DNA of 61,619 nucleotides from an uncultured Ulvibacter sp. (GTDB taxonomy: Bacteria > Bacteroidota > Bacteroidia > Flavobacteriales > Flavobacteriaceae): positions 1-61,619 of the forward strand of contig CALIAF010000042.1 in NCBI GenBank assembly GCA_938041335.1, given 5' to 3'. Of the stretch, positions 1 to 61,619 are shown in pieces. Made by a program: the position numbers and the translations under genes. A model generated the notes under the pieces. It did no database searches, was not told the origin of the DNA, and worked only from the letters and a program-made list of their open reading frames with translations. Every line of letters begins with the position of its first letter. The stretch's first letter is position 1.

Positions 1-22
1 CTTGTCGAGGTCACTTAGAGCG

Positions 23-55
23 AAAAGTCTACACAGATATGTGTAGACTTTTTTT
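23..55 (+). terminator. Rho-independent terminator (plus strand)
   Basis: Twelve-base perfect stem (positions 23-34 with 41-52) around a 6-base loop, followed by a T run. It would end transcription of a plus-strand gene lying upstream of the window. A TAG at 16-18 could be that gene's stop, but too little is visible to call a CDS. Confidence 0.75.
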
Positions 56-101
56 GTTTCCAAGAACGTCAAAAGCGTAGCTTTTGTAAGTAATTGGGAA
101 C

Positions 102-139
102 AAAAAAAGTACACCGCTTTTTCTGCGGTGTGTACTTTT
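102..139 (-). terminator. Rho-independent terminator (minus strand)
   Basis: Inverted repeat AGTACACCGC / GCGGTGTGTACT with a 2-nt bulge. Read on the minus strand it is followed by seven T. It lies just downstream of the minus-strand DUF202 gene and closes that transcription unit. Confidence 0.75.
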
Positions 140-183
140 CATTGTAAGGCGGGAGTTTTTTCAAGATCTGTAATCTTGTATTC

Positions 184-429
184 TTAATAAAACTTTTTAA
201 TACTTCGTTTCACATACATAAACCGAAATAAACCAATTAATAATAGGATGGGGCCAATTGCAATAAGTATATAGCCTATCCATTCAATTTCGTTAAGCAC
301 TTCAAGTTTTATAATAGCAAAACCAGAACTCAAAAAAACGATAGCAGATCTGAAATAAGCTAAGAATGTACGTTCATTGGCAAGCCTGGTGCGCTCTATG
401 GCTAGTTGATCTGATAGTTTTAATTCCAT
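184..429 (-). CDS. DUF202 (YidH-like) small membrane protein
   Basis: An 81-residue protein of the DUF202/YidH family. The N-terminus carries the family signature LAxERTxLAxxR (here LAIERTRLANERTFLAYFRS, residues 9-28). Two membrane segments follow, at about residues 28-45 and 50-72, and the C-terminus is basic. The family is found as short inner-membrane proteins and as a domain of eukaryotic vacuolar transporter chaperone proteins; its biochemical role in bacteria is not established. It is a single-gene unit: a terminator follows directly, and the operon upstream has its own terminator. Family assignment is firm, function unknown. Confidence 0.85.
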   Translation of the reverse strand: MELKLSDQLAIERTRLANERTFLAYFRSAIVFLSSGFAIIKLEVLNEIEWIGYILIAIGPILLLIGLFRFMYVKRSIKKFY

Positions 430-484
430 GGTTCTAGGTAGATTTATTTGTTTGGTAACTTACAAAAGAATATTTCAGAAAACT

Positions 485-520
485 AAAAAAGCATCTTCCA
501 TTTATAATGAGAGATGCTCT
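485..520 (-). terminator. Rho-independent terminator closing the secreted-protein operon
   Basis: Stem AGCATCT (490-496) with AGATGCT (512-518). On the minus strand it is followed by six T. It sits 25 bp after the last gene of the minus-strand operon that begins at 11395. Confidence 0.75.
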
Positions 521-542
521 AAACAATGATTAATTTAATTGG

Positions 543-929
543 TTAGGGTACAATTTCAAATTCGCTAGGTGCTAGTAATACTATGGTGTTGCTAAAACCA
601 GAATCTACTAACTGAACAATGTTTTCACCTTCTAGAATAGGAACATTTACCATTCTAGGTGCAGAGGTGTTAAACGTTACACTTGATAGATTTCCATTAA
701 AGGTGTAGGCTATCACTGTGGTCTCAACATTGGTGTTGCCATCTGTGGTAACTTCTATTTTAATCGCATAATTAGCATTTGGATCAATACAATCACCCGC
801 GACAATAGGGGTTCCATCTTGGCGTACAAATGCTATCCCTGCTGGTTGGTACTCTCCAATTGGATCTTTTTTAGAACATCCTATGCTTAAAAGAGATAGT
901 ACTACTAAAAATATAAAATATCTTTTCAT
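543..929 (-). CDS. Small secreted lipoprotein, unknown function
   Basis: A 128-residue protein with a lipoprotein signal peptide: hydrophobic h-region at residues 4-17 and lipobox LSIGC with Cys18 as the lipidated residue. The following SKKD is a typical Bacteroidota post-Cys stretch. The mature part is predicted beta-rich and has no family I recognise. It is the last gene of a four-gene minus-strand operon and starts 2 bp after the stop of the 316-aa gene, so translation is probably coupled. By context it is an outer-membrane-anchored partner of the LamG/T9SS surface protein, but that is inference only. Confidence 0.8.
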   Translation of the reverse strand: MKRYFIFLVVLSLLSIGCSKKDPIGEYQPAGIAFVRQDGTPIVAGDCIDPNANYAIKIEVTTDGNTNVETTVIAYTFNGNLSSVTFNTSAPRMVNVPILEGENIVQLVDSGFSNTIVLLAPSEFEIVP

Positions 930-931
930 AA

Positions 932-1882
932 TTAATTTGTTCTTAAGTTAATACTAATGGTCTTTATTATGTTTCCTATCTGTACTTGATAATCACCCAC
1001 GCCAAGATTAACGAATAGTACTTCATTATTATTAAAGCTTTGTGATGCTACTACAGCGTCATTTAAGGTGAGTACGGCAGTAGCGCCATCTTGCTGGCTA
1101 TTAATTTTAATAACGCCTTGCTCAAAACAAACCGCATCTTTTTTTCTGAAAACAAAATCACTTGATATTTGTTGTACGGACACCGTCCATTCATTAATAA
1201 TAGATTGATCTTGCGATCGTACTTGATAATTCACGGTGTTTGTAAAATCTGCTTGAGACACACCAGAAACTTGTAGCACAGTATTAATAAATAAGTCTGC
1301 TCCAGGACTCAAACTAAATACAGGTGTTAACGCCGAAACATCAACTGTATCATCAACCGTGATAAGTATATTTTGATTGTCAATACTTTGATCCAGCGGA
1401 TTTACATTATCAAACTCAAACGAAAGTATGTCTGCAGCCGCACTTAAAGCCGGGTCTGCCCAACTTACCGCTTGAAATAGTGTGCCTTCTTGTGCACTTA
1501 TTTCAAACGAGATTGTTTCTGCAATAGATCTAACCTCATCTGTCACAGAGTTATATATCTGAACAGACATCGTTTCGCCAGCAGTATTTGAATAGGCTGA
1601 TAGATATGCAAAATATGCATCTTGAGATTCGACAAAGGTGAGGTTTGTGGTTCCTCTGCAAATACCATTTACAAATACCCCAACTTTATCATTTTCATTG
1701 TCTAAGCGTTCTCCATCTAAAGTTAGAAATGCAAGAACAGTCATGCTGTATTCATAATCACTAGGGGTTACCGTCCAGTTTGGGTCTTGCGCAAAGGCCG
1801 TACTTGTAATTGTTACTGCCATAAACAATGACAGTAAAAATCTACAGTTACTTGTAATCGAAAGTTTTAAAATCATTTTCAT
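932..1882 (-). CDS. Secreted protein sharing a module with the giant LamG protein; DUF5018-like domain
   Basis: About 316 residues. I place the start at ATG 1882, five bases after the stop of the giant gene; the frame stays open upstream to 1933, inside that gene, but those residues lack signal-peptide character. Residues 1-32 form a signal peptide ending STAFAQ. Residues 33-150 (DPNWTVTPSDYEYSM onward, with the internal element DKVGVFVNGICRG) are clearly homologous to a module at about residues 2370-2490 of the giant protein (DPVWAVNPNDYQYSM; DKVGAFVDGAARG). Residues 155-245 resemble Bacteroidota Ig-like DUF5018 domains (ILSFEF... ending INEWTVSV). The rest is a short beta-rich tail. No T9SS signal is obvious. 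Role unknown; probably a cell-surface partner of the giant protein. Confidence 0.75.
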   Translation of the reverse strand: MKMILKLSITSNCRFLLSLFMAVTITSTAFAQDPNWTVTPSDYEYSMTVLAFLTLDGERLDNENDKVGVFVNGICRGTTNLTFVESQDAYFAYLSAYSNTAGETMSVQIYNSVTDEVRSIAETISFEISAQEGTLFQAVSWADPALSAAADILSFEFDNVNPLDQSIDNQNILITVDDTVDVSALTPVFSLSPGADLFINTVLQVSGVSQADFTNTVNYQVRSQDQSIINEWTVSVQQISSDFVFRKKDAVCFEQGVIKINSQQDGATAVLTLNDAVVASQSFNNNEVLFVNLGVGDYQVQIGNIIKTISINLRTN

Positions 1883-1886
1883 AGTT

Positions 1887-4800
1887 TTAGTTTTTAATGA
1901 TTTTTTCAATTTTTGTTGTTTCGTCGAGATCAATTTGCATCGTATAAGCTCCAGAAGCTAATTGTACACAAAGTGTATGCTGTTGTACACCTGCTTGTAC
2001 CTCTAATTTTTGGGTGTGCACAATTTGGCCTATCATATTTGATATCGAAACGGTCACCGTTTGCGTGTGTTCTAAGCCAAAGCGTAAGTTGATCTGATCC
2101 TGAAATGGATTCGGAAATATCTGTACATCTGCAAGACCAAAGGATAATATTACAGGTTGCTCTCGCGAACCGTTAACACCATCATTAATGAAATGAAAAG
2201 CATTAATTGTTTCTCTCTGCTCCACACTATTCCCTGCATAAAAAGTAAGTGCTTCGTCACCATCTCCATAGGTTGTCAAATAGCTTATGTTGTCTGATGA
2301 ATCTTCTGACACTTTAGAAACACCTCTCAATGTGCCTTCTTCATTGTATGCGTATACCGTATCATACCCTTCTGGTAGTTGCACCACGATATTCATATTT
2401 GAATTATAGGCCGCAAAATTATCCAATTGTAATTGGTCTCTTGTGGTATCTTCAAAAGTGGCACTTCTATTCAAGAATGTTGGGTAACTAAAATCTTGGG
2501 CAATGGCAGAACGTATCATGTATCCACGCCCTCCGTTAAGTGTTGTAAGAGATCCACTCCATCCATTAAGAGGGTCATATACTGCAAACTGAGTCTGTGA
2601 CTTTATTACGTCACCATCACTCAATTCTAAAGTGGATAAAGCTTCATTCACGCTATGATTGCTATTAAATGGGTATGGCAGCCAGTTCCATCCTACTTGT
2701 ACATCAAATATTAATGCTTCTATATCTACTGCTGGGCCTTCTATCGTAAGTGGTTGTTGTGTTGCAGTAAATACCTTAAACATTTGATTGCTATTTAATC
2801 CTCCGTTAGAAGATATTGTGCCATCCCAACCACTATTATCTGGATTCCCAGGGTCTTCATAATACAACTCAATAAATTGTTCGTCCGGAGAACTTGAGAG
2901 TATTCTATCTGATGTAACTAATGATAAATCTGTAGTTAACTCATCGATGTCTTGAAAGTCGTTATCGTTCACATTAAATGAAATCCAAGTCCAACCAGGA
3001 TTTAAACTCATATTCTGAATATATGTTCCAGTATTTTCAAAAATAGCAGGATCTGATAAGGAACCTAAAACTGCATTCTCGGAAAATACTAATCCTGCAT
3101 CACCATCTATCGTGGCTGGTAATACACTTCCTTGTGAGGCATCCCAAATTCTAAAAGTTACATTTTCTCCTGCACTAAGATTACTGTATAATGTAAGGAA
3201 CACAAAGTACTCTTCATATCCTGCATTATAAACCAGGTTTGCTTCTCCTCGAGCGGCGCCATCTACAAAGGCACCTACTTTGTCAAATACATCACCAGAA
3301 AATGCGCCATCTACATTTACTTTTCCAATGATGTTCATACTATATTGATAATCATTTGGATTCACCGCCCAGACAGGATCTATAGCAAGTACTTTTACAT
3401 CTAATTGTAATTTCTGGTCTAAGCCAAAGTCTGTTACAAGAAATAAATCCTCTACGTAATCACCGGCGCCTATCGTATTATTTATTGATGCCGTAAGTGT
3501 TATGGTACTGCTAGGAGTTAAGGTGCCCGCAGCATTAGGTATATCAAGCCATGAAGGAATATTATCTATTGTGTACGGTTGGTTTTGACCACCTTGGTTT
3601 ACAATAGTGATGTCAAAGGAGGCGTCTTCACCTTCTTCTTTAATAATCTCTATGACATCATTAAATCCAGGTGCAAACCATCGCACATCATTTTTCTGTA
3701 CAAAAGCCGTCCATGTAATAGGCGATTCTTGACTATTACCAGCCGCATCAAACATACGATGTACTGTAATATCTAATATTTGTCCTTCTATAGATGCAGG
3801 ATCTGAAACTACTGGACTGATAATCATTTCATCACCATTAATAACTCTATTCACCGGAAAGCTTAAAACTTCTCTTTCTGGTTTAATAGTAGGAACGTCT
3901 GTGTCATAGTTTACAGCGCCCACATTTAAAACAGCTTCACTAGTAATAGTTGTGTTGTTACTAAAGGCGTGAAAATACGTTGGGCCAGCTCCAGTGATCG
4001 GATCAGGTTCGTTCATTCTTGCATATAAAAGTAAGCCTATGCTAAACGGATCTACTTCCATATATTGATCTCGAGACGTTTGCTCCGCATTGCGTAAAGA
4101 GTTCCATAGTCTAAATTCATCTAGTTGCCCGTTAAATTCTTGATCTACGGTAAACATCCCAAATTGGTCCGTCTGTCCTCTTGCTCCTAACCAAATGCGG
4201 TTTCCTGAGAATCCACCTATTCCTGCTGTAGGGTTTGCTGAAACTTCATTGCCATCAAGAACAGTGCGCATGTTACCATTTCGGTTAAGGAGTAGGACCA
4301 CATGGTGCCAAGCATCATCTGCTACCGAAGTTGTCGTCATCGGATAGACTGTACCTTCGCTATTAAAGTTAAGGGTGCCGTCCAGCGCCATATTTATCGC
4401 CCATTTATTAGTCACACCGTTAGGTTGTTCTAAGTCTGTCCCATCTCCACGACCATTACTAAAAATAGTGCTATTCTGTCCTGTGTCTGTTTTTACCCAA
4501 AATGAAATGGTTGCATCTTGCTCATCGTTTAGTTGAACGAAATTTACATTGTCTAGGGTTTGATATTGTCCAGATTCGAATAAATACGATTCCCCTTTTG
4601 GTTTAATATCCCAAGCGGCATCCATATTCATATTATTTGAACGTGCTAAATCTGCAACAGTGGTGCCTCTTCCTTCATCCATAGGCCAATACCCGATAAG
4701 GTTTCTTTCGTTACCACTATAATCTGTATATAAGTTTGCGAATGCATCGGCTAAGGTCAATGGTTTAGACCAAAGTCTCATATCATGGATGTTTCCGACG

Positions 4801-7800
4801 AACGTATTCCCTCCTATGATAATGTTATTGTCATTGGTAAATTGAAGGGTGCCTAGTCCAGTTACTTGTTGCGTAACGATGTCATCTATATACATACTTA
4901 CGCTACCTAAAGTGGCGTCATGTGTAAAGGTGTAGTGATGAAAAAGTCCATCTATAGGGACGGCTCCCATCACTGTGACATCTGCGATAGTAAAGAATAG
5001 ATCATTGCCTGTTAAAGAAATGTCTAGTCCTTCTTCCTGGGCAAGAATTGTCGCGGTGCCAGCTGTGGTTTCATTTAGCATCCAGAACTCAAGAGAAAAA
5101 TCTCCATTCATTACATCTGGCTCTTCGATAGAGGTGGTATTGTTTACACCATCATATCTCACAGATACGCTGTTATTTATAGGGAGTTGATTAGTTCGTC
5201 CTGTAATACTTATTTGGCTTAATGCCGTATTATAGAGGATATCCTCATTAAAACTTGCCTTAATGTCATCTCCAGAAGAAAGAATTCCATCTTGTGGCGA
5301 AGGGGTGTTAAAACGACGTGGTGCAGTTAAATCTACCAGACCTAAAATAGAAGGTGAAATAAATTCGGTTCCATTTATACAACTTGATCTCGCGCGTATT
5401 TCATAAGCTCCATCAGATAAAGAGAGTCCATCAATATCAAATAGATAATTAGAAATAGGTCCATCTATGAGATCATTATCGGTTTCTCCAGCATCCTGAG
5501 CAGCCGTTAAAAACGCGGGCGTAGTATAATAAGAAAACAATCGCACCCAGGTAGGGGCAGTTGCAGATCTATACTCTAATACGATTTTTTCAAAACTCCC
5601 AAATGTAAGATTGTATCCCGACATTGAAATAGGCAAGGCATTTGAAGTGCCATCAAGATTATAAGCTACATCACGATTAAACACCCAGTTTTCGCTTGGT
5701 GCAGTCACTTCCACACTAGAACACGAAGGAACGAATGTTGCAGAAATAAAAACTTCGTCACTTACATCTTCGCCATCACAAAATGATTCTAATAATATGC
5801 GGATATCCTGATAGTCAAATACATCACTTACAGATTTCCCTAATGTTAATGCATATGGTACTTGTTGACCATATGGCACATTTACAATAGTTCCATTAGG
5901 CTCAATGTTTATGAGTGCATTATTAGGGTTTGTTGTATTATCAACTCTCAATACAAAACTTGCATCCGTTTCTGTGGCGCTATTGTTTTCTAATAGCAAT
6001 ACAAACTCAGCATTTTGAGATTCTGGAATGTTTGTAACACTTGCGGTTTCTACATTTATTATAGGAACTTCTACACGTTGTGTCGCCACGCTTAGTGGAA
6101 CGATAACATTTTCAGGGAGTTCTTCTACTATTTCTGCTTCGGGGTCATAATTTGCAGGATCGTAAAATAATGCCAGTTCTGCACCTTCATAAGGACAGGA
6201 TGTTCGTCCACCTACGGTAGAAAACACAGGTCCTTGACCATCAAACAAGTTAATCACATCAACACTTAAAAGGTTGTCCGGATCTGGATCATTAAAAGTA
6301 TAGCTTATCGCTGTACTCGACTCAGAATTTTGACCTAATGTTGAGGTGTCGGAGTCTGTATACGATCCTTCAATCTTTCCTATTAAACCAACACCGTTTA
6401 ATGCGACTCCTAATTGTGCTTCAAATGCCTCGTCTACTTCTAATGTAAATGAGGTGGATTTTTCCACGGCAATTGTTGTCTCTACGGTTCGTGTGAAATC
6501 TCCAACACCCGCATCGAAAGAAATATTTTCGGAAAAGCCATCATTGATTAAGGTGAATAAATCTGTTATGTCTACTTTTTTAAGTTCTAAAATAGCAAGT
6601 CTTTTTTCTAGTTGCGAAATTTTAAAATTAACGGGTCCAGCAGCGGGTGACGTTGGTATCGATGCCAATAAGTCACTTATCGCCATTTGAACGGTAGTAA
6701 TTGTAGAATTAATAGCATCAAACTCTGTTTGAATGTTGCTAATTAAATCTGTACGATACTGCTCGGGATTATTTAAAGAACGGTATTTACTTAATTCGTT
6801 TTCTAGAATAGTCTTACGCCACAAATACACTTGTTGCTGATAATAAGATAATGGTTGAATTCCATCTACCCCCACAATAGTAGGATCATTCATGATGTTT
6901 GTAATCACATTTTGAAGTTCTGGGATAGTAATTTCTAATATGGTTTTTTGCGAAAGCACATAAAAGGTTTCAGAAGGTTCTTCATTAAAATAAACCGATT
7001 TTTGTTTTCCAATATGGATGGTTTGGCCTTCGCTATTTGTCAATGCTTCTGTTTCACCGGGTATTGGGGTTGTTCTTGGATATACGTCATCATAAGACCC
7101 GTAGGCATAGTTTACAGATTGCCCAATGTATAAATCCCCTTCAGATCCAACAAAATCTGTTTCTGAGCTTGTGGAAATGGATTGGGAAAAAGTATATGTT
7201 TTTTGAACTGTTTCTCCGTTTTCTGAACTTGTAGTTAACCCAATCCCTAAGGTCGCCTCATTGGTAGACTGCGATTCGATAACAGGTCCTGCTAGGCCAC
7301 CTCCGGTTTCTACTTTTACTCCCGTTAAAACATTAACCGAAGCACTCAGATTATTTGAAGCTGAGGATGATGTAGATTTAATAAAACTAACAGACTCGCC
7401 ACTTTCAATTGTTGCGCTACTTCCTGATCCTGGTGGATCTCTTAGTATTAAGTCTGGAATATCTGGTGCTGCAGTAAGAAAGGATTGACTCCCGTCACTA
7501 GCACCACCTAAAATAATACCATCTGTCAATACATTTTCTGCTGAATAATCAATTCCTTGAATGCGATAGTTAATTGAAATAGAGCGCACAAAAGGAGGTG
7601 AAATTACTGGTAATCCCCCCTTAAACTGATAATGAATAATACTAGCGTCCTCAACGTCCACCTCAAAAATTTCAGAGTTTTCTAAGGCTAGATTATTGGT
7701 AATTAATAATTCGCCATCTACGATAGGATCTTCTGTATCAACAGGTTCACTGCCATCATAATTGGTATACCTTTCAAACCGTTTTAATTCAATATCATAG

Positions 7801-10475
7801 GGTAAGAACTGTCTATAAATAGGGACTGCAAAACCATCTGTTGAAACCTCTTCTTCAACTCCATCACCATCAAGGTCAAGGTCTATTGATGTCTCACTAG
7901 ATTGCCCTATAACACTTAAGATAGGGGTAGAGCGATGTATCACACTTTTTTCTAGGTGATATGGTTCGCCTAAAACAATAGTCCCATCTGGCACTAAAAC
8001 TTCTGGAACGATTAGTTCTGGGATGTTAAATAAGTTGACGTTTTCTGGCTGTGACAATAAGATAATCCCATCATCATTATTCGTTATGTTTAATTCGTCA
8101 ATCGTATAATTTAATGGTAATACTTCAACACGGTACTCGCCTGTATCTGTATTTGTTTCAAACGGTACACGCGTGTTTATTGTGCTCGATCCTGGAGGTA
8201 CTGAGCCTGGTGGCGAATAAGCAAATCTTCCTGTGGAAACACCTATGTTATTTGTACTAGACACCTCAAAATTTTGAGGAAATCCATCTTCGTCTGTATA
8301 GTTTAATACTTCAGGACCCTCAGCTCCAAAACCAATAGGCTTTGCGGCTTCTAAAGATCCTCCCACAACACGTCCTGTAACCGATAGTCTCGTGTTATCA
8401 ATAAAAACTTCTGCTTGATTACTATCCTCAAAAAATTCTCTTAATTGTCCAGAATCTGCTGGGAAACGTCCTTCAAACTCAAAAACATGGTTTGGTTTTC
8501 CTATAGATATAAAGTGGTTCCCAATGGGTACACTAATGGTGAATTCTCCTTCTTCATTAGAAGTGACAGGTATGTTGTTTTGATCTAAAACTATCTCTCC
8601 ATCGATATAGATGTTTACTCCTTCACTATATATTCTTGCATAATTATCTAATTCATCATCTGCAGTATCTGGAGTTCCTTGATCATTCAGCCAGTATTCA
8701 CCTTTCCTGTAGCTAACAGGATCTCCTGCGATACTATATCTATTATAACCTACTTCGTCTATATCAGGACTTGCTATTGATTGGTTTGCAATTGGTGGAA
8801 AGATCCCACGAGAATCGTACATCACAACTCCAGAGAAATCAAAAGAAGAAATATCTGTAAAATTAATCGAGTTTACAACCTCAGATCCTTGTCCTAAAAA
8901 CACTAATTGCTGGTTGGGATCAAACTCATGAACGCCTAGTATAGGAGTAATATTAAAAGACTCGCCTGTTCCAGAGTAAGGGATGGCTGTAATTTCATAA
9001 TTACCGTTCTCATCTGTTACCCCAAGGACACCCAGTTGCTCTTGTGTAGGAACATTTCCTTCTCCTGACACCCAAGTAACTTTGTCTACTTCTGCGGTAG
9101 CTCTGTTATAAAGCACACCGTGATTATTATTATAATCAAAACCTGTGCGAGAAAGGTCATATGCAAAAGCACCTACACCTTCATTGGCTCTTAAATAAGA
9201 AATTAAGTTTGTATTATTTCCATTGATAAAACGGCGGTAATCTGTACGGATATTTTCTTCGGAAATGTTATTTTTCCAGACACGTATTTCATCCATTAAA
9301 CTTTCAGTAACACCTCCAATAGAAATTGTGTTCCAAGAAAGTTGCGTACCACCAGACATAAAGGTTATCGTTCCAGAAGGTTCGGTGATTGTAAAATCTG
9401 GATATGCGATACTATTTATTGCTTGATATGCTGCGTTTAAACGACGTCCATTTATAAAAAGCGCTGGGATTTGTCCTTCAGTTAGTTGAACAGTAAAGTG
9501 AGCAAAGGCCGTGTTAAAATTTGAAATAGGGATTAACTCATCTGTACCGTCTGCTACTAATTCTCCAGAAGGATAAAATCCAGTAATTATATAGTCGTTT
9601 CCACCAATAGAAATTGTCATTTCATCTGCTGCTGCATTTACTGAGAGATCTGTATGAATAGGTGCTCCAACGGGTTCGTTGGGATTGCTTGAGGTTACCG
9701 AAAACAATCTAATTGGGGCAGTTCCTGCTGTAAATGGGCTTTGTGGTTTTACAAATGCCTGCAATGTAGCAGCTGTTGTGATCGAGTTCCCAATGGGCAT
9801 GGTAATGGCAAGATTACCCGTACTAGGTATTGCTAGGCCGGTGCCATCATTGTTGCCTCCGCCTTGCGTTGTTGCTCTAATCACTACATCTTGCACAGGA
9901 TTTCCTCCTTCAAAGTTAACGCTACCTGTTACAATAGCTGTTGGACTTCTATAGCCTATGCCGTCAATAAAGGTCAGTAATCTTCCTTCATCTCCACCAA
10001 TGCCTTGAGCCTCTATTTTATATTCATAAAGAACACCACCTTCTACAAATTCATCTTCATATTCAGTGGCAATAGGTGCCGTGTTTGCTATTTGTATGTA
10101 AGGATTACTACCATCTTCGGTATATTCTCTTCTAAAAATGGCAATATTTGATACTAAATTAAAGTTCGCTTCTAGTATCCAACTTATACGTATCATATCC
10201 CCAAAATATCCTTTAGATACATCAAAGGAGTTTTCAGAAAAAGTATTAGGTAAGTACAAAATACTCCAAGGAAAACGAACATCGCTATCCGTTTGATTAA
10301 TACCTTGTGTACCACCACTTCCTATTATGGGAACACCTACTTGTATAGTATACCCTTGGTTCTGGATGGTTTGTGATGCAGTTGCTATTTTTGATTGCGG
10401 CAATGCAGGTTCAGGTTCTTGTGCCGTTATGCTCCATACAAAGAGGAGCAACGGGAGTATGAGTAGTTTTTTCAT
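1887..10475 (-). CDS. Giant multidomain LamG surface protein with T9SS type A C-terminal signal
   Basis: About 2,862 residues. Start chosen at ATG 10475 because MKKLLILPLLLFVWSITAQ is a clean signal peptide; an ATG at 10487, overlapping the previous stop as TAATG, is possible. From the N-terminus: a fibronectin III-like segment (about 50-165), a LamG/concanavalin-like fold (about 195-445), carboxypeptidase-regulatory-like segments (from about 480), a short coiled coil near 1270-1340, two further LamG folds (about 1775-1912 and 1960-2120, with WHHVVLLLNRNG and LDEFRLWN), a BACON/Ig-like segment (about 2280-2360), a module shared with the next gene (2370-2490), and the T9SS sorting domain (about 2780-2866; IFPNPFQDQ start, SNMIGQ, SGAYTMQI). 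The protein is predicted to be exported by Sec, moved across the outer membrane by T9SS and displayed or released. LamG folds suggest glycan or protein binding; I see no catalytic motif. Confidence 0.85.
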   Translation of the reverse strand: MKKLLILPLLLFVWSITAQEPEPALPQSKIATASQTIQNQGYTIQVGVPIIGSGGTQGINQTDSDVRFPWSILYLPNTFSENSFDVSKGYFGDMIRISWILEANFNLVSNIAIFRREYTEDGSNPYIQIANTAPIATEYEDEFVEGGVLYEYKIEAQGIGGDEGRLLTFIDGIGYRSPTAIVTGSVNFEGGNPVQDVVIRATTQGGGNNDGTGLAIPSTGNLAITMPIGNSITTAATLQAFVKPQSPFTAGTAPIRLFSVTSSNPNEPVGAPIHTDLSVNAAADEMTISIGGNDYIITGFYPSGELVADGTDELIPISNFNTAFAHFTVQLTEGQIPALFINGRRLNAAYQAINSIAYPDFTITEPSGTITFMSGGTQLSWNTISIGGVTESLMDEIRVWKNNISEENIRTDYRRFINGNNTNLISYLRANEGVGAFAYDLSRTGFDYNNNHGVLYNRATAEVDKVTWVSGEGNVPTQEQLGVLGVTDENGNYEITAIPYSGTGESFNITPILGVHEFDPNQQLVFLGQGSEVVNSINFTDISSFDFSGVVMYDSRGIFPPIANQSIASPDIDEVGYNRYSIAGDPVSYRKGEYWLNDQGTPDTADDELDNYARIYSEGVNIYIDGEIVLDQNNIPVTSNEEGEFTISVPIGNHFISIGKPNHVFEFEGRFPADSGQLREFFEDSNQAEVFIDNTRLSVTGRVVGGSLEAAKPIGFGAEGPEVLNYTDEDGFPQNFEVSSTNNIGVSTGRFAYSPPGSVPPGSSTINTRVPFETNTDTGEYRVEVLPLNYTIDELNITNNDDGIILLSQPENVNLFNIPELIVPEVLVPDGTIVLGEPYHLEKSVIHRSTPILSVIGQSSETSIDLDLDGDGVEEEVSTDGFAVPIYRQFLPYDIELKRFERYTNYDGSEPVDTEDPIVDGELLITNNLALENSEIFEVDVEDASIIHYQFKGGLPVISPPFVRSISINYRIQGIDYSAENVLTDGIILGGASDGSQSFLTAAPDIPDLILRDPPGSGSSATIESGESVSFIKSTSSSASNNLSASVNVLTGVKVETGGGLAGPVIESQSTNEATLGIGLTTSSENGETVQKTYTFSQSISTSSETDFVGSEGDLYIGQSVNYAYGSYDDVYPRTTPIPGETEALTNSEGQTIHIGKQKSVYFNEEPSETFYVLSQKTILEITIPELQNVITNIMNDPTIVGVDGIQPLSYYQQQVYLWRKTILENELSKYRSLNNPEQYRTDLISNIQTEFDAINSTITTVQMAISDLLASIPTSPAAGPVNFKISQLEKRLAILELKKVDITDLFTLINDGFSENISFDAGVGDFTRTVETTIAVEKSTSFTLEVDEAFEAQLGVALNGVGLIGKIEGSYTDSDTSTLGQNSESSTAISYTFNDPDPDNLLSVDVINLFDGQGPVFSTVGGRTSCPYEGAELALFYDPANYDPEAEIVEELPENVIVPLSVATQRVEVPIINVETASVTNIPESQNAEFVLLLENNSATETDASFVLRVDNTTNPNNALINIEPNGTIVNVPYGQQVPYALTLGKSVSDVFDYQDIRILLESFCDGEDVSDEVFISATFVPSCSSVEVTAPSENWVFNRDVAYNLDGTSNALPISMSGYNLTFGSFEKIVLEYRSATAPTWVRLFSYYTTPAFLTAAQDAGETDNDLIDGPISNYLFDIDGLSLSDGAYEIRARSSCINGTEFISPSILGLVDLTAPRRFNTPSPQDGILSSGDDIKASFNEDILYNTALSQISITGRTNQLPINNSVSVRYDGVNNTTSIEEPDVMNGDFSLEFWMLNETTAGTATILAQEEGLDISLTGNDLFFTIADVTVMGAVPIDGLFHHYTFTHDATLGSVSMYIDDIVTQQVTGLGTLQFTNDNNIIIGGNTFVGNIHDMRLWSKPLTLADAFANLYTDYSGNERNLIGYWPMDEGRGTTVADLARSNNMNMDAAWDIKPKGESYLFESGQYQTLDNVNFVQLNDEQDATISFWVKTDTGQNSTIFSNGRGDGTDLEQPNGVTNKWAINMALDGTLNFNSEGTVYPMTTTSVADDAWHHVVLLLNRNGNMRTVLDGNEVSANPTAGIGGFSGNRIWLGARGQTDQFGMFTVDQEFNGQLDEFRLWNSLRNAEQTSRDQYMEVDPFSIGLLLYARMNEPDPITGAGPTYFHAFSNNTTITSEAVLNVGAVNYDTDVPTIKPEREVLSFPVNRVINGDEMIISPVVSDPASIEGQILDITVHRMFDAAGNSQESPITWTAFVQKNDVRWFAPGFNDVIEIIKEEGEDASFDITIVNQGGQNQPYTIDNIPSWLDIPNAAGTLTPSSTITLTASINNTIGAGDYVEDLFLVTDFGLDQKLQLDVKVLAIDPVWAVNPNDYQYSMNIIGKVNVDGAFSGDVFDKVGAFVDGAARGEANLVYNAGYEEYFVFLTLYSNLSAGENVTFRIWDASQGSVLPATIDGDAGLVFSENAVLGSLSDPAIFENTGTYIQNMSLNPGWTWISFNVNDNDFQDIDELTTDLSLVTSDRILSSSPDEQFIELYYEDPGNPDNSGWDGTISSNGGLNSNQMFKVFTATQQPLTIEGPAVDIEALIFDVQVGWNWLPYPFNSNHSVNEALSTLELSDGDVIKSQTQFAVYDPLNGWSGSLTTLNGGRGYMIRSAIAQDFSYPTFLNRSATFEDTTRDQLQLDNFAAYNSNMNIVVQLPEGYDTVYAYNEEGTLRGVSKVSEDSSDNISYLTTYGDGDEALTFYAGNSVEQRETINAFHFINDGVNGSREQPVILSFGLADVQIFPNPFQDQINLRFGLEHTQTVTVSISNMIGQIVHTQKLEVQAGVQQHTLCVQLASGAYTMQIDLDETTKIEKIIKN

Positions 10476-10486
10476 GGCTATATGCA

Positions 10487-11395
10487 TTATAGTTTAATGA
10501 TATAGTTTACTCCGTAGTTTACTGGTCTTGATTCTGTACTACCAGAATTAGCAATACTTGCACTTGCACCATGGACATGATTTGGTTCGAAGTCCATCGA
10601 AGGTGGTCTTAAACCTGCAGCAGCATTATTATTATTGAATCCAGATCCACTAATATCTGTAACAGTACCATCTCCATCTGCGGAGATTGGTAATACCCCA
10701 CCCTCTCCTCCTCCATCTGAATAGATAAGTTTGTGTCTGTGGCCACCACCACCACTAACGGTAACAGTTGCCGTATGGCTATGTGATAGATTTGTGTCAT
10801 CTTGGACTCCTTTAAGAGTTGTAGTTACACTTGTTAAATTATTTGTTCCAGCGCCTCTTAAAAACATTCCTCGTAAATCAGGTGTGTTATTACCTAGTAA
10901 TGTTATTAGGGCATTATATTGTATTCCTGATGGTATTGTGGCTCCATCGCAAAGTAACCAACCAACTGGAACTTGTGCATTTGTGCCCACAAATGGCATA
11001 ATAGCACCCGTAGGCACCCCGTTATCCGCAGCTATAGCATAAGGTACGCTATTTAATTGTTCATCTGAGATAGTCGTGCCATCTTCTGAAATCCTTAAGT
11101 ATACCGGACTATTAGCGAAGGCAGGTCTTAATCCGTTTGTGTCGATAATGGTGGAGAATACACCAAAACTATCTGTTGATAGTGTTTGTGTTTGTGGAGA
11201 ACCTAGAGGGATTTCTGTTGTATTGTCTAACGTATATAATTCAAAAGATAAGTTAATAACAGATTGACCTATTCTTGCTGTTCCATCTGCATCTCTGGCA
11301 ATTCCTTGCACAGGAATCCCAATAGTTGATTGTGCAAATGCAGTGATTGTAATAAAGCTTACAAAAAATGATAGGAGTAATGTTCTTGTTTTCAT
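10487..11395 (-). CDS. Secreted phage tail-collar-like protein
   Basis: A 302-residue protein with a signal peptide (residues 1-22, MKTRTLLLSFFVSFITITAFAQ). After a beta-rich N-terminal half comes a tail-collar domain (about 125-302): GAIMPFVGTNAQVPVGWLLC, PDLRGMFLRG, then histidine/glycine-rich repeats (HSH, GGGGHRHK, NHVHG) and the closing RPVNYGVNYIIKL. This fold occurs in phage short tail fibres and in microcystin-dependent-type bacterial proteins. Here it is a Sec-exported chromosomal protein, first gene of an operon with the giant LamG protein, and no phage genes are nearby. The family's trimeric, metal-binding fibre structure suggests an extracellular stalk or adhesin, but that is inference. 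Confidence 0.8.
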   Translation of the reverse strand: MKTRTLLLSFFVSFITITAFAQSTIGIPVQGIARDADGTARIGQSVINLSFELYTLDNTTEIPLGSPQTQTLSTDSFGVFSTIIDTNGLRPAFANSPVYLRISEDGTTISDEQLNSVPYAIAADNGVPTGAIMPFVGTNAQVPVGWLLCDGATIPSGIQYNALITLLGNNTPDLRGMFLRGAGTNNLTSVTTTLKGVQDDTNLSHSHTATVTVSGGGGHRHKLIYSDGGGEGGVLPISADGDGTVTDISGSGFNNNNAAAGLRPPSMDFEPNHVHGASASIANSGSTESRPVNYGVNYIIKL

Positions 11396-11450
11396 AATGT
11401 TATTTATTTGGTAAAACGATGATGATTAAATTAGTCTGTAAGTATTGCAC

Positions 11451-11481
11451 CAAATCTAGGTGTTATAGAAGTTTCCTACAA
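11451..11481 (-). promoter_or_regulatory. Consensus Bacteroidota promoter of the secreted-protein operon
   Basis: On the minus strand, TTG at 11481-11479 is followed after 20 nt by TAGATTTG at 11458-11451. This is a full match to the Bacteroidota housekeeping consensus TTG-N19-21-TAnnTTTG. Transcription would start near 11445 and leave a leader of about 50 nt before ATG 11395. The rest of the 331-bp gap (11396-11726) is AT-rich; apart from a TAAATTTG at 11715-11722 just before the next gene, I see nothing in it. Confidence 0.65.
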
Positions 11482-11726
11482 TACGTAGTGGTACGTAATT
11501 TTTTAAAAACACCTGACAATGAGCATATTAAGTCTATTATATTTTCGTTTTTCCTATAAATCGATTTTTTTTGCTTTAGAAAAGTTAAATTTTTGAACAA
11601 AGAATTAGAGGATTCATTTTTGTTGTTGTCTATCTCTATAAGATTATGGTGTTTCTTAATAAGTGTTTTTTTTTCTGAAATGTTAAAATCATTTATTATA
11701 GTTTTGATAATGACTAAATTTGAAAT

Positions 11727-12263
11727 ATGAATAAAATACTAGGCATAGGATCAAGAATTAACCATCCAGAATATGGTAAAGGAGTGGTGACAAATGTGGA
11801 CGCCACAAATTATTGGGTGACATTTATAGACTCTGGTTTAGAAACCATAGAAGTAGGCACAGATTTTGAAGTAATAGAAGCGACAGAAGATGAGGTGGAC
11901 ACAGTAAGTTTTTATGAAGTAGAAAAGACATTACGTTCCATCTTAAAAAAATGGAGTGATGTAAGTGAGGTGGTCACTATCGCAGATAAATGGAAAGGTG
12001 GTAAGATTATCTTGAAGCCAAAAGACAGTAGCTTATCTGACAAGGAAATACCAATAGAAACGTTCTTTCATAAAATTGTCATGCTCCGTGACCGCTTGCG
12101 AGTAATGGAACAGAAAATAAATAGTAGTAAAACATTAGACGACCAAGACAAGGTAGATTTGCAACAATATATAACACGTTGCTATGGTAGTTTAACTACC
12201 TTTAATGTGCTTTTTAAAGTAAGCAGTCAAAACTTTAAAGGCGATAGTTTAAAAAATAAATAA
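11727..12263 (+). CDS. Hypothetical protein with N-terminal Tudor-like (CarD/UvrD-tail-like) motif
   Basis: A 178-residue soluble protein. Residues 5-45 contain GIGSRINHPEYGKGVV...YWVTFIDSG, the pattern of small SH3/Tudor-like barrels found at the C-terminus of UvrD/PcrA helicases and in CarD-type proteins. Residues 60-178 are helical and charged, with no family I recognise. It ends 11 bp before the Bax-inhibitor-like gene, and both probably share a transcript. A TAAATTTG box lies only 4 bp upstream of the start codon; if it is the -7 element the mRNA would be leaderless or nearly so. A protein-binding role is a guess. Confidence 0.75.
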   Translation: MNKILGIGSRINHPEYGKGVVTNVDATNYWVTFIDSGLETIEVGTDFEVIEATEDEVDTVSFYEVEKTLRSILKKWSDVSEVVTIADKWKGGKIILKPKDSSLSDKEIPIETFFHKIVMLRDRLRVMEQKINSSKTLDDQDKVDLQQYITRCYGSLTTFNVLFKVSSQNFKGDSLKNK

Positions 12264-12274
12264 AAAAATAGATT

Positions 12275-12994
12275 ATGGATACAATAGATCAAGACTTTAA
12301 GATGCCACAGGCAACACTAATTACAAGCTTGTCACAAGACAGAAAGGCAGCTTTTTACAGAAAAACATATACGCACCTCGCGCTGGCAGTGTTGTTATTT
12401 GTTTTAGTAGAAATGGTCTTTTTTCAGATACCTGCAGTTGTTAATTTTGCATTGTCCCTAACAGATGGTATGCTTTGGCTCCTTATGCTGGGTGGTTTTA
12501 TGTTTGCCACAAGCTATGCAGAAAAAATGGCAATGGGCACAAAGGATAAAAACAAACAGTATTTGGCCTTGCTCTTATATGTAATTGCAGAAGCATTCAT
12601 TTTTATACCACTATTATTTGTAGCAATGTCGTATGCTGCAGATGGAGGAACGGCAATTTTAAGCCAAGCAGCAATACTTACAATTTCTTTATTTGCAGGT
12701 CTTTCTGGAATTGCTTTAGTCACTAAAAAAGATTTCTCTTTTTTAAAATCTATATTATCTATTGGCTTTTTTGTAGCCATAGGTTTGATTGTAGCAGGAA
12801 TGCTTTTTGGTTTTAATCTAGGGCTGTGGTTTAGTGTCGGGATGGTACTCTTAGCAGCAGGCTCTATTTTATATCAAACTTCAAATATGGTGCACAAGTA
12901 TGAAGAAGATCAATATGTTGCAGCTTCTTTAGGACTGTTTGGATCATTAATGCTTTTATTCTGGTACATCTTGAGTATCTTAAACAGGAGTTAA
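12275..12994 (+). CDS. Bax inhibitor-1 / YccA family membrane protein
   Basis: A 239-residue protein with seven predicted membrane segments filling residues 30-237, after a short soluble N-terminus containing the typical RKAAFYRKTYTHLALAV lead-in. This is the BI-1/YccA (UPF0005) family of pH-sensitive membrane channels or protease modulators. In E. coli YccA modulates FtsH; bacterial BsYetJ leaks calcium. Conserved late acidic residues (HKYEEDQYVAASL) are present. It follows a small soluble gene by 11 bp and is followed by a strong terminator. Confidence 0.9.
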   Translation: MDTIDQDFKMPQATLITSLSQDRKAAFYRKTYTHLALAVLLFVLVEMVFFQIPAVVNFALSLTDGMLWLLMLGGFMFATSYAEKMAMGTKDKNKQYLALLLYVIAEAFIFIPLLFVAMSYAADGGTAILSQAAILTISLFAGLSGIALVTKKDFSFLKSILSIGFFVAIGLIVAGMLFGFNLGLWFSVGMVLLAAGSILYQTSNMVHKYEEDQYVAASLGLFGSLMLLFWYILSILNRS

Positions 12995-13010
12995 GCACAC
13001 TAATACTAGT

Positions 13011-13061
13011 AAAAGTTCGTTCTAACTTAGGTTATTTCCTTTGTTTGAACGAACTTTTTTT
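13011..13061 (+). terminator. Strong intrinsic terminator directly abutting the next start codon
   Basis: Stem AAAAGTTCGTTC (13011-13022) with GAACGAACTTTTTTT (13047-13061). The T tract runs into the ATG at 13062. It ends the Bax-inhibitor transcript. Confidence 0.85.
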
Positions 13062-13904
13062 ATGCCTATATTTTTAAACTTTTTACAAGAAGATGCGCCG
13101 TCCTTAGTAGGGTATTATGCCTATTACGTGATTTTTATTATTATTCTTTACTTTTTGTTTCAAGTGTTTGAAAACTGGTATGCAGAAAAATACCATCGCC
13201 CTTTATTTAGAGATATTCTAGTTTTTAGGACCATCTCTGACGAACAAGAAGCTATTTTAAAACATCACTTTACATTCTATAGAGACCTTTCGGTAAAACA
13301 TAAAAAACAGTTTAGGCATCGGGTGGCTGTATTTATTGAAGATAAAGAGTTTATTGGTAAAGAAGGAATAGCTGTTACCACAGAAATGAAAACACTTGTT
13401 GCAGCAATGGGATGCATGTTGAGCTTTGGTCGTAAAAAATATTTATACGGCATACTTTACACGATTATCATATTTCCTGACGAATTTTACAGCGCTGCTA
13501 ACGATGCGTATCATAAAGGAGAGTTTAATCCAAAAGGTAAAGTGCTTGTTTTGAGCTGGAAGCATTTTAAAGAAGGCTATGAGATCGATAACGATAATTT
13601 TAATTTAGGACTGCACGAATTTATGCACGCCATGCATCTAGAGGCAAAAGTAGGGAAAGACCTAGATGCTTCTCGATTTATGAAACATTTCAGAAATATA
13701 ATGCGACAACTTGACGATGAGGATTTAAAGAAGACCTTAGATGAAACACGATTTTTTAGAGCATACGCATTTACAAATCAATATGAGTTTATGGCGGTCC
13801 TTACAGAGTACTTTTTTGAATCGCCAAAAGAATTAAAACAGCATTTCCCAATAGTGTATGATCACGTGAATAAAGCGCTTAATATGCAGTTAGTTGGGTT
13901 TTAG
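13062..13904 (+). CDS. MtfA-like zinc-dependent peptidase, membrane-anchored
   Basis: About 280 residues from ATG 13062; the frame is open to a TTG at 13041 that lies inside the terminator stem and is rejected. One membrane segment occupies about residues 14-36. The soluble domain carries HEFMH (His185, Glu186, His189) and a downstream acidic YEFMAVLTEYFFESP that can supply the third zinc ligand. This is the pattern of MtfA (DgsA anti-repressor), a peptidase that in enterobacteria binds the glucose repressor Mlc. Flavobacteria lack that PTS circuit, so the target here is unknown. The gene has no visible promoter-sized leader because a terminator touches its start codon. Confidence 0.8.
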   Translation: MPIFLNFLQEDAPSLVGYYAYYVIFIIILYFLFQVFENWYAEKYHRPLFRDILVFRTISDEQEAILKHHFTFYRDLSVKHKKQFRHRVAVFIEDKEFIGKEGIAVTTEMKTLVAAMGCMLSFGRKKYLYGILYTIIIFPDEFYSAANDAYHKGEFNPKGKVLVLSWKHFKEGYEIDNDNFNLGLHEFMHAMHLEAKVGKDLDASRFMKHFRNIMRQLDDEDLKKTLDETRFFRAYAFTNQYEFMAVLTEYFFESPKELKQHFPIVYDHVNKALNMQLVGF

Positions 13905-14081
13905 TGGTGCGTGGTGAGCTTTGAGCAGTGGGGAAAATGTTATTAGTTAAGCGTTAATCGGGGTTTTGTTATCGCGGAATAAGTAGTCTCATTGTTGAGA
14001 AAAAAGAAGTTTGACCGTTCGATGTGGTGAACAGAAAGTAGAAAGAACTGAGATGGTTATTTTTGTAAAGTTTTAATAAGT

Positions 14082-14126
14082 AAGTATGCCGAAACAGTTG
14101 TCATTAAGGCAGGTTTACTTTTTTTC
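14082..14126 (+). terminator. Possible terminator after the peptidase gene
   Basis: Imperfect inverted repeat AAGTA-TGCC / GGCA-(GGTT)-TACTT followed by seven T on the plus strand. The four-base bulge makes it weak. The rest of 13905-14142 shows nothing recognisable. Confidence 0.35.
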
Positions 14127-14142
14127 CTAATTCCTAAAGCTA

Positions 14143-14802
14143 TTACGCTAATAATTTTTTAAGGTCTGAAATATTCTGCGTTGGATTCTCGGCTTTAAAA
14201 ACATAACTACCGGCTACTAATGCAGTAGCACCCGCGTCTTTTAATTTTTTAGCGTTAAGGTTTGTCACACCACCATCTATTTCTATGTGCGTGTCTAGCC
14301 CTCTTTCGTCAATCATTTTACGAAGTTTTCTCACTTTATCATATGTGATTTCTTCAAATTTTTGACCTCCAAAACCTGGGTTAATTGACATAATTAGCAC
14401 CATAAAACATTTAGGCAGAATGTCTTCTAATACAGATACAGGCGTTGTTAAATTTAAAACCACTCCTGCCTTACATCCCGCTTGTTCTATTTGAGCTAAT
14501 GTTCTGTGAAGGTGGACTGTAGATTCATAATGTACCGTAATAATATCTGCGCCCACTTTTGCAAATTCTTCAATATAGCGTTCTGGTTTTTCTATCATTA
14601 AATGCACGTCTAGCGGCTTGGTTGCATGCTTTTTAATTGCTTGGATTACAGGCATGCCGTAAGAAATATTTGGAACAAAATGACCGTCCATTACATCTAT
14701 ATGAAACCAGTCTGCCTCACTGGCATTAACCATTTCAACATCACGTTGTAGGTTTCCAAAATCTGCGGCTAGCATAGACGGGGCGATAATAGTTTGTTTC
14801 AT
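14143..14802 (-). CDS. rpe: Ribulose-phosphate 3-epimerase
   Basis: A 219-residue TIM-barrel enzyme interconverting ribulose 5-phosphate and xylulose 5-phosphate in the pentose phosphate pathway. It shows all family landmarks: APSMLAADF at the N-terminus, FHIDVMDGHFVPNISYG with metal-binding His and catalytic Asp, DVHLMIEKP, SINPGFGGQKF, and the second catalytic Asp in HIEIDGGV followed by the phosphate-binding AGSYVF. Length is normal. Its start codon lies within the last four bases of the upstream BLUF gene (14799-14802), so the two are translationally coupled. Confidence 0.97.
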   Translation of the reverse strand: MKQTIIAPSMLAADFGNLQRDVEMVNASEADWFHIDVMDGHFVPNISYGMPVIQAIKKHATKPLDVHLMIEKPERYIEEFAKVGADIITVHYESTVHLHRTLAQIEQAGCKAGVVLNLTTPVSVLEDILPKCFMVLIMSINPGFGGQKFEEITYDKVRKLRKMIDERGLDTHIEIDGGVTNLNAKKLKDAGATALVAGSYVFKAENPTQNISDLKKLLA

Positions 14803-15209
14803 GAGTTATATTTAAGAAAATTATTAGTAAGTGAAATTAGTTCGTCTGCTTCTAGGTAATCGGCGTTTTTGATCCAATTAAAATAAGTGACTAGTTTTTT
14901 GGCGTCAGAGTAGCGATCAATTATTTTAAACTGACCACTATTGTAAGCGCTAAAAATGCGTCCTTCTATTTTTTTATCTAAAATTTTTAATAGGCCTTGA
15001 TGTCGTGTGTCTTTTTTAATTTTTGAATATAAACGGTCTATCTGTGCCTCTTCTCCTTCTAAAATTTGAAAGAAATACTTGTTTCTAATAAGTAATACCC
15101 CAGTGATCCCTTCTTGTTTGTTTTTAAGATTTACAAATTGAATTAAATCGTCAATGTCATACTTCTTTAGATTATCATCAAAATTGCTAATATAACAGAG
15201 TGCTTTCAT
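14799..15209 (-). CDS. Short BLUF blue-light sensor protein (FAD-binding)
   Basis: About 136 residues from ATG 15209; an in-frame ATG at 15230 adds seven residues before the fold. The BLUF signature is clear: Tyr6 (ALCYIS), Asn30 (LKNKQEGITGVLL) and Gln48 (YFFQILEGEE). Their spacing of 24 and 18 residues equals AppA Tyr21/Asn45/Gln63. BLUF domains bind FAD and switch a Tyr-Gln hydrogen-bond network under blue light. The usual W-x-M segment is replaced by Tyr89-Asn-Ser91 (GRIFSAYNSGQF), so the conserved Met and semi-conserved Trp are missing. No output domain is attached, so it should act through a partner protein. It overlaps rpe by 4 bp. Confidence 0.9.
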   Translation of the reverse strand: MKALCYISNFDDNLKKYDIDDLIQFVNLKNKQEGITGVLLIRNKYFFQILEGEEAQIDRLYSKIKKDTRHQGLLKILDKKIEGRIFSAYNSGQFKIIDRYSDAKKLVTYFNWIKNADYLEADELISLTNNFLKYNS

Positions 15210-15290
15210 AGGGGAATTCGAAGATAGCAAAATTGTGAAGGTTAAAAAATATAAGAGAATGAAATTAGTTGCATTTTAAAAGTTTGTTGC

Positions 15291-15320
15291 TAAAAAAACC
15301 TCCGGTAATCAGCCGGAGGT
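15291..15320 (-). terminator. Rho-independent terminator downstream of rpoD
   Basis: Perfect 8-bp stem ACCTCCGG/CCGGAGGT with a 6-7-base loop, followed on the minus strand by seven T. It lies about 140 bp beyond the sigma factor stop codon. Confidence 0.85.
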
Positions 15321-15458
15321 CATTCATCAATCAAAAAACGAACAGTTTTAATCGCTGCCAAAGCATTGATTTGTGTACTGTCGTAACGTTTCATCTATTT
15401 TCCTATTAGTCATTGGAGTAAATTTCCGAAGAAAAAATAGATGTTAGGCTTTATAGAA

Positions 15459-16322
15459 CTAGCCCAAATATGTTTTTAATATGGTGCTTCTAGACGTATG
15501 TTTTAACCGTCTAATTGCTTTTTCTTTTATCTGTCTTACACGCTCTCGTGTGAGGTCAAAGGTATTACTTATTTCTTCAAGTGTCATAGGGTGTTGATGT
15601 GATAGTCCAAAATATAACCTAAGCACATCTGCTTCTCTAGGTGTTAAGGTCTCGAGAGCACGTTCAATTTCTGTACGTAAAGATGCAATAATTAAGGCCT
15701 GATCTGGACTGGGTGTTCCACCTATGTTTAACACATCGTACAGGTTATAGTCCTCTCCATCTTTAAGCGGGGCATCCATAGAAATACTACGGCCGGTGTT
15801 TTTCATTGCCTCCTTAACATCATTAATCGTCATATCGAGCTCTTTTGCAATCTCTTCTGGGCTCGGTGGACGCTCGTTTGCTTGCTCCAGGAAGGCAAAG
15901 GTCTTTTTTATTTTATTAATGCTACCTATTTTATTGAGGGGTAGGCGTACGGTACGTGATTGCTCTGCAAGGGCTTGCAAGATGGATTGCCTGATCCACC
16001 AAACCGCGTAAGAGATAAATTTGAAACCTCGTGTTTCATCAAAACGCGATGCAGCTTTTATTAAGCCTACATTGCCTTCATTAATAAGATCTGGAAGTGT
16101 TAATCCTTGATTTTGATATTGCTTTGCAACAGAAACAACAAAACGTAGATTCGCTTTGGTTAGTTTTTCTAGTGCTTGCTGGTCCCCAGCTTTGATTTTT
16201 TGAGCAAGCTCTACTTCTTCTGCAGCGGTAATAAGAGCGACTTTGCCTATCTCTTGTAAATATTTATCAAGGGATGCAGTCTCTCTATTAGTAACCTGCT
16301 TAGATATTTTAAGTTGTCTCAT
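15459..16322 (-). CDS. rpoD: Primary RNA polymerase sigma factor (sigma-70)
   Basis: 287 residues, the usual length of the Bacteroidota housekeeping sigma factor, which lacks region 1.1. Region 1.2 ([18 protein letters not shown]), region 2 ([33 protein letters not shown] and [14 protein letters not shown]), region 3 and region 4 with its helix-turn-helix ([28 protein letters not shown]) are all intact. It directs RNA polymerase to promoters of the TTG-N20-TAnnTTTG type, several of which I see in this window. Monocistronic, with its own terminator. Confidence 0.97.
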
Positions 16323-16522
16323 GTCGTATAAAAAATGTATGTAATGGCAAACACCGTGATGTCTCTATTAGTTATACGTGATAAAGTTAAAAAGGTTACA
16401 AAATTTAAGAAACTATTAAGTATTCGTCTTGATTGTGCGCAGTCTGCTTTGCCTTTATTATGGTTTTAATAGCGTAATTAGCTTTATATAATGATAAATA
16501 TATTTTACATTTTTTTAAATAT

Positions 16523-16690
16523 TCAAAATTTATTTTTTCCTAAACAATCTCCAATATGAGTTCCATCTGAATATTGCCAATTCTGATTCTCAATAAAAGA
16601 TTCCGAATTAGAATACATATTCAAGACAATTACCAGCCCAATTATCAAACTTGTATCTGAACCGCTATTTTTTATATATCGAGTTAGCAT
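16523..16690 (-). CDS. Possible 55-aa small protein
   Basis: Open frame from ATG 16690 to TGA 16523 encoding 55 residues (MLTRYIKNSGSDTSLIIGLV at the start, GDCLGKNKF at the end). A hydrophobic stretch at about 14-24 could be a membrane segment or signal anchor. The last third (NWQYSDGTHIGDCLGKN) looks like a genuine protein tail. The region is more AT-rich than its surroundings and also holds the two next small genes. No family recognised. The rest of 16323-16739 contains the rpoD upstream region and nothing else I can name. Confidence 0.45.
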   Translation of the reverse strand: MLTRYIKNSGSDTSLIIGLVIVLNMYSNSESFIENQNWQYSDGTHIGDCLGKNKF

Positions 16691-16739
16691 TTGTTTTTTT
16701 ATTCATTAATCTAAAACACAAGTCGGAACAGTACTGTTA

Positions 16740-17075
16740 TTATTCATTTTTCAAATATACAAAACCAGTTTTTCCAGATTTAAAAGCTACTTCAGCACGT
16801 TTATAATCGTCAACTTCATATTCATCTGCACTGATTAATTCTTCATCAGTCACTTCAAATAGTGTCCCTTCTACAAAATCTGTTTCATTTCCTGTGTATT
16901 CAAGAATTGGATGCATATCAGTTCCACTTGATTCAATTACTTTTGGGTCGGTTATTTTTATTTTTGAAATGACGTATTTGTCTAATCTATCTTTGTTTCC
17001 GGTTAATACTCTTCCAAAAGTATCTCGTTGTACATTTTCAAGTTGAAGAGTTCCGTAAGAAAATAATTTTTTCAT
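16740..17075 (-). CDS. Gamma-glutamylcyclotransferase-like (AIG2) protein
   Basis: About 111 residues from ATG 17075, which follows the upstream stop by 2 bp; an ATG at 17090 inside the upstream gene is the alternative. The fold signature is present: FSYGTLQ at the N-terminus (phosphate/carboxylate-binding YGTL loop), the EGTLFEV strand, and the acidic DEYEVDDYKR where the catalytic glutamate of the family lies. Members cleave gamma-glutamyl peptides or amines to 5-oxoproline. The substrate cannot be told from sequence. It forms a two-gene unit with the upstream membrane protein. Confidence 0.8.
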   Translation of the reverse strand: MKKLFSYGTLQLENVQRDTFGRVLTGNKDRLDKYVISKIKITDPKVIESSGTDMHPILEYTGNETDFVEGTLFEVTDEELISADEYEVDDYKRAEVAFKSGKTGFVYLKNE

Positions 17076-17077
17076 AT

Positions 17078-17494
17078 TTATTTTTTCCATAGATCAGAAA
17101 TATTGTCAGCTGGCAAATAATTCCACCAACTATAATTCACAAATCTTTCTTTAATCTTTAATGTATCGTTTTGTTCGTTTATAAATTCCAAAGGATATTT
17201 CGCAATCATACTAAATTTTGGGTTCTCTTTGTCATAAACAACAACTACCAATTTTTCTTTCGGATAATTATCTCCTTGTCTTCCCTGAAATATCATTCCG
17301 TTAACGTGATATTCATATCTTGAATAATCGTGTTTATGTTTTCCAGATTCCCAATTCGCAACTATTTTTCCGTAAGTATATCCTGTATTGTTTTTTAGTC
17401 CACTAAAAGTTGAATAATTCCAAGAGAAAATAGTTTCGAATATCAGTAAAAATACGATTATGATTATGTATGAATTTCGTTTTTTATTGTTCAT
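17078..17494 (-). CDS. Small membrane-anchored protein, DUF3592-like
   Basis: 138 residues. An N-terminal membrane segment (about 8-26, IIIIVFLLIFETIF) is followed by an extracytoplasmic beta-rich part with YEYHVNGMIFQGRQG and VVVYDKENPKFSMI, a pattern seen in DUF3592-type proteins (a polar domain that reports YxVNG...VYYDPxNP). Function unknown. It lies in an AT-rich patch (16.4-17.6 kb) of small genes and precedes the GGCT-like gene by 2 bp. Confidence 0.65.
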   Translation of the reverse strand: MNNKKRNSYIIIIVFLLIFETIFSWNYSTFSGLKNNTGYTYGKIVANWESGKHKHDYSRYEYHVNGMIFQGRQGDNYPKEKLVVVVYDKENPKFSMIAKYPLEFINEQNDTLKIKERFVNYSWWNYLPADNISDLWKK

Positions 17495-17661
17495 TCCTCA
17501 AATGCACTAAAACAATATATTATCGTCATTGACGATATATCCTATGTGCTTAATGTGTCAATTCAACCAATTATGGGATCTAAAAGGGTGTTAATAGATC
17601 AACTAAAGATAAGTATTAATTTTTAGTATAACAGGGCGCTGTTTAATACAAAAAATCCCAT

Positions 17662-18321
17662 CTAAGAAAACAAAGGTGCGACCTTAGCGTATCCAATCTC
17701 CTTAAAAGTAGAAACCACTTTGTCTGCCTGCGAGTAATCTTGATCTGTAGAGTGTTTACTATCATACCCCACCACAAATATCCCTGCTCCATTGGCCGCT
17801 TTAATGCCATTACTGGAGTCTTCTATCACCATACAATTTTCACGAGGTTGTCTTGCGGCTTCTGCGGCTTTAATAAAAATCTCTGGATGCGGTTTACTTT
17901 CTTTTAAGTCTGCACCACTCAACTTTGCAACAAAGTATGGGTTGAGGTCAAAACGATCAAAGATGCGGTCTATGTTTGGCATGGAAGCAGAAGAGGCCAA
18001 TACTAAGGTGAGTCCGTTGTTAAAATAATCTTTTATCAAGTCAAGCACGCCTTCCAGTAATTGCAGCGAACTGTCATTTTCAAACAGATATTTAAAATGT
18101 TTCCGTTTACAAGCTACAAGTGTTTCAGGAGCTTCAGAAAGATTAAACATATCCACTAATTTCTTGCAAATGTTTAATGTAGACTGACCAGTAAAACTGG
18201 TGTAAAGCGTTTCGGAAACGGCAATATTCATATCGCTAAACATTAAAAAATAGGCTTTTCTGTGCAAAGGTTCTGTGTCTACAATCACCCCGTCCATATC
18301 GAATAAAACTGCCTTTAACAT
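17662..18321 (-). CDS. HAD-superfamily phosphatase / beta-phosphoglucomutase-like
   Basis: 219 residues, HAD subfamily IA with the type 1 cap. Motif I is DMDGVIVDTEP (nucleophile Asp8, acid/base Asp10), motif II is LASSAS, motif III is the Lys in LKESKPHPEIF, and motif IV is VIEDSSNGIKAA. All catalytic residues are present. The family includes beta-phosphoglucomutase, phosphoglycolate phosphatase and sugar-phosphatases; the substrate is not predictable. It appears to be monocistronic. Confidence 0.9.
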   Translation of the reverse strand: MLKAVLFDMDGVIVDTEPLHRKAYFLMFSDMNIAVSETLYTSFTGQSTLNICKKLVDMFNLSEAPETLVACKRKHFKYLFENDSSLQLLEGVLDLIKDYFNNGLTLVLASSASMPNIDRIFDRFDLNPYFVAKLSGADLKESKPHPEIFIKAAEAARQPRENCMVIEDSSNGIKAANGAGIFVVGYDSKHSTDQDYSQADKVVSTFKEIGYAKVAPLFS

Positions 18322-18520
18322 AATAGAAATTTATTGAGAAAAATTAATATTTAAGAGATACAAAGTTAATAGTTAAATGTTAATCGTAGCTGGCTTATCT
18401 CTATCAAAATAATTCTTTTCTTATATAGTGTTTGCGAACATGTTTTATATAAAAAACTTCATTTTATAAATAATGAATAACCAACAATAATCAAAAATAG
18501 CAGTAAAAGGTTCCTGAGTG

Positions 18521-18568
18521 TTTTCAGTTGTTCGAGCGAAGCTAAGAACAACTGAAAATGTACCGAAG
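18521..18568. repeat. Intergenic palindromic repeat element
   Basis: Perfect arms TTTTCAGTTGTTC (18521-18533) and GAACAACTGAAAA (18546-18558) around a 12-base loop. The 14-mer AAAATGTACCGAAG (18555-18568) recurs in reverse complement at 21331-21344, in another intergenic region. It sits in the 340-bp gap 18322-18661, between divergent genes, and looks like a fragment of a dispersed flavobacterial intergenic repeat. A GATATTTG box at 18600-18607 may be the hppD -7 element. Confidence 0.6.
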
Positions 18569-18661
18569 GACCGACCCTCCATTAACAAAATAATTTTCCG
18601 ATATTTGCAGCAAGAAAATGACTCCATTCTTTTAGAGTCATTCGCCTAAAAACTTCACATT

Positions 18662-19825
18662 ATGGCAAAAGAAATTAAAAATTTAAAAGACTTACAGAAC
18701 ACAGAGTATTCACTTAGAAAACTCTTTGAAGAAGCAGAAGATTTTCTACCCTTACTGGGTACAGATTATGTAGAATTAATTGTAGGAAATGCGAAGCAAG
18801 CAGCACATTTCTATAAAACCGCTTTTGGTTTTCAAAGTGAAGCCTACGCGGGTCTAGAGACTGGATTAAAAGACCGCGTGTCTTATGTAATCAAGCAGGA
18901 CAAAATTAGATTAATGTTAACAACACCACTTACAGAAGGTGGCGAACTTAACCGTCATATTAATGAGCATGGTGATGCAGCAAAAGTAATTGCATTATGG
19001 GTGCCAGATGCAACCAAGTCGTTTGAAGAAACTACAAAGCGTGGGGCAAAACCATATATGGAGCCTACCAGAGAAGAAGATGAACATGGTTGGATTATCA
19101 AATCTGGAATCTACACCTATGGGGAGACGGTACACTTATTTATAGAGCGCGAGAACTACAATGGTTTATTTCTTCCAGGCTTTGAAAAATGGGAATCACA
19201 CTACAATCCAGAGCCAGTAGGGTTAAAATTTATTGACCACATAGTTGGTAATGTAGGATGGGGAGAGATGAATAAATGGTGTGAGTTTTATGCAAAGACA
19301 ATGGGCTTTGCTCAGATTATTAGTTTTGCAGATGATGATATCGCTACAGATTACACGGCATTAATGTCTAAGGTAATGAGTAATGGTAACGGGCGTATCA
19401 AGTTCCCTATTAACGAACCGGCAAAAGGGAAAAAGAAGTCGCAAATAGAAGAATATCTTGATTTTTATGGTGGAGCAGGAGTGCAGCATATGGCTTTAGC
19501 TACAGATGATATTGTAGCAACGGTAAGCGCTATGCGAGATCGTGGCGTAGAGTTCTTATACGTGCCAGACACTTATTACGATGATGTCTTAGAAAGAGTT
19601 GGTGAAATTGATGAGGATATAGAAGTATTGCGTAAGCACGGGATATTAATTGACCGTGATGAAGAGGGGTATTTACTACAGTTATTTACAAACAACATCT
19701 TAGACAGACCCACTATGTTTATTGAAGTAATACAACGCAAAGGCGCGCAGTCTTTTGGCGTCGGAAATTTTAAAGCTTTATTTGAAGCAATAGAAAGACA
19801 ACAAGCCAAGCGTGGTACACTTTAG
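18662..19825 (+). CDS. hppD: 4-Hydroxyphenylpyruvate dioxygenase
   Basis: 387 residues, normal length. It converts 4-hydroxyphenylpyruvate to homogentisate in tyrosine catabolism, using Fe(II) and O2. Two vicinal-oxygen-chelate domains are visible. The iron ligands are His193 (FIDHIVGNV), His276 (GVQHMALAT) and Glu355 (MFIEVIQR). The C-terminal gating segment FGVGNFKALFEAIERQQ matches HPPD. No other tyrosine-degradation gene is adjacent. A strong terminator follows. Confidence 0.95.
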   Translation: MAKEIKNLKDLQNTEYSLRKLFEEAEDFLPLLGTDYVELIVGNAKQAAHFYKTAFGFQSEAYAGLETGLKDRVSYVIKQDKIRLMLTTPLTEGGELNRHINEHGDAAKVIALWVPDATKSFEETTKRGAKPYMEPTREEDEHGWIIKSGIYTYGETVHLFIERENYNGLFLPGFEKWESHYNPEPVGLKFIDHIVGNVGWGEMNKWCEFYAKTMGFAQIISFADDDIATDYTALMSKVMSNGNGRIKFPINEPAKGKKKSQIEEYLDFYGGAGVQHMALATDDIVATVSAMRDRGVEFLYVPDTYYDDVLERVGEIDEDIEVLRKHGILIDRDEEGYLLQLFTNNILDRPTMFIEVIQRKGAQSFGVGNFKALFEAIERQQAKRGTL

Positions 19826-19849
19826 TGATTAGTGATTAGTGATTAGTGA
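19824..19849. repeat. Short tandem heptamer repeat (AGTGATT)
   Basis: Three perfect tandem copies of AGTGATT and a partial fourth, overlapping the hppD stop codon. Such arrays are common in flavobacterial intergenic regions; no function is evident. Confidence 0.7.
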
Positions 19850-19866
19850 ACAGGGAACAGTTTTAT

Positions 19867-19893
19867 AGCCACTCCAGACGGAGTGGCTTTTTT
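19867..19893 (+). terminator. Rho-independent terminator after hppD
   Basis: Perfect 9-bp stem AGCCACTCC / GGAGTGGCT with a 4-base loop AGAC and a T run. Confidence 0.9.
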
Positions 19894-20134
19894 ATTGTTG
19901 TCGTTCCGCACTTGTTGCGGAACCGCTTTCCCACAAGCCTAAATAATAAACAAAAGAACAATCTAAGTTCCTTACCCAAGCAGCGAGTTCTGTACAATGA
20001 ATCCTACTATTGATGTTCTGCGTATAGGGCAAGGTGGGGCGCCTTCGGCGACACGGAAGAGCCTGCCTCGCATTTATTGCGGGGGTGCAACGTGCAGTGT
20101 CTAATCCAGTATCAAATCAAGTCCAATTTTTCCT
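19894..20134. other. GC-richer intergenic stretch with hairpin, no gene
   Basis: Between the hppD terminator and the nitroreductase start there is a perfect 8-bp hairpin (GTTCCGCA/TGCGGAAC, 19903-19923). A stretch near 20030-20100 is noticeably GC-rich (GGGGCGCCTTCGGCGAC). The open frame that extends the nitroreductase upstream to 20034 runs through this material and looks non-coding. Probably a degenerate repeat remnant. Confidence 0.4.
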
Positions 20135-20147
20135 TAAATTTGCCGCT

Positions 20148-20714
20148 ATGAAAACCACTCTCTCAAACCTAATTGCCTCAAGGAGATCCGTATTTCCCGG
20201 CCAGTATAACGCAGCGCCTATTTCCGAAGTAGAAATAAAAACGATACTAGAAGCTGCAAACTGGGCACCTACACATAGACGCACAGAACCTTGGCGCTTT
20301 AAGGTCTTGCAGGGTCAGGCAAAGACAAATTTGGGGCAGTTTCTGGCAGCAAAATACAAAGAAACAACCGCGAAATTTTCGGAAATCAAGTACAATAAAA
20401 TAGCACAAAAAATGGAGCAAAGTGCGGCTGTAATAGCAATCTGCATGCAGCGCGATGAAAAAGAAAGTGTCCCAGAATGGGAAGAGATTGCCGCAGTTGC
20501 GATGGCAGTGCAAAATATGTGGTTAATGGCTCACGAAATGGAAATTGGCGCCTACTGGAGTAGTCCAGCAACAATAGCACAGATGCATAGCTTTTTCGAT
20601 TTTAATCCTGGCGAAAGTTGTCTAGGTTTTTTCTACATGGGAAAGTATGATGGAGATCTAGAAGTAGGAACACGCTTGACAACAATAGCTGATAAAACTA
20701 CGTGGTTACAATAA
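20148..20714 (+). CDS. Nitroreductase family flavoprotein
   Basis: About 188 residues from ATG 20148. A TAAATTTG box (20135-20142) lies just upstream, and the longer frame from 20034 is a compositionally odd extension. Family features: IASRRSVFPGQY (FMN phosphate-binding Arg pair), ILEAANWAPTHRRTEPWRF, VAMAVQNMWLMAHEMEIGAYWSSP and the closing FFYMGKYDG. Members are FMN-dependent NAD(P)H oxidoreductases; the physiological substrate is unknown. Its stop codon is 6 bp from the convergent DUF456 gene. Confidence 0.9.
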   Translation: MKTTLSNLIASRRSVFPGQYNAAPISEVEIKTILEAANWAPTHRRTEPWRFKVLQGQAKTNLGQFLAAKYKETTAKFSEIKYNKIAQKMEQSAAVIAICMQRDEKESVPEWEEIAAVAMAVQNMWLMAHEMEIGAYWSSPATIAQMHSFFDFNPGESCLGFFYMGKYDGDLEVGTRLTTIADKTTWLQ

Positions 20715-20720
20715 TTGGCA

Positions 20721-21236
20721 TTACACTTGTAAAAGAGACGCAATCACATCCCAATGTACATATGCCTTGTAACAAAAGAGGGCTAAAAAAGCGAGTGTAG
20801 CAAACACCTTTAATACGGTAGAAGCTAAAAAACCAATAAACGAACCAAAAGCAGCTTTTAATGCGGGCTCAAATGGGGTGTTGCTCACTATCATTTCTCC
20901 AAAAAGGGCTCCTAAAAAAGAACCTATTAAAATACCGAGCGGAATTGGGATAAATAACCCTATAAAAAGACCAATAATGGCTCCCCAAGCACCTGCTTTT
21001 GTGCCTCCAAAACGTTTTGTGCCCATAGCTGGTATGATGTAATCCAGTATGTAGATACCTATTGCAATGACAAAGGTGATTCCTAATAACCAATAGTCAA
21101 TCGCTATTATTGAGCTAAGGTGAAGTAGAAGTAATCCCACCCAACTTATGGGAGTTCCCGGAATTACGGGCAGAATTGCACCAGCAATACCGATAAACAT
21201 TAAAACAAATCCAATAATGATAAGGGTTGTATCCAT
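20721..21236 (-). CDS. DUF456 membrane protein
   Basis: 171 residues, almost entirely hydrophobic, with about five membrane segments and the family's glycine-rich loops (LPVIPGTPISWVGLLLL, FGGTKAGAWGAIIGLFIG, PLGILIGSFLGALFGEM). DUF456 proteins are small inner-membrane proteins of unknown function. The gene is divergent from blaI across a 258-bp region that holds the tandem palindromes described separately. Confidence 0.88.
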   Translation of the reverse strand: MDTTLIIIGFVLMFIGIAGAILPVIPGTPISWVGLLLLHLSSIIAIDYWLLGITFVIAIGIYILDYIIPAMGTKRFGGTKAGAWGAIIGLFIGLFIPIPLGILIGSFLGALFGEMIVSNTPFEPALKAAFGSFIGFLASTVLKVFATLAFLALFCYKAYVHWDVIASLLQV

Positions 21237-21244
21237 ACAAAAAG

Positions 21245-21319
21245 TTAGTACTAATATACTACCAAAAGTTACAATATAAAATTTATAACTAAATAATTAG
21301 TTTAACTAAAATATTAGTT
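21245..21319. promoter_or_regulatory. Tandem palindromic operators between DUF456 and blaI genes
   Basis: Two perfect 16-bp palindromes of the form AACTAA-N4-TTAGTT (AACTAAATAATTAGTT at 21287-21302, AACTAAAATATTAGTT at 21304-21319) lie in tandem with one base between them, so their dyads are 17 bp apart. A related palindrome TTAGTACTAA is at 21245-21254, beside the DUF456 start. BlaI/MecI repressors bind paired dyads near their own promoters, so these are the likely operators of the adjacent blaI-blaR1 genes. The binding is inferred, not shown. Confidence 0.6.
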
Positions 21320-21330
21320 ATAAGTTTGGG

Positions 21331-21445
21331 CTTCGGTACATTTTAAAGATTAAAAAAAATAAATTTTTAAAATACGCAGCTACCCAAATTTTAAGCACGA
21401 AGAAAATAGCTATTAACAATGTCAGATTGAGCGCAGTCGAAATCC
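21331..21445. repeat. Dispersed intergenic repeat fragments upstream of blaI
   Basis: CTTCGGTACATTTT (21331-21344) is the exact reverse complement of 18555-18568. GATTGAGCGCAGTCGAAATC (21425-21444) is of the type of a widespread flavobacterial intergenic repeat. Both lie between the palindromic operators and the blaI start, so they may lengthen the leader. Confidence 0.5.
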
Positions 21446-21494
21446 ATTACATAGCACACTTTATAAATAAAGACCAATTACTAAAGACCAAAAA

Positions 21495-21854
21495 ATGAAA
21501 CAACTCACAAAGGCAGAAGAAGAAATCATGCAACACCTATGGGACTTAGGGGAGGCAAATGTAGCTTCGCTTGTAGCGCAGTTTCCAGAACCAAAACCTG
21601 CCACAAATACGGTGAGTACCATTGTGCGAATTTTAGAAAGTAAAGATTTTGTTGATTACCGTAAGGAAGGCAGAGGTCATATTTATTTTGCGAAGATCAA
21701 GAAAACGGAGTATAGTAATCAGTCTATAAACAAATTAGTAGATGGTTACTTTAAAGGTAGTTTTAAGAGTATGGTTTCTTTTTTTGTGGAGAAGAACGAC
21801 ATTAGCGTTCAAGAACTAGAGACGGTTTTAAAGGAAATTAATAAAGAAAAATAA
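21495..21854 (+). CDS. blaI: BlaI/MecI/CopY family transcriptional repressor
   Basis: 119 residues. A winged-helix N-terminus (LTKAEEEIMQHLWDLGEANVASLV...TNTVSTIVRILESKDFVDYRKEGRGHIYF) is followed by a C-terminal dimerisation helix region (YSNQSINKLVDGYFKGSFKSMVSFFVEK). Family repressors are inactivated by cleavage after their partner BlaR1 senses a ligand. The partner M56 peptidase gene begins 2 bp downstream. In Bacteroidota such pairs are widespread and not tied to beta-lactamases; none is near. Confidence 0.93.
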   Translation: MKQLTKAEEEIMQHLWDLGEANVASLVAQFPEPKPATNTVSTIVRILESKDFVDYRKEGRGHIYFAKIKKTEYSNQSINKLVDGYFKGSFKSMVSFFVEKNDISVQELETVLKEINKEK

Positions 21855-21856
21855 TT

Positions 21857-23338
21857 ATGACACATTACATAATACAGGTCATCGTTTTTCAACTGTTATT
21901 TTTAGCGGTGTATTTGCTTGCACTTAAAAACGAGACATTTTTTACGTACAATCGTATGTATCTTATTGGAGTTACTATGGTGTCTTTTGTGTTGCCATTT
22001 TTAAAATTTGATATCATTAATGAACAAATACCTACATTGTTTAGAACGCAATTGCCTACTGTTTTTCTGGGAAATACTGGTGAAGAAATAAACGGTGCTT
22101 CCTTTTTATTAGACCCTGTTTTTATTACAGCATCTTCAATAAGCGTGTCCACTATTCTTTTTATTATATATGGGCTAGGAGTTGCAATTGCTGCAGCACT
22201 TTTTATTTTAAAACTTCGGAAATTAGCTGGACTACGTAAAATAGGAAACCATAGTAGTTATGACGGCTATCGTGTTTGTGTGCTCCCGCAATCAAATCAG
22301 GCTTTTACTTTTTTAAGAACGATGTATCTTGGAGATCTTATTTCCGAAGCAGAAAAAACGCACATCATTGCTCACGAAAAAATACATATTGATCAAAGAC
22401 ACGCGCTTGATCTCTTACTTTTTGAAGTGTTAAAAATTGTCTTTTGGTTTAACCCAATGGTATATGTGTTTCAGAAGCAACTTCAAACTTTACACGAGTA
22501 TGCCGCAGATTATGCTGTAGCAAAAGACGATAAAAACGAGTATTATCAGAAACTATTATCTCGGGTTTTTGGGACTACTTCTATATCATTTATTAATACA
22601 TTTTTCAATCATTCATTAATCAAAAAACGAATAACTATGTTACAAAAATCAAAATCAAATCGCATTTCAATAGTAAAGTACTTGTTAATTATTCCATTTA
22701 TTGCGGGGATGTTGACCTACACTTCTTGTGCTAATGAATCTACAGAAGACGCAACAATAGCAGAGGGTGACACAGAAGTAATGCAAAAAATTAATGAACT
22801 TGCAGAGGCTATCATGAAAGTGGGGAATATTTCTGACGAAGAGATAAAGGCATTAGAGTTTTTAGCTGCAGAAGCTAAACCAGGAGATAAAATTTATACA
22901 TCTGTCCAAGAGTATTTAGATGATCCAGATGCTAAGAGGTATAAGATCATAGAAAGAAATGATTGGGTAAATCAATCTGATGTTCCATTTGCCGTAATTG
23001 ACCAAGTGCCAGTTTTTCCAGGCTGTGAGAATCAAAAAAATAACGCAACTTCAAAAAGTTGTTTTAGTGAGGCCATTCAAAAACACGTAGGTGAAAACTT
23101 TAATACGAAGCTCGCAAATGATACAAATCTCTCAGGAAAACAGCGCATTTCTGTGCAATTTAAGATTACAAAAAATGGTATGATTTCAGATGTTAAAGCA
23201 CGTGCACCACACCCTTTACTTGAAGCAGAAGCGATTAGAGTGGTAAATTTATTGCCAAAAGTAACTCCTGGTATGCATGAAGACAAAGCAGTAGGCGTAT
23301 TATATTCATTACCAATACTATTTAATATTGAAGAATAA
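21857..23338 (+). CDS. BlaR1-like M56 membrane metallopeptidase with C-terminal TonB-like domain
   Basis: 493 residues. Four membrane segments lie in the N-terminal 290 residues. The cytoplasmic zinc peptidase motif is HEKIH (His173, Glu174, His177), with the downstream YAADYAV/ND element and the conserved SLIKKRITML before the last membrane segment (YLLIIPFIAGMLTYTSC). The periplasmic part lacks a penicillin-binding sensor domain. It ends in a TonB C-terminal-like domain (about 370-490: FPGCE...ISVQFKITKNGMISDVKARAPHP...EAIRVVNLLPKVTPG). It probably cleaves BlaI in response to an envelope signal. Its 3' end overlaps the next gene by 11 bp. Confidence 0.92.
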   Translation: MTHYIIQVIVFQLLFLAVYLLALKNETFFTYNRMYLIGVTMVSFVLPFLKFDIINEQIPTLFRTQLPTVFLGNTGEEINGASFLLDPVFITASSISVSTILFIIYGLGVAIAAALFILKLRKLAGLRKIGNHSSYDGYRVCVLPQSNQAFTFLRTMYLGDLISEAEKTHIIAHEKIHIDQRHALDLLLFEVLKIVFWFNPMVYVFQKQLQTLHEYAADYAVAKDDKNEYYQKLLSRVFGTTSISFINTFFNHSLIKKRITMLQKSKSNRISIVKYLLIIPFIAGMLTYTSCANESTEDATIAEGDTEVMQKINELAEAIMKVGNISDEEIKALEFLAAEAKPGDKIYTSVQEYLDDPDAKRYKIIERNDWVNQSDVPFAVIDQVPVFPGCENQKNNATSKSCFSEAIQKHVGENFNTKLANDTNLSGKQRISVQFKITKNGMISDVKARAPHPLLEAEAIRVVNLLPKVTPGMHEDKAVGVLYSLPILFNIEE

Positions 23339-24458
23339 GATTTTCTGCATACTACTAACAATCATAGCCTGCACCTCAGTGCAGGCTCAGTTGCATAAGG
23401 GGGATAGCTTATATACGATGGGTAATTATCAAGAAGCGATAAAAGCCTATACAGCTGTTACTGACGCTGATATTAAAATAGCCAAGTGTTATAATGCTTT
23501 GGGCAACACTACAAAAGCACTAAGGTATTATAAACAAGGATTAGAAAGAGATGATCAATCTATCCTTACTCGATATGAATACGGCAAATTGCTCTTAAAA
23601 GCGGACCGTTATAAAAAAGCAGATCAAATTTTCGAATCACTAGAGAGAGCGTCTCCAAAAAATCCAGAATTTGTTTATCAATCTGCTGTGGCAAAAGAAG
23701 CATTAAACGATAGCACGGCGGTGTTAAAGTATATGTTTGTCACCATGTTGGACCCTGCACATCTCAATGCACAGTATAAACTTGCGAAACACTTTACATC
23801 CAAACGCAATTTTGTACAAGCAGCAGAACGTGTTTCTATAGGGTTAAAAGCAGACCCAGAGAGTACTCGTTTTATTAACCTTAATGCCCTCATTTACTTT
23901 TATTCTAAAAATTACCATGGGGCGGTCAAGCAATACGAAAATTTAATAGCATTACACCAAAGCAACGAACAATTACATAATAATCTTGCCATTAGTTATG
24001 CAAAGACCAATCAGTTTTTAAAAGCGATTGGCCAATATAAAATACTCATTGAAAAGTATACTGATGAAAACCCTACCTATCATTTTAATTTAGGTAAAAT
24101 GCACCAAGCAGAGAAAAACCCTGTATTGGCTATAGAAAGTATCAATCAAGCCATTGCCTTGCAAGACATACCGTTAGATATGCAGTACCTGACATTGGCT
24201 ACTATATATAAAAGGCAAGGTGATTATAAAAACACCTTTTTAATGATAGAAAAAGCGATTTCAGAAAACCCCAATGATGAGATGTTACGCTATCAATATG
24301 CAGTTGCTGCAGATAATTACTTTAAAGAAGAAAAGAGTGTTATTAAACTATATGAGGCCTATTTAGAGCGTTTTGGAGCAACAGCTAGATATAGTGAGTT
24401 AGTGCGTGAGCGAATAAGAGATATAAAGACAAAGATCCATTTTGAGAAGAAGGAATAG
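23328..24458 (+). CDS. Secreted tetratricopeptide-repeat protein
   Basis: 376 residues. The start is a TTG at 23328 that overlaps the end of blaR1; it gives a good signal peptide (KNKIFCILLTIIACTSVQAQ) and the next in-frame ATG falls inside the first TPR. About eight TPR units fill residues 25-350 (for example YTMGNYQEAIKAYTAV and NLGKMHQAEKNPVLAIESINQAIAL). It is periplasmic and likely a protein-binding scaffold for the blaR1 sensing system. Function not known. Confidence 0.82.
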   Translation: MKNKIFCILLTIIACTSVQAQLHKGDSLYTMGNYQEAIKAYTAVTDADIKIAKCYNALGNTTKALRYYKQGLERDDQSILTRYEYGKLLLKADRYKKADQIFESLERASPKNPEFVYQSAVAKEALNDSTAVLKYMFVTMLDPAHLNAQYKLAKHFTSKRNFVQAAERVSIGLKADPESTRFINLNALIYFYSKNYHGAVKQYENLIALHQSNEQLHNNLAISYAKTNQFLKAIGQYKILIEKYTDENPTYHFNLGKMHQAEKNPVLAIESINQAIALQDIPLDMQYLTLATIYKRQGDYKNTFLMIEKAISENPNDEMLRYQYAVAADNYFKEEKSVIKLYEAYLERFGATARYSELVRERIRDIKTKIHFEKKE

Positions 24459-24497
24459 CAAAAACTCCGACTAGAATTTGTACTTTTCCCATTCAGA

Positions 24498-24986
24498 ATG
24501 AACAATTTAATGCGAATTACACTTCTTTTTATCCTAGTTTTATCGGCAAGCTCTTGCCAGTATTTTGATACTGAAAAAATTTCTGCAGAAACATTTTATG
24601 AAGAAGAAATCAAAACCATTAATTTACATGAAGTAGATGCCTATCCTGCTTTTCAAGAATGTGAATCTGCAATTGAAAAAGAAGAAAAACGGCTGTGTTT
24701 TGAGAATGAACTTACCGCTAGAATTGCACAATCGTTATCTCGAGAATCTTTAAAAGCAATCCACACCTTAAAAGATACCATTTGGGTTAATTTTTCTATT
24801 TCCGAAACTGCAAAAATTGAGGTGATAGACGTAAAAGTAGATAGTCTTGTTCATTTAGAATTTCCGAAGTTACACGCCACTGTTGCCCAAAAAATAGATA
24901 GTATTGTTTTAAAAGCACCGGCTTATAAAAGAGGAATTCCCGTTAGAACTAACTTTAGCTTGCCTATAGTTATTAAAACGGAGTAG
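24498..24986 (+). CDS. Lipoprotein with degenerate TonB-like domain
   Basis: 162 residues. The lipoprotein signal ends SASSC with Cys20 lipidated. The mature part (AYPAFQECESAIEKEEKRLCFENEL... TIWVNFSISETAKIEVIDV) repeats the layout of the TonB-like tail of the upstream BlaR1 (VFPGCENQ...SCFSEAI... RISVQFKITKNGMISDV), including the spaced cysteines. It therefore looks like a detached paralogue of that domain. It ends one base before the stop of the convergent gene. Role unknown; envelope location is predicted. Confidence 0.75.
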   Translation: MNNLMRITLLFILVLSASSCQYFDTEKISAETFYEEEIKTINLHEVDAYPAFQECESAIEKEEKRLCFENELTARIAQSLSRESLKAIHTLKDTIWVNFSISETAKIEVIDVKVDSLVHLEFPKLHATVAQKIDSIVLKAPAYKRGIPVRTNFSLPIVIKTE

Positions 24987-25868
24987 TTATAATTCAAGCT
25001 TATAGCCTACTTGTAAATTAGTAGGAAACTCACCATTACTGTCACTATTTAACGCCACGAGATCATCTAAGAATATCGTGATAAAGCCATTGCCCATTGG
25101 GATATCTGCACCAAGACCTAAACTTACTGGAAAATCAAAATTAGCACCAGATGTATCTACTAATACGGGCTCTGGAGCTCCCGCCATGTCTATGAGCGTT
25201 TCACTACAAATATTAGTGTAAGCCGCGTACTTAGCGTTAACATACACGTCAAATTTAGGTTGCATCACAAATTTAAATCTATAATTTAATGAAGTTTGAA
25301 AAGCGCTATAATTATAGTCACTCGTTTTAAAAGTGTTTGCTAAACGCAATACCATCGCGTGTCTCTTTAGTTTGGCCCTGTCTGCAAGTTCTACTTCTGC
25401 TCCTAGTTGCAATTGGGTGCTGTTTTCAGGGTTTTCACTAAAGTTGCTGTTGGTAATTCCAGCAAACCCGCCTAAACGCAGTACTGGCTTTAAAGGGCTA
25501 GCTGTTTTAATAAATGACGGGTCCTTTAGTCCATTATAACTATCATAAAAGTTTCTGAGACTAGATAACGTGAGGTCGACATTGCTAGTGGAAATAGCAA
25601 CATCAGCTGTTTGTGCTTCTAGAGTTTTCCTGAATTCCTTATTGTAGATTCCGCCCTCTTTTGTGTTTTTTAACTCTAATATCGCATCCTCTTTTTTAGA
25701 AAAGTAACGATATTCTCCATCAATGGTATTCCATAATAAGGAGAGTGTACCTTCTACTTCAGTTTTAAGAGAGAGTGATTCGCCATTTACAGTATAGGTG
25801 TTTTGTGCCGTAATAGCACAAGTAAATAACATTATGATACCACAAAGTAGGACGTGTAGATTTTTCAT
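24987..25868 (-). CDS. Predicted outer-membrane beta-barrel-type protein, unknown function
   Basis: 293 residues with a signal peptide (residues 1-21, ending AITAQ). The N-terminal third (about 22-125) is a mixed segment. The C-terminal part alternates hydrophobic and polar residues and ends in a hydrophobic strand (LQVGYKLEL), with patterns such as LRLGGFAGIT, LNYRFKFVM and VSLGLGADIPMGNGF typical of small outer-membrane barrels. No named family. Adjacent stop codons with the convergent lipoprotein gene mean the two share no transcript. Confidence 0.65.
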   Translation of the reverse strand: MKNLHVLLCGIIMLFTCAITAQNTYTVNGESLSLKTEVEGTLSLLWNTIDGEYRYFSKKEDAILELKNTKEGGIYNKEFRKTLEAQTADVAISTSNVDLTLSSLRNFYDSYNGLKDPSFIKTASPLKPVLRLGGFAGITNSNFSENPENSTQLQLGAEVELADRAKLKRHAMVLRLANTFKTSDYNYSAFQTSLNYRFKFVMQPKFDVYVNAKYAAYTNICSETLIDMAGAPEPVLVDTSGANFDFPVSLGLGADIPMGNGFITIFLDDLVALNSDSNGEFPTNLQVGYKLEL

Positions 25869-26075
25869 AGGTATAGGTTTAGGACCTTATAAAGATATAA
25901 ATTTTATTGAACTCATTTTGATTTTTTGTTTAGAACCGAAAATTGCGGCTTTTGTGATATAAGAAAATCATTTTTATTCTGTATCGCATCAGCCACGGTG
26001 AATTAAAATGATAAGGTTAAGGTGCAAAACGAATACTTTGTAAGTAAAAGAAAAAGTAAAAATGAGTTCTTGTAC

Positions 26076-27212
26076 TTATTGACTGTGCGAGCGCTCCTTC
26101 CATGTATAATTTGTGAACATGCTTTTTAAAACCACCCAACAAGAAACCAAGGCATACACATAGACATGACTCATCACTTTTACTGCGGAAATGTGCCTAC
26201 CAAAAAACCGCCCTGTTTTATGTAACAATAGATAATCAATAAAGATTTTAAGACCTAAAGCCAAAAGACCAAGCCATATGTTTAAGCCCAATAATAGTAT
26301 TAGAATAGGTAGTAAAACAATGCTGAGGTTTGTGGCAAAAACAACGAGCCCTAAAATCTTTGCAGATTTGTTTTTTTGACTTCCAGTTTTCTTTGCCCAT
26401 CGCAGGCGTTGAGAAATGATTGCCTTCCAGCTTTTCTCTGGAAATGTAGAGACAATCGCACCTTTATTAGCAAGATAACCTACTTTTTCTGGAAATTTAG
26501 ACTGCGCATTTTCTAGCATAAAAATATCATCTCCACTGGCAATCTTATTATTGTTGTTAAAACCGTTTAGGCTTCTGAAAAGGGTTTTAGTGTACGCGAG
26601 ATTAGCACCATTACAGAGCAATCCTTTTCCGTTACCAAAACTTCCCATCGTAATACCTTGTAAACTTAAATTGTCAAGTAATTGATATTGATCAATAAAA
26701 GATTTGGAAGATTTGTAGACCAAGGGGCCAACGATAAATTCTTTTTGATTGTTAGATAGGTAATGATGAAAACTAGAAAGCCAAGTTGTGGGCAACTCAC
26801 AGTCTGCATCTGTAGTAACAATCCATTCGTTTTTTGCTGCAGAAATAGCTGTTGTAATGGCATCCTTCTTCGGAGACTTTGAGCTTCTAATGTTTTTAAG
26901 CACTAGAATTTGTAGCAACAAATTTTCACGGATAAAAGATTCAATAACTTGTATTGAAGTATCCTTAGAATCATCGTCTACAAGTAAAATTTCAAAGCAA
27001 TCTTTAGCGTAATTTAAATTAGCCAATGATTGCAATAAGCCGAGTAATCTTTCGGCTTCGTTTCTAAATGGTATTACGATAGAGAATTTTGTTAATGGTT
27101 TTGAGGGGTCTTCATTTTTTACTATTTCAGAAGCAAGCGCAAGTTTATTAATCCTTGTATAGTACTTGCCTATCATCACGGAGTATATGATTATGATTAG
27201 TAGTACTATCAT
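26076..27212 (-). CDS. Family 2 glycosyltransferase, membrane-bound
   Basis: 378 residues. An N-terminal membrane anchor is followed by a GT-A fold: FSIVIPFRNEAERL, LLVDDDSKDTS, VTTDADCELP (DxD-like) and the acceptor motif region GDDIFML with SQRLRWAKKTG (QxxRW-like). Three C-terminal membrane segments follow. The layout resembles processive and lipid-linked GT2 enzymes. It overlaps the upstream LPG-synthase-like flippase gene by 4 bp, so the pair probably builds and positions a membrane glycolipid. Product unknown. Confidence 0.85.
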   Translation of the reverse strand: MIVLLIIIIYSVMIGKYYTRINKLALASEIVKNEDPSKPLTKFSIVIPFRNEAERLLGLLQSLANLNYAKDCFEILLVDDDSKDTSIQVIESFIRENLLLQILVLKNIRSSKSPKKDAITTAISAAKNEWIVTTDADCELPTTWLSSFHHYLSNNQKEFIVGPLVYKSSKSFIDQYQLLDNLSLQGITMGSFGNGKGLLCNGANLAYTKTLFRSLNGFNNNNKIASGDDIFMLENAQSKFPEKVGYLANKGAIVSTFPEKSWKAIISQRLRWAKKTGSQKNKSAKILGLVVFATNLSIVLLPILILLLGLNIWLGLLALGLKIFIDYLLLHKTGRFFGRHISAVKVMSHVYVYALVSCWVVLKSMFTNYTWKERSHSQ

Positions 27213-28168
27213 GCGGCATGCTGTGGTTTAAAAGTCATTACAAAATAGCTGCCTATAAGTGCTGGTAAGACAAAGTTAAGGAGCCACATGGTTAATACGG
27301 TGCATAATACGATTGGCTCTGAAATTCCTAAGATAGAGAACAACCAGACCGCCACGCCACCACGTATTACAACATCAAGTATAAAAAAGGACGGAATGAT
27401 ACTCACAAAAAAATACATAGCAAAGATGAAAATGAGTGTTGGGGCAAAACTGCTTTCACTGCCAAAAAAGATAAGAATTAAAAAGAATAAAATACTGAAA
27501 GTGATATATCGCAAAAGAGAAAGTAATACTGTTCCTAATTTGATTTTAAACCTAAGATTTTTAAAATATGACAATACAGATTTGATGGACAGTCCTTTAA
27601 TTATTAGCGTTTGGTTCCTTAATACATAGAAAGCAAAAGACCCGATAATTAAAACTATTACCAGAATGATTAACTTATCAAACGCAACCGGAAACGGATA
27701 AGCATAGGCGACTAAAATACAACCAATAACCCCTAAAAACGTAGTAACTGCCATTTGAATTCCGCTACTAAAAAAGTTTAATAATAGAATTTGTTTTCTG
27801 TCTTTTTTAGGGTAATAGGCTGCCTTTGCTCCATAATCACCTATTCGAGCTGGCGTTGCTAAAGAGGCTGTTAATGATGCGAGGCTTTGTTTTAATGAAG
27901 TCTTAAATGTAATGGGTTGAAGGTGCGATACAGCGAGCTTCCATTTTGATATTTCTAAACCCCAATTAAAGATGGTAAGTATTAAAAAAGCAAAGATTGG
28001 GTAATACCTATTTGGATTTTTTTGTGAGAAGGCATTTTTAAACTCGTTCCATGTTTGCTCTTCAATAGTAATTATTTTTTGATAGATAAAAACGAATGCC
28101 ACAACCAATATCAAAACCTTTAGGGCAAGCAGCAGATATTGTTTAGATTTGTGGGAGAGTGAAATCAT
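27209..28168 (-). CDS. Lysylphosphatidylglycerol synthase TM-region (UPF0104) flippase-like protein
   Basis: About 319 residues from ATG 28168 (an ATG at 28192 adds eight). Eight or so membrane segments are visible, with the family's internal ASLTASLATPARIGDYGAKA motif and a late FFVSIIPSFFILDVVIRGGVAV. This is the membrane half of MprF-type proteins without the synthase domain; such stand-alone versions are thought to move lipid-linked substrates. It is paired with a GT2 by a 4-bp overlap. Divergent from ruvC. Confidence 0.8.
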   Translation of the reverse strand: MISLSHKSKQYLLLALKVLILVVAFVFIYQKIITIEEQTWNEFKNAFSQKNPNRYYPIFAFLILTIFNWGLEISKWKLAVSHLQPITFKTSLKQSLASLTASLATPARIGDYGAKAAYYPKKDRKQILLLNFFSSGIQMAVTTFLGVIGCILVAYAYPFPVAFDKLIILVIVLIIGSFAFYVLRNQTLIIKGLSIKSVLSYFKNLRFKIKLGTVLLSLLRYITFSILFFLILIFFGSESSFAPTLIFIFAMYFFVSIIPSFFILDVVIRGGVAVWLFSILGISEPIVLCTVLTMWLLNFVLPALIGSYFVMTFKPQHAA

Positions 28169-28233
28169 TATCACGAAAGTAATAAATAGCATTGCGCCTT
28201 AACGCCTTTGCAAGAAAAGTTTCAAACAGAACC

Positions 28234-28794
28234 GTGAGTAAAACCGAAAAAATCATATTAGGTATTGACCCAGGAACGACAATAATGGGTTTCGGGCTTA
28301 TAAAAGTGGTGGGTAAAAAGATGGAGTTTATGTTGCTCAACGAGCTCCAGCTCTCTAAATATGATGATCATTATAAGCGTTTAAAACTCATTTTTGAACG
28401 AACTATAGAGCTCATTGACAACTATCATCCAGACGAGATTGCAATTGAAGCCCCTTTCTTTGGTAAAAATGTACAGTCTATGTTAAAACTAGGTAGGGCA
28501 CAAGGAGTAGCAATGGCGGCAGGACTTTCTAGAGAAATACCTATTACAGAATATGCGCCAAAAAAAATAAAAATGGCCATTACCGGTAGTGGTAATGCGA
28601 GTAAAGAGCAAGTAGCAAAAATGCTTCAGAGTACTTTGGGCCTTAAAACGTTGCCTAAAAATCTCGATAGTACAGACGGGCTCGCTGCTGCAGTTTGCCA
28701 CTTTTACAATAGTGGTAAAACAGTTGATGCAGGTAAAAGTTATTCTGGTTGGGCGAGTTTTGTCAAACAAAATGAAAAACGCGTTAAAAAATAA
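28234..28794 (+). CDS. ruvC: Crossover junction endodeoxyribonuclease RuvC
   Basis: About 186 residues from a GTG at 28234, chosen because the RuvC fold starts with KIILGIDPGTTIMGFG just after it; the frame is open upstream to a TTG at 28192 in the divergent gene. Catalytic acidic residues are Asp11 in GIDPGT, Glu in IAIEAPFFGKN, and the late Asp pair in NLDSTDGLAAAVCHF. It resolves Holliday junctions together with RuvAB. Length is normal. Confidence 0.93.
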   Translation: MSKTEKIILGIDPGTTIMGFGLIKVVGKKMEFMLLNELQLSKYDDHYKRLKLIFERTIELIDNYHPDEIAIEAPFFGKNVQSMLKLGRAQGVAMAAGLSREIPITEYAPKKIKMAITGSGNASKEQVAKMLQSTLGLKTLPKNLDSTDGLAAAVCHFYNSGKTVDAGKSYSGWASFVKQNEKRVKK

Positions 28795-28870
28795 GTAAGC
28801 AGTTGTAGTATACAGTCAAGAATATCTTTTTGTTAAACTGATTACTTCCACTGTGACTGAAAACTAAAAA

Positions 28871-30001
28871 ATGAGCGGAATATACATCCACATTCCTTTT
28901 TGTAAACAAGCCTGTCATTACTGTGATTTTCACTTCTCTACGTCTTTAAAAAGACGCGATGATATGGTAGTTGCAATTTGCAAAGAACTTGAACTTAGAG
29001 CATCTGAGTTAGAAGAAGAAGTCGCGACCATTTATTTTGGCGGTGGTACTCCAAGTCTATTAACCGCTTCGGAAATATCCCAAATTTTAAATACGGTGTA
29101 TTCCATTTACACGGTTATCGATGATCCAGAAATTACACTAGAAGCTAATCCTGATGATTTGACACATTATCAAATTGAAGAATTATCTAATTCTCAAATT
29201 AATAGACTCTCCATAGGCGTCCAGTCTTTCTTTGAAGAAGACCTCAAATTAATGAACCGTGCCCACAATGCAGATGAAGCAGTAGCGTGTATAGATCTGG
29301 CAAAACAACATTTTAACAATATAAGTATTGACCTCATTTATGGCATTCCAGAAATGTCTAACGAACGTTGGTTAGAGAATGTAGATAAAGCACTGTCACT
29401 AGATATACCCCACTTATCATGTTATGCCTTGACGGTAGAGCCAAAAACGGCACTAGCAAATTTTATTAAAAAAGGAATTGTACCGCCTGTTGAAGATGAA
29501 GTAGCACAAGAACACCACAGTTTATTAGTAGCTAAAACTGAAGAGGCCGGATACGAAAATTATGAGTTTAGTAATTTCAGTAAAGTAGGCTGGGAATCGA
29601 AAAACAACACGGCTTATTGGCAAGGCAAACCCTATTTAGGTGTCGGTCCTTCTGCGCACAGTTATGACGGCAAAAGTAGAAGCTGGAACATTGCAAATAA
29701 TGCTATTTATCTTAAAAAAATAGCAAACAATGAGCTACCCTTAGAACGCGAGATCTTATCAAAAACAGATAGATACAATGAGTATGTGATGACTAGATTA
29801 AGAACAAAAGCAGGGGTTTCGTTGCAGCATATTTCCGAAGTATTTGGAGAAAAGTATCTTCTATATTTTAAGAAACAAATGCAATCACATATACAAAACC
29901 ATCTTCTTTTTGAGGAAGATGATATTATTCTAGTAAGCAAAAAAGGTAAGTTTTTAAGTGATGGAATTGCTTCCAGTCTTTTTATGTTGAACCTAAGTTA
30001 A
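28871..30001 (+). CDS. hemW: Radical SAM heme chaperone HemW
   Basis: 376 residues. The radical SAM cluster motif is at Cys11, Cys15, Cys18 (IPFCKQACHYCDFHFS), followed by YFGGGTPSLL, LEANPDD, RLSIGVQSF and the C-terminal wing. The CHYCDF spacing and the HFSTS segment mark HemW rather than the coproporphyrinogen dehydrogenase HemN. HemW delivers heme to respiratory and other heme proteins. In this genome heme delivery also matters for the H-NOX sensor, but no functional link is shown. Confidence 0.92.
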   Translation: MSGIYIHIPFCKQACHYCDFHFSTSLKRRDDMVVAICKELELRASELEEEVATIYFGGGTPSLLTASEISQILNTVYSIYTVIDDPEITLEANPDDLTHYQIEELSNSQINRLSIGVQSFFEEDLKLMNRAHNADEAVACIDLAKQHFNNISIDLIYGIPEMSNERWLENVDKALSLDIPHLSCYALTVEPKTALANFIKKGIVPPVEDEVAQEHHSLLVAKTEEAGYENYEFSNFSKVGWESKNNTAYWQGKPYLGVGPSAHSYDGKSRSWNIANNAIYLKKIANNELPLEREILSKTDRYNEYVMTRLRTKAGVSLQHISEVFGEKYLLYFKKQMQSHIQNHLLFEEDDIILVSKKGKFLSDGIASSLFMLNLS

Positions 30002-30035
30002 TCCAAAACCATAAAATTCGCTATTTTTAACCCAC

Positions 30036-30782
30036 ATGATAACCACACTAAAAATAGGCAAGGAACTTAAAACGGTAGATTTATCCCAACCTCTTGATAT
30101 TTCTATCACCTTAAGCGCAGATAAAAAAAATCCACTGGCTTGGTACATAGATAAACCCGAGATTGAGCCTGTACATCTTGATGGATGGATTGGAAGCACA
30201 AAGGAAGGAGCTGCTGTAAATTTTAAAAACATACTTTTTAATCCGCATGCTCATGGTACACATACAGAATGTGTGGGGCATATTTCTAAGGAGTTTCATT
30301 CTGTAAATGACTCCCTGAAAGAATTTTTTTTTCTTGCCGAAGTCATATCAGTTGTTCCAGAGAATAAAGCCAAAGATCAAATAATTACGGGCTACGAGAT
30401 TAAAAAAATGTTGAATGGCAAACAACCAGAAGCAGTCGTGATTAGAACATTTCCGAATACGGCTTCAAAAAAATCAATGAAATATTCAAATACAAATTGG
30501 CCGTATCTCAGCAAACAGGCAGCACTTTATTTATGCGATTTAGGTGTAAAGCATGTACTAATAGATTTACCATCTGTAGATAAAGAGAAGGACGATGGTA
30601 AATTACACGCTCATAAAGCATTCTGGAATTATCCAGAAAATCCAAGACTAGACGCCACAATAACAGAGTTTATTTATGTGCCAAATGCCGTAAAAGACGG
30701 AAGCTATTTATTAAATCTGCAAGTAGCCAATTTTAAAAATGATGCAGCACCTAGCAGACCGGTATTGTATCGCTTTATGTAA
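30036..30782 (+). CDS. Cyclase family (kynurenine formamidase-like) metal hydrolase
   Basis: 248 residues. N-terminal DLSQPLDISI and the metal-binding element NPHAHGTHTECVGHI match the cyclase/KynB family motif HxGTHxDxxxH, with Glu replacing Asp. A second element is HVLIDLPSVDKEKDDGKLHAHKAFWN. Members hydrolyse N-formylkynurenine or related amides or lactones. No other kynurenine gene is nearby, so the substrate is open. It lies 34 bp after hemW and heads a plus-strand run of closely spaced genes. Confidence 0.85.
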   Translation: MITTLKIGKELKTVDLSQPLDISITLSADKKNPLAWYIDKPEIEPVHLDGWIGSTKEGAAVNFKNILFNPHAHGTHTECVGHISKEFHSVNDSLKEFFFLAEVISVVPENKAKDQIITGYEIKKMLNGKQPEAVVIRTFPNTASKKSMKYSNTNWPYLSKQAALYLCDLGVKHVLIDLPSVDKEKDDGKLHAHKAFWNYPENPRLDATITEFIYVPNAVKDGSYLLNLQVANFKNDAAPSRPVLYRFM

Positions 30783-30783
30783 T

Positions 30784-31128
30784 ATGAAATCAATCTTAAA
30801 ACTAGAAGAACTAGCGCTGTTTGTGCTTGGTATCTTGGTCTTTAGTCAACTTGATATTGCCTGGTGGTGGTTTCCAGTTTTGCTGCTCACTCCAGATATT
30901 GGGATGTTAGGATATGTTATAAACACACGATTAGGTGCCATAACGTATAACTTATTTCATCACCGTGGTATTGCCGTAGCGTTATTGATTGCGGGATTTT
31001 ATCTTGATCACTTTGGTATACTTTTAGCAGGTACCATATTGTTCTCGCATATCGCATTTGATAGAATGCTAGGTTATGGGCTCAAATACCCCGATAACTT
31101 CAAGAACACTCACTTGGGTAATATTTAA
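30784..31128 (+). CDS. DUF4260 membrane protein
   Basis: About 114 residues from ATG 30784, one base after the previous stop. Three to four membrane segments and the family signature WWWFPVLLLTPDIGMLGYV...NLFHHRGIAV...FSHIAFDRMLGYGLKYPDNFKNTHLG identify DUF4260. Function unknown. Confidence 0.9.
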   Translation: MKSILKLEELALFVLGILVFSQLDIAWWWFPVLLLTPDIGMLGYVINTRLGAITYNLFHHRGIAVALLIAGFYLDHFGILLAGTILFSHIAFDRMLGYGLKYPDNFKNTHLGNI

Positions 31129-31136
31129 AATAAAAC

Positions 31137-31763
31137 ATGGAACAACTATTTATAGGCTTGGCAGTAGGTGCCATTCTGGCTTACTTTTTATACAGTCGTT
31201 TTGCCATAGGGCGAAAACGTGACAGACGTAAAACACAGTCTGTTGTTTTAATGGAAAAGATAAAAACCGTCTGTAAATTTATCACCGTTGAGGGAAATTT
31301 TTCTGAAATTTACCACTATGAAAATGTGAAAGAGAAATGGGTAGACGCTTTTCTGGGTTCAAAGAAAGCCCTCATATTAATAGATGCAAAAGCAAGTGTA
31401 GGTTTTGATCTCACCAAAGTAAAAATGGAAGCAAACGAACAATCTCGCACGATAACGATGCACAGCTTCCCGCAGCCTGAATTACTAACCATAGAGACGG
31501 ATTTTAAGTATTACGACAAGAAAGAAGGTTGGGCAAATCCTTTTACCGCAGAAGATCTTACAGAAATAAATGTAGAAGCAAAAAAACATATTGTCGATAA
31601 AGTTCCAGGAAGCGGTGTCATGGAGGAGGCCTCAAAGCAGGCCGTAGAGACCCTACAATTATTGGATAAGCTGGTCGAAACCATTAACTGGAAATTAGAC
31701 TATACTGCGATATATCTAGAGGAGGATAAAAAAGAATTGGGTGCTAAGAATTCATTGGATTAG
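31137..31763 (+). CDS. DUF4230 protein
   Basis: 208 residues. One N-terminal membrane anchor (about 4-22) is followed by the DUF4230 domain: KIKTVCKFITVEGNFSEIYHYE, a beta-rich core (ALILIDAKASVGFDLTKV) and the helical EEASKQAVETLQLL. A common Bacteroidota envelope protein of unknown function. It is 8 bp after the DUF4260 gene and 5 bp before the transglutaminase gene. Confidence 0.88.
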   Translation: MEQLFIGLAVGAILAYFLYSRFAIGRKRDRRKTQSVVLMEKIKTVCKFITVEGNFSEIYHYENVKEKWVDAFLGSKKALILIDAKASVGFDLTKVKMEANEQSRTITMHSFPQPELLTIETDFKYYDKKEGWANPFTAEDLTEINVEAKKHIVDKVPGSGVMEEASKQAVETLQLLDKLVETINWKLDYTAIYLEEDKKELGAKNSLD

Positions 31764-31768
31764 ATCTT

Positions 31769-32707
31769 ATGAAACACCTCACTTATATTATTCTCTTTGT
31801 ATGCGTGAACGCATCGAATCTCCTTTTTGGGCAAAACTACGCCCAGGCAGATGCTACCATTCAATTATACCCAGAAACCTTTGAAGATGTTGCGTTGTTT
31901 GATCGTTATTTATCACGTGATTTTAATACAGATGATGAAAAGGTGCGAGCTATTTATAGTTGGTTAATAAAAAACATTTCATACGATCCCGACGCCTACA
32001 AGCTATTTAATTATCATTTTAAAGACTATCGAGAGCGCAACCAAAAAGAAGAACGCAGTCGTAAAAAAATTATCGATTATACCCTAAAAACGGGTAAAGC
32101 CGTCTGTGAAGGTTATGCGATGACTTTTGAAAAATTGCTTACCCTTCAAGGCATTGAAAATTATTTGATACAAGGAGATACAAAAACACATTTTAAAGAT
32201 ATAGACAGAGACTTTGATTTAAACCATATGTGGAATGCCATCAAGATAGATGGAACATGGCACTTGTTTGATGCCACTTGGGGAGCAGGAAAATATACAG
32301 ATCGTTTTATTGCAGCACCTTCCTATTTTTATTTTAAAACAGATCCTGTGCTGTTTTTGAAGACACATTATCCAGAAGACATTAAAGACGCTTTTGTAGA
32401 AGACGAGTTAGACTATAATGCATTCTCAAGGCAACCCATTTATATTGACGCTAACCTACCGTTAGGATTTACAGATACTAGTATTAATGGGGTCATTAAT
32501 AAGAGTCAAGTGGCAAATGACTTAGAATTTCAGTTTTTGAAAACCGTTTCAAAAATACAGTATGCCTATGATGGCCAACTTCTTTCTGTTAAAGATATCA
32601 AAGAACGGGAAGGCAGTATTAATTTTACAATACCTTTGCAACGAGACGCTAAAACCCTATTGATTTATTGTGACGATAAACCGGTATTGGCGTATATAAT
32701 TAAGTAG
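31769..32707 (+). CDS. Secreted transglutaminase-like protein
   Basis: 312 residues with a signal peptide (about 1-21, ending LFGQ). The transglutaminase-like core shows Cys113 (GKAVCEGYAMTF), His153 (LNHMWNAIK) and an Asp in LFDATWGAG as the catalytic triad, preceded by RAIYSWLIKNISYD. The family includes peptidases and amidases related to yeast Cyk3. The C-terminal 110 residues are beta-rich without a family. Predicted to act on proteins or peptides in the periplasm. Confidence 0.88.
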   Translation: MKHLTYIILFVCVNASNLLFGQNYAQADATIQLYPETFEDVALFDRYLSRDFNTDDEKVRAIYSWLIKNISYDPDAYKLFNYHFKDYRERNQKEERSRKKIIDYTLKTGKAVCEGYAMTFEKLLTLQGIENYLIQGDTKTHFKDIDRDFDLNHMWNAIKIDGTWHLFDATWGAGKYTDRFIAAPSYFYFKTDPVLFLKTHYPEDIKDAFVEDELDYNAFSRQPIYIDANLPLGFTDTSINGVINKSQVANDLEFQFLKTVSKIQYAYDGQLLSVKDIKEREGSINFTIPLQRDAKTLLIYCDDKPVLAYIIK

Positions 32708-32708
32708 T

Positions 32709-33065
32709 ATGCACGTAGAAGATTTTAGAAATTATTGTCTTTCAAAGAAGGGGGTAACAGAATCATTTCCTTTTGATGAAAGCACACTAGTTTTTAAAGT
32801 GATGGGTAAGATGTTTGCTTTAAAAAGCCTAACGAGACTGCCTAGACAAGCCAACTTAAAATGTGATCCGGAGCGCGCCATTGCCCTTCGTGAAGCATAT
32901 GATGGTAGCATAATACCCGGATACCACATGAGTAAAAAACTCTGGAATACGGTGCTGCTTGAAGATGTGCCACAAAAACTTATTGTAGAATTAATAGATC
33001 ATTCTTATGACCTTGTAGTCTCAAAATTGACTAAAAAAGCCCAAGCAGAACTTGCTAATTTATGA
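32709..33065 (+). CDS. MmcQ/YjbR family protein
   Basis: 118 residues with the compact MmcQ/YjbR (CyaY-like double-wing) fold: EDFRNYCLSKKGVTESFPFDESTLVFKVMGKMFAL, LKCDPERAIALREAYDGSIIPGYHMSKKLWNTV and LIDHSYDLVV. Proposed to be DNA-binding, though no activity is established. Starts 1 bp after the transglutaminase stop and overlaps the next gene by 4 bp. Confidence 0.9.
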   Translation: MHVEDFRNYCLSKKGVTESFPFDESTLVFKVMGKMFALKSLTRLPRQANLKCDPERAIALREAYDGSIIPGYHMSKKLWNTVLLEDVPQKLIVELIDHSYDLVVSKLTKKAQAELANL

Positions 33066-34834
33066 TGCAGCCCATACCGTTTTACAATGCCCAAATAGAT
33101 GAAAACCAAGCCTTATTAACTAAGGTGAAGGGGACTTTGATGCAGTCAAGTATCTTGCGATTACTTGTGTTTTTTGCTACCGCAGCCATTATTTATTTTG
33201 CCTTCGGAAACACGCCAGTCGTTCTTATTTCGCTAGTAGTTGGGGTAGCGGTCTTTTTGTTTTTAGTCTCAAGACATACAAATTTACAATACAAAAGGGA
33301 TTACCTGCGACAGCTAATTGCAATCAATGAGATAGAGATAGAAGTTCAAAACCGAAATTATGCCATGTTACCATCGGGCGTCGAATACAAAGACGGAAGC
33401 CATGAATTTTGTGAAGATATTGATCTATTTGGAGCTGGCTCTTTCTTTCAATACCTTAATCGAACGACTTTAAAGAATGGGAGCGACTATTTAGCCTCCC
33501 TTTTTAAACAGAATGATATAGAACGCGTAGTAGATAAACAAGAAGCTATTAATGAGCTTGCAAATATTCCAAAATGGCGCCAACAGTTTTCTGCGGTTGC
33601 AGCTTTGGTGCAAACAGAAACTACAGCAAAACAAGCTACAACATGGTTAGCAGGACATCAGAAGTTTGTACCCAGTTTATTTAAAACAGTGCCGCTCATT
33701 TTTACAGTGGTTTCACTGGTGCTTAACGCGGTTTACATTGCTGGGTTCATACATGGAGGTATTGTGGTTGGATGGTTTCTGTTAGGGTTAGCAATTTCTG
33801 GTAGATACCTTAAAAAAATTAACAGCCTCTCCCTGCATACTTCAAAAATACAAAGCACATTTCAGCAATACTACAAGCTAATTTCTTTAATTGAAACACA
33901 GACCTTTAAAAGCGATTTGCTCAACGAACAAAAATCTCAAATAGTAGCGACCTCAGAAAAGGCTTCAGGAATATTACAACAATTTTCTAGACACTTAAAT
34001 CGTTTAGATCAACGCAATAATATGTTGATAGGAGTCATTTCAAATGGTTTCTTTTTACGGGATTTAAAAGTGAGTTATGATATTGAGTACTGGATAGAAA
34101 CGCATCATGAAAAAGTGGAAAAATGGTTTGAGGTGATTCATTTTTATGATGGGTATAATTCTCTGGCAAATTTCAGTTTTAACCACCTAGATTATACTTT
34201 TCCAAGTATTGATACAGAAGGTGATTTGTTAAAAGCGAAGCAAGCAGCACATCCATTATTAGATCCTACCACGGCAATTAAAAATGACATCCACATTCTA
34301 GAAGAACAATTTTTTATTATTACGGGAGCAAATATGGCGGGGAAAAGTACGTTTTTGCGCACCGTAGCGCTTCAGGTGGTGATGGCAAATATGGGCTTGC
34401 CTACTAATGCATCGCAGTCTGTTTATAAGCCAATTAAGTTAATTACCAGTATGCGTACCACAGACAGTTTGCAAGATGATGCTTCTTATTTTTATAGCGA
34501 ATTGACCCGACTTAAATATATCGTAGAGGCCATTAAAGAAGATAGATATTTCATTATACTTGACGAAATTTTAAAGGGAACCAACAGCACAGATAAGGCA
34601 AATGGTTCTAAAAAGTTTATACAAAAGTTAGTGCGAAGCAAGTCTACAGGTATCATTGCAACCCACGATTTAAGCTTGTGCACAACCGCAGATGAATTTG
34701 AAGAAGTAAAGAATTACTATTTTGATGCGCAGATTATTGATGACGAGTTGTATTTTGATTATACCTTTAAAGATGGGATTTGTCAAAATATGAACGCTTC
34801 GTTTTTACTAAAGAAGATGGGAATTGTGGATTAA
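33062..34834 (+). CDS. MutS-like ATPase with membrane segments
   Basis: 590 residues; the start ATGATG overlaps the previous stop. The N-terminal 240 residues hold two pairs of membrane helices (about 28-67 and 212-245). The middle has MutS lever/clamp-type helices. The C-terminal ATPase has Walker A GANMAGKST (about 421-429), VYKPIKLITSMRTTDSLQDDASYF (MutS signature) and Walker B YFIILDEILKGTNSTDK. The mismatch-recognition domain of MutS is missing. Membrane-bound MutS-type proteins are common in Bacteroidota; the role is unknown and is probably not mismatch repair. Confidence 0.87.
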   Translation: MMQPIPFYNAQIDENQALLTKVKGTLMQSSILRLLVFFATAAIIYFAFGNTPVVLISLVVGVAVFLFLVSRHTNLQYKRDYLRQLIAINEIEIEVQNRNYAMLPSGVEYKDGSHEFCEDIDLFGAGSFFQYLNRTTLKNGSDYLASLFKQNDIERVVDKQEAINELANIPKWRQQFSAVAALVQTETTAKQATTWLAGHQKFVPSLFKTVPLIFTVVSLVLNAVYIAGFIHGGIVVGWFLLGLAISGRYLKKINSLSLHTSKIQSTFQQYYKLISLIETQTFKSDLLNEQKSQIVATSEKASGILQQFSRHLNRLDQRNNMLIGVISNGFFLRDLKVSYDIEYWIETHHEKVEKWFEVIHFYDGYNSLANFSFNHLDYTFPSIDTEGDLLKAKQAAHPLLDPTTAIKNDIHILEEQFFIITGANMAGKSTFLRTVALQVVMANMGLPTNASQSVYKPIKLITSMRTTDSLQDDASYFYSELTRLKYIVEAIKEDRYFIILDEILKGTNSTDKANGSKKFIQKLVRSKSTGIIATHDLSLCTTADEFEEVKNYYFDAQIIDDELYFDYTFKDGICQNMNASFLLKKMGIVD

Positions 34835-34838
34835 AAAA

Positions 34839-35834
34839 ATGGATTCATTAACCCAAATAGTATTAGGAGCCGCAGTAGGCGAGGCCGTCTTAGGAAGAAC
34901 GGTGGGCAATAGAGCGGCGCTATATGGTGCTATTGCAGGTACGATTCCAGATCTTGATGTACTTGTTAAACCCTTTGTAGATACGGTTACTGCCTTAGAG
35001 TGGCATCGCGGTATTACACATTCTATTTTATTTTCTGTTCTGTTTGCGCCTGTAATGGGTTGGTTGGTTTCTAGCTGGGAACGTGCGGCAAGTTGGCGCC
35101 AATGGTTTTGGTTGTTTTTCTGGGCATTTATTACGCATTCATTACTTGATGCACACACCACTTGGGGGACACAATTGTTCTGGCCTTTTGATTTGCGATT
35201 GGCCTATAAAAATATCTTTGTTGTAGATCCATTATACACGGTACCGTTTTTGGTGTTTTTAATTCTTGCCTTATGGCGAAAACGTACTGACCCCAAGCGA
35301 CGTCGTTTTAATAATATTGGGTTATTGGTTAGTAGTTTTTATTTACTATTAACGCTGGGTTTAAAAGGCATCACTTATTTTAAATTTAAATCTGCCCTCG
35401 AAGCGCAGGGGATACCTTACACCGAGCTTGAAACAAAACCCGCCCCAATGCAAGCCATCTTATGGACGGCAAATGTAGACGCCGGAGATCACTTTTTAAT
35501 AGCAGATTATAGTCTTTTTGACTCTCAGCCCATTACGTTCCATAAACACCTTAAAAATCACGATCTTATTGCCAATATAAAAGAGCATCCTAAAGTGAAA
35601 CGATTAATTAGTTTAACCAATGGATGGTACGCTATGAAAGAGAAGGATGGCGTCTTGTATTTTAATGATTTAAGGTTTGGTGTGCTAAGTACAGACCCCG
35701 CGAGTCAAGATTATGTGTTTGCTTTTAAGATGGAACAGAAAGGTGATGAGATATTCTTTACAGAGAATGAGAAGAACCCTGCAGACGCCAAAAGTTTAAT
35801 GGGCGACTTGTGGACTAGGATAAAGGGAAATTAA
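34839..35834 (+). CDS. YdjM-like metal-dependent membrane hydrolase
   Basis: About 331 residues from ATG 34839, 4 bp after the MutS-like stop. The N-terminus MDSLTQIVLGAAVGEAVLG, then GTIPDLDVLV, WHRGITHSILF and HSLLDAHTTWGTQLFWPF give the His/Asp pattern of the LexA-regulated inner-membrane YdjM (DUF457) family. About five membrane segments lie in the first 190 residues; the last third is soluble. Substrate unknown. Confidence 0.88.
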   Translation: MDSLTQIVLGAAVGEAVLGRTVGNRAALYGAIAGTIPDLDVLVKPFVDTVTALEWHRGITHSILFSVLFAPVMGWLVSSWERAASWRQWFWLFFWAFITHSLLDAHTTWGTQLFWPFDLRLAYKNIFVVDPLYTVPFLVFLILALWRKRTDPKRRRFNNIGLLVSSFYLLLTLGLKGITYFKFKSALEAQGIPYTELETKPAPMQAILWTANVDAGDHFLIADYSLFDSQPITFHKHLKNHDLIANIKEHPKVKRLISLTNGWYAMKEKDGVLYFNDLRFGVLSTDPASQDYVFAFKMEQKGDEIFFTENEKNPADAKSLMGDLWTRIKGN

Positions 35835-36160
35835 TTATTTGACTTTTCTTTTAATAGTAGTATGTATAAGGCTTCTAGGAAAAATAAACATACAGCAATT
35901 AATCCAAAGGAAGTACTTATCCAGAAAGGATAGAACCATATCAAACCAGAAAAACCTAGTGAACTTAAAAGAGTATTACTTACGTTAGCTTTAATTGCGT
36001 AGACAATAATAGAGATAAAGCTAATTACTCCAATAAACCAAACAGTATTTTGAAGGATATTCTTTTCTTCTACCTGAGAAATGTCGATGGTATGGATATA
36101 AACTAAAAGTGCGTAACTAGAGATTAGGGTTATTAAAGAAACTATTCTGAGAATTTTCAT
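35831..36160 (-). CDS. Small membrane protein, unknown
   Basis: 109 residues with three to four membrane segments spanning nearly the whole length (about 5-24, 38-58, 65-80, 84-103) and a short lysine-rich tail. No family recognised. It overlaps the convergent YdjM-like gene by 4 bp at the 3' ends. Confidence 0.6.
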   Translation of the reverse strand: MKILRIVSLITLISSYALLVYIHTIDISQVEEKNILQNTVWFIGVISFISIIVYAIKANVSNTLLSSLGFSGLIWFYPFWISTSFGLIAVCLFFLEALYILLLKEKSNN

Positions 36161-36344
36161 TTTTTAATGTCAAAGCGTTCTGAAAAAATATTTTGTTGTT
36201 GTTTTAAAACAATAAATTAAGAATAGTAAATCCTTTATTGGGTCTGACATTCGCACACAATTTCTCTGTGTTAATTCATATCATATTTATACACTCAATT
36301 CACTAAAAGCGAAGCGTTCTAACCACTAAAAACTAATTACTATT

Positions 36345-36821
36345 TTACCCACAACTCATATCTGCAACAATTTTCCACTCGTCATCAATCTTCTTAAAGA
36401 TGATCATAAAGACACCATTGGCGTCCCCCACTTTTCTACTTAAAAAGTATTCTCCCATCACCCAATAGCTATTTGTCTCAATAGGAGAAATATCATTCAC
36501 TTTAAACGTTAGGGTACCGCTGTGCTCTTTAGTTGGGTATCCTTTTTTATAATTGTCAAGCGTGGCTTGCCAGCCTTTAGTGAGGCCGCTTTTTCCGTAA
36601 AATTTTAGAGAGTCACTTTTAATGTAACCCTGCATAAAACCTTCTAGATCATTATTGCTCCAGGCGATTTCTTGGTCTTTCATTACTTTTAAAATGGCTG
36701 CTTTGTCATCATTTGTTGATATTACTGTTTTGTTTTTGTTAGACGAGCCTTGTGATGAGACGCCAACATTAATACAGCTATTTAAGGAGAGAGCAGCGAC
36801 AATGATTAAAATGTATTTCAT
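36345..36821 (-). CDS. Lipoprotein with DUF4440 / SnoaL-like (NTF2-fold) domain
   Basis: 158 residues. Lipobox LSLNSC with Cys16. The mature domain (about 38-157) has the NTF2-fold layout of DUF4440: AAILKVMKDQEIAWSNNDLEGFMQGYIKSDSLKFYGKSG, YWVMGEYFLSR and the closing VFMIIFKKIDDEWKIVADMSCG. Such domains bind small ligands or act as isomerases or accessory proteins. It begins 12 bp after the 1,007-aa gene and is probably co-transcribed with it. Confidence 0.82.
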   Translation of the reverse strand: MKYILIIVAALSLNSCINVGVSSQGSSNKNKTVISTNDDKAAILKVMKDQEIAWSNNDLEGFMQGYIKSDSLKFYGKSGLTKGWQATLDNYKKGYPTKEHSGTLTFKVNDISPIETNSYWVMGEYFLSRKVGDANGVFMIIFKKIDDEWKIVADMSCG

Positions 36822-36833
36822 AATTAGATGGTG

Positions 36834-39800
36834 TTAAAGGTTTGTTTGGGTTAAAGCATCTTCATTAAAAACTTGATCAAGACGCGTCAATACTTCTTTT
36901 GCATTGTCCATACTAAAAACCATTGGTGGCTTTATTTTGAGAACGTTATGGTCTCGGCCGTCAGTGCTCATTAGTATTTTAAAATCTTTCATACGATTTG
37001 CAAGATAACTGGCTTCAGTCGCTAATGGATTCTTTTGCGCATCATTCAGTTCAATACCTAAAAATAGGCCTTCGCCTCTAACATCCCCAATAATTGGGTA
37101 TTTTTTTTGGAGAATTTTTAATTCAGTTTTAAGAAAATTCCCAACCTCTAGCGCCTGTTGTTGTAATTTTTCTTCTTCAATAACATCGAGAACCGTTTTA
37201 CCAATTGTGCAGCTTACAGGATTTCCGCCAAAGGTGTTGAAAAACTCAAGTCCGTTGGCAAATTTATCTGCGATATCCTGGGTACAAGCGACGATTGCCA
37301 GTGGATGTCCATTACCTGCCGGTTTTCCCATGATCACAATATCAGGTACGACATCGTGTAATTCAAAAGCCCAAAATTTTGATCCAACGCGCCCAAAACC
37401 AGTTTGGACTTCATCTGCAATACAAACCCCACCAGCATCACGAACCGTTTTATATACTTCTTTAAAATAGCCATCCGGTGGTACAATTTGCCCACCACAA
37501 CTTATAATTGACTCTCCAATAAATCCTGCGATTCCTTCATCAAATAATGCAAGATGCTCGATGTGTCTTTGTACATAACTTGCATATTTAGCTCCCATAT
37601 TTCCCCAGTCTGCGTGTCGTCCACGAAAGGGATCTGGTAGCGGTAAAATATGAGTGTGTTCTGGTTTACCACCGCCACCTTTGCTGTCAAATTTATAAGA
37701 GCTTACTTCCATCGCGGCATTGGTATTACCGTGGTAGCCCACCTCTATGGCTAAAATTTCTTTTTGTTTTGTGACTGTTCTGGCCATTCTTAAGGCCAGC
37801 TCTGTTGCCTCACTTCCAGAATTAACAAAATGCAATACACAAAGTTCTGGAGGTAATTTTTTTAATACTGCTTTTGTGTATTCAATGATCTGCTCATTGA
37901 GGTATCTTGTATTTGTGTTTAAAACAGCCATTTGTTTTTGAGCAGCTTCAACCACTTTTGGGTGCTCATGACCTACGTGCGCCACATTATTTACCGTGTC
38001 TAAATAACTGTTACCCCAAGTATCAATGAGATAGGCGCCGTCTCCTCTTACGATGTGCAATGGCTCTTGATAGGAAACGCTCAGACTTTTCCCTAAGTGT
38101 TGCTTCCTGTATTCTAGAATTTCAGAAATGGGAGCATCATATTGCGTCACCAAGTTTTTGTTTTTAAAAAGTAGATTAGGGTCTGGACACATGCTTTTCC
38201 ATACTCCCATTTGTTTTGGATACGCCACTCCTGGGAAATCAATTTTATAATCGAGCATGCTTAGCATGATTTGAAAATGTAAGTGTGGTGACCATGAGCC
38301 ATTCTCATTTGAGTTTCCTAGTGCTCCTATTTTATCTCCTTTTTTTAAAAGGTCACCCACCTTAAAACGTTCAGGGCTTTCCGCAGAAAGGTGCCCATAT
38401 AAGGTGAAGAATGTGATACTGTCTTCTTGATGTTTTAATATCACTAAACCGCCATACTCTTTATAGCCAGTGTCGTTCACAGCAGTGACTACCACTGCAT
38501 CAAACATCGTATGTACTGGGGTTTTTTCTGGTAACCAAAAGTCTACCCCAAGGTGCACCGTTCTGCTTTCTGGACCAGTGTTCCCCTCTTTGTCGTATGT
38601 AGCTGAGGTATAAATGGGACGAGGTTCTAAATAACCATCTGCAATGAGTTTAGTAGGGTGTTCTTTTTGTAATTGGTTTATTTTAAATTCGAATAACTCT
38701 AGGTTGTTAAATTCATGACGGCTACCTATCCAGGTACTTGACACTTTTAAATCTAGCAGATGGATATCACTTTTTAGTATTTCGGAAGGAAATAACTGAG
38801 AAAAACTAAAAGTCTTTTTTTCTGCCCAAGCTGCAAACTTAATGGCATTAGGATGTCCCTCCATGTTACAGGCATTTCTAAAGCTATATTCGGCAAACTC
38901 AGGGTTGATAGTGCGCCACTTTTTTAGTAATGCCCAAGCAGGTTTTTCGCTGATACTATGGTAAGCATTTGTGCTTTCATTTGCTCTTCTCAAAGCGGCT
39001 TTTGTGACCGTTGTAACAAGTCTCATCGCAACAAGTGGGAAAAGGCAATGCAGTTCTTGCTCTGAAAACGAATACGATTTGTGATAATGAGATAGGACAT
39101 CTAGCGCAGCTTCTAAGGGATCTGGCAGCTCCATACTTGCATAAGCAATGATGATGGCGACATCGTTAATTGTTTGCGTGTAAACAGCATCTCCAAAATC
39201 AAAAATTCCTGTAACTGACGGGTAAATTGCATTTGCAAATACTACAATATTGTAGTCATTTATGTCTCCGTGAATTACACTCTTAGGGAGGTCTAAGTAA
39301 TGGTTTTGAATTTCAGAAAACTGGTTTTGGAAATTGGAAACCATCTTTTTTTCTTCTCCTTCAAATAGGTCGATATGATTTAGGGTCCACAGGGATTGTG
39401 CTAGATCCCAATCAGATGTTCTATGTGCCTCAGGATGTTCAAAATCTAAAAGGTATTTCGTGATTTCTCCTGCTTTTTCTCCTAGTTGGTTGCGTAGGAT
39501 ATTGGTTTTTGGGTTTATTGTTGCCCATATTCTACCTTCTATAAAAGTGATTAAGCGGACATATCTTTTGTTTCCTTCTATTTCAATTTCAGAAATATGA
39601 TTTCCATCTATGGACGGTATAACTTGAGGCGTTTGTGCTGAAATAGACTTGGTGACAAGATGAGTAGAAACCTTGTTTAAAAATGTTAAGTGTTTACGAG
39701 ATGTTTCTGGATGCGCTATTTTTAAAATGAAAGATTCACCTTTAGCTGTTTCTATTTTAAAATTTTCATCTTCATCACCTGGAAGCAATTTAATAGCACC

Positions 39801-39857
39801 ATCTATATTGAAATGGGTATTAATTATTTTTGAAATATGTAATAATGAAATAGGCAT
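36834..39857 (-). CDS. Tri-domain fusion: APH-like kinase, M23-like peptidase, class III aminotransferase
   Basis: 1,007 residues. Domain 1 (about 1-330) is an aminoglycoside phosphotransferase-like kinase with catalytic VIHGDINDYN (near residue 190) and metal-binding IFDFGDAV. Domain 2 (about 430-540) has the LytM/M23 zinc motifs HLGVDFWLP and HLHFQIML. Domain 3 (about 580-1000) is a PLP-dependent class III aminotransferase with EVGYHGNT, DEVQTGFGRVG and the PLP lysine in GKPAGNGHP (near 842). The last domain resembles ethanolamine-phosphate phospho-lyase (AGXT2L) enzymes. There is no signal peptide, so the M23-like part is probably cytosolic and may act as a binding module. Substrate is likely a phosphorylated amino alcohol, by inference. 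Confidence 0.87.
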   Translation of the reverse strand: MPISLLHISKIINTHFNIDGAIKLLPGDEDENFKIETAKGESFILKIAHPETSRKHLTFLNKVSTHLVTKSISAQTPQVIPSIDGNHISEIEIEGNKRYVRLITFIEGRIWATINPKTNILRNQLGEKAGEITKYLLDFEHPEAHRTSDWDLAQSLWTLNHIDLFEGEEKKMVSNFQNQFSEIQNHYLDLPKSVIHGDINDYNIVVFANAIYPSVTGIFDFGDAVYTQTINDVAIIIAYASMELPDPLEAALDVLSHYHKSYSFSEQELHCLFPLVAMRLVTTVTKAALRRANESTNAYHSISEKPAWALLKKWRTINPEFAEYSFRNACNMEGHPNAIKFAAWAEKKTFSFSQLFPSEILKSDIHLLDLKVSSTWIGSRHEFNNLELFEFKINQLQKEHPTKLIADGYLEPRPIYTSATYDKEGNTGPESRTVHLGVDFWLPEKTPVHTMFDAVVVTAVNDTGYKEYGGLVILKHQEDSITFFTLYGHLSAESPERFKVGDLLKKGDKIGALGNSNENGSWSPHLHFQIMLSMLDYKIDFPGVAYPKQMGVWKSMCPDPNLLFKNKNLVTQYDAPISEILEYRKQHLGKSLSVSYQEPLHIVRGDGAYLIDTWGNSYLDTVNNVAHVGHEHPKVVEAAQKQMAVLNTNTRYLNEQIIEYTKAVLKKLPPELCVLHFVNSGSEATELALRMARTVTKQKEILAIEVGYHGNTNAAMEVSSYKFDSKGGGGKPEHTHILPLPDPFRGRHADWGNMGAKYASYVQRHIEHLALFDEGIAGFIGESIISCGGQIVPPDGYFKEVYKTVRDAGGVCIADEVQTGFGRVGSKFWAFELHDVVPDIVIMGKPAGNGHPLAIVACTQDIADKFANGLEFFNTFGGNPVSCTIGKTVLDVIEEEKLQQQALEVGNFLKTELKILQKKYPIIGDVRGEGLFLGIELNDAQKNPLATEASYLANRMKDFKILMSTDGRDHNVLKIKPPMVFSMDNAKEVLTRLDQVFNEDALTQTNL

Positions 39858-39996
39858 TTTTCACTTTTTTAAGTCTAACAATAATAGTCAAAAAAGCTTG
39901 TTTACGGAACTTAAAATGAAGTCGGAAATATGGAAATTTGACTATTTAGATGCTTGTTGGTTAATATAAGTTCAAATAGGTAGAATGCGTAAAAAC

Positions 39997-40065
39997 CATT
40001 CGTCGACACTTAAGCGTCATCCATCGACACTTAAGGCGGTGTTTGTCTTTAAAATCTGATACTTT
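39997..40065 (+). promoter_or_regulatory. Candidate LytTR sites and promoter of the sensory operon (region A)
   Basis: CATTCGTCGAC (39997-40007) and CATCCATCGAC (40018-40028) are direct repeats exactly 21 bp apart; both continue ACTTAAG. The first, extended to CCATTCGTC, differs by one base from the AlgR site CCGTTCGTC. A -7-like GATACTTT starts at 40058, 29 bp after the second site. The operon's first start codon is at 40121. Confidence 0.6.
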
Positions 40066-40120
40066 TAAAGTATATTACCGAAATTGCACAAAAAAATAAA
40101 GTGCATTGGAAACAAAAAAA

Positions 40121-40522
40121 ATGAAAATATTGTTAATTGAAGATGATCAAATTGAGGTGATGAAACTCAAGCGTGCGACAGCTAAGCTTGATTTGGACAT
40201 CACGCTTCTGGAGGCTAAAAATGGTGAAGAGGCATTGGTTTTATTGAAGAATTATCAAAATTTACCAGATTTAATTTTCTTAGATTTGAATATGCCAAAA
40301 ATAAATGGCATTGAGTTTTTAAATATCTTAAAAAAAGATGATACATTGAAATACCTTCCTACGGTAATTTTAACCACATCGAACAATCGAAAAGATGTTT
40401 TAGAGTGTTATAAGGTAGGCGTTGCGGGCTATATTTTAAAACCATTAAAATATGAGAAATACGTAGATAAAATAAACAAGACACTGCTATATTGGAGTGA
40501 GAATGAATTAATAAAAGTATAA
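40121..40522 (+). CDS. Single-domain response regulator (receiver only)
   Basis: About 133 residues from ATG 40121; a TTG at 40106 would add five. A stand-alone REC domain: acidic pair LIEDDQ at the N-terminus, phosphoacceptor Asp55 (LIFLDLNMPKING), Thr in ILTTSNN and Lys in GYILKPLKY. It has the longer Rcp1-like form with an extra loop. No output domain, so it should pass phosphate on. The operon also has two hybrid-less kinases and an Hpt, so it fits as the middle carrier of a phosphorelay. The H-NOX gene starts immediately after its stop codon. Confidence 0.92.
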   Translation: MKILLIEDDQIEVMKLKRATAKLDLDITLLEAKNGEEALVLLKNYQNLPDLIFLDLNMPKINGIEFLNILKKDDTLKYLPTVILTTSNNRKDVLECYKVGVAGYILKPLKYEKYVDKINKTLLYWSENELIKV

Positions 40523-41062
40523 ATGAAAGGAATAGTTTTTACAGAGTTTTTAGAGTTAGTAGAAGATAAGTTTGGTCTAGAAATGGTAGACAATATTATT
40601 TCAAACTCTACTTTAGAGTCTGAAGGGGTTTATACAGCAGTAGGGACGTATAGTTTTTCTGAAATGCTTCAATTGTTGCAGCATTTAAGCGAGAATACTG
40701 GTATTTCAATAGATAATCTGCTTTTAGTGTATGCGGAGCATTTTTTTAGTGTAATAGAAAAAAGTTACCCGGGGCTTTTAGCAACATACAAAGACCCAAT
40801 TGAAATGATTTCGTCTATAGAAAACCATATTCATGTAGAAGTAAGAAAAATATATCCCGATGCAGAGTTGCCTACTTTTGAAGTAGTGGAGAAGACGGAA
40901 GATTCATTAATTATGATATATACCTCAAGCAGAGCTATGCATCACTTTGGTTTAGGATTAATGAATAAAACGTTTGAGCACTTTAATTCATCAGCAAAAA
41001 TTGAGTTAGAAAAAATAAAAGAAGACGGAACAGAAGTAAGATTTATTATTCAAAAAAATTAA
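40523..41062 (+). CDS. H-NOX heme nitric-oxide sensor protein
   Basis: 179 residues, the full length of a stand-alone H-NOX. MKGIVFTEFLELVEDKFG is the usual N-terminus. The proximal heme ligand is His104 (SIENHIHVEVRKIYPDAELPTF), aligned by spacing to the downstream Tyr-Pro with His105 of guanylate cyclase beta-1. The heme-propionate motif YxSxR is Tyr133, Ser135, Arg137. The stretch after it (AMHHFGLGL) has no tyrosine where O2-binding H-NOX proteins carry Tyr140, so an NO-selective heme is predicted. In Shewanella and Vibrio, H-NOX inhibits its neighbouring histidine kinase when NO is bound. Here the PAS kinase begins at the overlapping stop. Confidence 0.95.
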   Translation: MKGIVFTEFLELVEDKFGLEMVDNIISNSTLESEGVYTAVGTYSFSEMLQLLQHLSENTGISIDNLLLVYAEHFFSVIEKSYPGLLATYKDPIEMISSIENHIHVEVRKIYPDAELPTFEVVEKTEDSLIMIYTSSRAMHHFGLGLMNKTFEHFNSSAKIELEKIKEDGTEVRFIIQKN

Positions 41063-43020
41063 TGAATATTAAGCAGGTAGAAATATTACAACGCGCTTTA
41101 AAAAGAGAGAAGGCCGCAAGAAAAGCAGCTGAGAAAATCCTTGAAGAAAAATCAAGAGATTTATATATCACATCCCAAAAACTAGAACACCTTTTAGACG
41201 AAAAATCTTCGCAGCTTCAAGGTGTTTTTGAGAATATTATTGACGCCTATGTAGTAATGGATCTAGTGGGTAATATTGTAAAATTTAATGAAGCGGCATC
41301 CAAGTTGTTTGGTTACGATATGGATAAAGATGCTGTAAATGTTACGAATCTTATTTTTCAAGAAGATTATAGTTATGCGATGAACTCTTTTGTGGAGTTG
41401 CAAACCAAAGGTTATTTTAAAAATTATGAAGCCCGAGTAACGACCAAGTCTAAAGAGGTGAAATGGGTGCATATAAATGCAAGTTTAATTTTTGATAAAG
41501 ATAAAAAACCGGTTGCAGCACAAGGTATTGTAAGAGATATTACGGATCAAAAAGAAGCAGAAGAACAATTAATAGAATCTGAAAATAGGCTAGCAACTAT
41601 TATCTTAAACTTAGATAGTGGAGTACTTCTGGAAGATGAAAACAGAAAAATAGTGTTAACTAATGCTAAGTTTTGTGAATTGTTTTCAATTCCTATGGCA
41701 CCTGCTGAGCTTCAAGGTATAGATTGTGAGGGTGCGTTAAATGCAAGTAAAGATTCTTTCGTTGACCCAGAGGGTTTTATTACAAGAATTACTGATCTTC
41801 TAAGTAAGAAAGAGATTGTTCAAGCAGACGTATTGACCATGGTTAATGGAACCATTCTTGAACGAGATTACATCCCTATTTTTGAGAATAATATCTACAG
41901 AGGTCATTTATGGACGTATAAAGATGTTACACTTAATAGAAAATATCGAGACAGTATAGAAGCGCAAAGGCAAAAATACAGTGACATTATTGCAAATATG
42001 AACCTTGGACTTGTTGAGGTTAATAATGATGATGAAATACTAATGATTAATCAGAGTTTTGAAGAGATGTCTGGTTATACTGAGGATGAAGTAGTAGGGA
42101 AAAAAGGAAGTGCGCTTTTTACTTTTGAAGACGAAAGTAAAATCATAGCACGAGAGAATGCTAAGCGACAAAAAGGAAAATCAAACTCTTATGAGATAAA
42201 AGTCAAAAATAAAGCTGGTGAGATTAGATATTGGCTAGTAAGTGGTGCGCCTAATTTTAACTTAGATGTTGAGGTTGTTGGTTCTATAGGTATTCATCTA
42301 GACATTACCGAAATTAAAAATTTAGAATTTCAGAAAGAAAAATTACTTGAAAAATTAGAGAAAAGTAATGATGAGCTCAATGAGTATGCCCACGTGGTAT
42401 CTCATGATTTGAAGTCTCCATTGCGCAGTATTTATGCTTTAGTAGATTGGATTAAAGAGGATAATGCGGACACGTTTTCTGAAGAAACGGCTCAAAATTT
42501 TTCTTTAATAAATCTTACATTAGAAAAAATGGAACAACTAATTTCTGATGTACTTGATTATTCTAGTGTTACTTCAGAAAACAAAGCTAAAGTAGCTGTC
42601 AATCTGGATACGGTAATTCAAGACATCTTACAAATACTTTATGTTCCTGAACAGATAACTATTAATTACAAGTCAAATTTTCCTACCATAAAAGGAAACC
42701 GCGCGAGATTGCAGCAACTTTTTCAAAACTTAATTAGTAATGCCATTCGATATACTGATAAGGAAGAGGGTCTTATTGTTATTGATTGCCAAGAATTAGA
42801 AACGCATTATCAATTTTCAATTGAAGATAACGGTATCGGTATTGCGCCAGAGCATCATGAAAAAATCTTTAAAATATTTCAAAGCCTTCACCAAACTAAA
42901 GAATCTACAGGTGTTGGTCTGTCTATTGTAAAAAAAATAGTCAATCTTCACGAAGGTGATATATGGGTAGAAAGTAGCCTTGGAGAAGGAGCTACTTTTT
43001 TCTTCACAATAAAAAAATAA
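41062..43020 (+). CDS. PAS-domain sensor histidine kinase, likely H-NOX partner
   Basis: 652 residues, cytosolic (no membrane segment). A coiled coil (about 3-50) leads into three PAS domains (about 53-170, 175-295, 305-425; GYTEDEVVGKKGSALF in the third). HisKA has His448 in YAHVVSHDLKSPLRS. The HATPase domain shows LFQNLISNAIRYT, DNGIGIAPEHHEKIF and GVGLSIVKKIV. The start overlaps the H-NOX stop (TAATG), as expected for a sensor-kinase pair. The kinase core is closely similar to that of the second kinase in the operon. It has no receiver domain. Confidence 0.93.
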   Translation: MNIKQVEILQRALKREKAARKAAEKILEEKSRDLYITSQKLEHLLDEKSSQLQGVFENIIDAYVVMDLVGNIVKFNEAASKLFGYDMDKDAVNVTNLIFQEDYSYAMNSFVELQTKGYFKNYEARVTTKSKEVKWVHINASLIFDKDKKPVAAQGIVRDITDQKEAEEQLIESENRLATIILNLDSGVLLEDENRKIVLTNAKFCELFSIPMAPAELQGIDCEGALNASKDSFVDPEGFITRITDLLSKKEIVQADVLTMVNGTILERDYIPIFENNIYRGHLWTYKDVTLNRKYRDSIEAQRQKYSDIIANMNLGLVEVNNDDEILMINQSFEEMSGYTEDEVVGKKGSALFTFEDESKIIARENAKRQKGKSNSYEIKVKNKAGEIRYWLVSGAPNFNLDVEVVGSIGIHLDITEIKNLEFQKEKLLEKLEKSNDELNEYAHVVSHDLKSPLRSIYALVDWIKEDNADTFSEETAQNFSLINLTLEKMEQLISDVLDYSSVTSENKAKVAVNLDTVIQDILQILYVPEQITINYKSNFPTIKGNRARLQQLFQNLISNAIRYTDKEEGLIVIDCQELETHYQFSIEDNGIGIAPEHHEKIFKIFQSLHQTKESTGVGLSIVKKIVNLHEGDIWVESSLGEGATFFFTIKK

Positions 43021-43021
43021 T

Positions 43022-44119
43022 ATGCTTATTACAACTACAGATACAAATGAGATAATAGACGCTATCTCTGCCCATGTAAAAGACAATGCAGTCTTAATAT
43101 CCATAGGAGAACATACTGATATTGACCTTATGGATTTTGTTAATCAGTTAAAAGAATCTGGATTACAATTTATGGGTGGGATGTTTCCCAAAGTAATCCA
43201 TGGTAATTCGGTACTAGAAAAAGGAATCGTAATAAATACCCTTAATAATTTAGAAAATCTCTTTTTAGTTGAAAATATAAGCTCAACAAATTATACAATT
43301 CCAGCAATACATTTTGAAGAAGATCAAGAGTATAGTTTATTTACTTATGTGGATGGTTTGACCTCTAACATATCCAATTATTTAAGTAAATTATATGAAC
43401 ACTATGGAATGCAAACGAACTACTTTGGTGGAGGTGCAGGCAGCCTTACACTAGAACAAATGCCTTGCGTGTTTTGTAATGAAGGGCTGTTTCAAGATGC
43501 TGCGGTTGTTGGTGTGATGAAAATGGCGTCTAGAATTGGAGTACGTCATGGCTGGACTAAAGTAGGAGGCCCTTTTATAGTTACAAAGGCCGAAGGGAAT
43601 GTGATTAAAGAAATAAATTGGAAAAATCCGTTTGACGTCTACAAAGAAGTGGTAGAGGAACATTCTGGATTGACATTTACGGATGAAAATTTCTTTAATA
43701 TTGCAAAGGGATATCCTTTTGGAATCTTAAAGGAAGATGCTGAGTGTGTGGTGCGCGACCCTTTAATGGTTACCGAAAACGGTGAGCTGGTTTGCGTAGG
43801 CGAACTAGAAGATAATATGCTAGTCGACATTCTTAATGGGGATAAAGAATCTCTCGTTCTTGCTGCACGACAGGCTACTCAAGAAAGCATAGATAGTGCT
43901 GTAGCACCTAGAAAAGCGATTATCATAGATTGCATATCTAGAATACTGTTCTTAGAAGAAAATTTTGATCTGGAGCTCAATGCAATCACACAAACGATTA
44001 AAGAAAAATTTCCAGATGTTTCAATTGGAGGAGCACTTACATTGGGAGAGATATCTTCTTATGGAGAAGGCTTTCTGGAATTTTATAATAAAACTGTAGT
44101 AGTAGGATTGTTCGAATGA
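43022..44119 (+). CDS. FIST-domain sensor, NosP-like
   Basis: 365 residues forming FIST_N (about 15-205) and FIST_C (about 215-350) domains: LMDFVNQLKESGLQFMGGMFPKVIHG, QTNYFGGGAGSL, FCNEGLFQDAAVVGVM, RHGWTKVGGPF, VRDPLMV and SIGGALTLGEISSYGEGFLEFYNKTVVVG. FIST proteins are cytosolic small-ligand sensors. One subfamily, NosP, binds heme and NO and controls a co-encoded histidine kinase. The gene lies between two kinases and overlaps the second by 4 bp. Heme binding is not proven from sequence; amino acids are the alternative ligands for FIST. Confidence 0.88.
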   Translation: MLITTTDTNEIIDAISAHVKDNAVLISIGEHTDIDLMDFVNQLKESGLQFMGGMFPKVIHGNSVLEKGIVINTLNNLENLFLVENISSTNYTIPAIHFEEDQEYSLFTYVDGLTSNISNYLSKLYEHYGMQTNYFGGGAGSLTLEQMPCVFCNEGLFQDAAVVGVMKMASRIGVRHGWTKVGGPFIVTKAEGNVIKEINWKNPFDVYKEVVEEHSGLTFTDENFFNIAKGYPFGILKEDAECVVRDPLMVTENGELVCVGELEDNMLVDILNGDKESLVLAARQATQESIDSAVAPRKAIIIDCISRILFLEENFDLELNAITQTIKEKFPDVSIGGALTLGEISSYGEGFLEFYNKTVVVGLFE

Positions 44120-45264
44120 TAAAAACAGAGAACTACATAATAGACATTTTACAACTTCATGAATATGGAATGGCCATAGGTCAATCTTTGGACTATAAGG
44201 AGAGTTGCGATTTATTTATAAAGTTATTACTCAAGCGTAAACATCTTAATGCCGCCTGGATTCTTGAAAAAAAAGAAAACGTTTATCAGTCTACGTATTC
44301 TATACCTTTAGGAGATAAGATAGCTATTGATGTAGCTCAAGTTAATGGAATAACCCAAAACCTAATCGAAAGTAAAATCTTTTATGATGATCATTCTATT
44401 GCTAGTGTCTCTCCAATAAAATTGGATGGAGGGGCAACGGCCATTTTTGACTTAAAAGGAGAGGGCTTTTTATTTTTGTATTCCAAGAAAAACAATATTT
44501 CAGAAAAGGATTTGTCTCAATTACGCCCGGTGATTAATAAATTTTCTGTTAATCTCAAAGCGTGTAAAGCTTTCAATGAACAACAAAAATTATTACACAG
44601 TTTAGAAGTCCAAAATCAGGAGTTAAGTGATTATGCTCATATGGTGTCACACGATCTAAAGTCTCCTTTGCGAAGTATCGATACATTGACTACTTGGCTG
44701 CAAGAGGATTATGCAAGCAAATTAGACTCAGCTGGGAAAAAGCAAATCACTTCTATTAGAAATAGTGTCGAAAAAATGGATACACTTATTAGTGGTATTC
44801 TAGAGTATTCTACCATTGGAAAAACAAAGATAACTTCTTATCCGGTAGACGTAAATGTGTTACTCAAAGATATCATTTCTTTAATACAAGTGCCAGCTCA
44901 TATTTCTATTGAGATTGAGGACTTACCTATAGTGCAAGGCGATAAGTATAGATTACAGCAATTATTTCAAAATCTGCTAAGTAATGCACTTGCATACAAT
45001 GACAAAAAGGAAGGAAAAATACAAGTAGGGGTTAAAGACCTAGGGGCATTTTGGGAGTTTTTTGTAAAAGATAATGGTAAAGGCATATCTGATCATTACT
45101 TTAAAAAAATATTTAAGGTATTTGAAAAACTAGAAAATAATGATACATCTACCGGCATAGGCCTTTCTATTGTCAAGAAAATTGTTGAAATGTATCAAGG
45201 ACAAATCTGGTTAGAGAGTGAAGAGACTAAGGGTACTACGTTCTATTTTACCTTAAAAAAATAA
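44116..45264 (+). CDS. Cytosolic sensor histidine kinase, likely FIST partner
   Basis: 382 residues, no membrane segment. The N-terminal 150 residues form a GAF-like input domain. HisKA has His179 in YAHMVSHDLKSPLRS, and HATPase shows LFQNLLSNALAYND, DNGKGISDHYFKKIF and GIGLSIVKKIV. The catalytic half is a close paralogue of the H-NOX-linked kinase, including the identical segment SHDLKSPLRS, so both probably feed the same receiver. The start overlaps the FIST stop by 4 bp, the typical arrangement of NosP with its kinase. Confidence 0.93.
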   Translation: MIKTENYIIDILQLHEYGMAIGQSLDYKESCDLFIKLLLKRKHLNAAWILEKKENVYQSTYSIPLGDKIAIDVAQVNGITQNLIESKIFYDDHSIASVSPIKLDGGATAIFDLKGEGFLFLYSKKNNISEKDLSQLRPVINKFSVNLKACKAFNEQQKLLHSLEVQNQELSDYAHMVSHDLKSPLRSIDTLTTWLQEDYASKLDSAGKKQITSIRNSVEKMDTLISGILEYSTIGKTKITSYPVDVNVLLKDIISLIQVPAHISIEIEDLPIVQGDKYRLQQLFQNLLSNALAYNDKKEGKIQVGVKDLGAFWEFFVKDNGKGISDHYFKKIFKVFEKLENNDTSTGIGLSIVKKIVEMYQGQIWLESEETKGTTFYFTLKK

Positions 45265-45267
45265 GCA

Positions 45268-45585
45268 ATGGAAAAACCTAATATGTCATATATAGATACG
45301 CTTTCGGGAAGTGATAAAGCGTTTAAGTTAAAGCTAATTTCTATAGTAAAAGAGGAGCTGCCGCAAGAAATTACTATTTACGAAGAGAATATAAAATCTA
45401 AAAATTTTAAAGAAGCTGCAGAAAATGTGCATAAACTTAAACATAAAATTAGTATTTTGGGTTTAGAAACGAGTTATCAAATAGCAATTGATTATGAAGA
45501 GAATTTAAAAATAGCGTCAACACAGTTACGCGTTGAGTTTGAAGCTATTTTAAAAGAAATGACACGTTTTATAACCACATTATAA
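45268..45585 (+). CDS. Hpt phosphotransfer protein
   Basis: 105 residues, a four-helix histidine phosphotransfer domain. His55 in AENVHKLKHKISILGL matches the HxLKxxxxxxG pattern of Hpt proteins. It lies between the kinases and the LytTR regulator, 3 bp after the second kinase. It should move phosphate from the single-domain receiver (Asp55) to the LytTR regulator (Asp54). Confidence 0.85.
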   Translation: MEKPNMSYIDTLSGSDKAFKLKLISIVKEELPQEITIYEENIKSKNFKEAAENVHKLKHKISILGLETSYQIAIDYEENLKIASTQLRVEFEAILKEMTRFITTL

Positions 45586-45595
45586 TTTTATTGAG

Positions 45596-46321
45596 ATGAT
45601 GAAATGTATTATTGTTGATGATGAAACTGCGGCAAGAGCTATTATTAGCCACCTGTGTTCGCAAGTAGATACTTTAGAAGTGGTGGGTGAGTTTCCCAAC
45701 GCGATGCAGGCCATTAAGTATTTAAATAAAAATGAGGTAGACCTTATTTTTCTGGATATCCATATGCCAGATTTCACGGGTTTTGATTTTATTGACAGCT
45801 TAAAGAATCCTCCTAACATTATCTTAACAACATCAGATAAAAATTTTGCTATAGAGGCATTTGAGTATGACTGTATTGTTGATTACTTAGTAAAACCGGT
45901 GTTATTACCTCGATTTTTAAAAGCAATACAAAAGGCGGAAAATTTTGTGAGCACAACGGGAGATACCCCAGCAGTCGCTCCTGTTTCTAAACAACCCGAA
46001 TCTACTTCAACTAAAGAGCTATATGTAAATATAGATAGACGTTTGGTTAAGATTGATTTTGATAGTATCTTCTTGGTCGAGGCTAAAGGTGATTATATTT
46101 TAATAAAAACGGAAGGTAAAAATTATACCGTACATTCTACATTAAAGAAGATTGAGGATAAATTATCTGGTAGTTCTTTTTTAAAAATACACCGCTCGTA
46201 TATTATCAATATCAAGAAAATTATCGATATCGAAGACAATAGTGTTTTGATAGCAAAAGATGTTATTCCTATTAGTAGATCTAATAGGCCAGAATTAATG
46301 AAAAGACTTAATCTTTTGTAG
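45596..46321 (+). CDS. LytTR-family response regulator (DNA-binding)
   Basis: 241 residues. A receiver domain (1-120) with acidic IIVDDE, phosphoacceptor Asp54 (LIFLDIHMPDFTG), TSD and Lys in YLVKPVL is followed by a short linker. The LytTR DNA-binding domain (about 140-240) shows ELYVNIDRRLVKIDFDSIFLVEAKGDYI, FLKIHRSYIINI and VIPISRSNRPELM. LytTR regulators (AlgR, AgrA, LytR) bind paired 9-bp-type sites on one DNA face and often control exopolysaccharide and virulence genes. It is the last gene of the sensory operon and stands directly upstream of the polysaccharide locus. Confidence 0.95.
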   Translation: MMKCIIVDDETAARAIISHLCSQVDTLEVVGEFPNAMQAIKYLNKNEVDLIFLDIHMPDFTGFDFIDSLKNPPNIILTTSDKNFAIEAFEYDCIVDYLVKPVLLPRFLKAIQKAENFVSTTGDTPAVAPVSKQPESTSTKELYVNIDRRLVKIDFDSIFLVEAKGDYILIKTEGKNYTVHSTLKKIEDKLSGSSFLKIHRSYIINIKKIIDIEDNSVLIAKDVIPISRSNRPELMKRLNLL

Positions 46322-46436
46322 TCTTTTAAGTTTTAATAGTTTCCACTTTTTAAAAGCTTCTTTCGCTCAAAATCTCCTGGGCATAACCACGAACTGACCT
46401 TTATTATTTCTGAAACACCATAGAATACCATTTACT

Positions 46437-46463
46437 GTCGACGAATGGAATTTTACTGAAGAT
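46437..46463. promoter_or_regulatory. Candidate LytTR site upstream of the TPR porin gene (region B)
   Basis: GTCGACGAATGG (46437-46448) is the exact reverse complement of CCATTCGTCGAC in region A. A direct repeat TTTACTG at 46431 and 46452 is also 21 bp apart. Orientation is opposite to the other regions, and the -7 element is unclear (TATCTTGC at 46485 or TGCATTTG at 46490). Confidence 0.45.
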
Positions 46464-46510
46464 TAAAATACTTCGATGTACTCATATCTTGCATTTGTAA
46501 AATAGCAAGA

Positions 46511-48550
46511 ATGAAAACACTACAATTAATTATCGTTTTATTAAGTTTCACAGTACAGGCCCAGCAAATGGAAACTGGGTTCACTTACCTTGAAGAAGGG
46601 AATTGGACAGAAGCTTCTACTTTTTTTAAAAATGTATTAGAAGAATACCCAGATAATAAAACGGCTAAACTCTGTTACGGAAGAGCGATTGGACTTGCTG
46701 GAAAGCCAGAAGAGGCTGCTGTAGTTTTTACTTCATTATTGGATACATATCCTGGAGATTTTGAAATTCAATTAAACTTGGCTGAATCTTTATTATGGAG
46801 AGAGAAGTATGAGGAGGCAGAAGTTTTTTATCTAGAATTAGTTGCAAAAAACGCAACAAGTTTTCCAGCTTTGCTCGGGTTAGCTAATACCTATTCTAAT
46901 TTAAAGAAATATGAGGTAGCCTTAGATTTTGTAACAAAAGCGCTTCAAGTCGATCCTGAAAATTTCGGTGCAAAAACGAGTAGAAAGTATATGAAGTTAG
47001 GAATGGCTTCTCAGCTTATAAAAAGCAATAATCAAGAACTAGCTATTACATTACTTAATGAAAATTGTGTAGATTTTCCAGGGGATAGCGAATCACTAAG
47101 TGCCTTGGCAGAACTTTATATGGCTCAAAAAGATTTTGAGAAGGCTAATGACTCTTACCTTTCTATTAAGGATAGCGTAGTCTTATATCGCGGGGTATCT
47201 TTAGTTGCACATAAAATGTTTAAAGATAAAAAAGCCTTGGCCTATGCTAAGAATGGGGTTAATTTTTCTGTAAAGAATGATTCTATTCAGTATTTAACAG
47301 CTAATGAGCGATTAGTGCAGGCACTTGTATGGAGTGGGAAATATAGCCAAGCATCAGCTATTATTGAATCTTTGAAGCTTCGTTTTCCTGAGAACGCTAC
47401 AGTATTAGCACTTGAGGCGACCGTAGGAATGTATACTTCAAAATTTGCAAAGAGTATCGCACACTATGAGGCAATACTGGCAATCGACAGTACTTCTTTT
47501 GACGGGAACTTAGGGATTGCTAATGCATATAGAGCAAAAGGAGAAAGAACAATCGCCATTTCTTATGCAGAAAAGACGCTTCAATTCTATCCTGATCAAA
47601 AAGATGCAATGACTTTAATAGCAACTATCAAGAACGAAATGCTTCCAGAAGTTCAAGTTAGAGGTGCGATGACTGTAGATAATGGTGACAATGAAGCCTG
47701 GTCTTATGGTGCTTCTTTAAACATCCCTATATCAGAGCGATTTAAGACCTTCTTTTCATATGATTACAGAACAACAACTAATAGTACAATAAACACAATG
47801 GCAAATAGCACTCAGTTTACTGCGGGTAGTTCTTATCGTGTGGTCAATAATGTGAAGATTCATTCTTCATTAAGTGTGATTAGTGCTAATGCAAATACGG
47901 AAGAGTATTCAAATATTAATGGAGCATTAAAAGTTACAGCTAGACCCTTACCAAATCAATTTTTGAGTGTAGGGTATAACAGAGCGCTACAAGATTTTAA
48001 CGCGAGTTTGATTGAAGAGAAAATTTTCATGAACAACTTTAATGTGAGTCATAATATCAGTTCAAATTTTGGATTAGGCTGGTATACTTCTTATACGTAC
48101 ACAGCTCAAACTGATGCAAACGAACGTAACTTATTGTTTACATCACTGTATTACAATCTTTCTAAGCGACCAGCAATTAAAGCGGGTATCAATTATCAGT
48201 ATATGGGATTCTCAAAGCAAGTGCCTACATTATACTTTAGTCCTTCTAAGTACCAGTCAGTAGAAGTTTTTGCAGAAGCAAGTGGAACCTTAGGAGTTCT
48301 TGATTACAGTTTAAATAGTGCCTTTGGTAAGCAGTTTGTTGAAAACGATACAGCGACTTCTCTTTTTAGAATAGAAGCGAGAGCTGGTATTAATCTAGCA
48401 AATAATCTTAGAGGTTCTGTCTATGGAAAGTATAGCAACATCGCTTCGGCAACGGCTTCTGGCTTTTCTTTTACAGAAGTAGGATTTCAAGTTTCTTGGA
48501 AAATTGGTAAAAGAGCATCAAAAGAAAACACTACTAAAAAAGCTTTATAG
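46511..48550 (+). CDS. TPR/outer-membrane beta-barrel protein, candidate polysaccharide export porin
   Basis: 679 residues with a signal peptide (1-18, ending VQAQ). About ten TPR units fill residues 20-380 (TYLEEGNWTEASTFFKNVLEEYPDN and so on). The C-terminal 300 residues form a beta-barrel of the YaiO type: VQVRGAMTVDN, SLNIPISERFKTFFSYDYR, LSVGYNRALQDF, and the last strand FTEVGFQVSWKIGK. The layout of periplasmic TPR plus outer-membrane barrel is that of PgaA, BcsC, PelB and AlgK/AlgE exporters. With glycosyltransferases and a flippase downstream, it is the best candidate for the outer-membrane exit of an exopolysaccharide. Confidence 0.82.
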   Translation: MKTLQLIIVLLSFTVQAQQMETGFTYLEEGNWTEASTFFKNVLEEYPDNKTAKLCYGRAIGLAGKPEEAAVVFTSLLDTYPGDFEIQLNLAESLLWREKYEEAEVFYLELVAKNATSFPALLGLANTYSNLKKYEVALDFVTKALQVDPENFGAKTSRKYMKLGMASQLIKSNNQELAITLLNENCVDFPGDSESLSALAELYMAQKDFEKANDSYLSIKDSVVLYRGVSLVAHKMFKDKKALAYAKNGVNFSVKNDSIQYLTANERLVQALVWSGKYSQASAIIESLKLRFPENATVLALEATVGMYTSKFAKSIAHYEAILAIDSTSFDGNLGIANAYRAKGERTIAISYAEKTLQFYPDQKDAMTLIATIKNEMLPEVQVRGAMTVDNGDNEAWSYGASLNIPISERFKTFFSYDYRTTTNSTINTMANSTQFTAGSSYRVVNNVKIHSSLSVISANANTEEYSNINGALKVTARPLPNQFLSVGYNRALQDFNASLIEEKIFMNNFNVSHNISSNFGLGWYTSYTYTAQTDANERNLLFTSLYYNLSKRPAIKAGINYQYMGFSKQVPTLYFSPSKYQSVEVFAEASGTLGVLDYSLNSAFGKQFVENDTATSLFRIEARAGINLANNLRGSVYGKYSNIASATASGFSFTEVGFQVSWKIGKRASKENTTKKAL

Positions 48551-48562
48551 TTACGTATTTAC

Positions 48563-48631
48563 CATTGGTCTATAGCAAAGCTCCACTCGTCTACGATGCT
48601 CGATTTAAGCTTTAATGTATCCCGATATTTG
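48563..48631 (+). promoter_or_regulatory. Candidate LytTR sites and promoter upstream of STAS/flippase genes (region C)
   Basis: CATTGGTCTAT (48563-48573) and CACTCGTCTAC (48584-48594) are direct repeats 21 bp apart. The -7-like GATATTTG (48624-48631) begins 29 bp after the second. No TTG -33 element is at the proper distance, as expected for an activator-dependent promoter. The leader then runs to the 34-aa ORF at 48657. Confidence 0.6.
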
Positions 48632-48656
48632 CATCAGAACAAAACAATAGAACAAA

Positions 48657-48761
48657 ATGGAAACATCAAATTACAATAATTGCTTAGAAGTTATTTATAG
48701 AGCAGAAGAAGCTACAACAGAAAACACAATGACTGTTGTTTATAGAAAAATCAACAATTAA
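48657..48761 (+). CDS. Possible 34-aa leader peptide or small protein
   Basis: ATG 48657 to TAA 48761 encodes 34 residues (METSNYNNCLEVIYRAEEAT at the start, then TENTMTVVYRKINN). It is the first open frame after the predicted promoter, about 20 nt from the expected start of transcription, and is followed 25 bp later by the STAS gene. It has no membrane segment and no family. The even spread of charged residues and the position make it plausible, but chance cannot be excluded. Confidence 0.4.
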   Translation: METSNYNNCLEVIYRAEEATTENTMTVVYRKINN

Positions 48762-48786
48762 TTAATAATCATTAAAAAAATATATT

Positions 48787-49083
48787 ATGTCATTACAGAT
48801 CACAACAACTCAAAATGAGATTGCATTAAAAGGAAATTTAACAGCAAATACAATCTTTCAAATTAAGAGATTTTGCACCACATTATTAGAACAGGAAGGT
48901 TCATTACATGTAAATCTTTCGGGATTAGATCAAGTTGATGTTTCTGCAGCGCTAATGTTACGCGACTTACAAATGGATGCTTATAACACCAATAAAGTTT
49001 TAACGGTAACAAATGGTGAGAATCAAAAAATATTAGGTGCATTTAGAATGCTAGATCATCAAGTGCTTCAGGCAGCAGCATAA
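48787..49083 (+). CDS. STAS-domain protein (anti-sigma-factor antagonist-like)
   Basis: 98 residues, a single STAS domain: EIALKGNLTANTIFQIKRF, SLHVNLSGLDQVDVSAALMLRDL and ILGAFRMLDHQVL. Ser53 in VDVSAA is at the position phosphorylated in SpoIIAA-type antagonists. It belongs to the polysaccharide locus, 8 bp before the flippase gene. STAS proteins also regulate polysaccharide secretion in Vibrio (SypA) and Pseudomonas relatives through partner switching. No anti-sigma kinase is visible in the window. Confidence 0.85.
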   Translation: MSLQITTTQNEIALKGNLTANTIFQIKRFCTTLLEQEGSLHVNLSGLDQVDVSAALMLRDLQMDAYNTNKVLTVTNGENQKILGAFRMLDHQVLQAAA

Positions 49084-49091
49084 TTATTAAA

Positions 49092-50333
49092 ATGATGTAC
49101 GCACTTAAACACAGACTAGGCATAACCATCAAACCAGAGTTGCTATTTATTTTGAGCAGCTTTGTGGTAAATGGAGGTAACTATATTTATAATCTATTAA
49201 TGGGTAGAATACTTGGCCCAGCAGCATTTGCAGACGTTGCCATCCTCATAACATTGTTGTTGGTTATTTCTTTTGTTGCCATGACGTTTCAAGTGGTCGT
49301 ATCAAAATTTACTGTCGAGTTGAATACTTCGGAAATAGCCTCATTTAAAAAATGGGTGCTGCAACGTGCAACAGCAGTAGGTTTTATTTTAGGGGCTTTA
49401 ACAATCTTATTCTCAAAAGAGCTGCAGTCGTTTTTTAATACTTCATCTTCAACAATGTTTCTTTTTTTCGGGATAGGGATTCCTGTTTATTTTATTACAA
49501 GCGTTCACCGTGGTAGTTTGCAAGGCGACACCAATTTTACAGCACTCTCAGGGTCCTATCAAATGGAAATGTGGGTGCGACTTATTGGGACCTTTGGGCT
49601 ATTATTTTTATTAGGTCTTAAACCCATAGAGAGTGTTTCCATTGCTATCGCATTTTCTTTTGTCGCTGGATTATTTCCGTGGAGAAAAAGAGAAGGCACT
49701 AAAGTGGCAATGCCTAAATTGTCTACCGCCAATAAAAAATTAATTAAAAAGTTCTTTTTACTCACTGCATTTTACGAGTGCACCCAAATTATTTGCAATA
49801 ACAGCGATATACTTTTAGTTAAACATTTTTTTGATGCAACAGAATCTGGCTTGTACGCTTCGTTAGCACTTATAGGTAGAGTGATATATTTTATTACTTG
49901 GATGTTTGTAATGTTGTTGTTGCCCAAAGTAGTTATGCTGAGAAAAGAAGGGCAAAAAACAAAACCACTTTTAATAAAATACGTAGGTTACATTTCTGTA
50001 TTTGCATTGTGTACAACAGCACTCGCATTTTTGTTTCCTCAGACTGCAGTATCTCTTCTTTTTGGCGAAGCTTATATGAGTATAGCAAATTTACTAGGAT
50101 GGTATGCGCTTGCTACATCTCTCTTTGCAATCTCTAATATTTTTGCCTATTACTTTCTTTCTCTAGATCAATATCTTCCCATTTTATTTTCGGGTATAAT
50201 GGGAATAGCACAAGTGTTATTAGTGGTGTTTTTTCACGATAGTTTATTTCAAGTAGTGCTTATGCAAATAATCGCAATGGCGGTACTTCTCGTATTACAA
50301 CTGGCGTATTTTTTTAAGTATGATGCTAAATAA
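49092..50333 (+). CDS. Wzx-like polysaccharide flippase (MOP superfamily)
   Basis: 413 residues, twelve or so membrane segments across the whole length. N-terminal FVVNGGNYIYNLLMGRILGPAAFADVAIL is the classic oligosaccharide flippase lead (GNxxYxxxxGRxLGPxxF). The middle QIICNNSDILLVKHFFDATESGLYASLALIGR is also typical. It should move a lipid-linked sugar unit or polymer precursor across the inner membrane. A strong terminator follows, separating it from the GT4 gene. Confidence 0.88.
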   Translation: MMYALKHRLGITIKPELLFILSSFVVNGGNYIYNLLMGRILGPAAFADVAILITLLLVISFVAMTFQVVVSKFTVELNTSEIASFKKWVLQRATAVGFILGALTILFSKELQSFFNTSSSTMFLFFGIGIPVYFITSVHRGSLQGDTNFTALSGSYQMEMWVRLIGTFGLLFLLGLKPIESVSIAIAFSFVAGLFPWRKREGTKVAMPKLSTANKKLIKKFFLLTAFYECTQIICNNSDILLVKHFFDATESGLYASLALIGRVIYFITWMFVMLLLPKVVMLRKEGQKTKPLLIKYVGYISVFALCTTALAFLFPQTAVSLLFGEAYMSIANLLGWYALATSLFAISNIFAYYFLSLDQYLPILFSGIMGIAQVLLVVFFHDSLFQVVLMQIIAMAVLLVLQLAYFFKYDAK

Positions 50334-50372
50334 ACCGTTTGAGTATTAAATAACGGTTTTCAAATTTAATAG

Positions 50373-50423
50373 GTCTTTTTTATGTTACCAGGTTTGACCT
50401 TGTACCATAAAAAAGACTTTTTT
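50373..50423 (+). terminator. Rho-independent terminator after the flippase gene
   Basis: Perfect 12-bp stem GTCTTTTTTATG (50373-50384) with CATAAAAAAGAC (50406-50417), 21-base loop, followed by six T. Confidence 0.8.
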
Positions 50424-50494
50424 GTTGTGGTGTATTCCTTCCAGTTTTAAAACAGAACAAAATATAAACATTGAACTCTCAATCCCTTAAAAAT

Positions 50495-50584
50495 AGATAG
50501 TCTATAGATAAATTCCACTCGTCTATAGCAATCTGCCAACCATCGATTCTGCTCTATTTTAACCCCTTAACCTCCGCATCTTTG
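50495..50584 (+). promoter_or_regulatory. Candidate LytTR triple site and promoter of the GT4 gene (region D)
   Basis: Three direct repeats at 21-bp steps: AGATAGTCTAT (50495-50505), CACTCGTCTAT (50516-50526), CAACCATCGAT (50537-50547). The first two share GTCTATAG exactly. The -7-like CATCTTTG (50577-50584) starts 29 bp after the third site. No -33 TTG at standard distance. Confidence 0.62.
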
Positions 50585-50620
50585 CAGTGTAAACAAACAA
50601 TAACACTTAAAAATATAAAG

Positions 50621-51826
50621 ATGAAATTAGGAATTGTAACAGCGTATCCACCAAGTAAAGTAACCTTAAATGAGTATGCTTTTCATTTAGTAAAAAACTT
50701 TAGAAAACAAGATCAAGTGTCTGAAATTATTTTATATACAGACGCAACAGAAGAAGAAGCAGCTATAAATTTTGAAGGACACGGTTGTAAAATAACGGTA
50801 AAACAATGCTGGAAATTTAATAGCTACACAAACGTGCTTTCTATAGATAAAGCGATCAGAGAAACACAACCAGATGCAGTTCTTTATAATCTTCAGTTTA
50901 TGAAATTTGGAGATAAAAAGATAGCAGCTGCATTAGGTCTTTTCTCTCCTTGGATGACAAAATTAAAAGGAATTAAAACTACCGTATTATTGCATAACAT
51001 ACTAGAAATGGTAGATCTTTCTAGCGCTGGTTTTACGCAAAGTAAATTTAAAGCTAGAATCTTAAATGGTATAGGAAACGTTCTTACTCGTGTGATCTTA
51101 AAAGCAGATACAATTGCTGTAACGATGGAAAAATATGTGACAATACTACAAGACAAGTATAAAGCAGACAACATAACATTAATACCGCACGGTACATTTG
51201 AGATCCCAGCAGAGCCAACTTATAATTTAGATAAAGGACCTAAGCAGATTATGACTTTTGGAAAGTTTGGTACCTACAAAAAAATTGAAGCGATGATTGA
51301 GGCTGTTGCCATAGTGAGAAAAGAGACTAATGAAGAACTAGAGATTGTGATTGCAGGAACAGATAACCCTAACACACCAGGTTATTTAGCAGGTGTAGAA
51401 AAGCAATATGCAGATGTACCTAATTTAAGGTTTACGGGCTATGTAGAAGAAGAAGATGTGCCAGTACTATTTGGAGAAGCTGCAATGGTTGTTTTTCCGT
51501 ACACTTCAACTACAGGAAGCTCTGGAGTATTGCACCAAGCAGGTAGTTTTGGTAAAGCCGTTGTTATGCCAGATCTTGGAGACTTAAGTTTATTAGTTAA
51601 AGAAGAAGGGTATGAGGGAGCATTTTTTGAACCAACGTGTACCAAGAGTCTTGCGTCTGCTATCAAAAAATTAGTTTTAGAGGATGACTATAGAAAAGCA
51701 ATAGCAAAGAAAAATTATCAAGCTGCAACGGCATTACCTATGAGTGAGATCACAAGAAGATATATCAATACATTTAGAGAGATACAACTAGATACTACAG
51801 CTTATGAATTTGATGTAGCTGCTTAA
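50621..51826 (+). CDS. Family 4 glycosyltransferase
   Basis: About 401 residues from ATG 50621, chosen because MKLGIVTAYPPSKVTLNEYAFHLV is the normal GT-B start; the frame is open to 50582 inside the -7 region. The C-terminal half carries the GT4 nucleotide-sugar site: ITLIPHGTFE, IMTFGKFGTYKKIE, IVIAGTDNP, LRFTGYVEEEDVPVLFGEAAMVVFPYTSTTGSSGVLHQAGSFG (E-x7-E variant region). Cytosolic; adds a sugar to a lipid-linked or growing polysaccharide. Stop codons of this gene and the convergent GH-A gene are adjacent. Confidence 0.9.
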   Translation: MKLGIVTAYPPSKVTLNEYAFHLVKNFRKQDQVSEIILYTDATEEEAAINFEGHGCKITVKQCWKFNSYTNVLSIDKAIRETQPDAVLYNLQFMKFGDKKIAAALGLFSPWMTKLKGIKTTVLLHNILEMVDLSSAGFTQSKFKARILNGIGNVLTRVILKADTIAVTMEKYVTILQDKYKADNITLIPHGTFEIPAEPTYNLDKGPKQIMTFGKFGTYKKIEAMIEAVAIVRKETNEELEIVIAGTDNPNTPGYLAGVEKQYADVPNLRFTGYVEEEDVPVLFGEAAMVVFPYTSTTGSSGVLHQAGSFGKAVVMPDLGDLSLLVKEEGYEGAFFEPTCTKSLASAIKKLVLEDDYRKAIAKKNYQAATALPMSEITRRYINTFREIQLDTTAYEFDVAA

Positions 51827-53341
51827 TTAGTGATCTAAAGATTTGAATAAATTATATGATTCTTTAGGTGTTCCTTCAAGGTCAATTAGCCCAAAGTGTT
51901 CTTGTTTGTTTTTACGCCAGGGATAGTTTCCTGCCACAGAAGAAGGGATGTTTTCAAAATCATATAAGGTCCAAAAAAGATAGTTTCGGCTATCTTTTTT
52001 TTGCATTTCTAAGAAGGTCTCGTAATAGGCGTGTTGGTCCTTTTCAGAATTGCCCAATACATTCCATAAACCAAAATCTGTAGACAGACCAAACTCTTGC
52101 AATACAATTGGTTTCTTGGTCTGTGCTTCAATACTATTAAAAGCCTCTGGCAAGGTCTCTAATGATTGATAATGATGAAAGCTTATATAGTCTACCGTGT
52201 TTACTAGATGAGTGGCAGCAACGGCAGTTGACCATCCTATGGTGGTTGGATGGATCGAGTCTATTTCTTTAATAGCGTGATTCATTTCTTGAAGCCAAGC
52301 AGTCACACGATGTTTGCTTCTAGACTCAAAATCTAAATCGGGCTCGTTTTTAATATCCCAGCTATGCAATGCTTTATGGTCTGCAACAGCGGCAACTATA
52401 GTTTGTGCGTGTAATTGTGTTCTTGACCAGTCTAAAACCGAGTAGTCACCATAAAAGTCAAAAAGCGTTACAATTACTTTAAGGTTATTAGCTTCAGCTA
52501 TATCTAATAATTGCCTTAGTTTCTCAATTTTTGTTTCTGAAACAGTCGCACCCCCAAAATCTTCGTATCCGATAAATATGCGAATGCTTTCAAAACCTAA
52601 TGAATTTATTTTTTGAAAATCGGAGTCTATTACCTCCAAAGAAAAAGAAGCATTAAAAGTATCCCAAGGACTGTCTTTAGGGTAATAATTAAGTCCTATT
52701 ACGGGATCAAATTGTAAAATTTCAGTACTTGGTTCTATGGGTGTGCTAACATTAATTTTTTCTTGGTGTCTTATACGCCAGTAACCATCTTCAAGAAGCA
52801 TAATAATCTTGTAGCTTGCTGTTTCCGTAGTTTCAAATTGAAAGATGTCATTTACATACGTTGCGCTGTAAGTTCTCACATCTGCATCTGTAAAGGTCAC
52901 CATGTTACCATCTGCACTGTAAAAATCTAAGGTAATGTTGTGATTTAATGAGGTAGATTCTATTCTCGTTTTCTGTTTGGCATGGTGCGCTACAATGGCA
53001 ATCAAATGCTCTTTTGCATTTTCTGTATACACATCTGCGATGCCTTGCGTGTCGACACCTCTTAAACTTTGTGCTCGCGTATACCACGCATCTAGGTAGT
53101 GTTGCTCTATTTTTTTAAGGGACGGCTGCTCCATAGGTCGCCCTTCGCTGTTAAGGGTGTTCCAGCTTACTTTTGGGGTGTAGTAGTTTTCTTTTGCAAG
53201 GTCTTTATGAAACATGCTTGCTCTATCTGCACCTGTGTTTAAGTAATTTAAAACCTGTGCAATACCAAAAAGGATAAAGCCATTGACAAGAACAAATCCG
53301 GCAATTATTAAAATTCTATATGTTACCTTATTCCCTTTCAA
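51827..53341 (-). CDS. Membrane-anchored clan GH-A (GH5-like) glycoside hydrolase
   Basis: 504 residues. One N-terminal membrane anchor (about 9-33). Residues 65-210 look like an NTF2-type domain (GIADVYTENAKEHL...SYKIIMLLEDGYWRIRHQEKI). Residues 225-500 form a (beta/alpha)8 barrel of clan GH-A: acid/base Glu333 in WDIKNEPDLD, SFHHYQ, nucleophile Glu416 in VLQEFGLST, FWTLYDF. Both catalytic glutamates are in place. Inside an exopolysaccharide locus it is likely to trim or release the polymer in the periplasm, as PelA, PslG and BcsZ do. It overlaps the upstream Ig-like gene by 4 bp. Confidence 0.88.
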   Translation of the reverse strand: MKGNKVTYRILIIAGFVLVNGFILFGIAQVLNYLNTGADRASMFHKDLAKENYYTPKVSWNTLNSEGRPMEQPSLKKIEQHYLDAWYTRAQSLRGVDTQGIADVYTENAKEHLIAIVAHHAKQKTRIESTSLNHNITLDFYSADGNMVTFTDADVRTYSATYVNDIFQFETTETASYKIIMLLEDGYWRIRHQEKINVSTPIEPSTEILQFDPVIGLNYYPKDSPWDTFNASFSLEVIDSDFQKINSLGFESIRIFIGYEDFGGATVSETKIEKLRQLLDIAEANNLKVIVTLFDFYGDYSVLDWSRTQLHAQTIVAAVADHKALHSWDIKNEPDLDFESRSKHRVTAWLQEMNHAIKEIDSIHPTTIGWSTAVAATHLVNTVDYISFHHYQSLETLPEAFNSIEAQTKKPIVLQEFGLSTDFGLWNVLGNSEKDQHAYYETFLEMQKKDSRNYLFWTLYDFENIPSSVAGNYPWRKNKQEHFGLIDLEGTPKESYNLFKSLDH

Positions 53342-54585
53342 TGGATGGTTTTTTTGAAATTCTTAGTGATTCCTAAAGCTGTTATTGTAACATCATATGT
53401 CGCATCAGGATAGAAGTCTTCGGAAATACTAAAACTTGCAAATCCGTCTTTTGAAGAAATTTGGTTTATCTCTTGCTTTCCGTTAATGAATAGTTCTACC
53501 ACGGCACCATCTGGAATGAGTTGGCCTAAATAACTTTTAAGAGGCCCCACTGTAATTGTTCTATTGTTCTCAGAAAATTGTAGTTCAAATTCTTTTAAGA
53601 TAGAGGTAAAGGCGATTGCTATTTCTTGTGAGTCTGCTAATCCTGGTATAGTAGCTTTTATTTTTAAAGTTGTTGGAGCGTCAGGATATAATAATTTTGC
53701 TGTCGCTGTACCATTAATAGTAGTGGCTGAGGTTCTTAAAATCTGGCCATTACTGTCTACTCCTGTAAATTGTACTAGCGTACCGTCTGTAATGATGTTA
53801 TTATATGCGTCTCTCAGTATTGAGGTACTTAATGTGAGTATTTGATTACCATCTGCAAAAGGATGAGGTCGCTCATAAGAGATAACAAAGTCTTTAGGCT
53901 GGTTTGCAAAGACATCTATATTTAGCTCTCTTGATGCGCTATTCTCTAATAATGCTGTCGCAAAAATGCGGCCTTTCTTTTCTGGAGAAAAAATACGTTT
54001 CCAAGCAATTCGCTTATTAATTTTTAACGGAAAAGTCTCAGTGCTTGTCCCTCTTTGTTCATTTATAGTAACTGGAGTTTCATCAATAAGTAAATTGTCA
54101 TAAATGTCTGTAGGTATAGTAACTAACATTGTAAAATCTTTACCGCCAGCAATAATACTAGGAGGTCCAACATACGTCTCGGCTATTTTGTTAATAGCGG
54201 TACTTGGTCGTATCTCAAAACTCCCAGAATCTAGTTTGTTACCTGCTACAATAAAGTCCCATTGTATCCAGCCAGACTTCTTTGATATAAAGTGGGGTAG
54301 GGTGAAGTTTATCGCTTCTTTGTTTGAATCTTTAAACAGTGTTATGATGCCATAAGAAGTAGAGAGTTGTAAAAAAGCTTCTGTTAGGTTTGTTGTATTT
54401 GTGTCCTCAATAGTAGCAGATAGAATAATAGTATCTCCTGCATTATAGCGGCTGCGATCTTCTATTATTTTACCAGTAAGCCCATCGCTATCCTGCTGCA
54501 TTAAGTTGTTTTGGATGGTGTTAAACCCAATACAAATAATGAATAGTGGTAGTATTAACCAGATATGTTTGAATGCTTTTTTCAT
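53338..54585 (-). CDS. Membrane-anchored Ig-like (invasin/Big_1-like) repeat protein
   Basis: 415 residues. N-terminal signal anchor (about 7-24), then four or so Ig-like beta-sandwich units; for example residues 240-330, VISYERPHPFADGNQILTLSTSILRDAYNNIITDGTLVQFTGVDSNGQILRTSATTINGTATAKL, have the bacterial Ig-like (Big_1) pattern. No catalytic motif. Its stop overlaps the start of the GH-A gene, and its start follows the 1,029-aa gene with no gap, so the three act as one unit. Probably a periplasmic scaffold or polymer-binding subunit. Confidence 0.72.
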   Translation of the reverse strand: MKKAFKHIWLILPLFIICIGFNTIQNNLMQQDSDGLTGKIIEDRSRYNAGDTIILSATIEDTNTTNLTEAFLQLSTSYGIITLFKDSNKEAINFTLPHFISKKSGWIQWDFIVAGNKLDSGSFEIRPSTAINKIAETYVGPPSIIAGGKDFTMLVTIPTDIYDNLLIDETPVTINEQRGTSTETFPLKINKRIAWKRIFSPEKKGRIFATALLENSASRELNIDVFANQPKDFVISYERPHPFADGNQILTLSTSILRDAYNNIITDGTLVQFTGVDSNGQILRTSATTINGTATAKLLYPDAPTTLKIKATIPGLADSQEIAIAFTSILKEFELQFSENNRTITVGPLKSYLGQLIPDGAVVELFINGKQEINQISSKDGFASFSISEDFYPDATYDVTITALGITKNFKKTIH

Positions 54586-57500
54586 TTATTTAGGATTTCC
54601 TATATAACTATTCACTTGGATACTTATATAAGAGTAATTTTCATTCTCAACAGGAATGAGTGTTTGCATAGGCTTATTTAATGCTCTGTCTGGCACTATT
54701 TTGTTTGTTATATCTTCATTAGGCAATCCATTAATAAATACGTTTTTTAATGATGTGTTTAAAATGGTTCTAGGGTTATTGTTGCCTAGCGGGATTTTAA
54801 AAGTTACTTTTCTTTGTGGCCTTACACTCTCTGCAATGTAATTGCTTGTTACGTTTATTAGGTTTTTATTCTCATCATAATAGGAGATGAGTACTTGTGG
54901 TATTGTAGCATTTTGAATACCAGAATTAAAAAGTGTTCCTTCTATAAAACCTTCAGAAATCACGTTGTTTTGTATTGCAAGCCCATCATATAGATCTGTT
55001 GTGGCAACATTTGCTGATACCTGCAGATTAAAAGTTACTGGCTCCTCATCTAGAATAATTGATGTGAATTCTTCCGGGTCAAAAACTTCTGGTGGATTGG
55101 CATCAAAATTACTCCAGGCTATACCTTCAAAGTCAATTCTAAAATTAGATGATTCTTTAGCAAAGAGCTTGTGTTTAATAATATCTTTTGCGTTATAAGT
55201 TGCGAGTACACTATTGTCTTTAGCGTACAGTGTAGCTTTAATAGCAACATCTGCTGGGATAAAGTCTATATTTTGCAATGTACCAACAATAGTATATTCA
55301 TCATTAGATTTAATTAGTTTTGCAGACAACACTTCTACCACGGGTTGTTTTAAAACATCTTCATGATAGGTCTTACCAGAAGTTACTCTTCGTCTTCCAT
55401 GATTATAAAAAGTAGTATTGTTTTCAGAAAATAGCTGATCTGGTGGGATGTCTAGATCAATGTTTTGAGGTGTAATAAACCATTTGCTATCTATTTTTTT
55501 CACCTCTATAATTTCCTCCGTATTAAAAACCTTTAAAGGGGTGATCCACTTAGTAATTGCCTTAAGTTTTGCAACACTATCGTTTTCTTGTATTACCTCT
55601 GTGCTTATAGCATCTAGTTTTGCATAAGAACTAAGCAAGCCATCAGACACAGAAACTTCTAACATATACTGTGTCTTAGATTTTCCGCTTTCTGGATTAA
55701 TAAAGGAATAGGCTTTTTCAAAATTTTTAAAATCTAGCGCGTCATAATATGCTTTCACTACATTGCTGCCCGTAAGTTGTGCCGTATTTTTTAAATAAAA
55801 AGTATATCCGCCAAAGGCAAATAGCACCATCATAATTAGTACCCAAAAATAAGAAGTGTAGAATACCCACTTGATGGGTTTTTTATATTCCTGCTCAAAT
55901 GATAGGTAAGTAGCACTGTGTTTCGTTGTTCTTTTTAACTTACGTCTCCAGATAGCGCGTAAGTTTATGAGTAGTGCAAAAATAACAGTGCTTAATGGTA
56001 CAATACCCCAAAGTAATTTTTGAAATAAAGGAACATTATCCTTGGGTAATACGTTAGGTAATGGGGTAACTCCAGCGCGTTCCCAAACCATAATTCCATT
56101 TTCTAATTGTTGCAAACGATGCCACCCAGAAAAGTATAGAATCGGGTCATAAAATTTATCATTAGAAAATATATATTTAAGATGGTATTTATCAGGAACC
56201 GTAAGAAACTGCTGTAAGGAACCAATGCCTTCTACTCCTCTAAACTTTGAGTTTTCCAATCTTTCTACAGCCTTAGAGGTAAGCTCTGGTAAGCGTCTTG
56301 CAGAGTGATAGTTGCCATCTACGGTCATAGCATTGGTCTGCGCAGAAAGCCAAGCCATCTGGTCGCCAAAACCTAAGGGTAAATACCTCCATTTATCATG
56401 GTCATCTTGATTTAAAAAATTAACAATAGGAAGCATATTAATTTCTTGTGGTTGTGCAGGTCTAAATTTACCAAGGCTTACGGTAAATAAAGCAATAAAG
56501 ATAAATACACCCACTAAGAGCCCACCAGATATGCGATGCATAACGGGACCCCACTTTTCTTGAAGGTATATTTTTATGTCACCATCAGAAAAACGATATG
56601 CAAATTCCCCAAAAATGGGTAGAATAATAATCGATGCCCATAGTGTAAACCGATCTAGGGTTAGTATGTTAAATGCGTTTTCACCTAATATGGTAAGCGG
56701 TATTGAAGTTGTACCACCAGTTCCTAATAGGGTTAAAATGGCAAATGATATCCCAAAAAATAAATAACGTTTACTGAAAAATCTGTAAAATAAATACGGA
56801 AATAATAACAATAGTATTCCCCAGGGAATTAAAAAGAAGACCAAGCCAGAAGAGGTTACTTCTAGAAAATTATCTCGAGACCCGTGTGGTATAGGAACTT
56901 GAGTTATAGGGTTGTTTTTAGTATTTACCCAATAAGGAAGAATACAACCAATGATAAGAACAAGTGATCCTAAACCAAATGTGATGATACGTTTAAAGTG
57001 TTTAAAGAAATTAGCTAAGAATATCTTAAAAGTAACAGCTTTCATGCTGCCCGCATTTTCTTTTGAAGCATCCATTAATACCATCCCTATTAATGGGAAA
57101 ATAAAAAAGACCATCCCAAATATAGGAGTAACGTGATGCGATGTAATCGTTACTGCTAGTAATGCAAAGGATGTAGTTAGGTATCTGCCCTTACCAGTTC
57201 TTAACCAGAGGTAAATTTCTGGTAATGCATGCAGCAGTACAGAGATACCTATAATACTGGGGAGCTGTCCAAAAATATGTAGTGTTTCAACAAAAGAACT
57301 CGAGAATACTGCTAAAATAGCCGCGTAGCCAGCTACTTTTCTATTAGCTGTTAAGAGTAATGCAAATCTATATACTCCGGTAATAAAGAGTATTACCCCA
57401 ATTATGGCAACTGTGAACATACCAAACTTTAGGCCACCTATATATGAAAGAAGCGCAATGCTTTGATGTACAAGTGGCGGATATCCCATGACGGTAAATC

Positions 57501-57675
57501 CAGTATACCAACTATAGTTCCAGGGTTCAAACCAACTTTGAGAATAGTGTTCTGCAAAAAATAAGTGTATTAATGCATCATAGGTAGTCTCTAAGGTGAA
57601 GAAAATAGAAGCGCCATGAAATAGCAACCCTAAGAGTAGGGCTGTTATAAGGTATTTATTGGTCTTCTTTTCCAT
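54586..57675 (-). CDS. Large polytopic GT-C-like membrane protein with periplasmic C-terminal domains
   Basis: 1,029 residues. About ten membrane segments occupy residues 8-410. The first loop has TTYDALIHLFFAEHYSQSWFEPWNYSWYTGF, resembling the acidic catalytic loop of GT-C glycosyltransferases and of 6-pyruvoyl-tetrahydropterin-synthase-related membrane proteins. A periplasmic segment (about 415-560), two more membrane helices (near 575 and 640) and a soluble tail follow. The tail includes an NTF2-like domain (about 660-760: VKAYYDALDFKNFEKAYSFINPES...IDSKWFITPQN). It heads the minus-strand operon with the Ig-like and GH-A genes. I infer a lipid-linked-sugar glycosyltransferase or polymerase of the polysaccharide; no direct proof. 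Confidence 0.75.
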   Translation of the reverse strand: MEKKTNKYLITALLLGLLFHGASIFFTLETTYDALIHLFFAEHYSQSWFEPWNYSWYTGFTVMGYPPLVHQSIALLSYIGGLKFGMFTVAIIGVILFITGVYRFALLLTANRKVAGYAAILAVFSSSFVETLHIFGQLPSIIGISVLLHALPEIYLWLRTGKGRYLTTSFALLAVTITSHHVTPIFGMVFFIFPLIGMVLMDASKENAGSMKAVTFKIFLANFFKHFKRIITFGLGSLVLIIGCILPYWVNTKNNPITQVPIPHGSRDNFLEVTSSGLVFFLIPWGILLLLFPYLFYRFFSKRYLFFGISFAILTLLGTGGTTSIPLTILGENAFNILTLDRFTLWASIIILPIFGEFAYRFSDGDIKIYLQEKWGPVMHRISGGLLVGVFIFIALFTVSLGKFRPAQPQEINMLPIVNFLNQDDHDKWRYLPLGFGDQMAWLSAQTNAMTVDGNYHSARRLPELTSKAVERLENSKFRGVEGIGSLQQFLTVPDKYHLKYIFSNDKFYDPILYFSGWHRLQQLENGIMVWERAGVTPLPNVLPKDNVPLFQKLLWGIVPLSTVIFALLINLRAIWRRKLKRTTKHSATYLSFEQEYKKPIKWVFYTSYFWVLIMMVLFAFGGYTFYLKNTAQLTGSNVVKAYYDALDFKNFEKAYSFINPESGKSKTQYMLEVSVSDGLLSSYAKLDAISTEVIQENDSVAKLKAITKWITPLKVFNTEEIIEVKKIDSKWFITPQNIDLDIPPDQLFSENNTTFYNHGRRRVTSGKTYHEDVLKQPVVEVLSAKLIKSNDEYTIVGTLQNIDFIPADVAIKATLYAKDNSVLATYNAKDIIKHKLFAKESSNFRIDFEGIAWSNFDANPPEVFDPEEFTSIILDEEPVTFNLQVSANVATTDLYDGLAIQNNVISEGFIEGTLFNSGIQNATIPQVLISYYDENKNLINVTSNYIAESVRPQRKVTFKIPLGNNNPRTILNTSLKNVFINGLPNEDITNKIVPDRALNKPMQTLIPVENENYSYISIQVNSYIGNPK

Positions 57676-57724
57676 GAATAGTTAAAAGTACTTTATTGTT
57701 TCCTTCTGGTTCAAAGATACGGGT

Positions 57725-57824
57725 TTCGATTAATGGTCCATCTGTCGATGAACGGCATTCGTCTACACAAAATATTCACTCATCGAAGAATCAAAATTTG
57801 AGACCTTCAATCGTTATATGTTTG
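57725..57824. promoter_or_regulatory. Candidate divergent LytTR sites between GT-C and GT2 operons (region E)
   Basis: Plus strand: CATTCGTCTAC (57756-57766) and CACTCATCGAA (57777-57787), 21 bp apart, then -7 box TATGTTTG (57817-57824) starting 29 bp later. Minus strand: CGTTCATCGAC (57754-57744; with one more base CCGTTCATC, one change from the AlgR site) and CATTAATCGAA (57735-57725), 19 bp apart, facing the operon starting at 57675. A weaker plus copy is at 57735-57745. Confidence 0.6.
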
Positions 57825-57859
57825 CAGTGTAAAACAATAACAATTTAAATTATTTAATT

Positions 57860-58675
57860 ATGAAAACTGGAATTATTATCCCTTGTTACAACGAAGAAAA
57901 ACGCCTTGATCAAGATGCATTTGTAAACTTTATTAAAGAAAACGAAGACTATCATTTATGCTTTGTTAATGATGGTAGTAAAGATAATACGGATGCTGTT
58001 TTAAGAGCTATGAAAAGTCAAGCTCCTAATGGTATTACAATAATAGATGTTAAAAAGAATATGGGTAAGGCTACAGCGGTGCGTGCAGGAGCTCGTTATT
58101 TATATAATGTGCCTAGTATTTCACAAGTAGGGTTTATGGACGCAGATTTATCTACAGACTTCAAAGACTTCAAAGATCTAGTAAAGACTTTGAAGTCTGA
58201 TGATAATTTATCTGTTGTATTTGGATCACGTAATTCTGGTGGGGATGGTATAGAACGAAATGCTTTGAGGGGTTTATTCTCTAGAGTGATCAAAGCATTT
58301 ATTCTTTCAATTCTGGGCTTACCTATACGTGATACACAATGTGGTGCAAAGGTGTTCTCTAAAGCAATTATTCCTGTTGTTTATGGAGAAGAGTTTATGA
58401 CTAGATGGTTGTTTGATGTTGAGATATTTTTACGCTTAAAAGCATTTTTTGGAAAACAAAATGTTATGAATTTAATTCAAGAACAACCATTAATGAGATG
58501 GGTGCACGTAGACGACTCTAAACTAGGTTTAAAAGATTCACTAGTTATTCCTGCTAAATTATTTCAAATATGGACAAAATACAATGTAGTAGACAGTTTT
58601 AAGCTAGCTAGAGTTTCTGCAGAAATACCTTCATTATCGCTTCTAGAGCACAAAATATTTTCAATTGCGGCTTAA
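57860..58675 (+). CDS. Family 2 glycosyltransferase, dolichyl-phosphate-glucosyltransferase-like
   Basis: 271 residues, GT-A fold: TGIIIPCYNEEKRL, CFVNDGSKDNTD, NMGKATAVRAGARY, DxD in FMDADLSTD, VFGSRN and the catalytic-loop DTQCGAKVF with RWLFDVEIFLR. It is most like Alg5/DPM-type enzymes that transfer a sugar from a nucleotide donor to a polyprenyl phosphate. It lacks C-terminal membrane segments. That product is a usual donor for GT-C enzymes such as the 1,029-aa protein encoded divergently, which supports a joint pathway. Confidence 0.9.
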   Translation: MKTGIIIPCYNEEKRLDQDAFVNFIKENEDYHLCFVNDGSKDNTDAVLRAMKSQAPNGITIIDVKKNMGKATAVRAGARYLYNVPSISQVGFMDADLSTDFKDFKDLVKTLKSDDNLSVVFGSRNSGGDGIERNALRGLFSRVIKAFILSILGLPIRDTQCGAKVFSKAIIPVVYGEEFMTRWLFDVEIFLRLKAFFGKQNVMNLIQEQPLMRWVHVDDSKLGLKDSLVIPAKLFQIWTKYNVVDSFKLARVSAEIPSLSLLEHKIFSIAA

Positions 58676-58700
58676 TACTAATTCTTAAAAAACAAATACG

Positions 58701-59660
58701 ATGAAAGCATATCCTATCAAATTCAATCCAATTCTTAAAGAAAAAGTATGGGGCGGTAACAAATTAAAAAATATACTTAACAAAGATTCAGCAAAGAATA
58801 ACATAGGAGAAAGCTGGGAAATTTCTGGCGTGTCACAAAATATCTCTACGGTAAAGAATGGATGCTATAAAAATGAAACATTAAATAAATTGTTGTCATC
58901 TTACCAGGCAGAGTTTCTAGGAGCAGATAATTACAATGTGTTCGGAAATGATTTCCCCTTACTAATCAAATTTTTAGATGCAGAGACTAATCTTTCTGTA
59001 CAAGTACATCCAGATGATACAATGGCAAAGGCGCACAATTCTTTTGGTAAAACAGAAATGTGGTATATTATGGATAGTGATGATGATGCAGAGATCATTA
59101 TGGGGCTCAATAAAGATCAAGAAGATTTAGATGTTCTAAAAAATGTGACGGGACAGAATGTGTACGATGTTTTTAATTCTGAAAAAGTCCATAAAGGAGC
59201 TCATTATTTCATTCCGGCGGGTAAAGTTCACGCTATAGGTGCAGGTGTTTTAGCTGCAGAAATACAACAAACGTCAGATATTACTTATAGAGTTTACGAT
59301 TGGGACAGAGTAGATGCTTCAGGAAATAGTAGAGATTTACATATACAAGAAGCTATGTTAGCAACAAAGCGATTTGATGAAGTAGCAACAACTACCCACG
59401 AATCTCCTGAAAACAACCTTGTTAATTGTGAGTTTTTTACCACTAATTTAATGAACGTAAAAGATGCATCAACAGTAAATTATGAAGCGCTAGACTCTTT
59501 TGTTATTTTTATGTGTGTAGAAGGTCAGGGTACATTAACCGTAAACAATCATAAAGAAACGATCATAAAAGGAGAAACAATACTTATCCCAGCGTGTGCT
59601 TCTAATGTAGCAATAACGGGTGATAATCTTCAATTATTAGAAGTATACATAAAGAACTAA
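58701..59660 (+). CDS. manA: Mannose-6-phosphate isomerase, class I
   Basis: 319 residues, cupin fold. Zinc ligands are in LSVQVHPDDTMA (Gln, His), Glu in KTEMWYI and His in FIPAGKVHAIGAG. The N-terminus FNPILKEKVWGGNKL is normal for the short bacterial type. It interconverts fructose 6-phosphate and mannose 6-phosphate, feeding GDP-mannose. It lies 25 bp after the GT2 gene and is probably co-transcribed, pointing to mannose or a GDP-mannose-derived sugar in the polymer. Confidence 0.94.
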   Translation: MKAYPIKFNPILKEKVWGGNKLKNILNKDSAKNNIGESWEISGVSQNISTVKNGCYKNETLNKLLSSYQAEFLGADNYNVFGNDFPLLIKFLDAETNLSVQVHPDDTMAKAHNSFGKTEMWYIMDSDDDAEIIMGLNKDQEDLDVLKNVTGQNVYDVFNSEKVHKGAHYFIPAGKVHAIGAGVLAAEIQQTSDITYRVYDWDRVDASGNSRDLHIQEAMLATKRFDEVATTTHESPENNLVNCEFFTTNLMNVKDASTVNYEALDSFVIFMCVEGQGTLTVNNHKETIIKGETILIPACASNVAITGDNLQLLEVYIKN

Positions 59661-59664
59661 AAGG

Positions 59665-60765
59665 CTACAATACGCTTTTTTGTTTCTTGTAAAAAGCAGT
59701 TGCTTGTTCTTGCATCAATTCTCTTGCAATCTTACGTTTATAATCATAGAGCTCTTGTTCTTCTGCAATGTCTGCATAGACTCTATTATTCACCTCCCTA
59801 TCTGTAGTGACTAAAATGTCACGCTGCGCTTTTTGTTGTTCAACCCAAGATTTTACAGCACCTTCTTGCTCAGCAAGTTTAAGATCGTATGCACCTTTTG
59901 GAGATAATAACTTTGCGATTATAGGCGAAGTTTCAATCGCTAAGAATAATAAAAAAATGAAAAAGGAGGGCAGCCACGGCAATTTATCTAGCGCATTCAC
60001 TCTCGCCATAAGACCATCAAAACCTTCTATAATAGGTTGTGTTTCTGCAACTTTTGCTTCATAGTCTGTTGCTATTGTTGCTATTTGCGTTTCTAAACCT
60101 GCTATCTTTTCATTGTTAGTAGTCTTGAGTTCCTTTAAAGCTGCAAGTTCTGCATCATGTTTGTCTCTTTTTTCTTTATAAACAGGTCCTTTTCCTAAAC
60201 GCTCCGTTCCTGCCGTTCCTTCTGCTTCAGATATGTAGGTGTCGTATAACGCATTAACAGATGCTTCTTTTGTGAGTACTTCATCTTTGAGTGCAGCTAT
60301 TTCCGAAGTTATGGCGGTTGTTGCTGGTGTAAATTGTAGGGCTAGTTGGTCTTTGTTATCTAGCGTCATTTCATTTTTTTCTGTGAGAAGGACTTGATTA
60401 ATTTCCTTTTCAAAGATTTTCATCTCTAATGGTTTTGAGATCACAATAGCAATGATGACCGCTAGTAAGATTCGTGGTGATGCCTGGATTAGCTCGTCAA
60501 AAAAACTATCTCTTTTTTTGATAGTCGAAACGATAAAACGGTCTAAATTAAAAATAAGCAGACCCCAAATGAGACCAAAGAAAATAGCAGCAAAGTAACT
60601 GTCAAAGACTGTGTATAGTGCATATGATCCAGCGATGGTAGCCATTACCGCAGTAAAGAATACGGTCGCGCCTATACCTGCATATTTAGTGTTTTCTCCA
60701 GCAGAACATGCTTCTAAAATATCTGTGTCTGCCCCAGAGCAGAAAATAAAAAAGCGTTGTAACAT
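59665..60765 (-). CDS. DUF4407 membrane protein
   Basis: 366 residues. Four membrane segments: two pairs at about 33-80 and 95-115, plus one near 258-278. A long extracytoplasmic coiled coil lies between (about 130-250: ITSEIAALKDEVLTKEASVNALYDTY...AALKELKTTNNEKIAGLETQIATIATDYEAKV). The N-terminus MLQRFFIFCSGADTDIL and LIFNLDRFIVSTIKKRD are DUF4407 signatures. Function unknown. Convergent with manA, 4 bp between the stops. Confidence 0.88.
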   Translation of the reverse strand: MLQRFFIFCSGADTDILEACSAGENTKYAGIGATVFFTAVMATIAGSYALYTVFDSYFAAIFFGLIWGLLIFNLDRFIVSTIKKRDSFFDELIQASPRILLAVIIAIVISKPLEMKIFEKEINQVLLTEKNEMTLDNKDQLALQFTPATTAITSEIAALKDEVLTKEASVNALYDTYISEAEGTAGTERLGKGPVYKEKRDKHDAELAALKELKTTNNEKIAGLETQIATIATDYEAKVAETQPIIEGFDGLMARVNALDKLPWLPSFFIFLLFLAIETSPIIAKLLSPKGAYDLKLAEQEGAVKSWVEQQKAQRDILVTTDREVNNRVYADIAEEQELYDYKRKIARELMQEQATAFYKKQKSVL

Positions 60766-60823
60766 AAATGTAAGATTTGATTGATGAGACTATTAGAACG
60801 CCAAAACTGTCAGAATGTTACAT

Positions 60824-60848
60824 AAAAAAAGCCTTGATTTCTCAAGGC
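60824..60848 (-). terminator. Rho-independent terminator (minus strand)
   Basis: Stem GCCTTGA (60831-60837) with TCAAGGC (60842-60848), 4-base loop; on the minus strand seven T follow. It closes the M56-like gene upstream and separates it from the DUF4407 gene. Confidence 0.85.
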
Positions 60849-60895
60849 ATTAATATTTGGGTATTTTGATTGTCGTTTTATTTTCTTCCCCAATC

Positions 60896-61619
60896 TTACT
60901 TATGATCTTCTACAGTAATCCCTTTTTTAGAAATATAAACCATAGGTGGTTTAGGATCGTTTAAGCGAGTTTGTATGTTTAAATCTGAATTTTCCTTTAA
61001 TAAATTAATCGCCTTATCAGATGTGATTTTTTCATTTTCATAATGAAAAGTAGCGTTCCTCTTTGCCATAGCAATCACATGATCTAAAGGTTTTTCTGGA
61101 CCAGGAGGTGGCGGTGAAGGAGGAACTGACAGATTTAGGGCCGCTGGCGCTAAAATATATGGTTCCTTTATCGAAGATTTTTTGGCAAGTTTTGTTTTTT
61201 GATATGCTGTATTTAGTTTTTTAATAAAATCTTCTGACACATTCTCCCTCTTAGCACTTACCCCATAAAATTTATATGCAGAGGCCGGCCAATCTTTAGT
61301 GTGTGTGTCCATAGCTTTTGCGAAGTTAGATAAGGATACTTTTTTTCCTTCTAAATAGATCGTTTCTCCATTCACATAAAGTACATAGCTATATTTATAT
61401 TTATTTTTAATAGTACCCATATTAGATGGTGGCGGAGGTGGAGGTGGTATGTTTGATGCCTCACCCATTTTAACTTTAGGAGCCCCAGGAGGCAATGGTG
61501 GTGGTGGTGGTATAATACCAATCCCTCCATTTGCCTTAAAGAATTTTGTTTTTGTAAACTCTGCTTCTACTTTGTCTAAAAATGACTTAGGTGTACTCGC
61601 AATATATACATTGGGATGC
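60896..61619 (-). CDS. 3' part of a BlaR1/M56-like protein with proline-rich tail (cut by window end)
   Basis: Partial: the frame is open to the last base of the window, so the TTG at 61495 is not a true start. About 240 residues are visible. They hold two proline tracts (PPPPPLPPGAP and PPPPPPP), a segment YVLYVNGETIYLEGKKVSLSNF, another proline run, and the tail ATFHYENEKITSDKAINLLKENSDLNIQTR...PPMVYISKKGI. That tail matches the repeated C-terminal pattern I know from flavobacterial M56 peptidases, in which prolines link small periplasmic domains. No metal site is visible; assignment rests on the tail pattern. Confidence 0.6.
   Translation of the reverse strand, partial: HPNVYIASTPKSFLDKVEAEFTKTKFFKANGGIGIIPPPPPLPPGAPKVKMGEASNIPPPPPPPSNMGTIKNKYKYSYVLYVNGETIYLEGKKVSLSNFAKAMDTHTKDWPASAYKFYGVSAKRENVSEDFIKKLNTAYQKTKLAKKSSIKEPYILAPAALNLSVPPSPPPPGPEKPLDHVIAMAKRNATFHYENEKITSDKAINLLKENSDLNIQTRLNDPKPPMVYISKKGITVEDHK

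Follow-up and report, generated by a model that had tools for sequence, protein, structure and literature searches.

The part of the literature available to us (PMC8738867) ascribes nitric oxide (NO) control of biofilms chiefly to c-di-GMP enzymes and quorum-sensing relays. A flavobacterial operon that combines two sensor–kinase pairs with a DNA-binding output raises the question of how such sensors would be wired together, and which promoters they would reach. The operon lies in a 61,619-nucleotide stretch of DNA from an uncultured Ulvibacter sp., analyzed at its full length and called the window below. New relative to the first-pass annotation of this DNA are a candidate tandem operator, predicted target promoters in an exopolysaccharide cluster, and the cassette-like behavior of the sensor–kinase pairs.

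Operon Layout and Phosphorelay Residues

Seven genes at positions 40121–46321 (+) form one operon, and all seven products pass the Pfam cut-offs for their named domains, the Hpt protein only narrowly (25.6 vs. 24.6 bits). In order, they encode a single-domain receiver (REC; 40121..40522, +; Asp55), the predicted heme sensor H-NOX (HNOB; 40523..41062, +; His104 and Tyr133/Ser135/Arg137), the PAS histidine kinase HK1 (41062..43020, +; His448), a FIST-domain sensor of a divergent “type B” (43022..44119, +), a second histidine kinase, HK2, which is the closest relative of HK1 in the genome (44116..45264, +; His179), an Hpt phosphotransferase (45268..45585, +; His55), and a receiver-LytTR response regulator (45596..46321, +; Asp54). 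The earlier description of a single operon with two sensor–kinase pairs is borne out by the gene coordinates and domain matches, as are the overlaps of each sensor gene with its own kinase gene (1 base for H-NOX, 4 bases for FIST). Pfam domains and acceptor residues likewise confirm the proposed full set of relay parts with a DNA-binding output, and every residue named beforehand was verified in the sequence, including the phospho-acceptors Asp55, His448, His179, Hpt His55, and LytTR Asp54. The His-Asp-His-Asp acceptors of a four-step phosphorelay are present as a complete set; among the loci compared, the receiver Asp is conserved in 109/109, the Hpt His in 105/105, and the LytTR Asp in 100/100.

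H-NOX and FIST Sensors

The window H-NOX scores 134.7 bits on the HNOB Pfam model (cut-off 25.5). YxSxR is the H-NOX motif tested alongside the proximal His, and His104, Tyr133, and Ser135 occur in all 111 loci, with Arg137 in 98%. PDB entry 6BDD aligns with the protein over its whole length (residues 1–179, 321 bits). We take 6BDD and 6BDE to be the H-NOX of Kordia jejudonensis; their likeness to the window protein is one of full-length sequence, but they are structures of the sensor alone, whereas the window H-NOX sits within a relay operon, and no paper tying either entry to such a relay was found in the literature searched. The window protein is a predicted heme sensor, and NO is very probably its signal.

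Of the two NO sensors originally proposed, H-NOX stands, with its full-length match to 6BDD, but NosP identity of the FIST protein is not supported by its sequence, which scores 28.6 bits on the NCBIfam NosP model NF041558 against a cut-off of 450. A kinase without a recognized sensor domain lies beside the FIST gene, as in NosP/NosK/NosR operons according to the available part of PMC12570481; unlike those operons, the one in the window has a FIST protein below the NosP family cut-off, and no c-di-GMP output domain (GGDEF, EAL, or HD-GYP) was found among its seven proteins. The kinase-adjacent position agrees with the alternative in which FIST is a true NosP-like heme sensor and the operon a double NO sensor, as do FIST N and C domains above their Pfam cut-offs and NosP-model matches at E 0.001 or better in all 24 operon FISTs scanned, out of 70. 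A single His recurs in 64 of the 70, and within the window subtype His18, His60, and His176 are invariant (10/10 rows). We nevertheless consider a double NO sensor doubtful, given the low NosP-model scores of the window protein and of its counterpart at L091 (60.2 bits, same cut-off; E 1.4e-23 for the best of the 24), the Tyr355 that stands in the window where other operon FISTs have the conserved His, and an identity of about 20% to most of those proteins. We know of no established NosP heme-ligand residue with which these positions could be compared. PDB sequence searches for FIST relatives returned nothing meaningful (E 0.98, and E 0.025 to a CRISPR protein). An AlphaFold2 model of the window FIST, made from 10 rows, was discarded as too poor (mean pLDDT 57).

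Kinase Kinship and Sensor Turnover

Of the 12 HisKA kinases detected in the genome, HK1 and HK2 have cores that match each other best, at 211 and 210 bits, with the next kinases at 74 and 72, and this mutual match strengthens the reading that both feed one relay. Both cores also contain the stretch HDLKSPLRSI, which follows the phospho-acceptor His. Alternatively, the pairs could be merely co-transcribed and have two separate outputs, one acting on the receiver or LytTR regulator and the other having its partner elsewhere; a FIST–kinase pair standing without a relay (L181) would agree with this, as would loci in which sensor and LytTR genes lie apart (L080, L081, L082, L084, L188, L189, and L191). 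The lead of about 137 bits in the mutual match, the common stretch, and the repeated gain or loss of the FIST–kinase pair within one relay make separate outputs unlikely, and argue for the shared relay.

That the gene order would be conserved in relatives was a test set beforehand, and the exact seven-gene order was found in 60 of the 111 loci examined, which indicates that the arrangement is not due to chance; a short form without the FIST–kinase pair accounts for another 33. Among the carriers of the operon is a cultivated strain, Winogradskyella flava KCTC 52348 (L174). The locus set took in 40 of 62 H-NOX places without a FIST nearby, and the 103 FIST places used exclude low-scoring rows, mostly tandem FIST genes, all of which, judged by eye, were more than 12 kb from any H-NOX place. 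FIST presence requires 19 changes on a 99-locus tree, one locus (L175) has three sensor–kinase pairs, and the core relay of receiver, kinase, Hpt, and LytTR occurs without H-NOX in three genomes (L193–L195). Judged from these gene contents, H-NOX and FIST–kinase pairs act like accessory inputs to the core relay and come and go as plug-ins do. Their repeated gain and loss would amount to a natural experiment in wiring several sensors to one output.

A Candidate LytTR Operator

Two direct repeats at 39997..40036 (+), with TCGACACTTAAG exact in both and a 21-bp period, lie 85–124 bp 5′ of the first ATG of the operon and form a candidate LytTR operator. In 94 of the 111 loci, the tandem motif CATTCGTCKACACTTAA, with the same period, lies about 100 bp upstream. 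Canonical LytTR sites are pairs of 9-bp direct repeats with 10–13 bp spacing, as given in the part of PMC11347149 available to us, and the motif, with 9-bp repeats and a 12-bp spacer, falls within this range. Its matrix was built on 64 sites, of which 44 were passed to one later analysis; the motif recurs in 30 of 47 loci outside matrix building and was absent from 1.25 Mb of resampled sequence. Model sites occur in at least 74 of 129 genomes with H-NOX vs. at least 5 of 220 others, both counts being lower bounds under strict filters.

The upstream motif is below threshold in 17 of the 111 loci, 11 of which have a LytTR gene in the stretch examined; where that stretch has no LytTR gene, 6 of 9 loci lack the motif, compared with 11 of the 102 loci that do have the gene there (Fisher p 3e-4). 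Binding of the tandem motif by the operon’s own LytTR protein fits these sequence patterns. Another regulator that binds the motif and controls both the operon and the exopolysaccharide cluster is a very unlikely alternative: the genome has 12 LytTR matches, and in L102 and L120 the motif is present although the stretch examined showed no LytTR gene, but the motif shares the published LytTR geometry, is missing more often where no LytTR gene was found in that stretch, and adjoins receiver and LytTR genes even where these are placed apart from H-NOX (G347, G172, and G227; L188, L189, and L191). With the operon’s LytTR protein retained as the probable binder, a motif generic to all LytTR proteins also appears unlikely, given those 12 matches and the location of the best three scored sites, all in the window. 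At L171 at least, the lack of the motif looks like a miscalled start.

No strong promoter element at a fixed distance from the operator was found (TANNTTTG at +81 to +83 gave 9 matches among 88 loci), so that activation rather than repression is something we infer.

Predicted Targets in an Exopolysaccharide Cluster

In the model search of the window’s own genome, 150 of 1107 candidates were scored, and the top three of these all lie in the window, one before the operon (39997; E 4e-10, the best scored) and two at promoters of an exopolysaccharide cluster (46429, E 0.001; 57756, E 0.06, weak). The candidate operator at 46429..46468 (−), with one strong and one weak half-site, precedes the gene for a TPR protein (46511..48550, +), a predicted target that matches the PgaA polysaccharide export porin model weakly (67.8 bits vs. 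366.65). A further candidate at 48563..48602 (+), two half-sites with a 21-bp period, was found by the matrix only (score 20.8) and is absent from the model search listing; it lies 224 bp before the gene for a STAS-domain protein (48787..49083, +), also a predicted target. Downstream follow a membrane protein read as a polysaccharide flippase (49092..50333, +; no Pfam or NCBIfam match), a group 1 glycosyltransferase (50582..51826, +), a glycoside-hydrolase-like protein (51827..53341, −; GH2 barrel match just over cut-off), a protein whose Ig-like (invasin-type) matches stay below cut-off (53338..54585, −), and a large FxLYD-domain protein (54586..57675, −; PTPS-related membrane match below cut-off). 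The candidate operator at 57756..57795 (+), with half-sites 21 bp apart, lies between this last gene and a divergent one for a family 2 glycosyltransferase (57860..58675, +), beyond which lies a mannose-6-phosphate isomerase gene (58701..59660, +).

Among 20 regions chosen for their sites, nine have such a cluster bearing sites, and in L190, L192, L197, L203, and L205 the sites adjoin genes outside it. The cluster is some 20–24 kb from H-NOX in eight regions (L198–L202, L204, L206, and L207), so that the linkage is local and by itself no proof of control. The window’s own genome, about 97% complete, yielded no GGDEF protein.

Proposed Mechanism and Known Systems

The operon, the kinship of its kinases, the motif and its link to LytTR, and the target cluster are supported by the comparisons above. 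We favor, at a probability of roughly 0.7, a relay with interchangeable sensor–kinase inputs that acts through its LytTR regulator on its own operon and on the neighboring exopolysaccharide promoters. H-NOX, with heme and very probably NO as ligand, would control how active HK1 is, and the FIST protein would do likewise for HK2. The one stand-alone receiver would be phosphorylated by both kinases, and phosphate would pass from it to Hpt and on to the LytTR regulator. This regulator would bind the paired repeats upstream of its own operon and in the promoters of the neighboring cluster, as well as, in relatives, the promoter of a secreted DUF6923 protein, and would probably activate them, acting on matrix promoters and not through c-di-GMP. 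We give even odds to the broader reading of a c-di-GMP-independent gas-to-matrix switch, widespread in apparent Flavobacteriaceae, in which one phospho-bus would serve one to three sensor–kinase cassettes (H-NOX, FIST types A and B, and kinases without an assigned input) and sum their signals before a single LytTR regulator driving the exopolysaccharide cluster and the secreted matrix protein. A large bacterial family would then appear to use a phosphorelay ending directly at matrix promoters, and with operator sequence and target genes named, the proposal is immediately testable.

LuxU is an Hpt protein. In the available part of PMC8738867, the H-NOX kinase HqsK of V. parahaemolyticus phosphorylates LuxU, the S. 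oneidensis H-NOX network has the transcription factor HnoC as output, and H-NOX signaling crosses with NosP signaling in V. cholerae. The H-NOX/kinase networks of Shewanella, Vibrio, and Legionella described there share with the window’s operon an H-NOX gene beside a kinase gene and a phosphorelay. They signal to c-di-GMP enzymes, to quorum-sensing circuits, or to HnoC, whereas the window has all relay parts in one operon, a LytTR output, and no GGDEF protein found. LytTR response regulators as covered in the available part of PMC11347149 likewise join receiver and LytTR domains and bind a 9-bp direct-repeat pair; that of the window differs in its predicted place at the end of a receiver-Hpt relay whose inputs are H-NOX and FIST sensor–kinase pairs. 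Among the matches listed, no account of the operon or motif was found in literature titles or abstract openings, which is weak evidence of absence, subscription papers being mostly outside this coverage.

The operon is not general in the phylum, with L235 alone having it among 13 loci outside the family. Of the newer loci, L248 lacks the motif and L247 has it solely on the other strand. Operon and motif are both present in L235, L245, L246, L249, and L250, all of them outside model building.

A Conserved Seven-Gene Operon

The genes that the first-pass annotation read as two candidate NO sensors plus a four-step phosphorelay lie, as it placed them, in one plus-strand operon (40121–46321), whose intergenic gaps never exceed 10 bases and which includes overlaps of 1 base (H-NOX/kinase) and 4 bases (FIST/kinase). 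All seven proteins contain named domains above Pfam cut-offs, in order a receiver, HNOB, PAS plus HisKA/HATPase (kinase HK1), FIST N plus FIST C, HisKA/HATPase (kinase HK2), Hpt, and receiver plus LytTR; the Hpt match is barely over its cut-off (25.6 vs. 24.6 bits). The phospho-acceptor residues named in that annotation proved correct when the window proteins were checked, and these and the H-NOX residues are near-invariant among relatives (111 loci). The window H-NOX matched PDB 6BDD over its entire length, and the single HNOB match and single FIST match found in the window genome are both within the operon.

Among 349 searched genomes of one family, which from the relatives Dokdonia, Winogradskyella, and Psychroserpens we infer to be the Flavobacteriaceae, 129 encoded HNOB and 104 encoded FIST. 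A FIST gene lay on the same strand within 12 kb of H-NOX in 71 of the 129 HNOB genomes, starting 1.3 to 2.7 kb past H-NOX in 70 of the 71 pairs and ahead of it in one (103 FIST places were computed by script, the remainder judged by eye). The proposal had been staked on conservation of gene order in relatives, and the order is conserved: across 111 loci (the window, 70 other H-NOX/FIST loci, and 40 of 62 H-NOX places without a nearby FIST), the exact series receiver, H-NOX, kinase, FIST, kinase, Hpt, receiver-LytTR was found in 60, the same series minus FIST and its kinase in 33, and variant arrangements in 18. The H-NOX-to-FIST distances fall in steps of ∼380 bases (1.35, 1.73, 2.1, and 2.5 kb), as if HK1 gained or lost PAS domains singly.

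A Candidate LytTR Operator

Upstream of the window operon, TCGACACTTAAG is repeated exactly at 40003 and 40024 (21-bp period), and alignment of the upstream sites across loci yields two copies of CATTCGTC[GT]ACACTTAA with that same 21-bp period. An excerpt of PMC11347149 describes LytTR sites as paired 9-bp direct repeats with 10–13 bp spacing, a description that the operon motif fits with a spacer of 12. A matrix built from 64 loci and scanned over 300 bp upstream on the same strand found the motif in 94 of 111 loci (64/64 used in building, 30/47 of the remainder), and gave zero matches in 1.25 Mb of size-matched, order-1 resampled sequence. With a sequence model (R1), sites at E 1e-4 were present in at least 79 of the 349 genomes, comprising at least 74 of 129 with H-NOX vs. 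at least 5 of 220 without, these counts being lower bounds from 18 candidates scored per genome under strict filters; 68 of 103 R1 sites were immediately upstream of the H-NOX operon.

Where the fetched stretch contained no LytTR gene, the motif was absent from 6 of 9 loci; where it contained one, from 11 of 102 (Fisher p 3e-4, at the threshold used). One of these 11, L171, looks like a miscalled start. In three genomes of the group whose H-NOX operon is without LytTR, a locus elsewhere (L188, L189, and L191) carries receiver and LytTR genes with the motif directly upstream. Exceptions to the pairing include L102 and the broken operon L120, where the motif is present without a LytTR gene, and L135, with a weak motif. 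In genomes outside model building, operon and motif were found together in five loci (L235, L245, L246, L249, and L250), L247 had sites solely on the opposite strand, and no motif was found in L248, where LytTR is not adjacent. Just ahead of the operon in L091 (2056–2442) and eight further loci are proteins of ∼92–128 aa with their own operator copy upstream; a Pfam scan of the L091 protein gave no match.

Candidate Sites in the Exopolysaccharide Cluster

The three best scored model matches in the 3.25-Mb genome (scoring covered 150 of 1107 first-look candidates) all fall within the window: at 39997 in the operon promoter (E 4e-10), at 46430 on the minus strand in the promoter of a TPR protein that weakly resembles PgaA (E 0.001), and at 57756 in the promoter of a divergent pair encoding a large membrane-type protein and a glycosyltransferase (E 0.06). 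The next-best, outside the window, begin at E 0.24. An additional matrix match at 48563 lies in the promoter of a STAS-flippase-glycosyltransferase set (“flippase” is our reading). The genome has 12 LytTR matches, yet the candidate sites cluster in the window, which points to the operon's own LytTR as their probable partner.

The same exopolysaccharide cluster, with promoter sites, recurred in 9 of 20 additional regions fetched on account of their sites; in eight (L198–L202, L204, L206, and L207) the fetched site is ∼20–24 kb from H-NOX, and the ninth (L196) belongs to a genome without an HNOB match. Sites in L190, L192, L197, L203, and L205 adjoin other genes. Also among the 20 are the three separately placed LytTR loci, two of which adjoin flippase and glycosyltransferase homologues, and three core relays lacking H-NOX (L193–L195). 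Secondary sites within the 111 loci precede 77 further genes, the largest group numbering 32; all three members scanned match DUF6923, and two of them also pass the cut-off for a secretion sorting tail.

A cluster glycosyltransferase in L198 (8859–10046) carries a receiver domain fused at its N terminus (Pfam), and a local profile gave the same labels in L196, L199–L202, L204, and L207; no receiver domain was seen in the window glycosyltransferase at 57860. The fusion suggests that the relay may have a second, post-translational output in relatives.

Sensor-Kinase Modules and the Proposed Relay

Core relays of receiver, kinase, Hpt, and receiver-LytTR that share the upstream motif of the H-NOX operons occur in three genomes without an HNOB match (L193, L194, and L195). 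In L175, from a Winogradskyella MAG, a single operon contains three sensor-kinase pairs, with a kinase after each of H-NOX, a 377-aa FIST, and a 365-aa FIST, and a third kinase is present in L245 and L250. On a 99-locus tree built by a quick method from H-NOX, receiver, Hpt, and LytTR, FIST presence required 19 changes, at least seven of them forced by starred branches. From these arrangements, the H-NOX and FIST-kinase pairs appear to behave as modules added onto a core relay. Because the HK1 and HK2 cores are reciprocal best matches among the window genome's HisKA kinases (211 and 210 bits, vs. 74 and 72 for the next kinase), their sequences support, without proving, the use of one common receiver.

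Most likely, signals pass from sensors through kinases, receiver, and Hpt to LytTR: H-NOX and FIST would each tune their own kinase, both kinases would charge the free receiver, and Hpt would carry phosphate to the LytTR regulator, which would control the matrix cluster as well as its own operon. A search of the window genome turned up no GGDEF protein, making the usual c-di-GMP output unlikely. For Vibrio and Shewanella, passages of PMC8738867 describe phosphorelays that include H-NOX kinases, crossing with NosP, and output through the transcription factor HnoC. As far as the literature matches listed show, the single-operon relay with LytTR output is new, as are the operator, the exopolysaccharide promoters, and the cassette behavior of the sensors.

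The Divergent FIST Protein

The window FIST is of a divergent subtype, type B, with 74–76% identity to L110 and L112, 45% to L085 and L086, and a median of 20% to all operon FISTs; a same-genus relative (L066) has type A. It scored 28.6 bits against the NCBIfam NosP model, below the cut-off of 450. The window protein has Tyr355 at a position where 64 of 70 operon FISTs share a His, and His18, His60, and His176 are kept in 10 of 10 rows of its subtype. Closely spaced four-FIST gene arrays were seen in four genomes (G069, G101, G225, and G261), none among the HNOB-matching genomes of the 349 searched. Elsewhere in the window (36834–39857), a single gene encodes a 1007-aa protein that combines APH-type phosphotransferase, M23 peptidase, and class-III aminotransferase regions.
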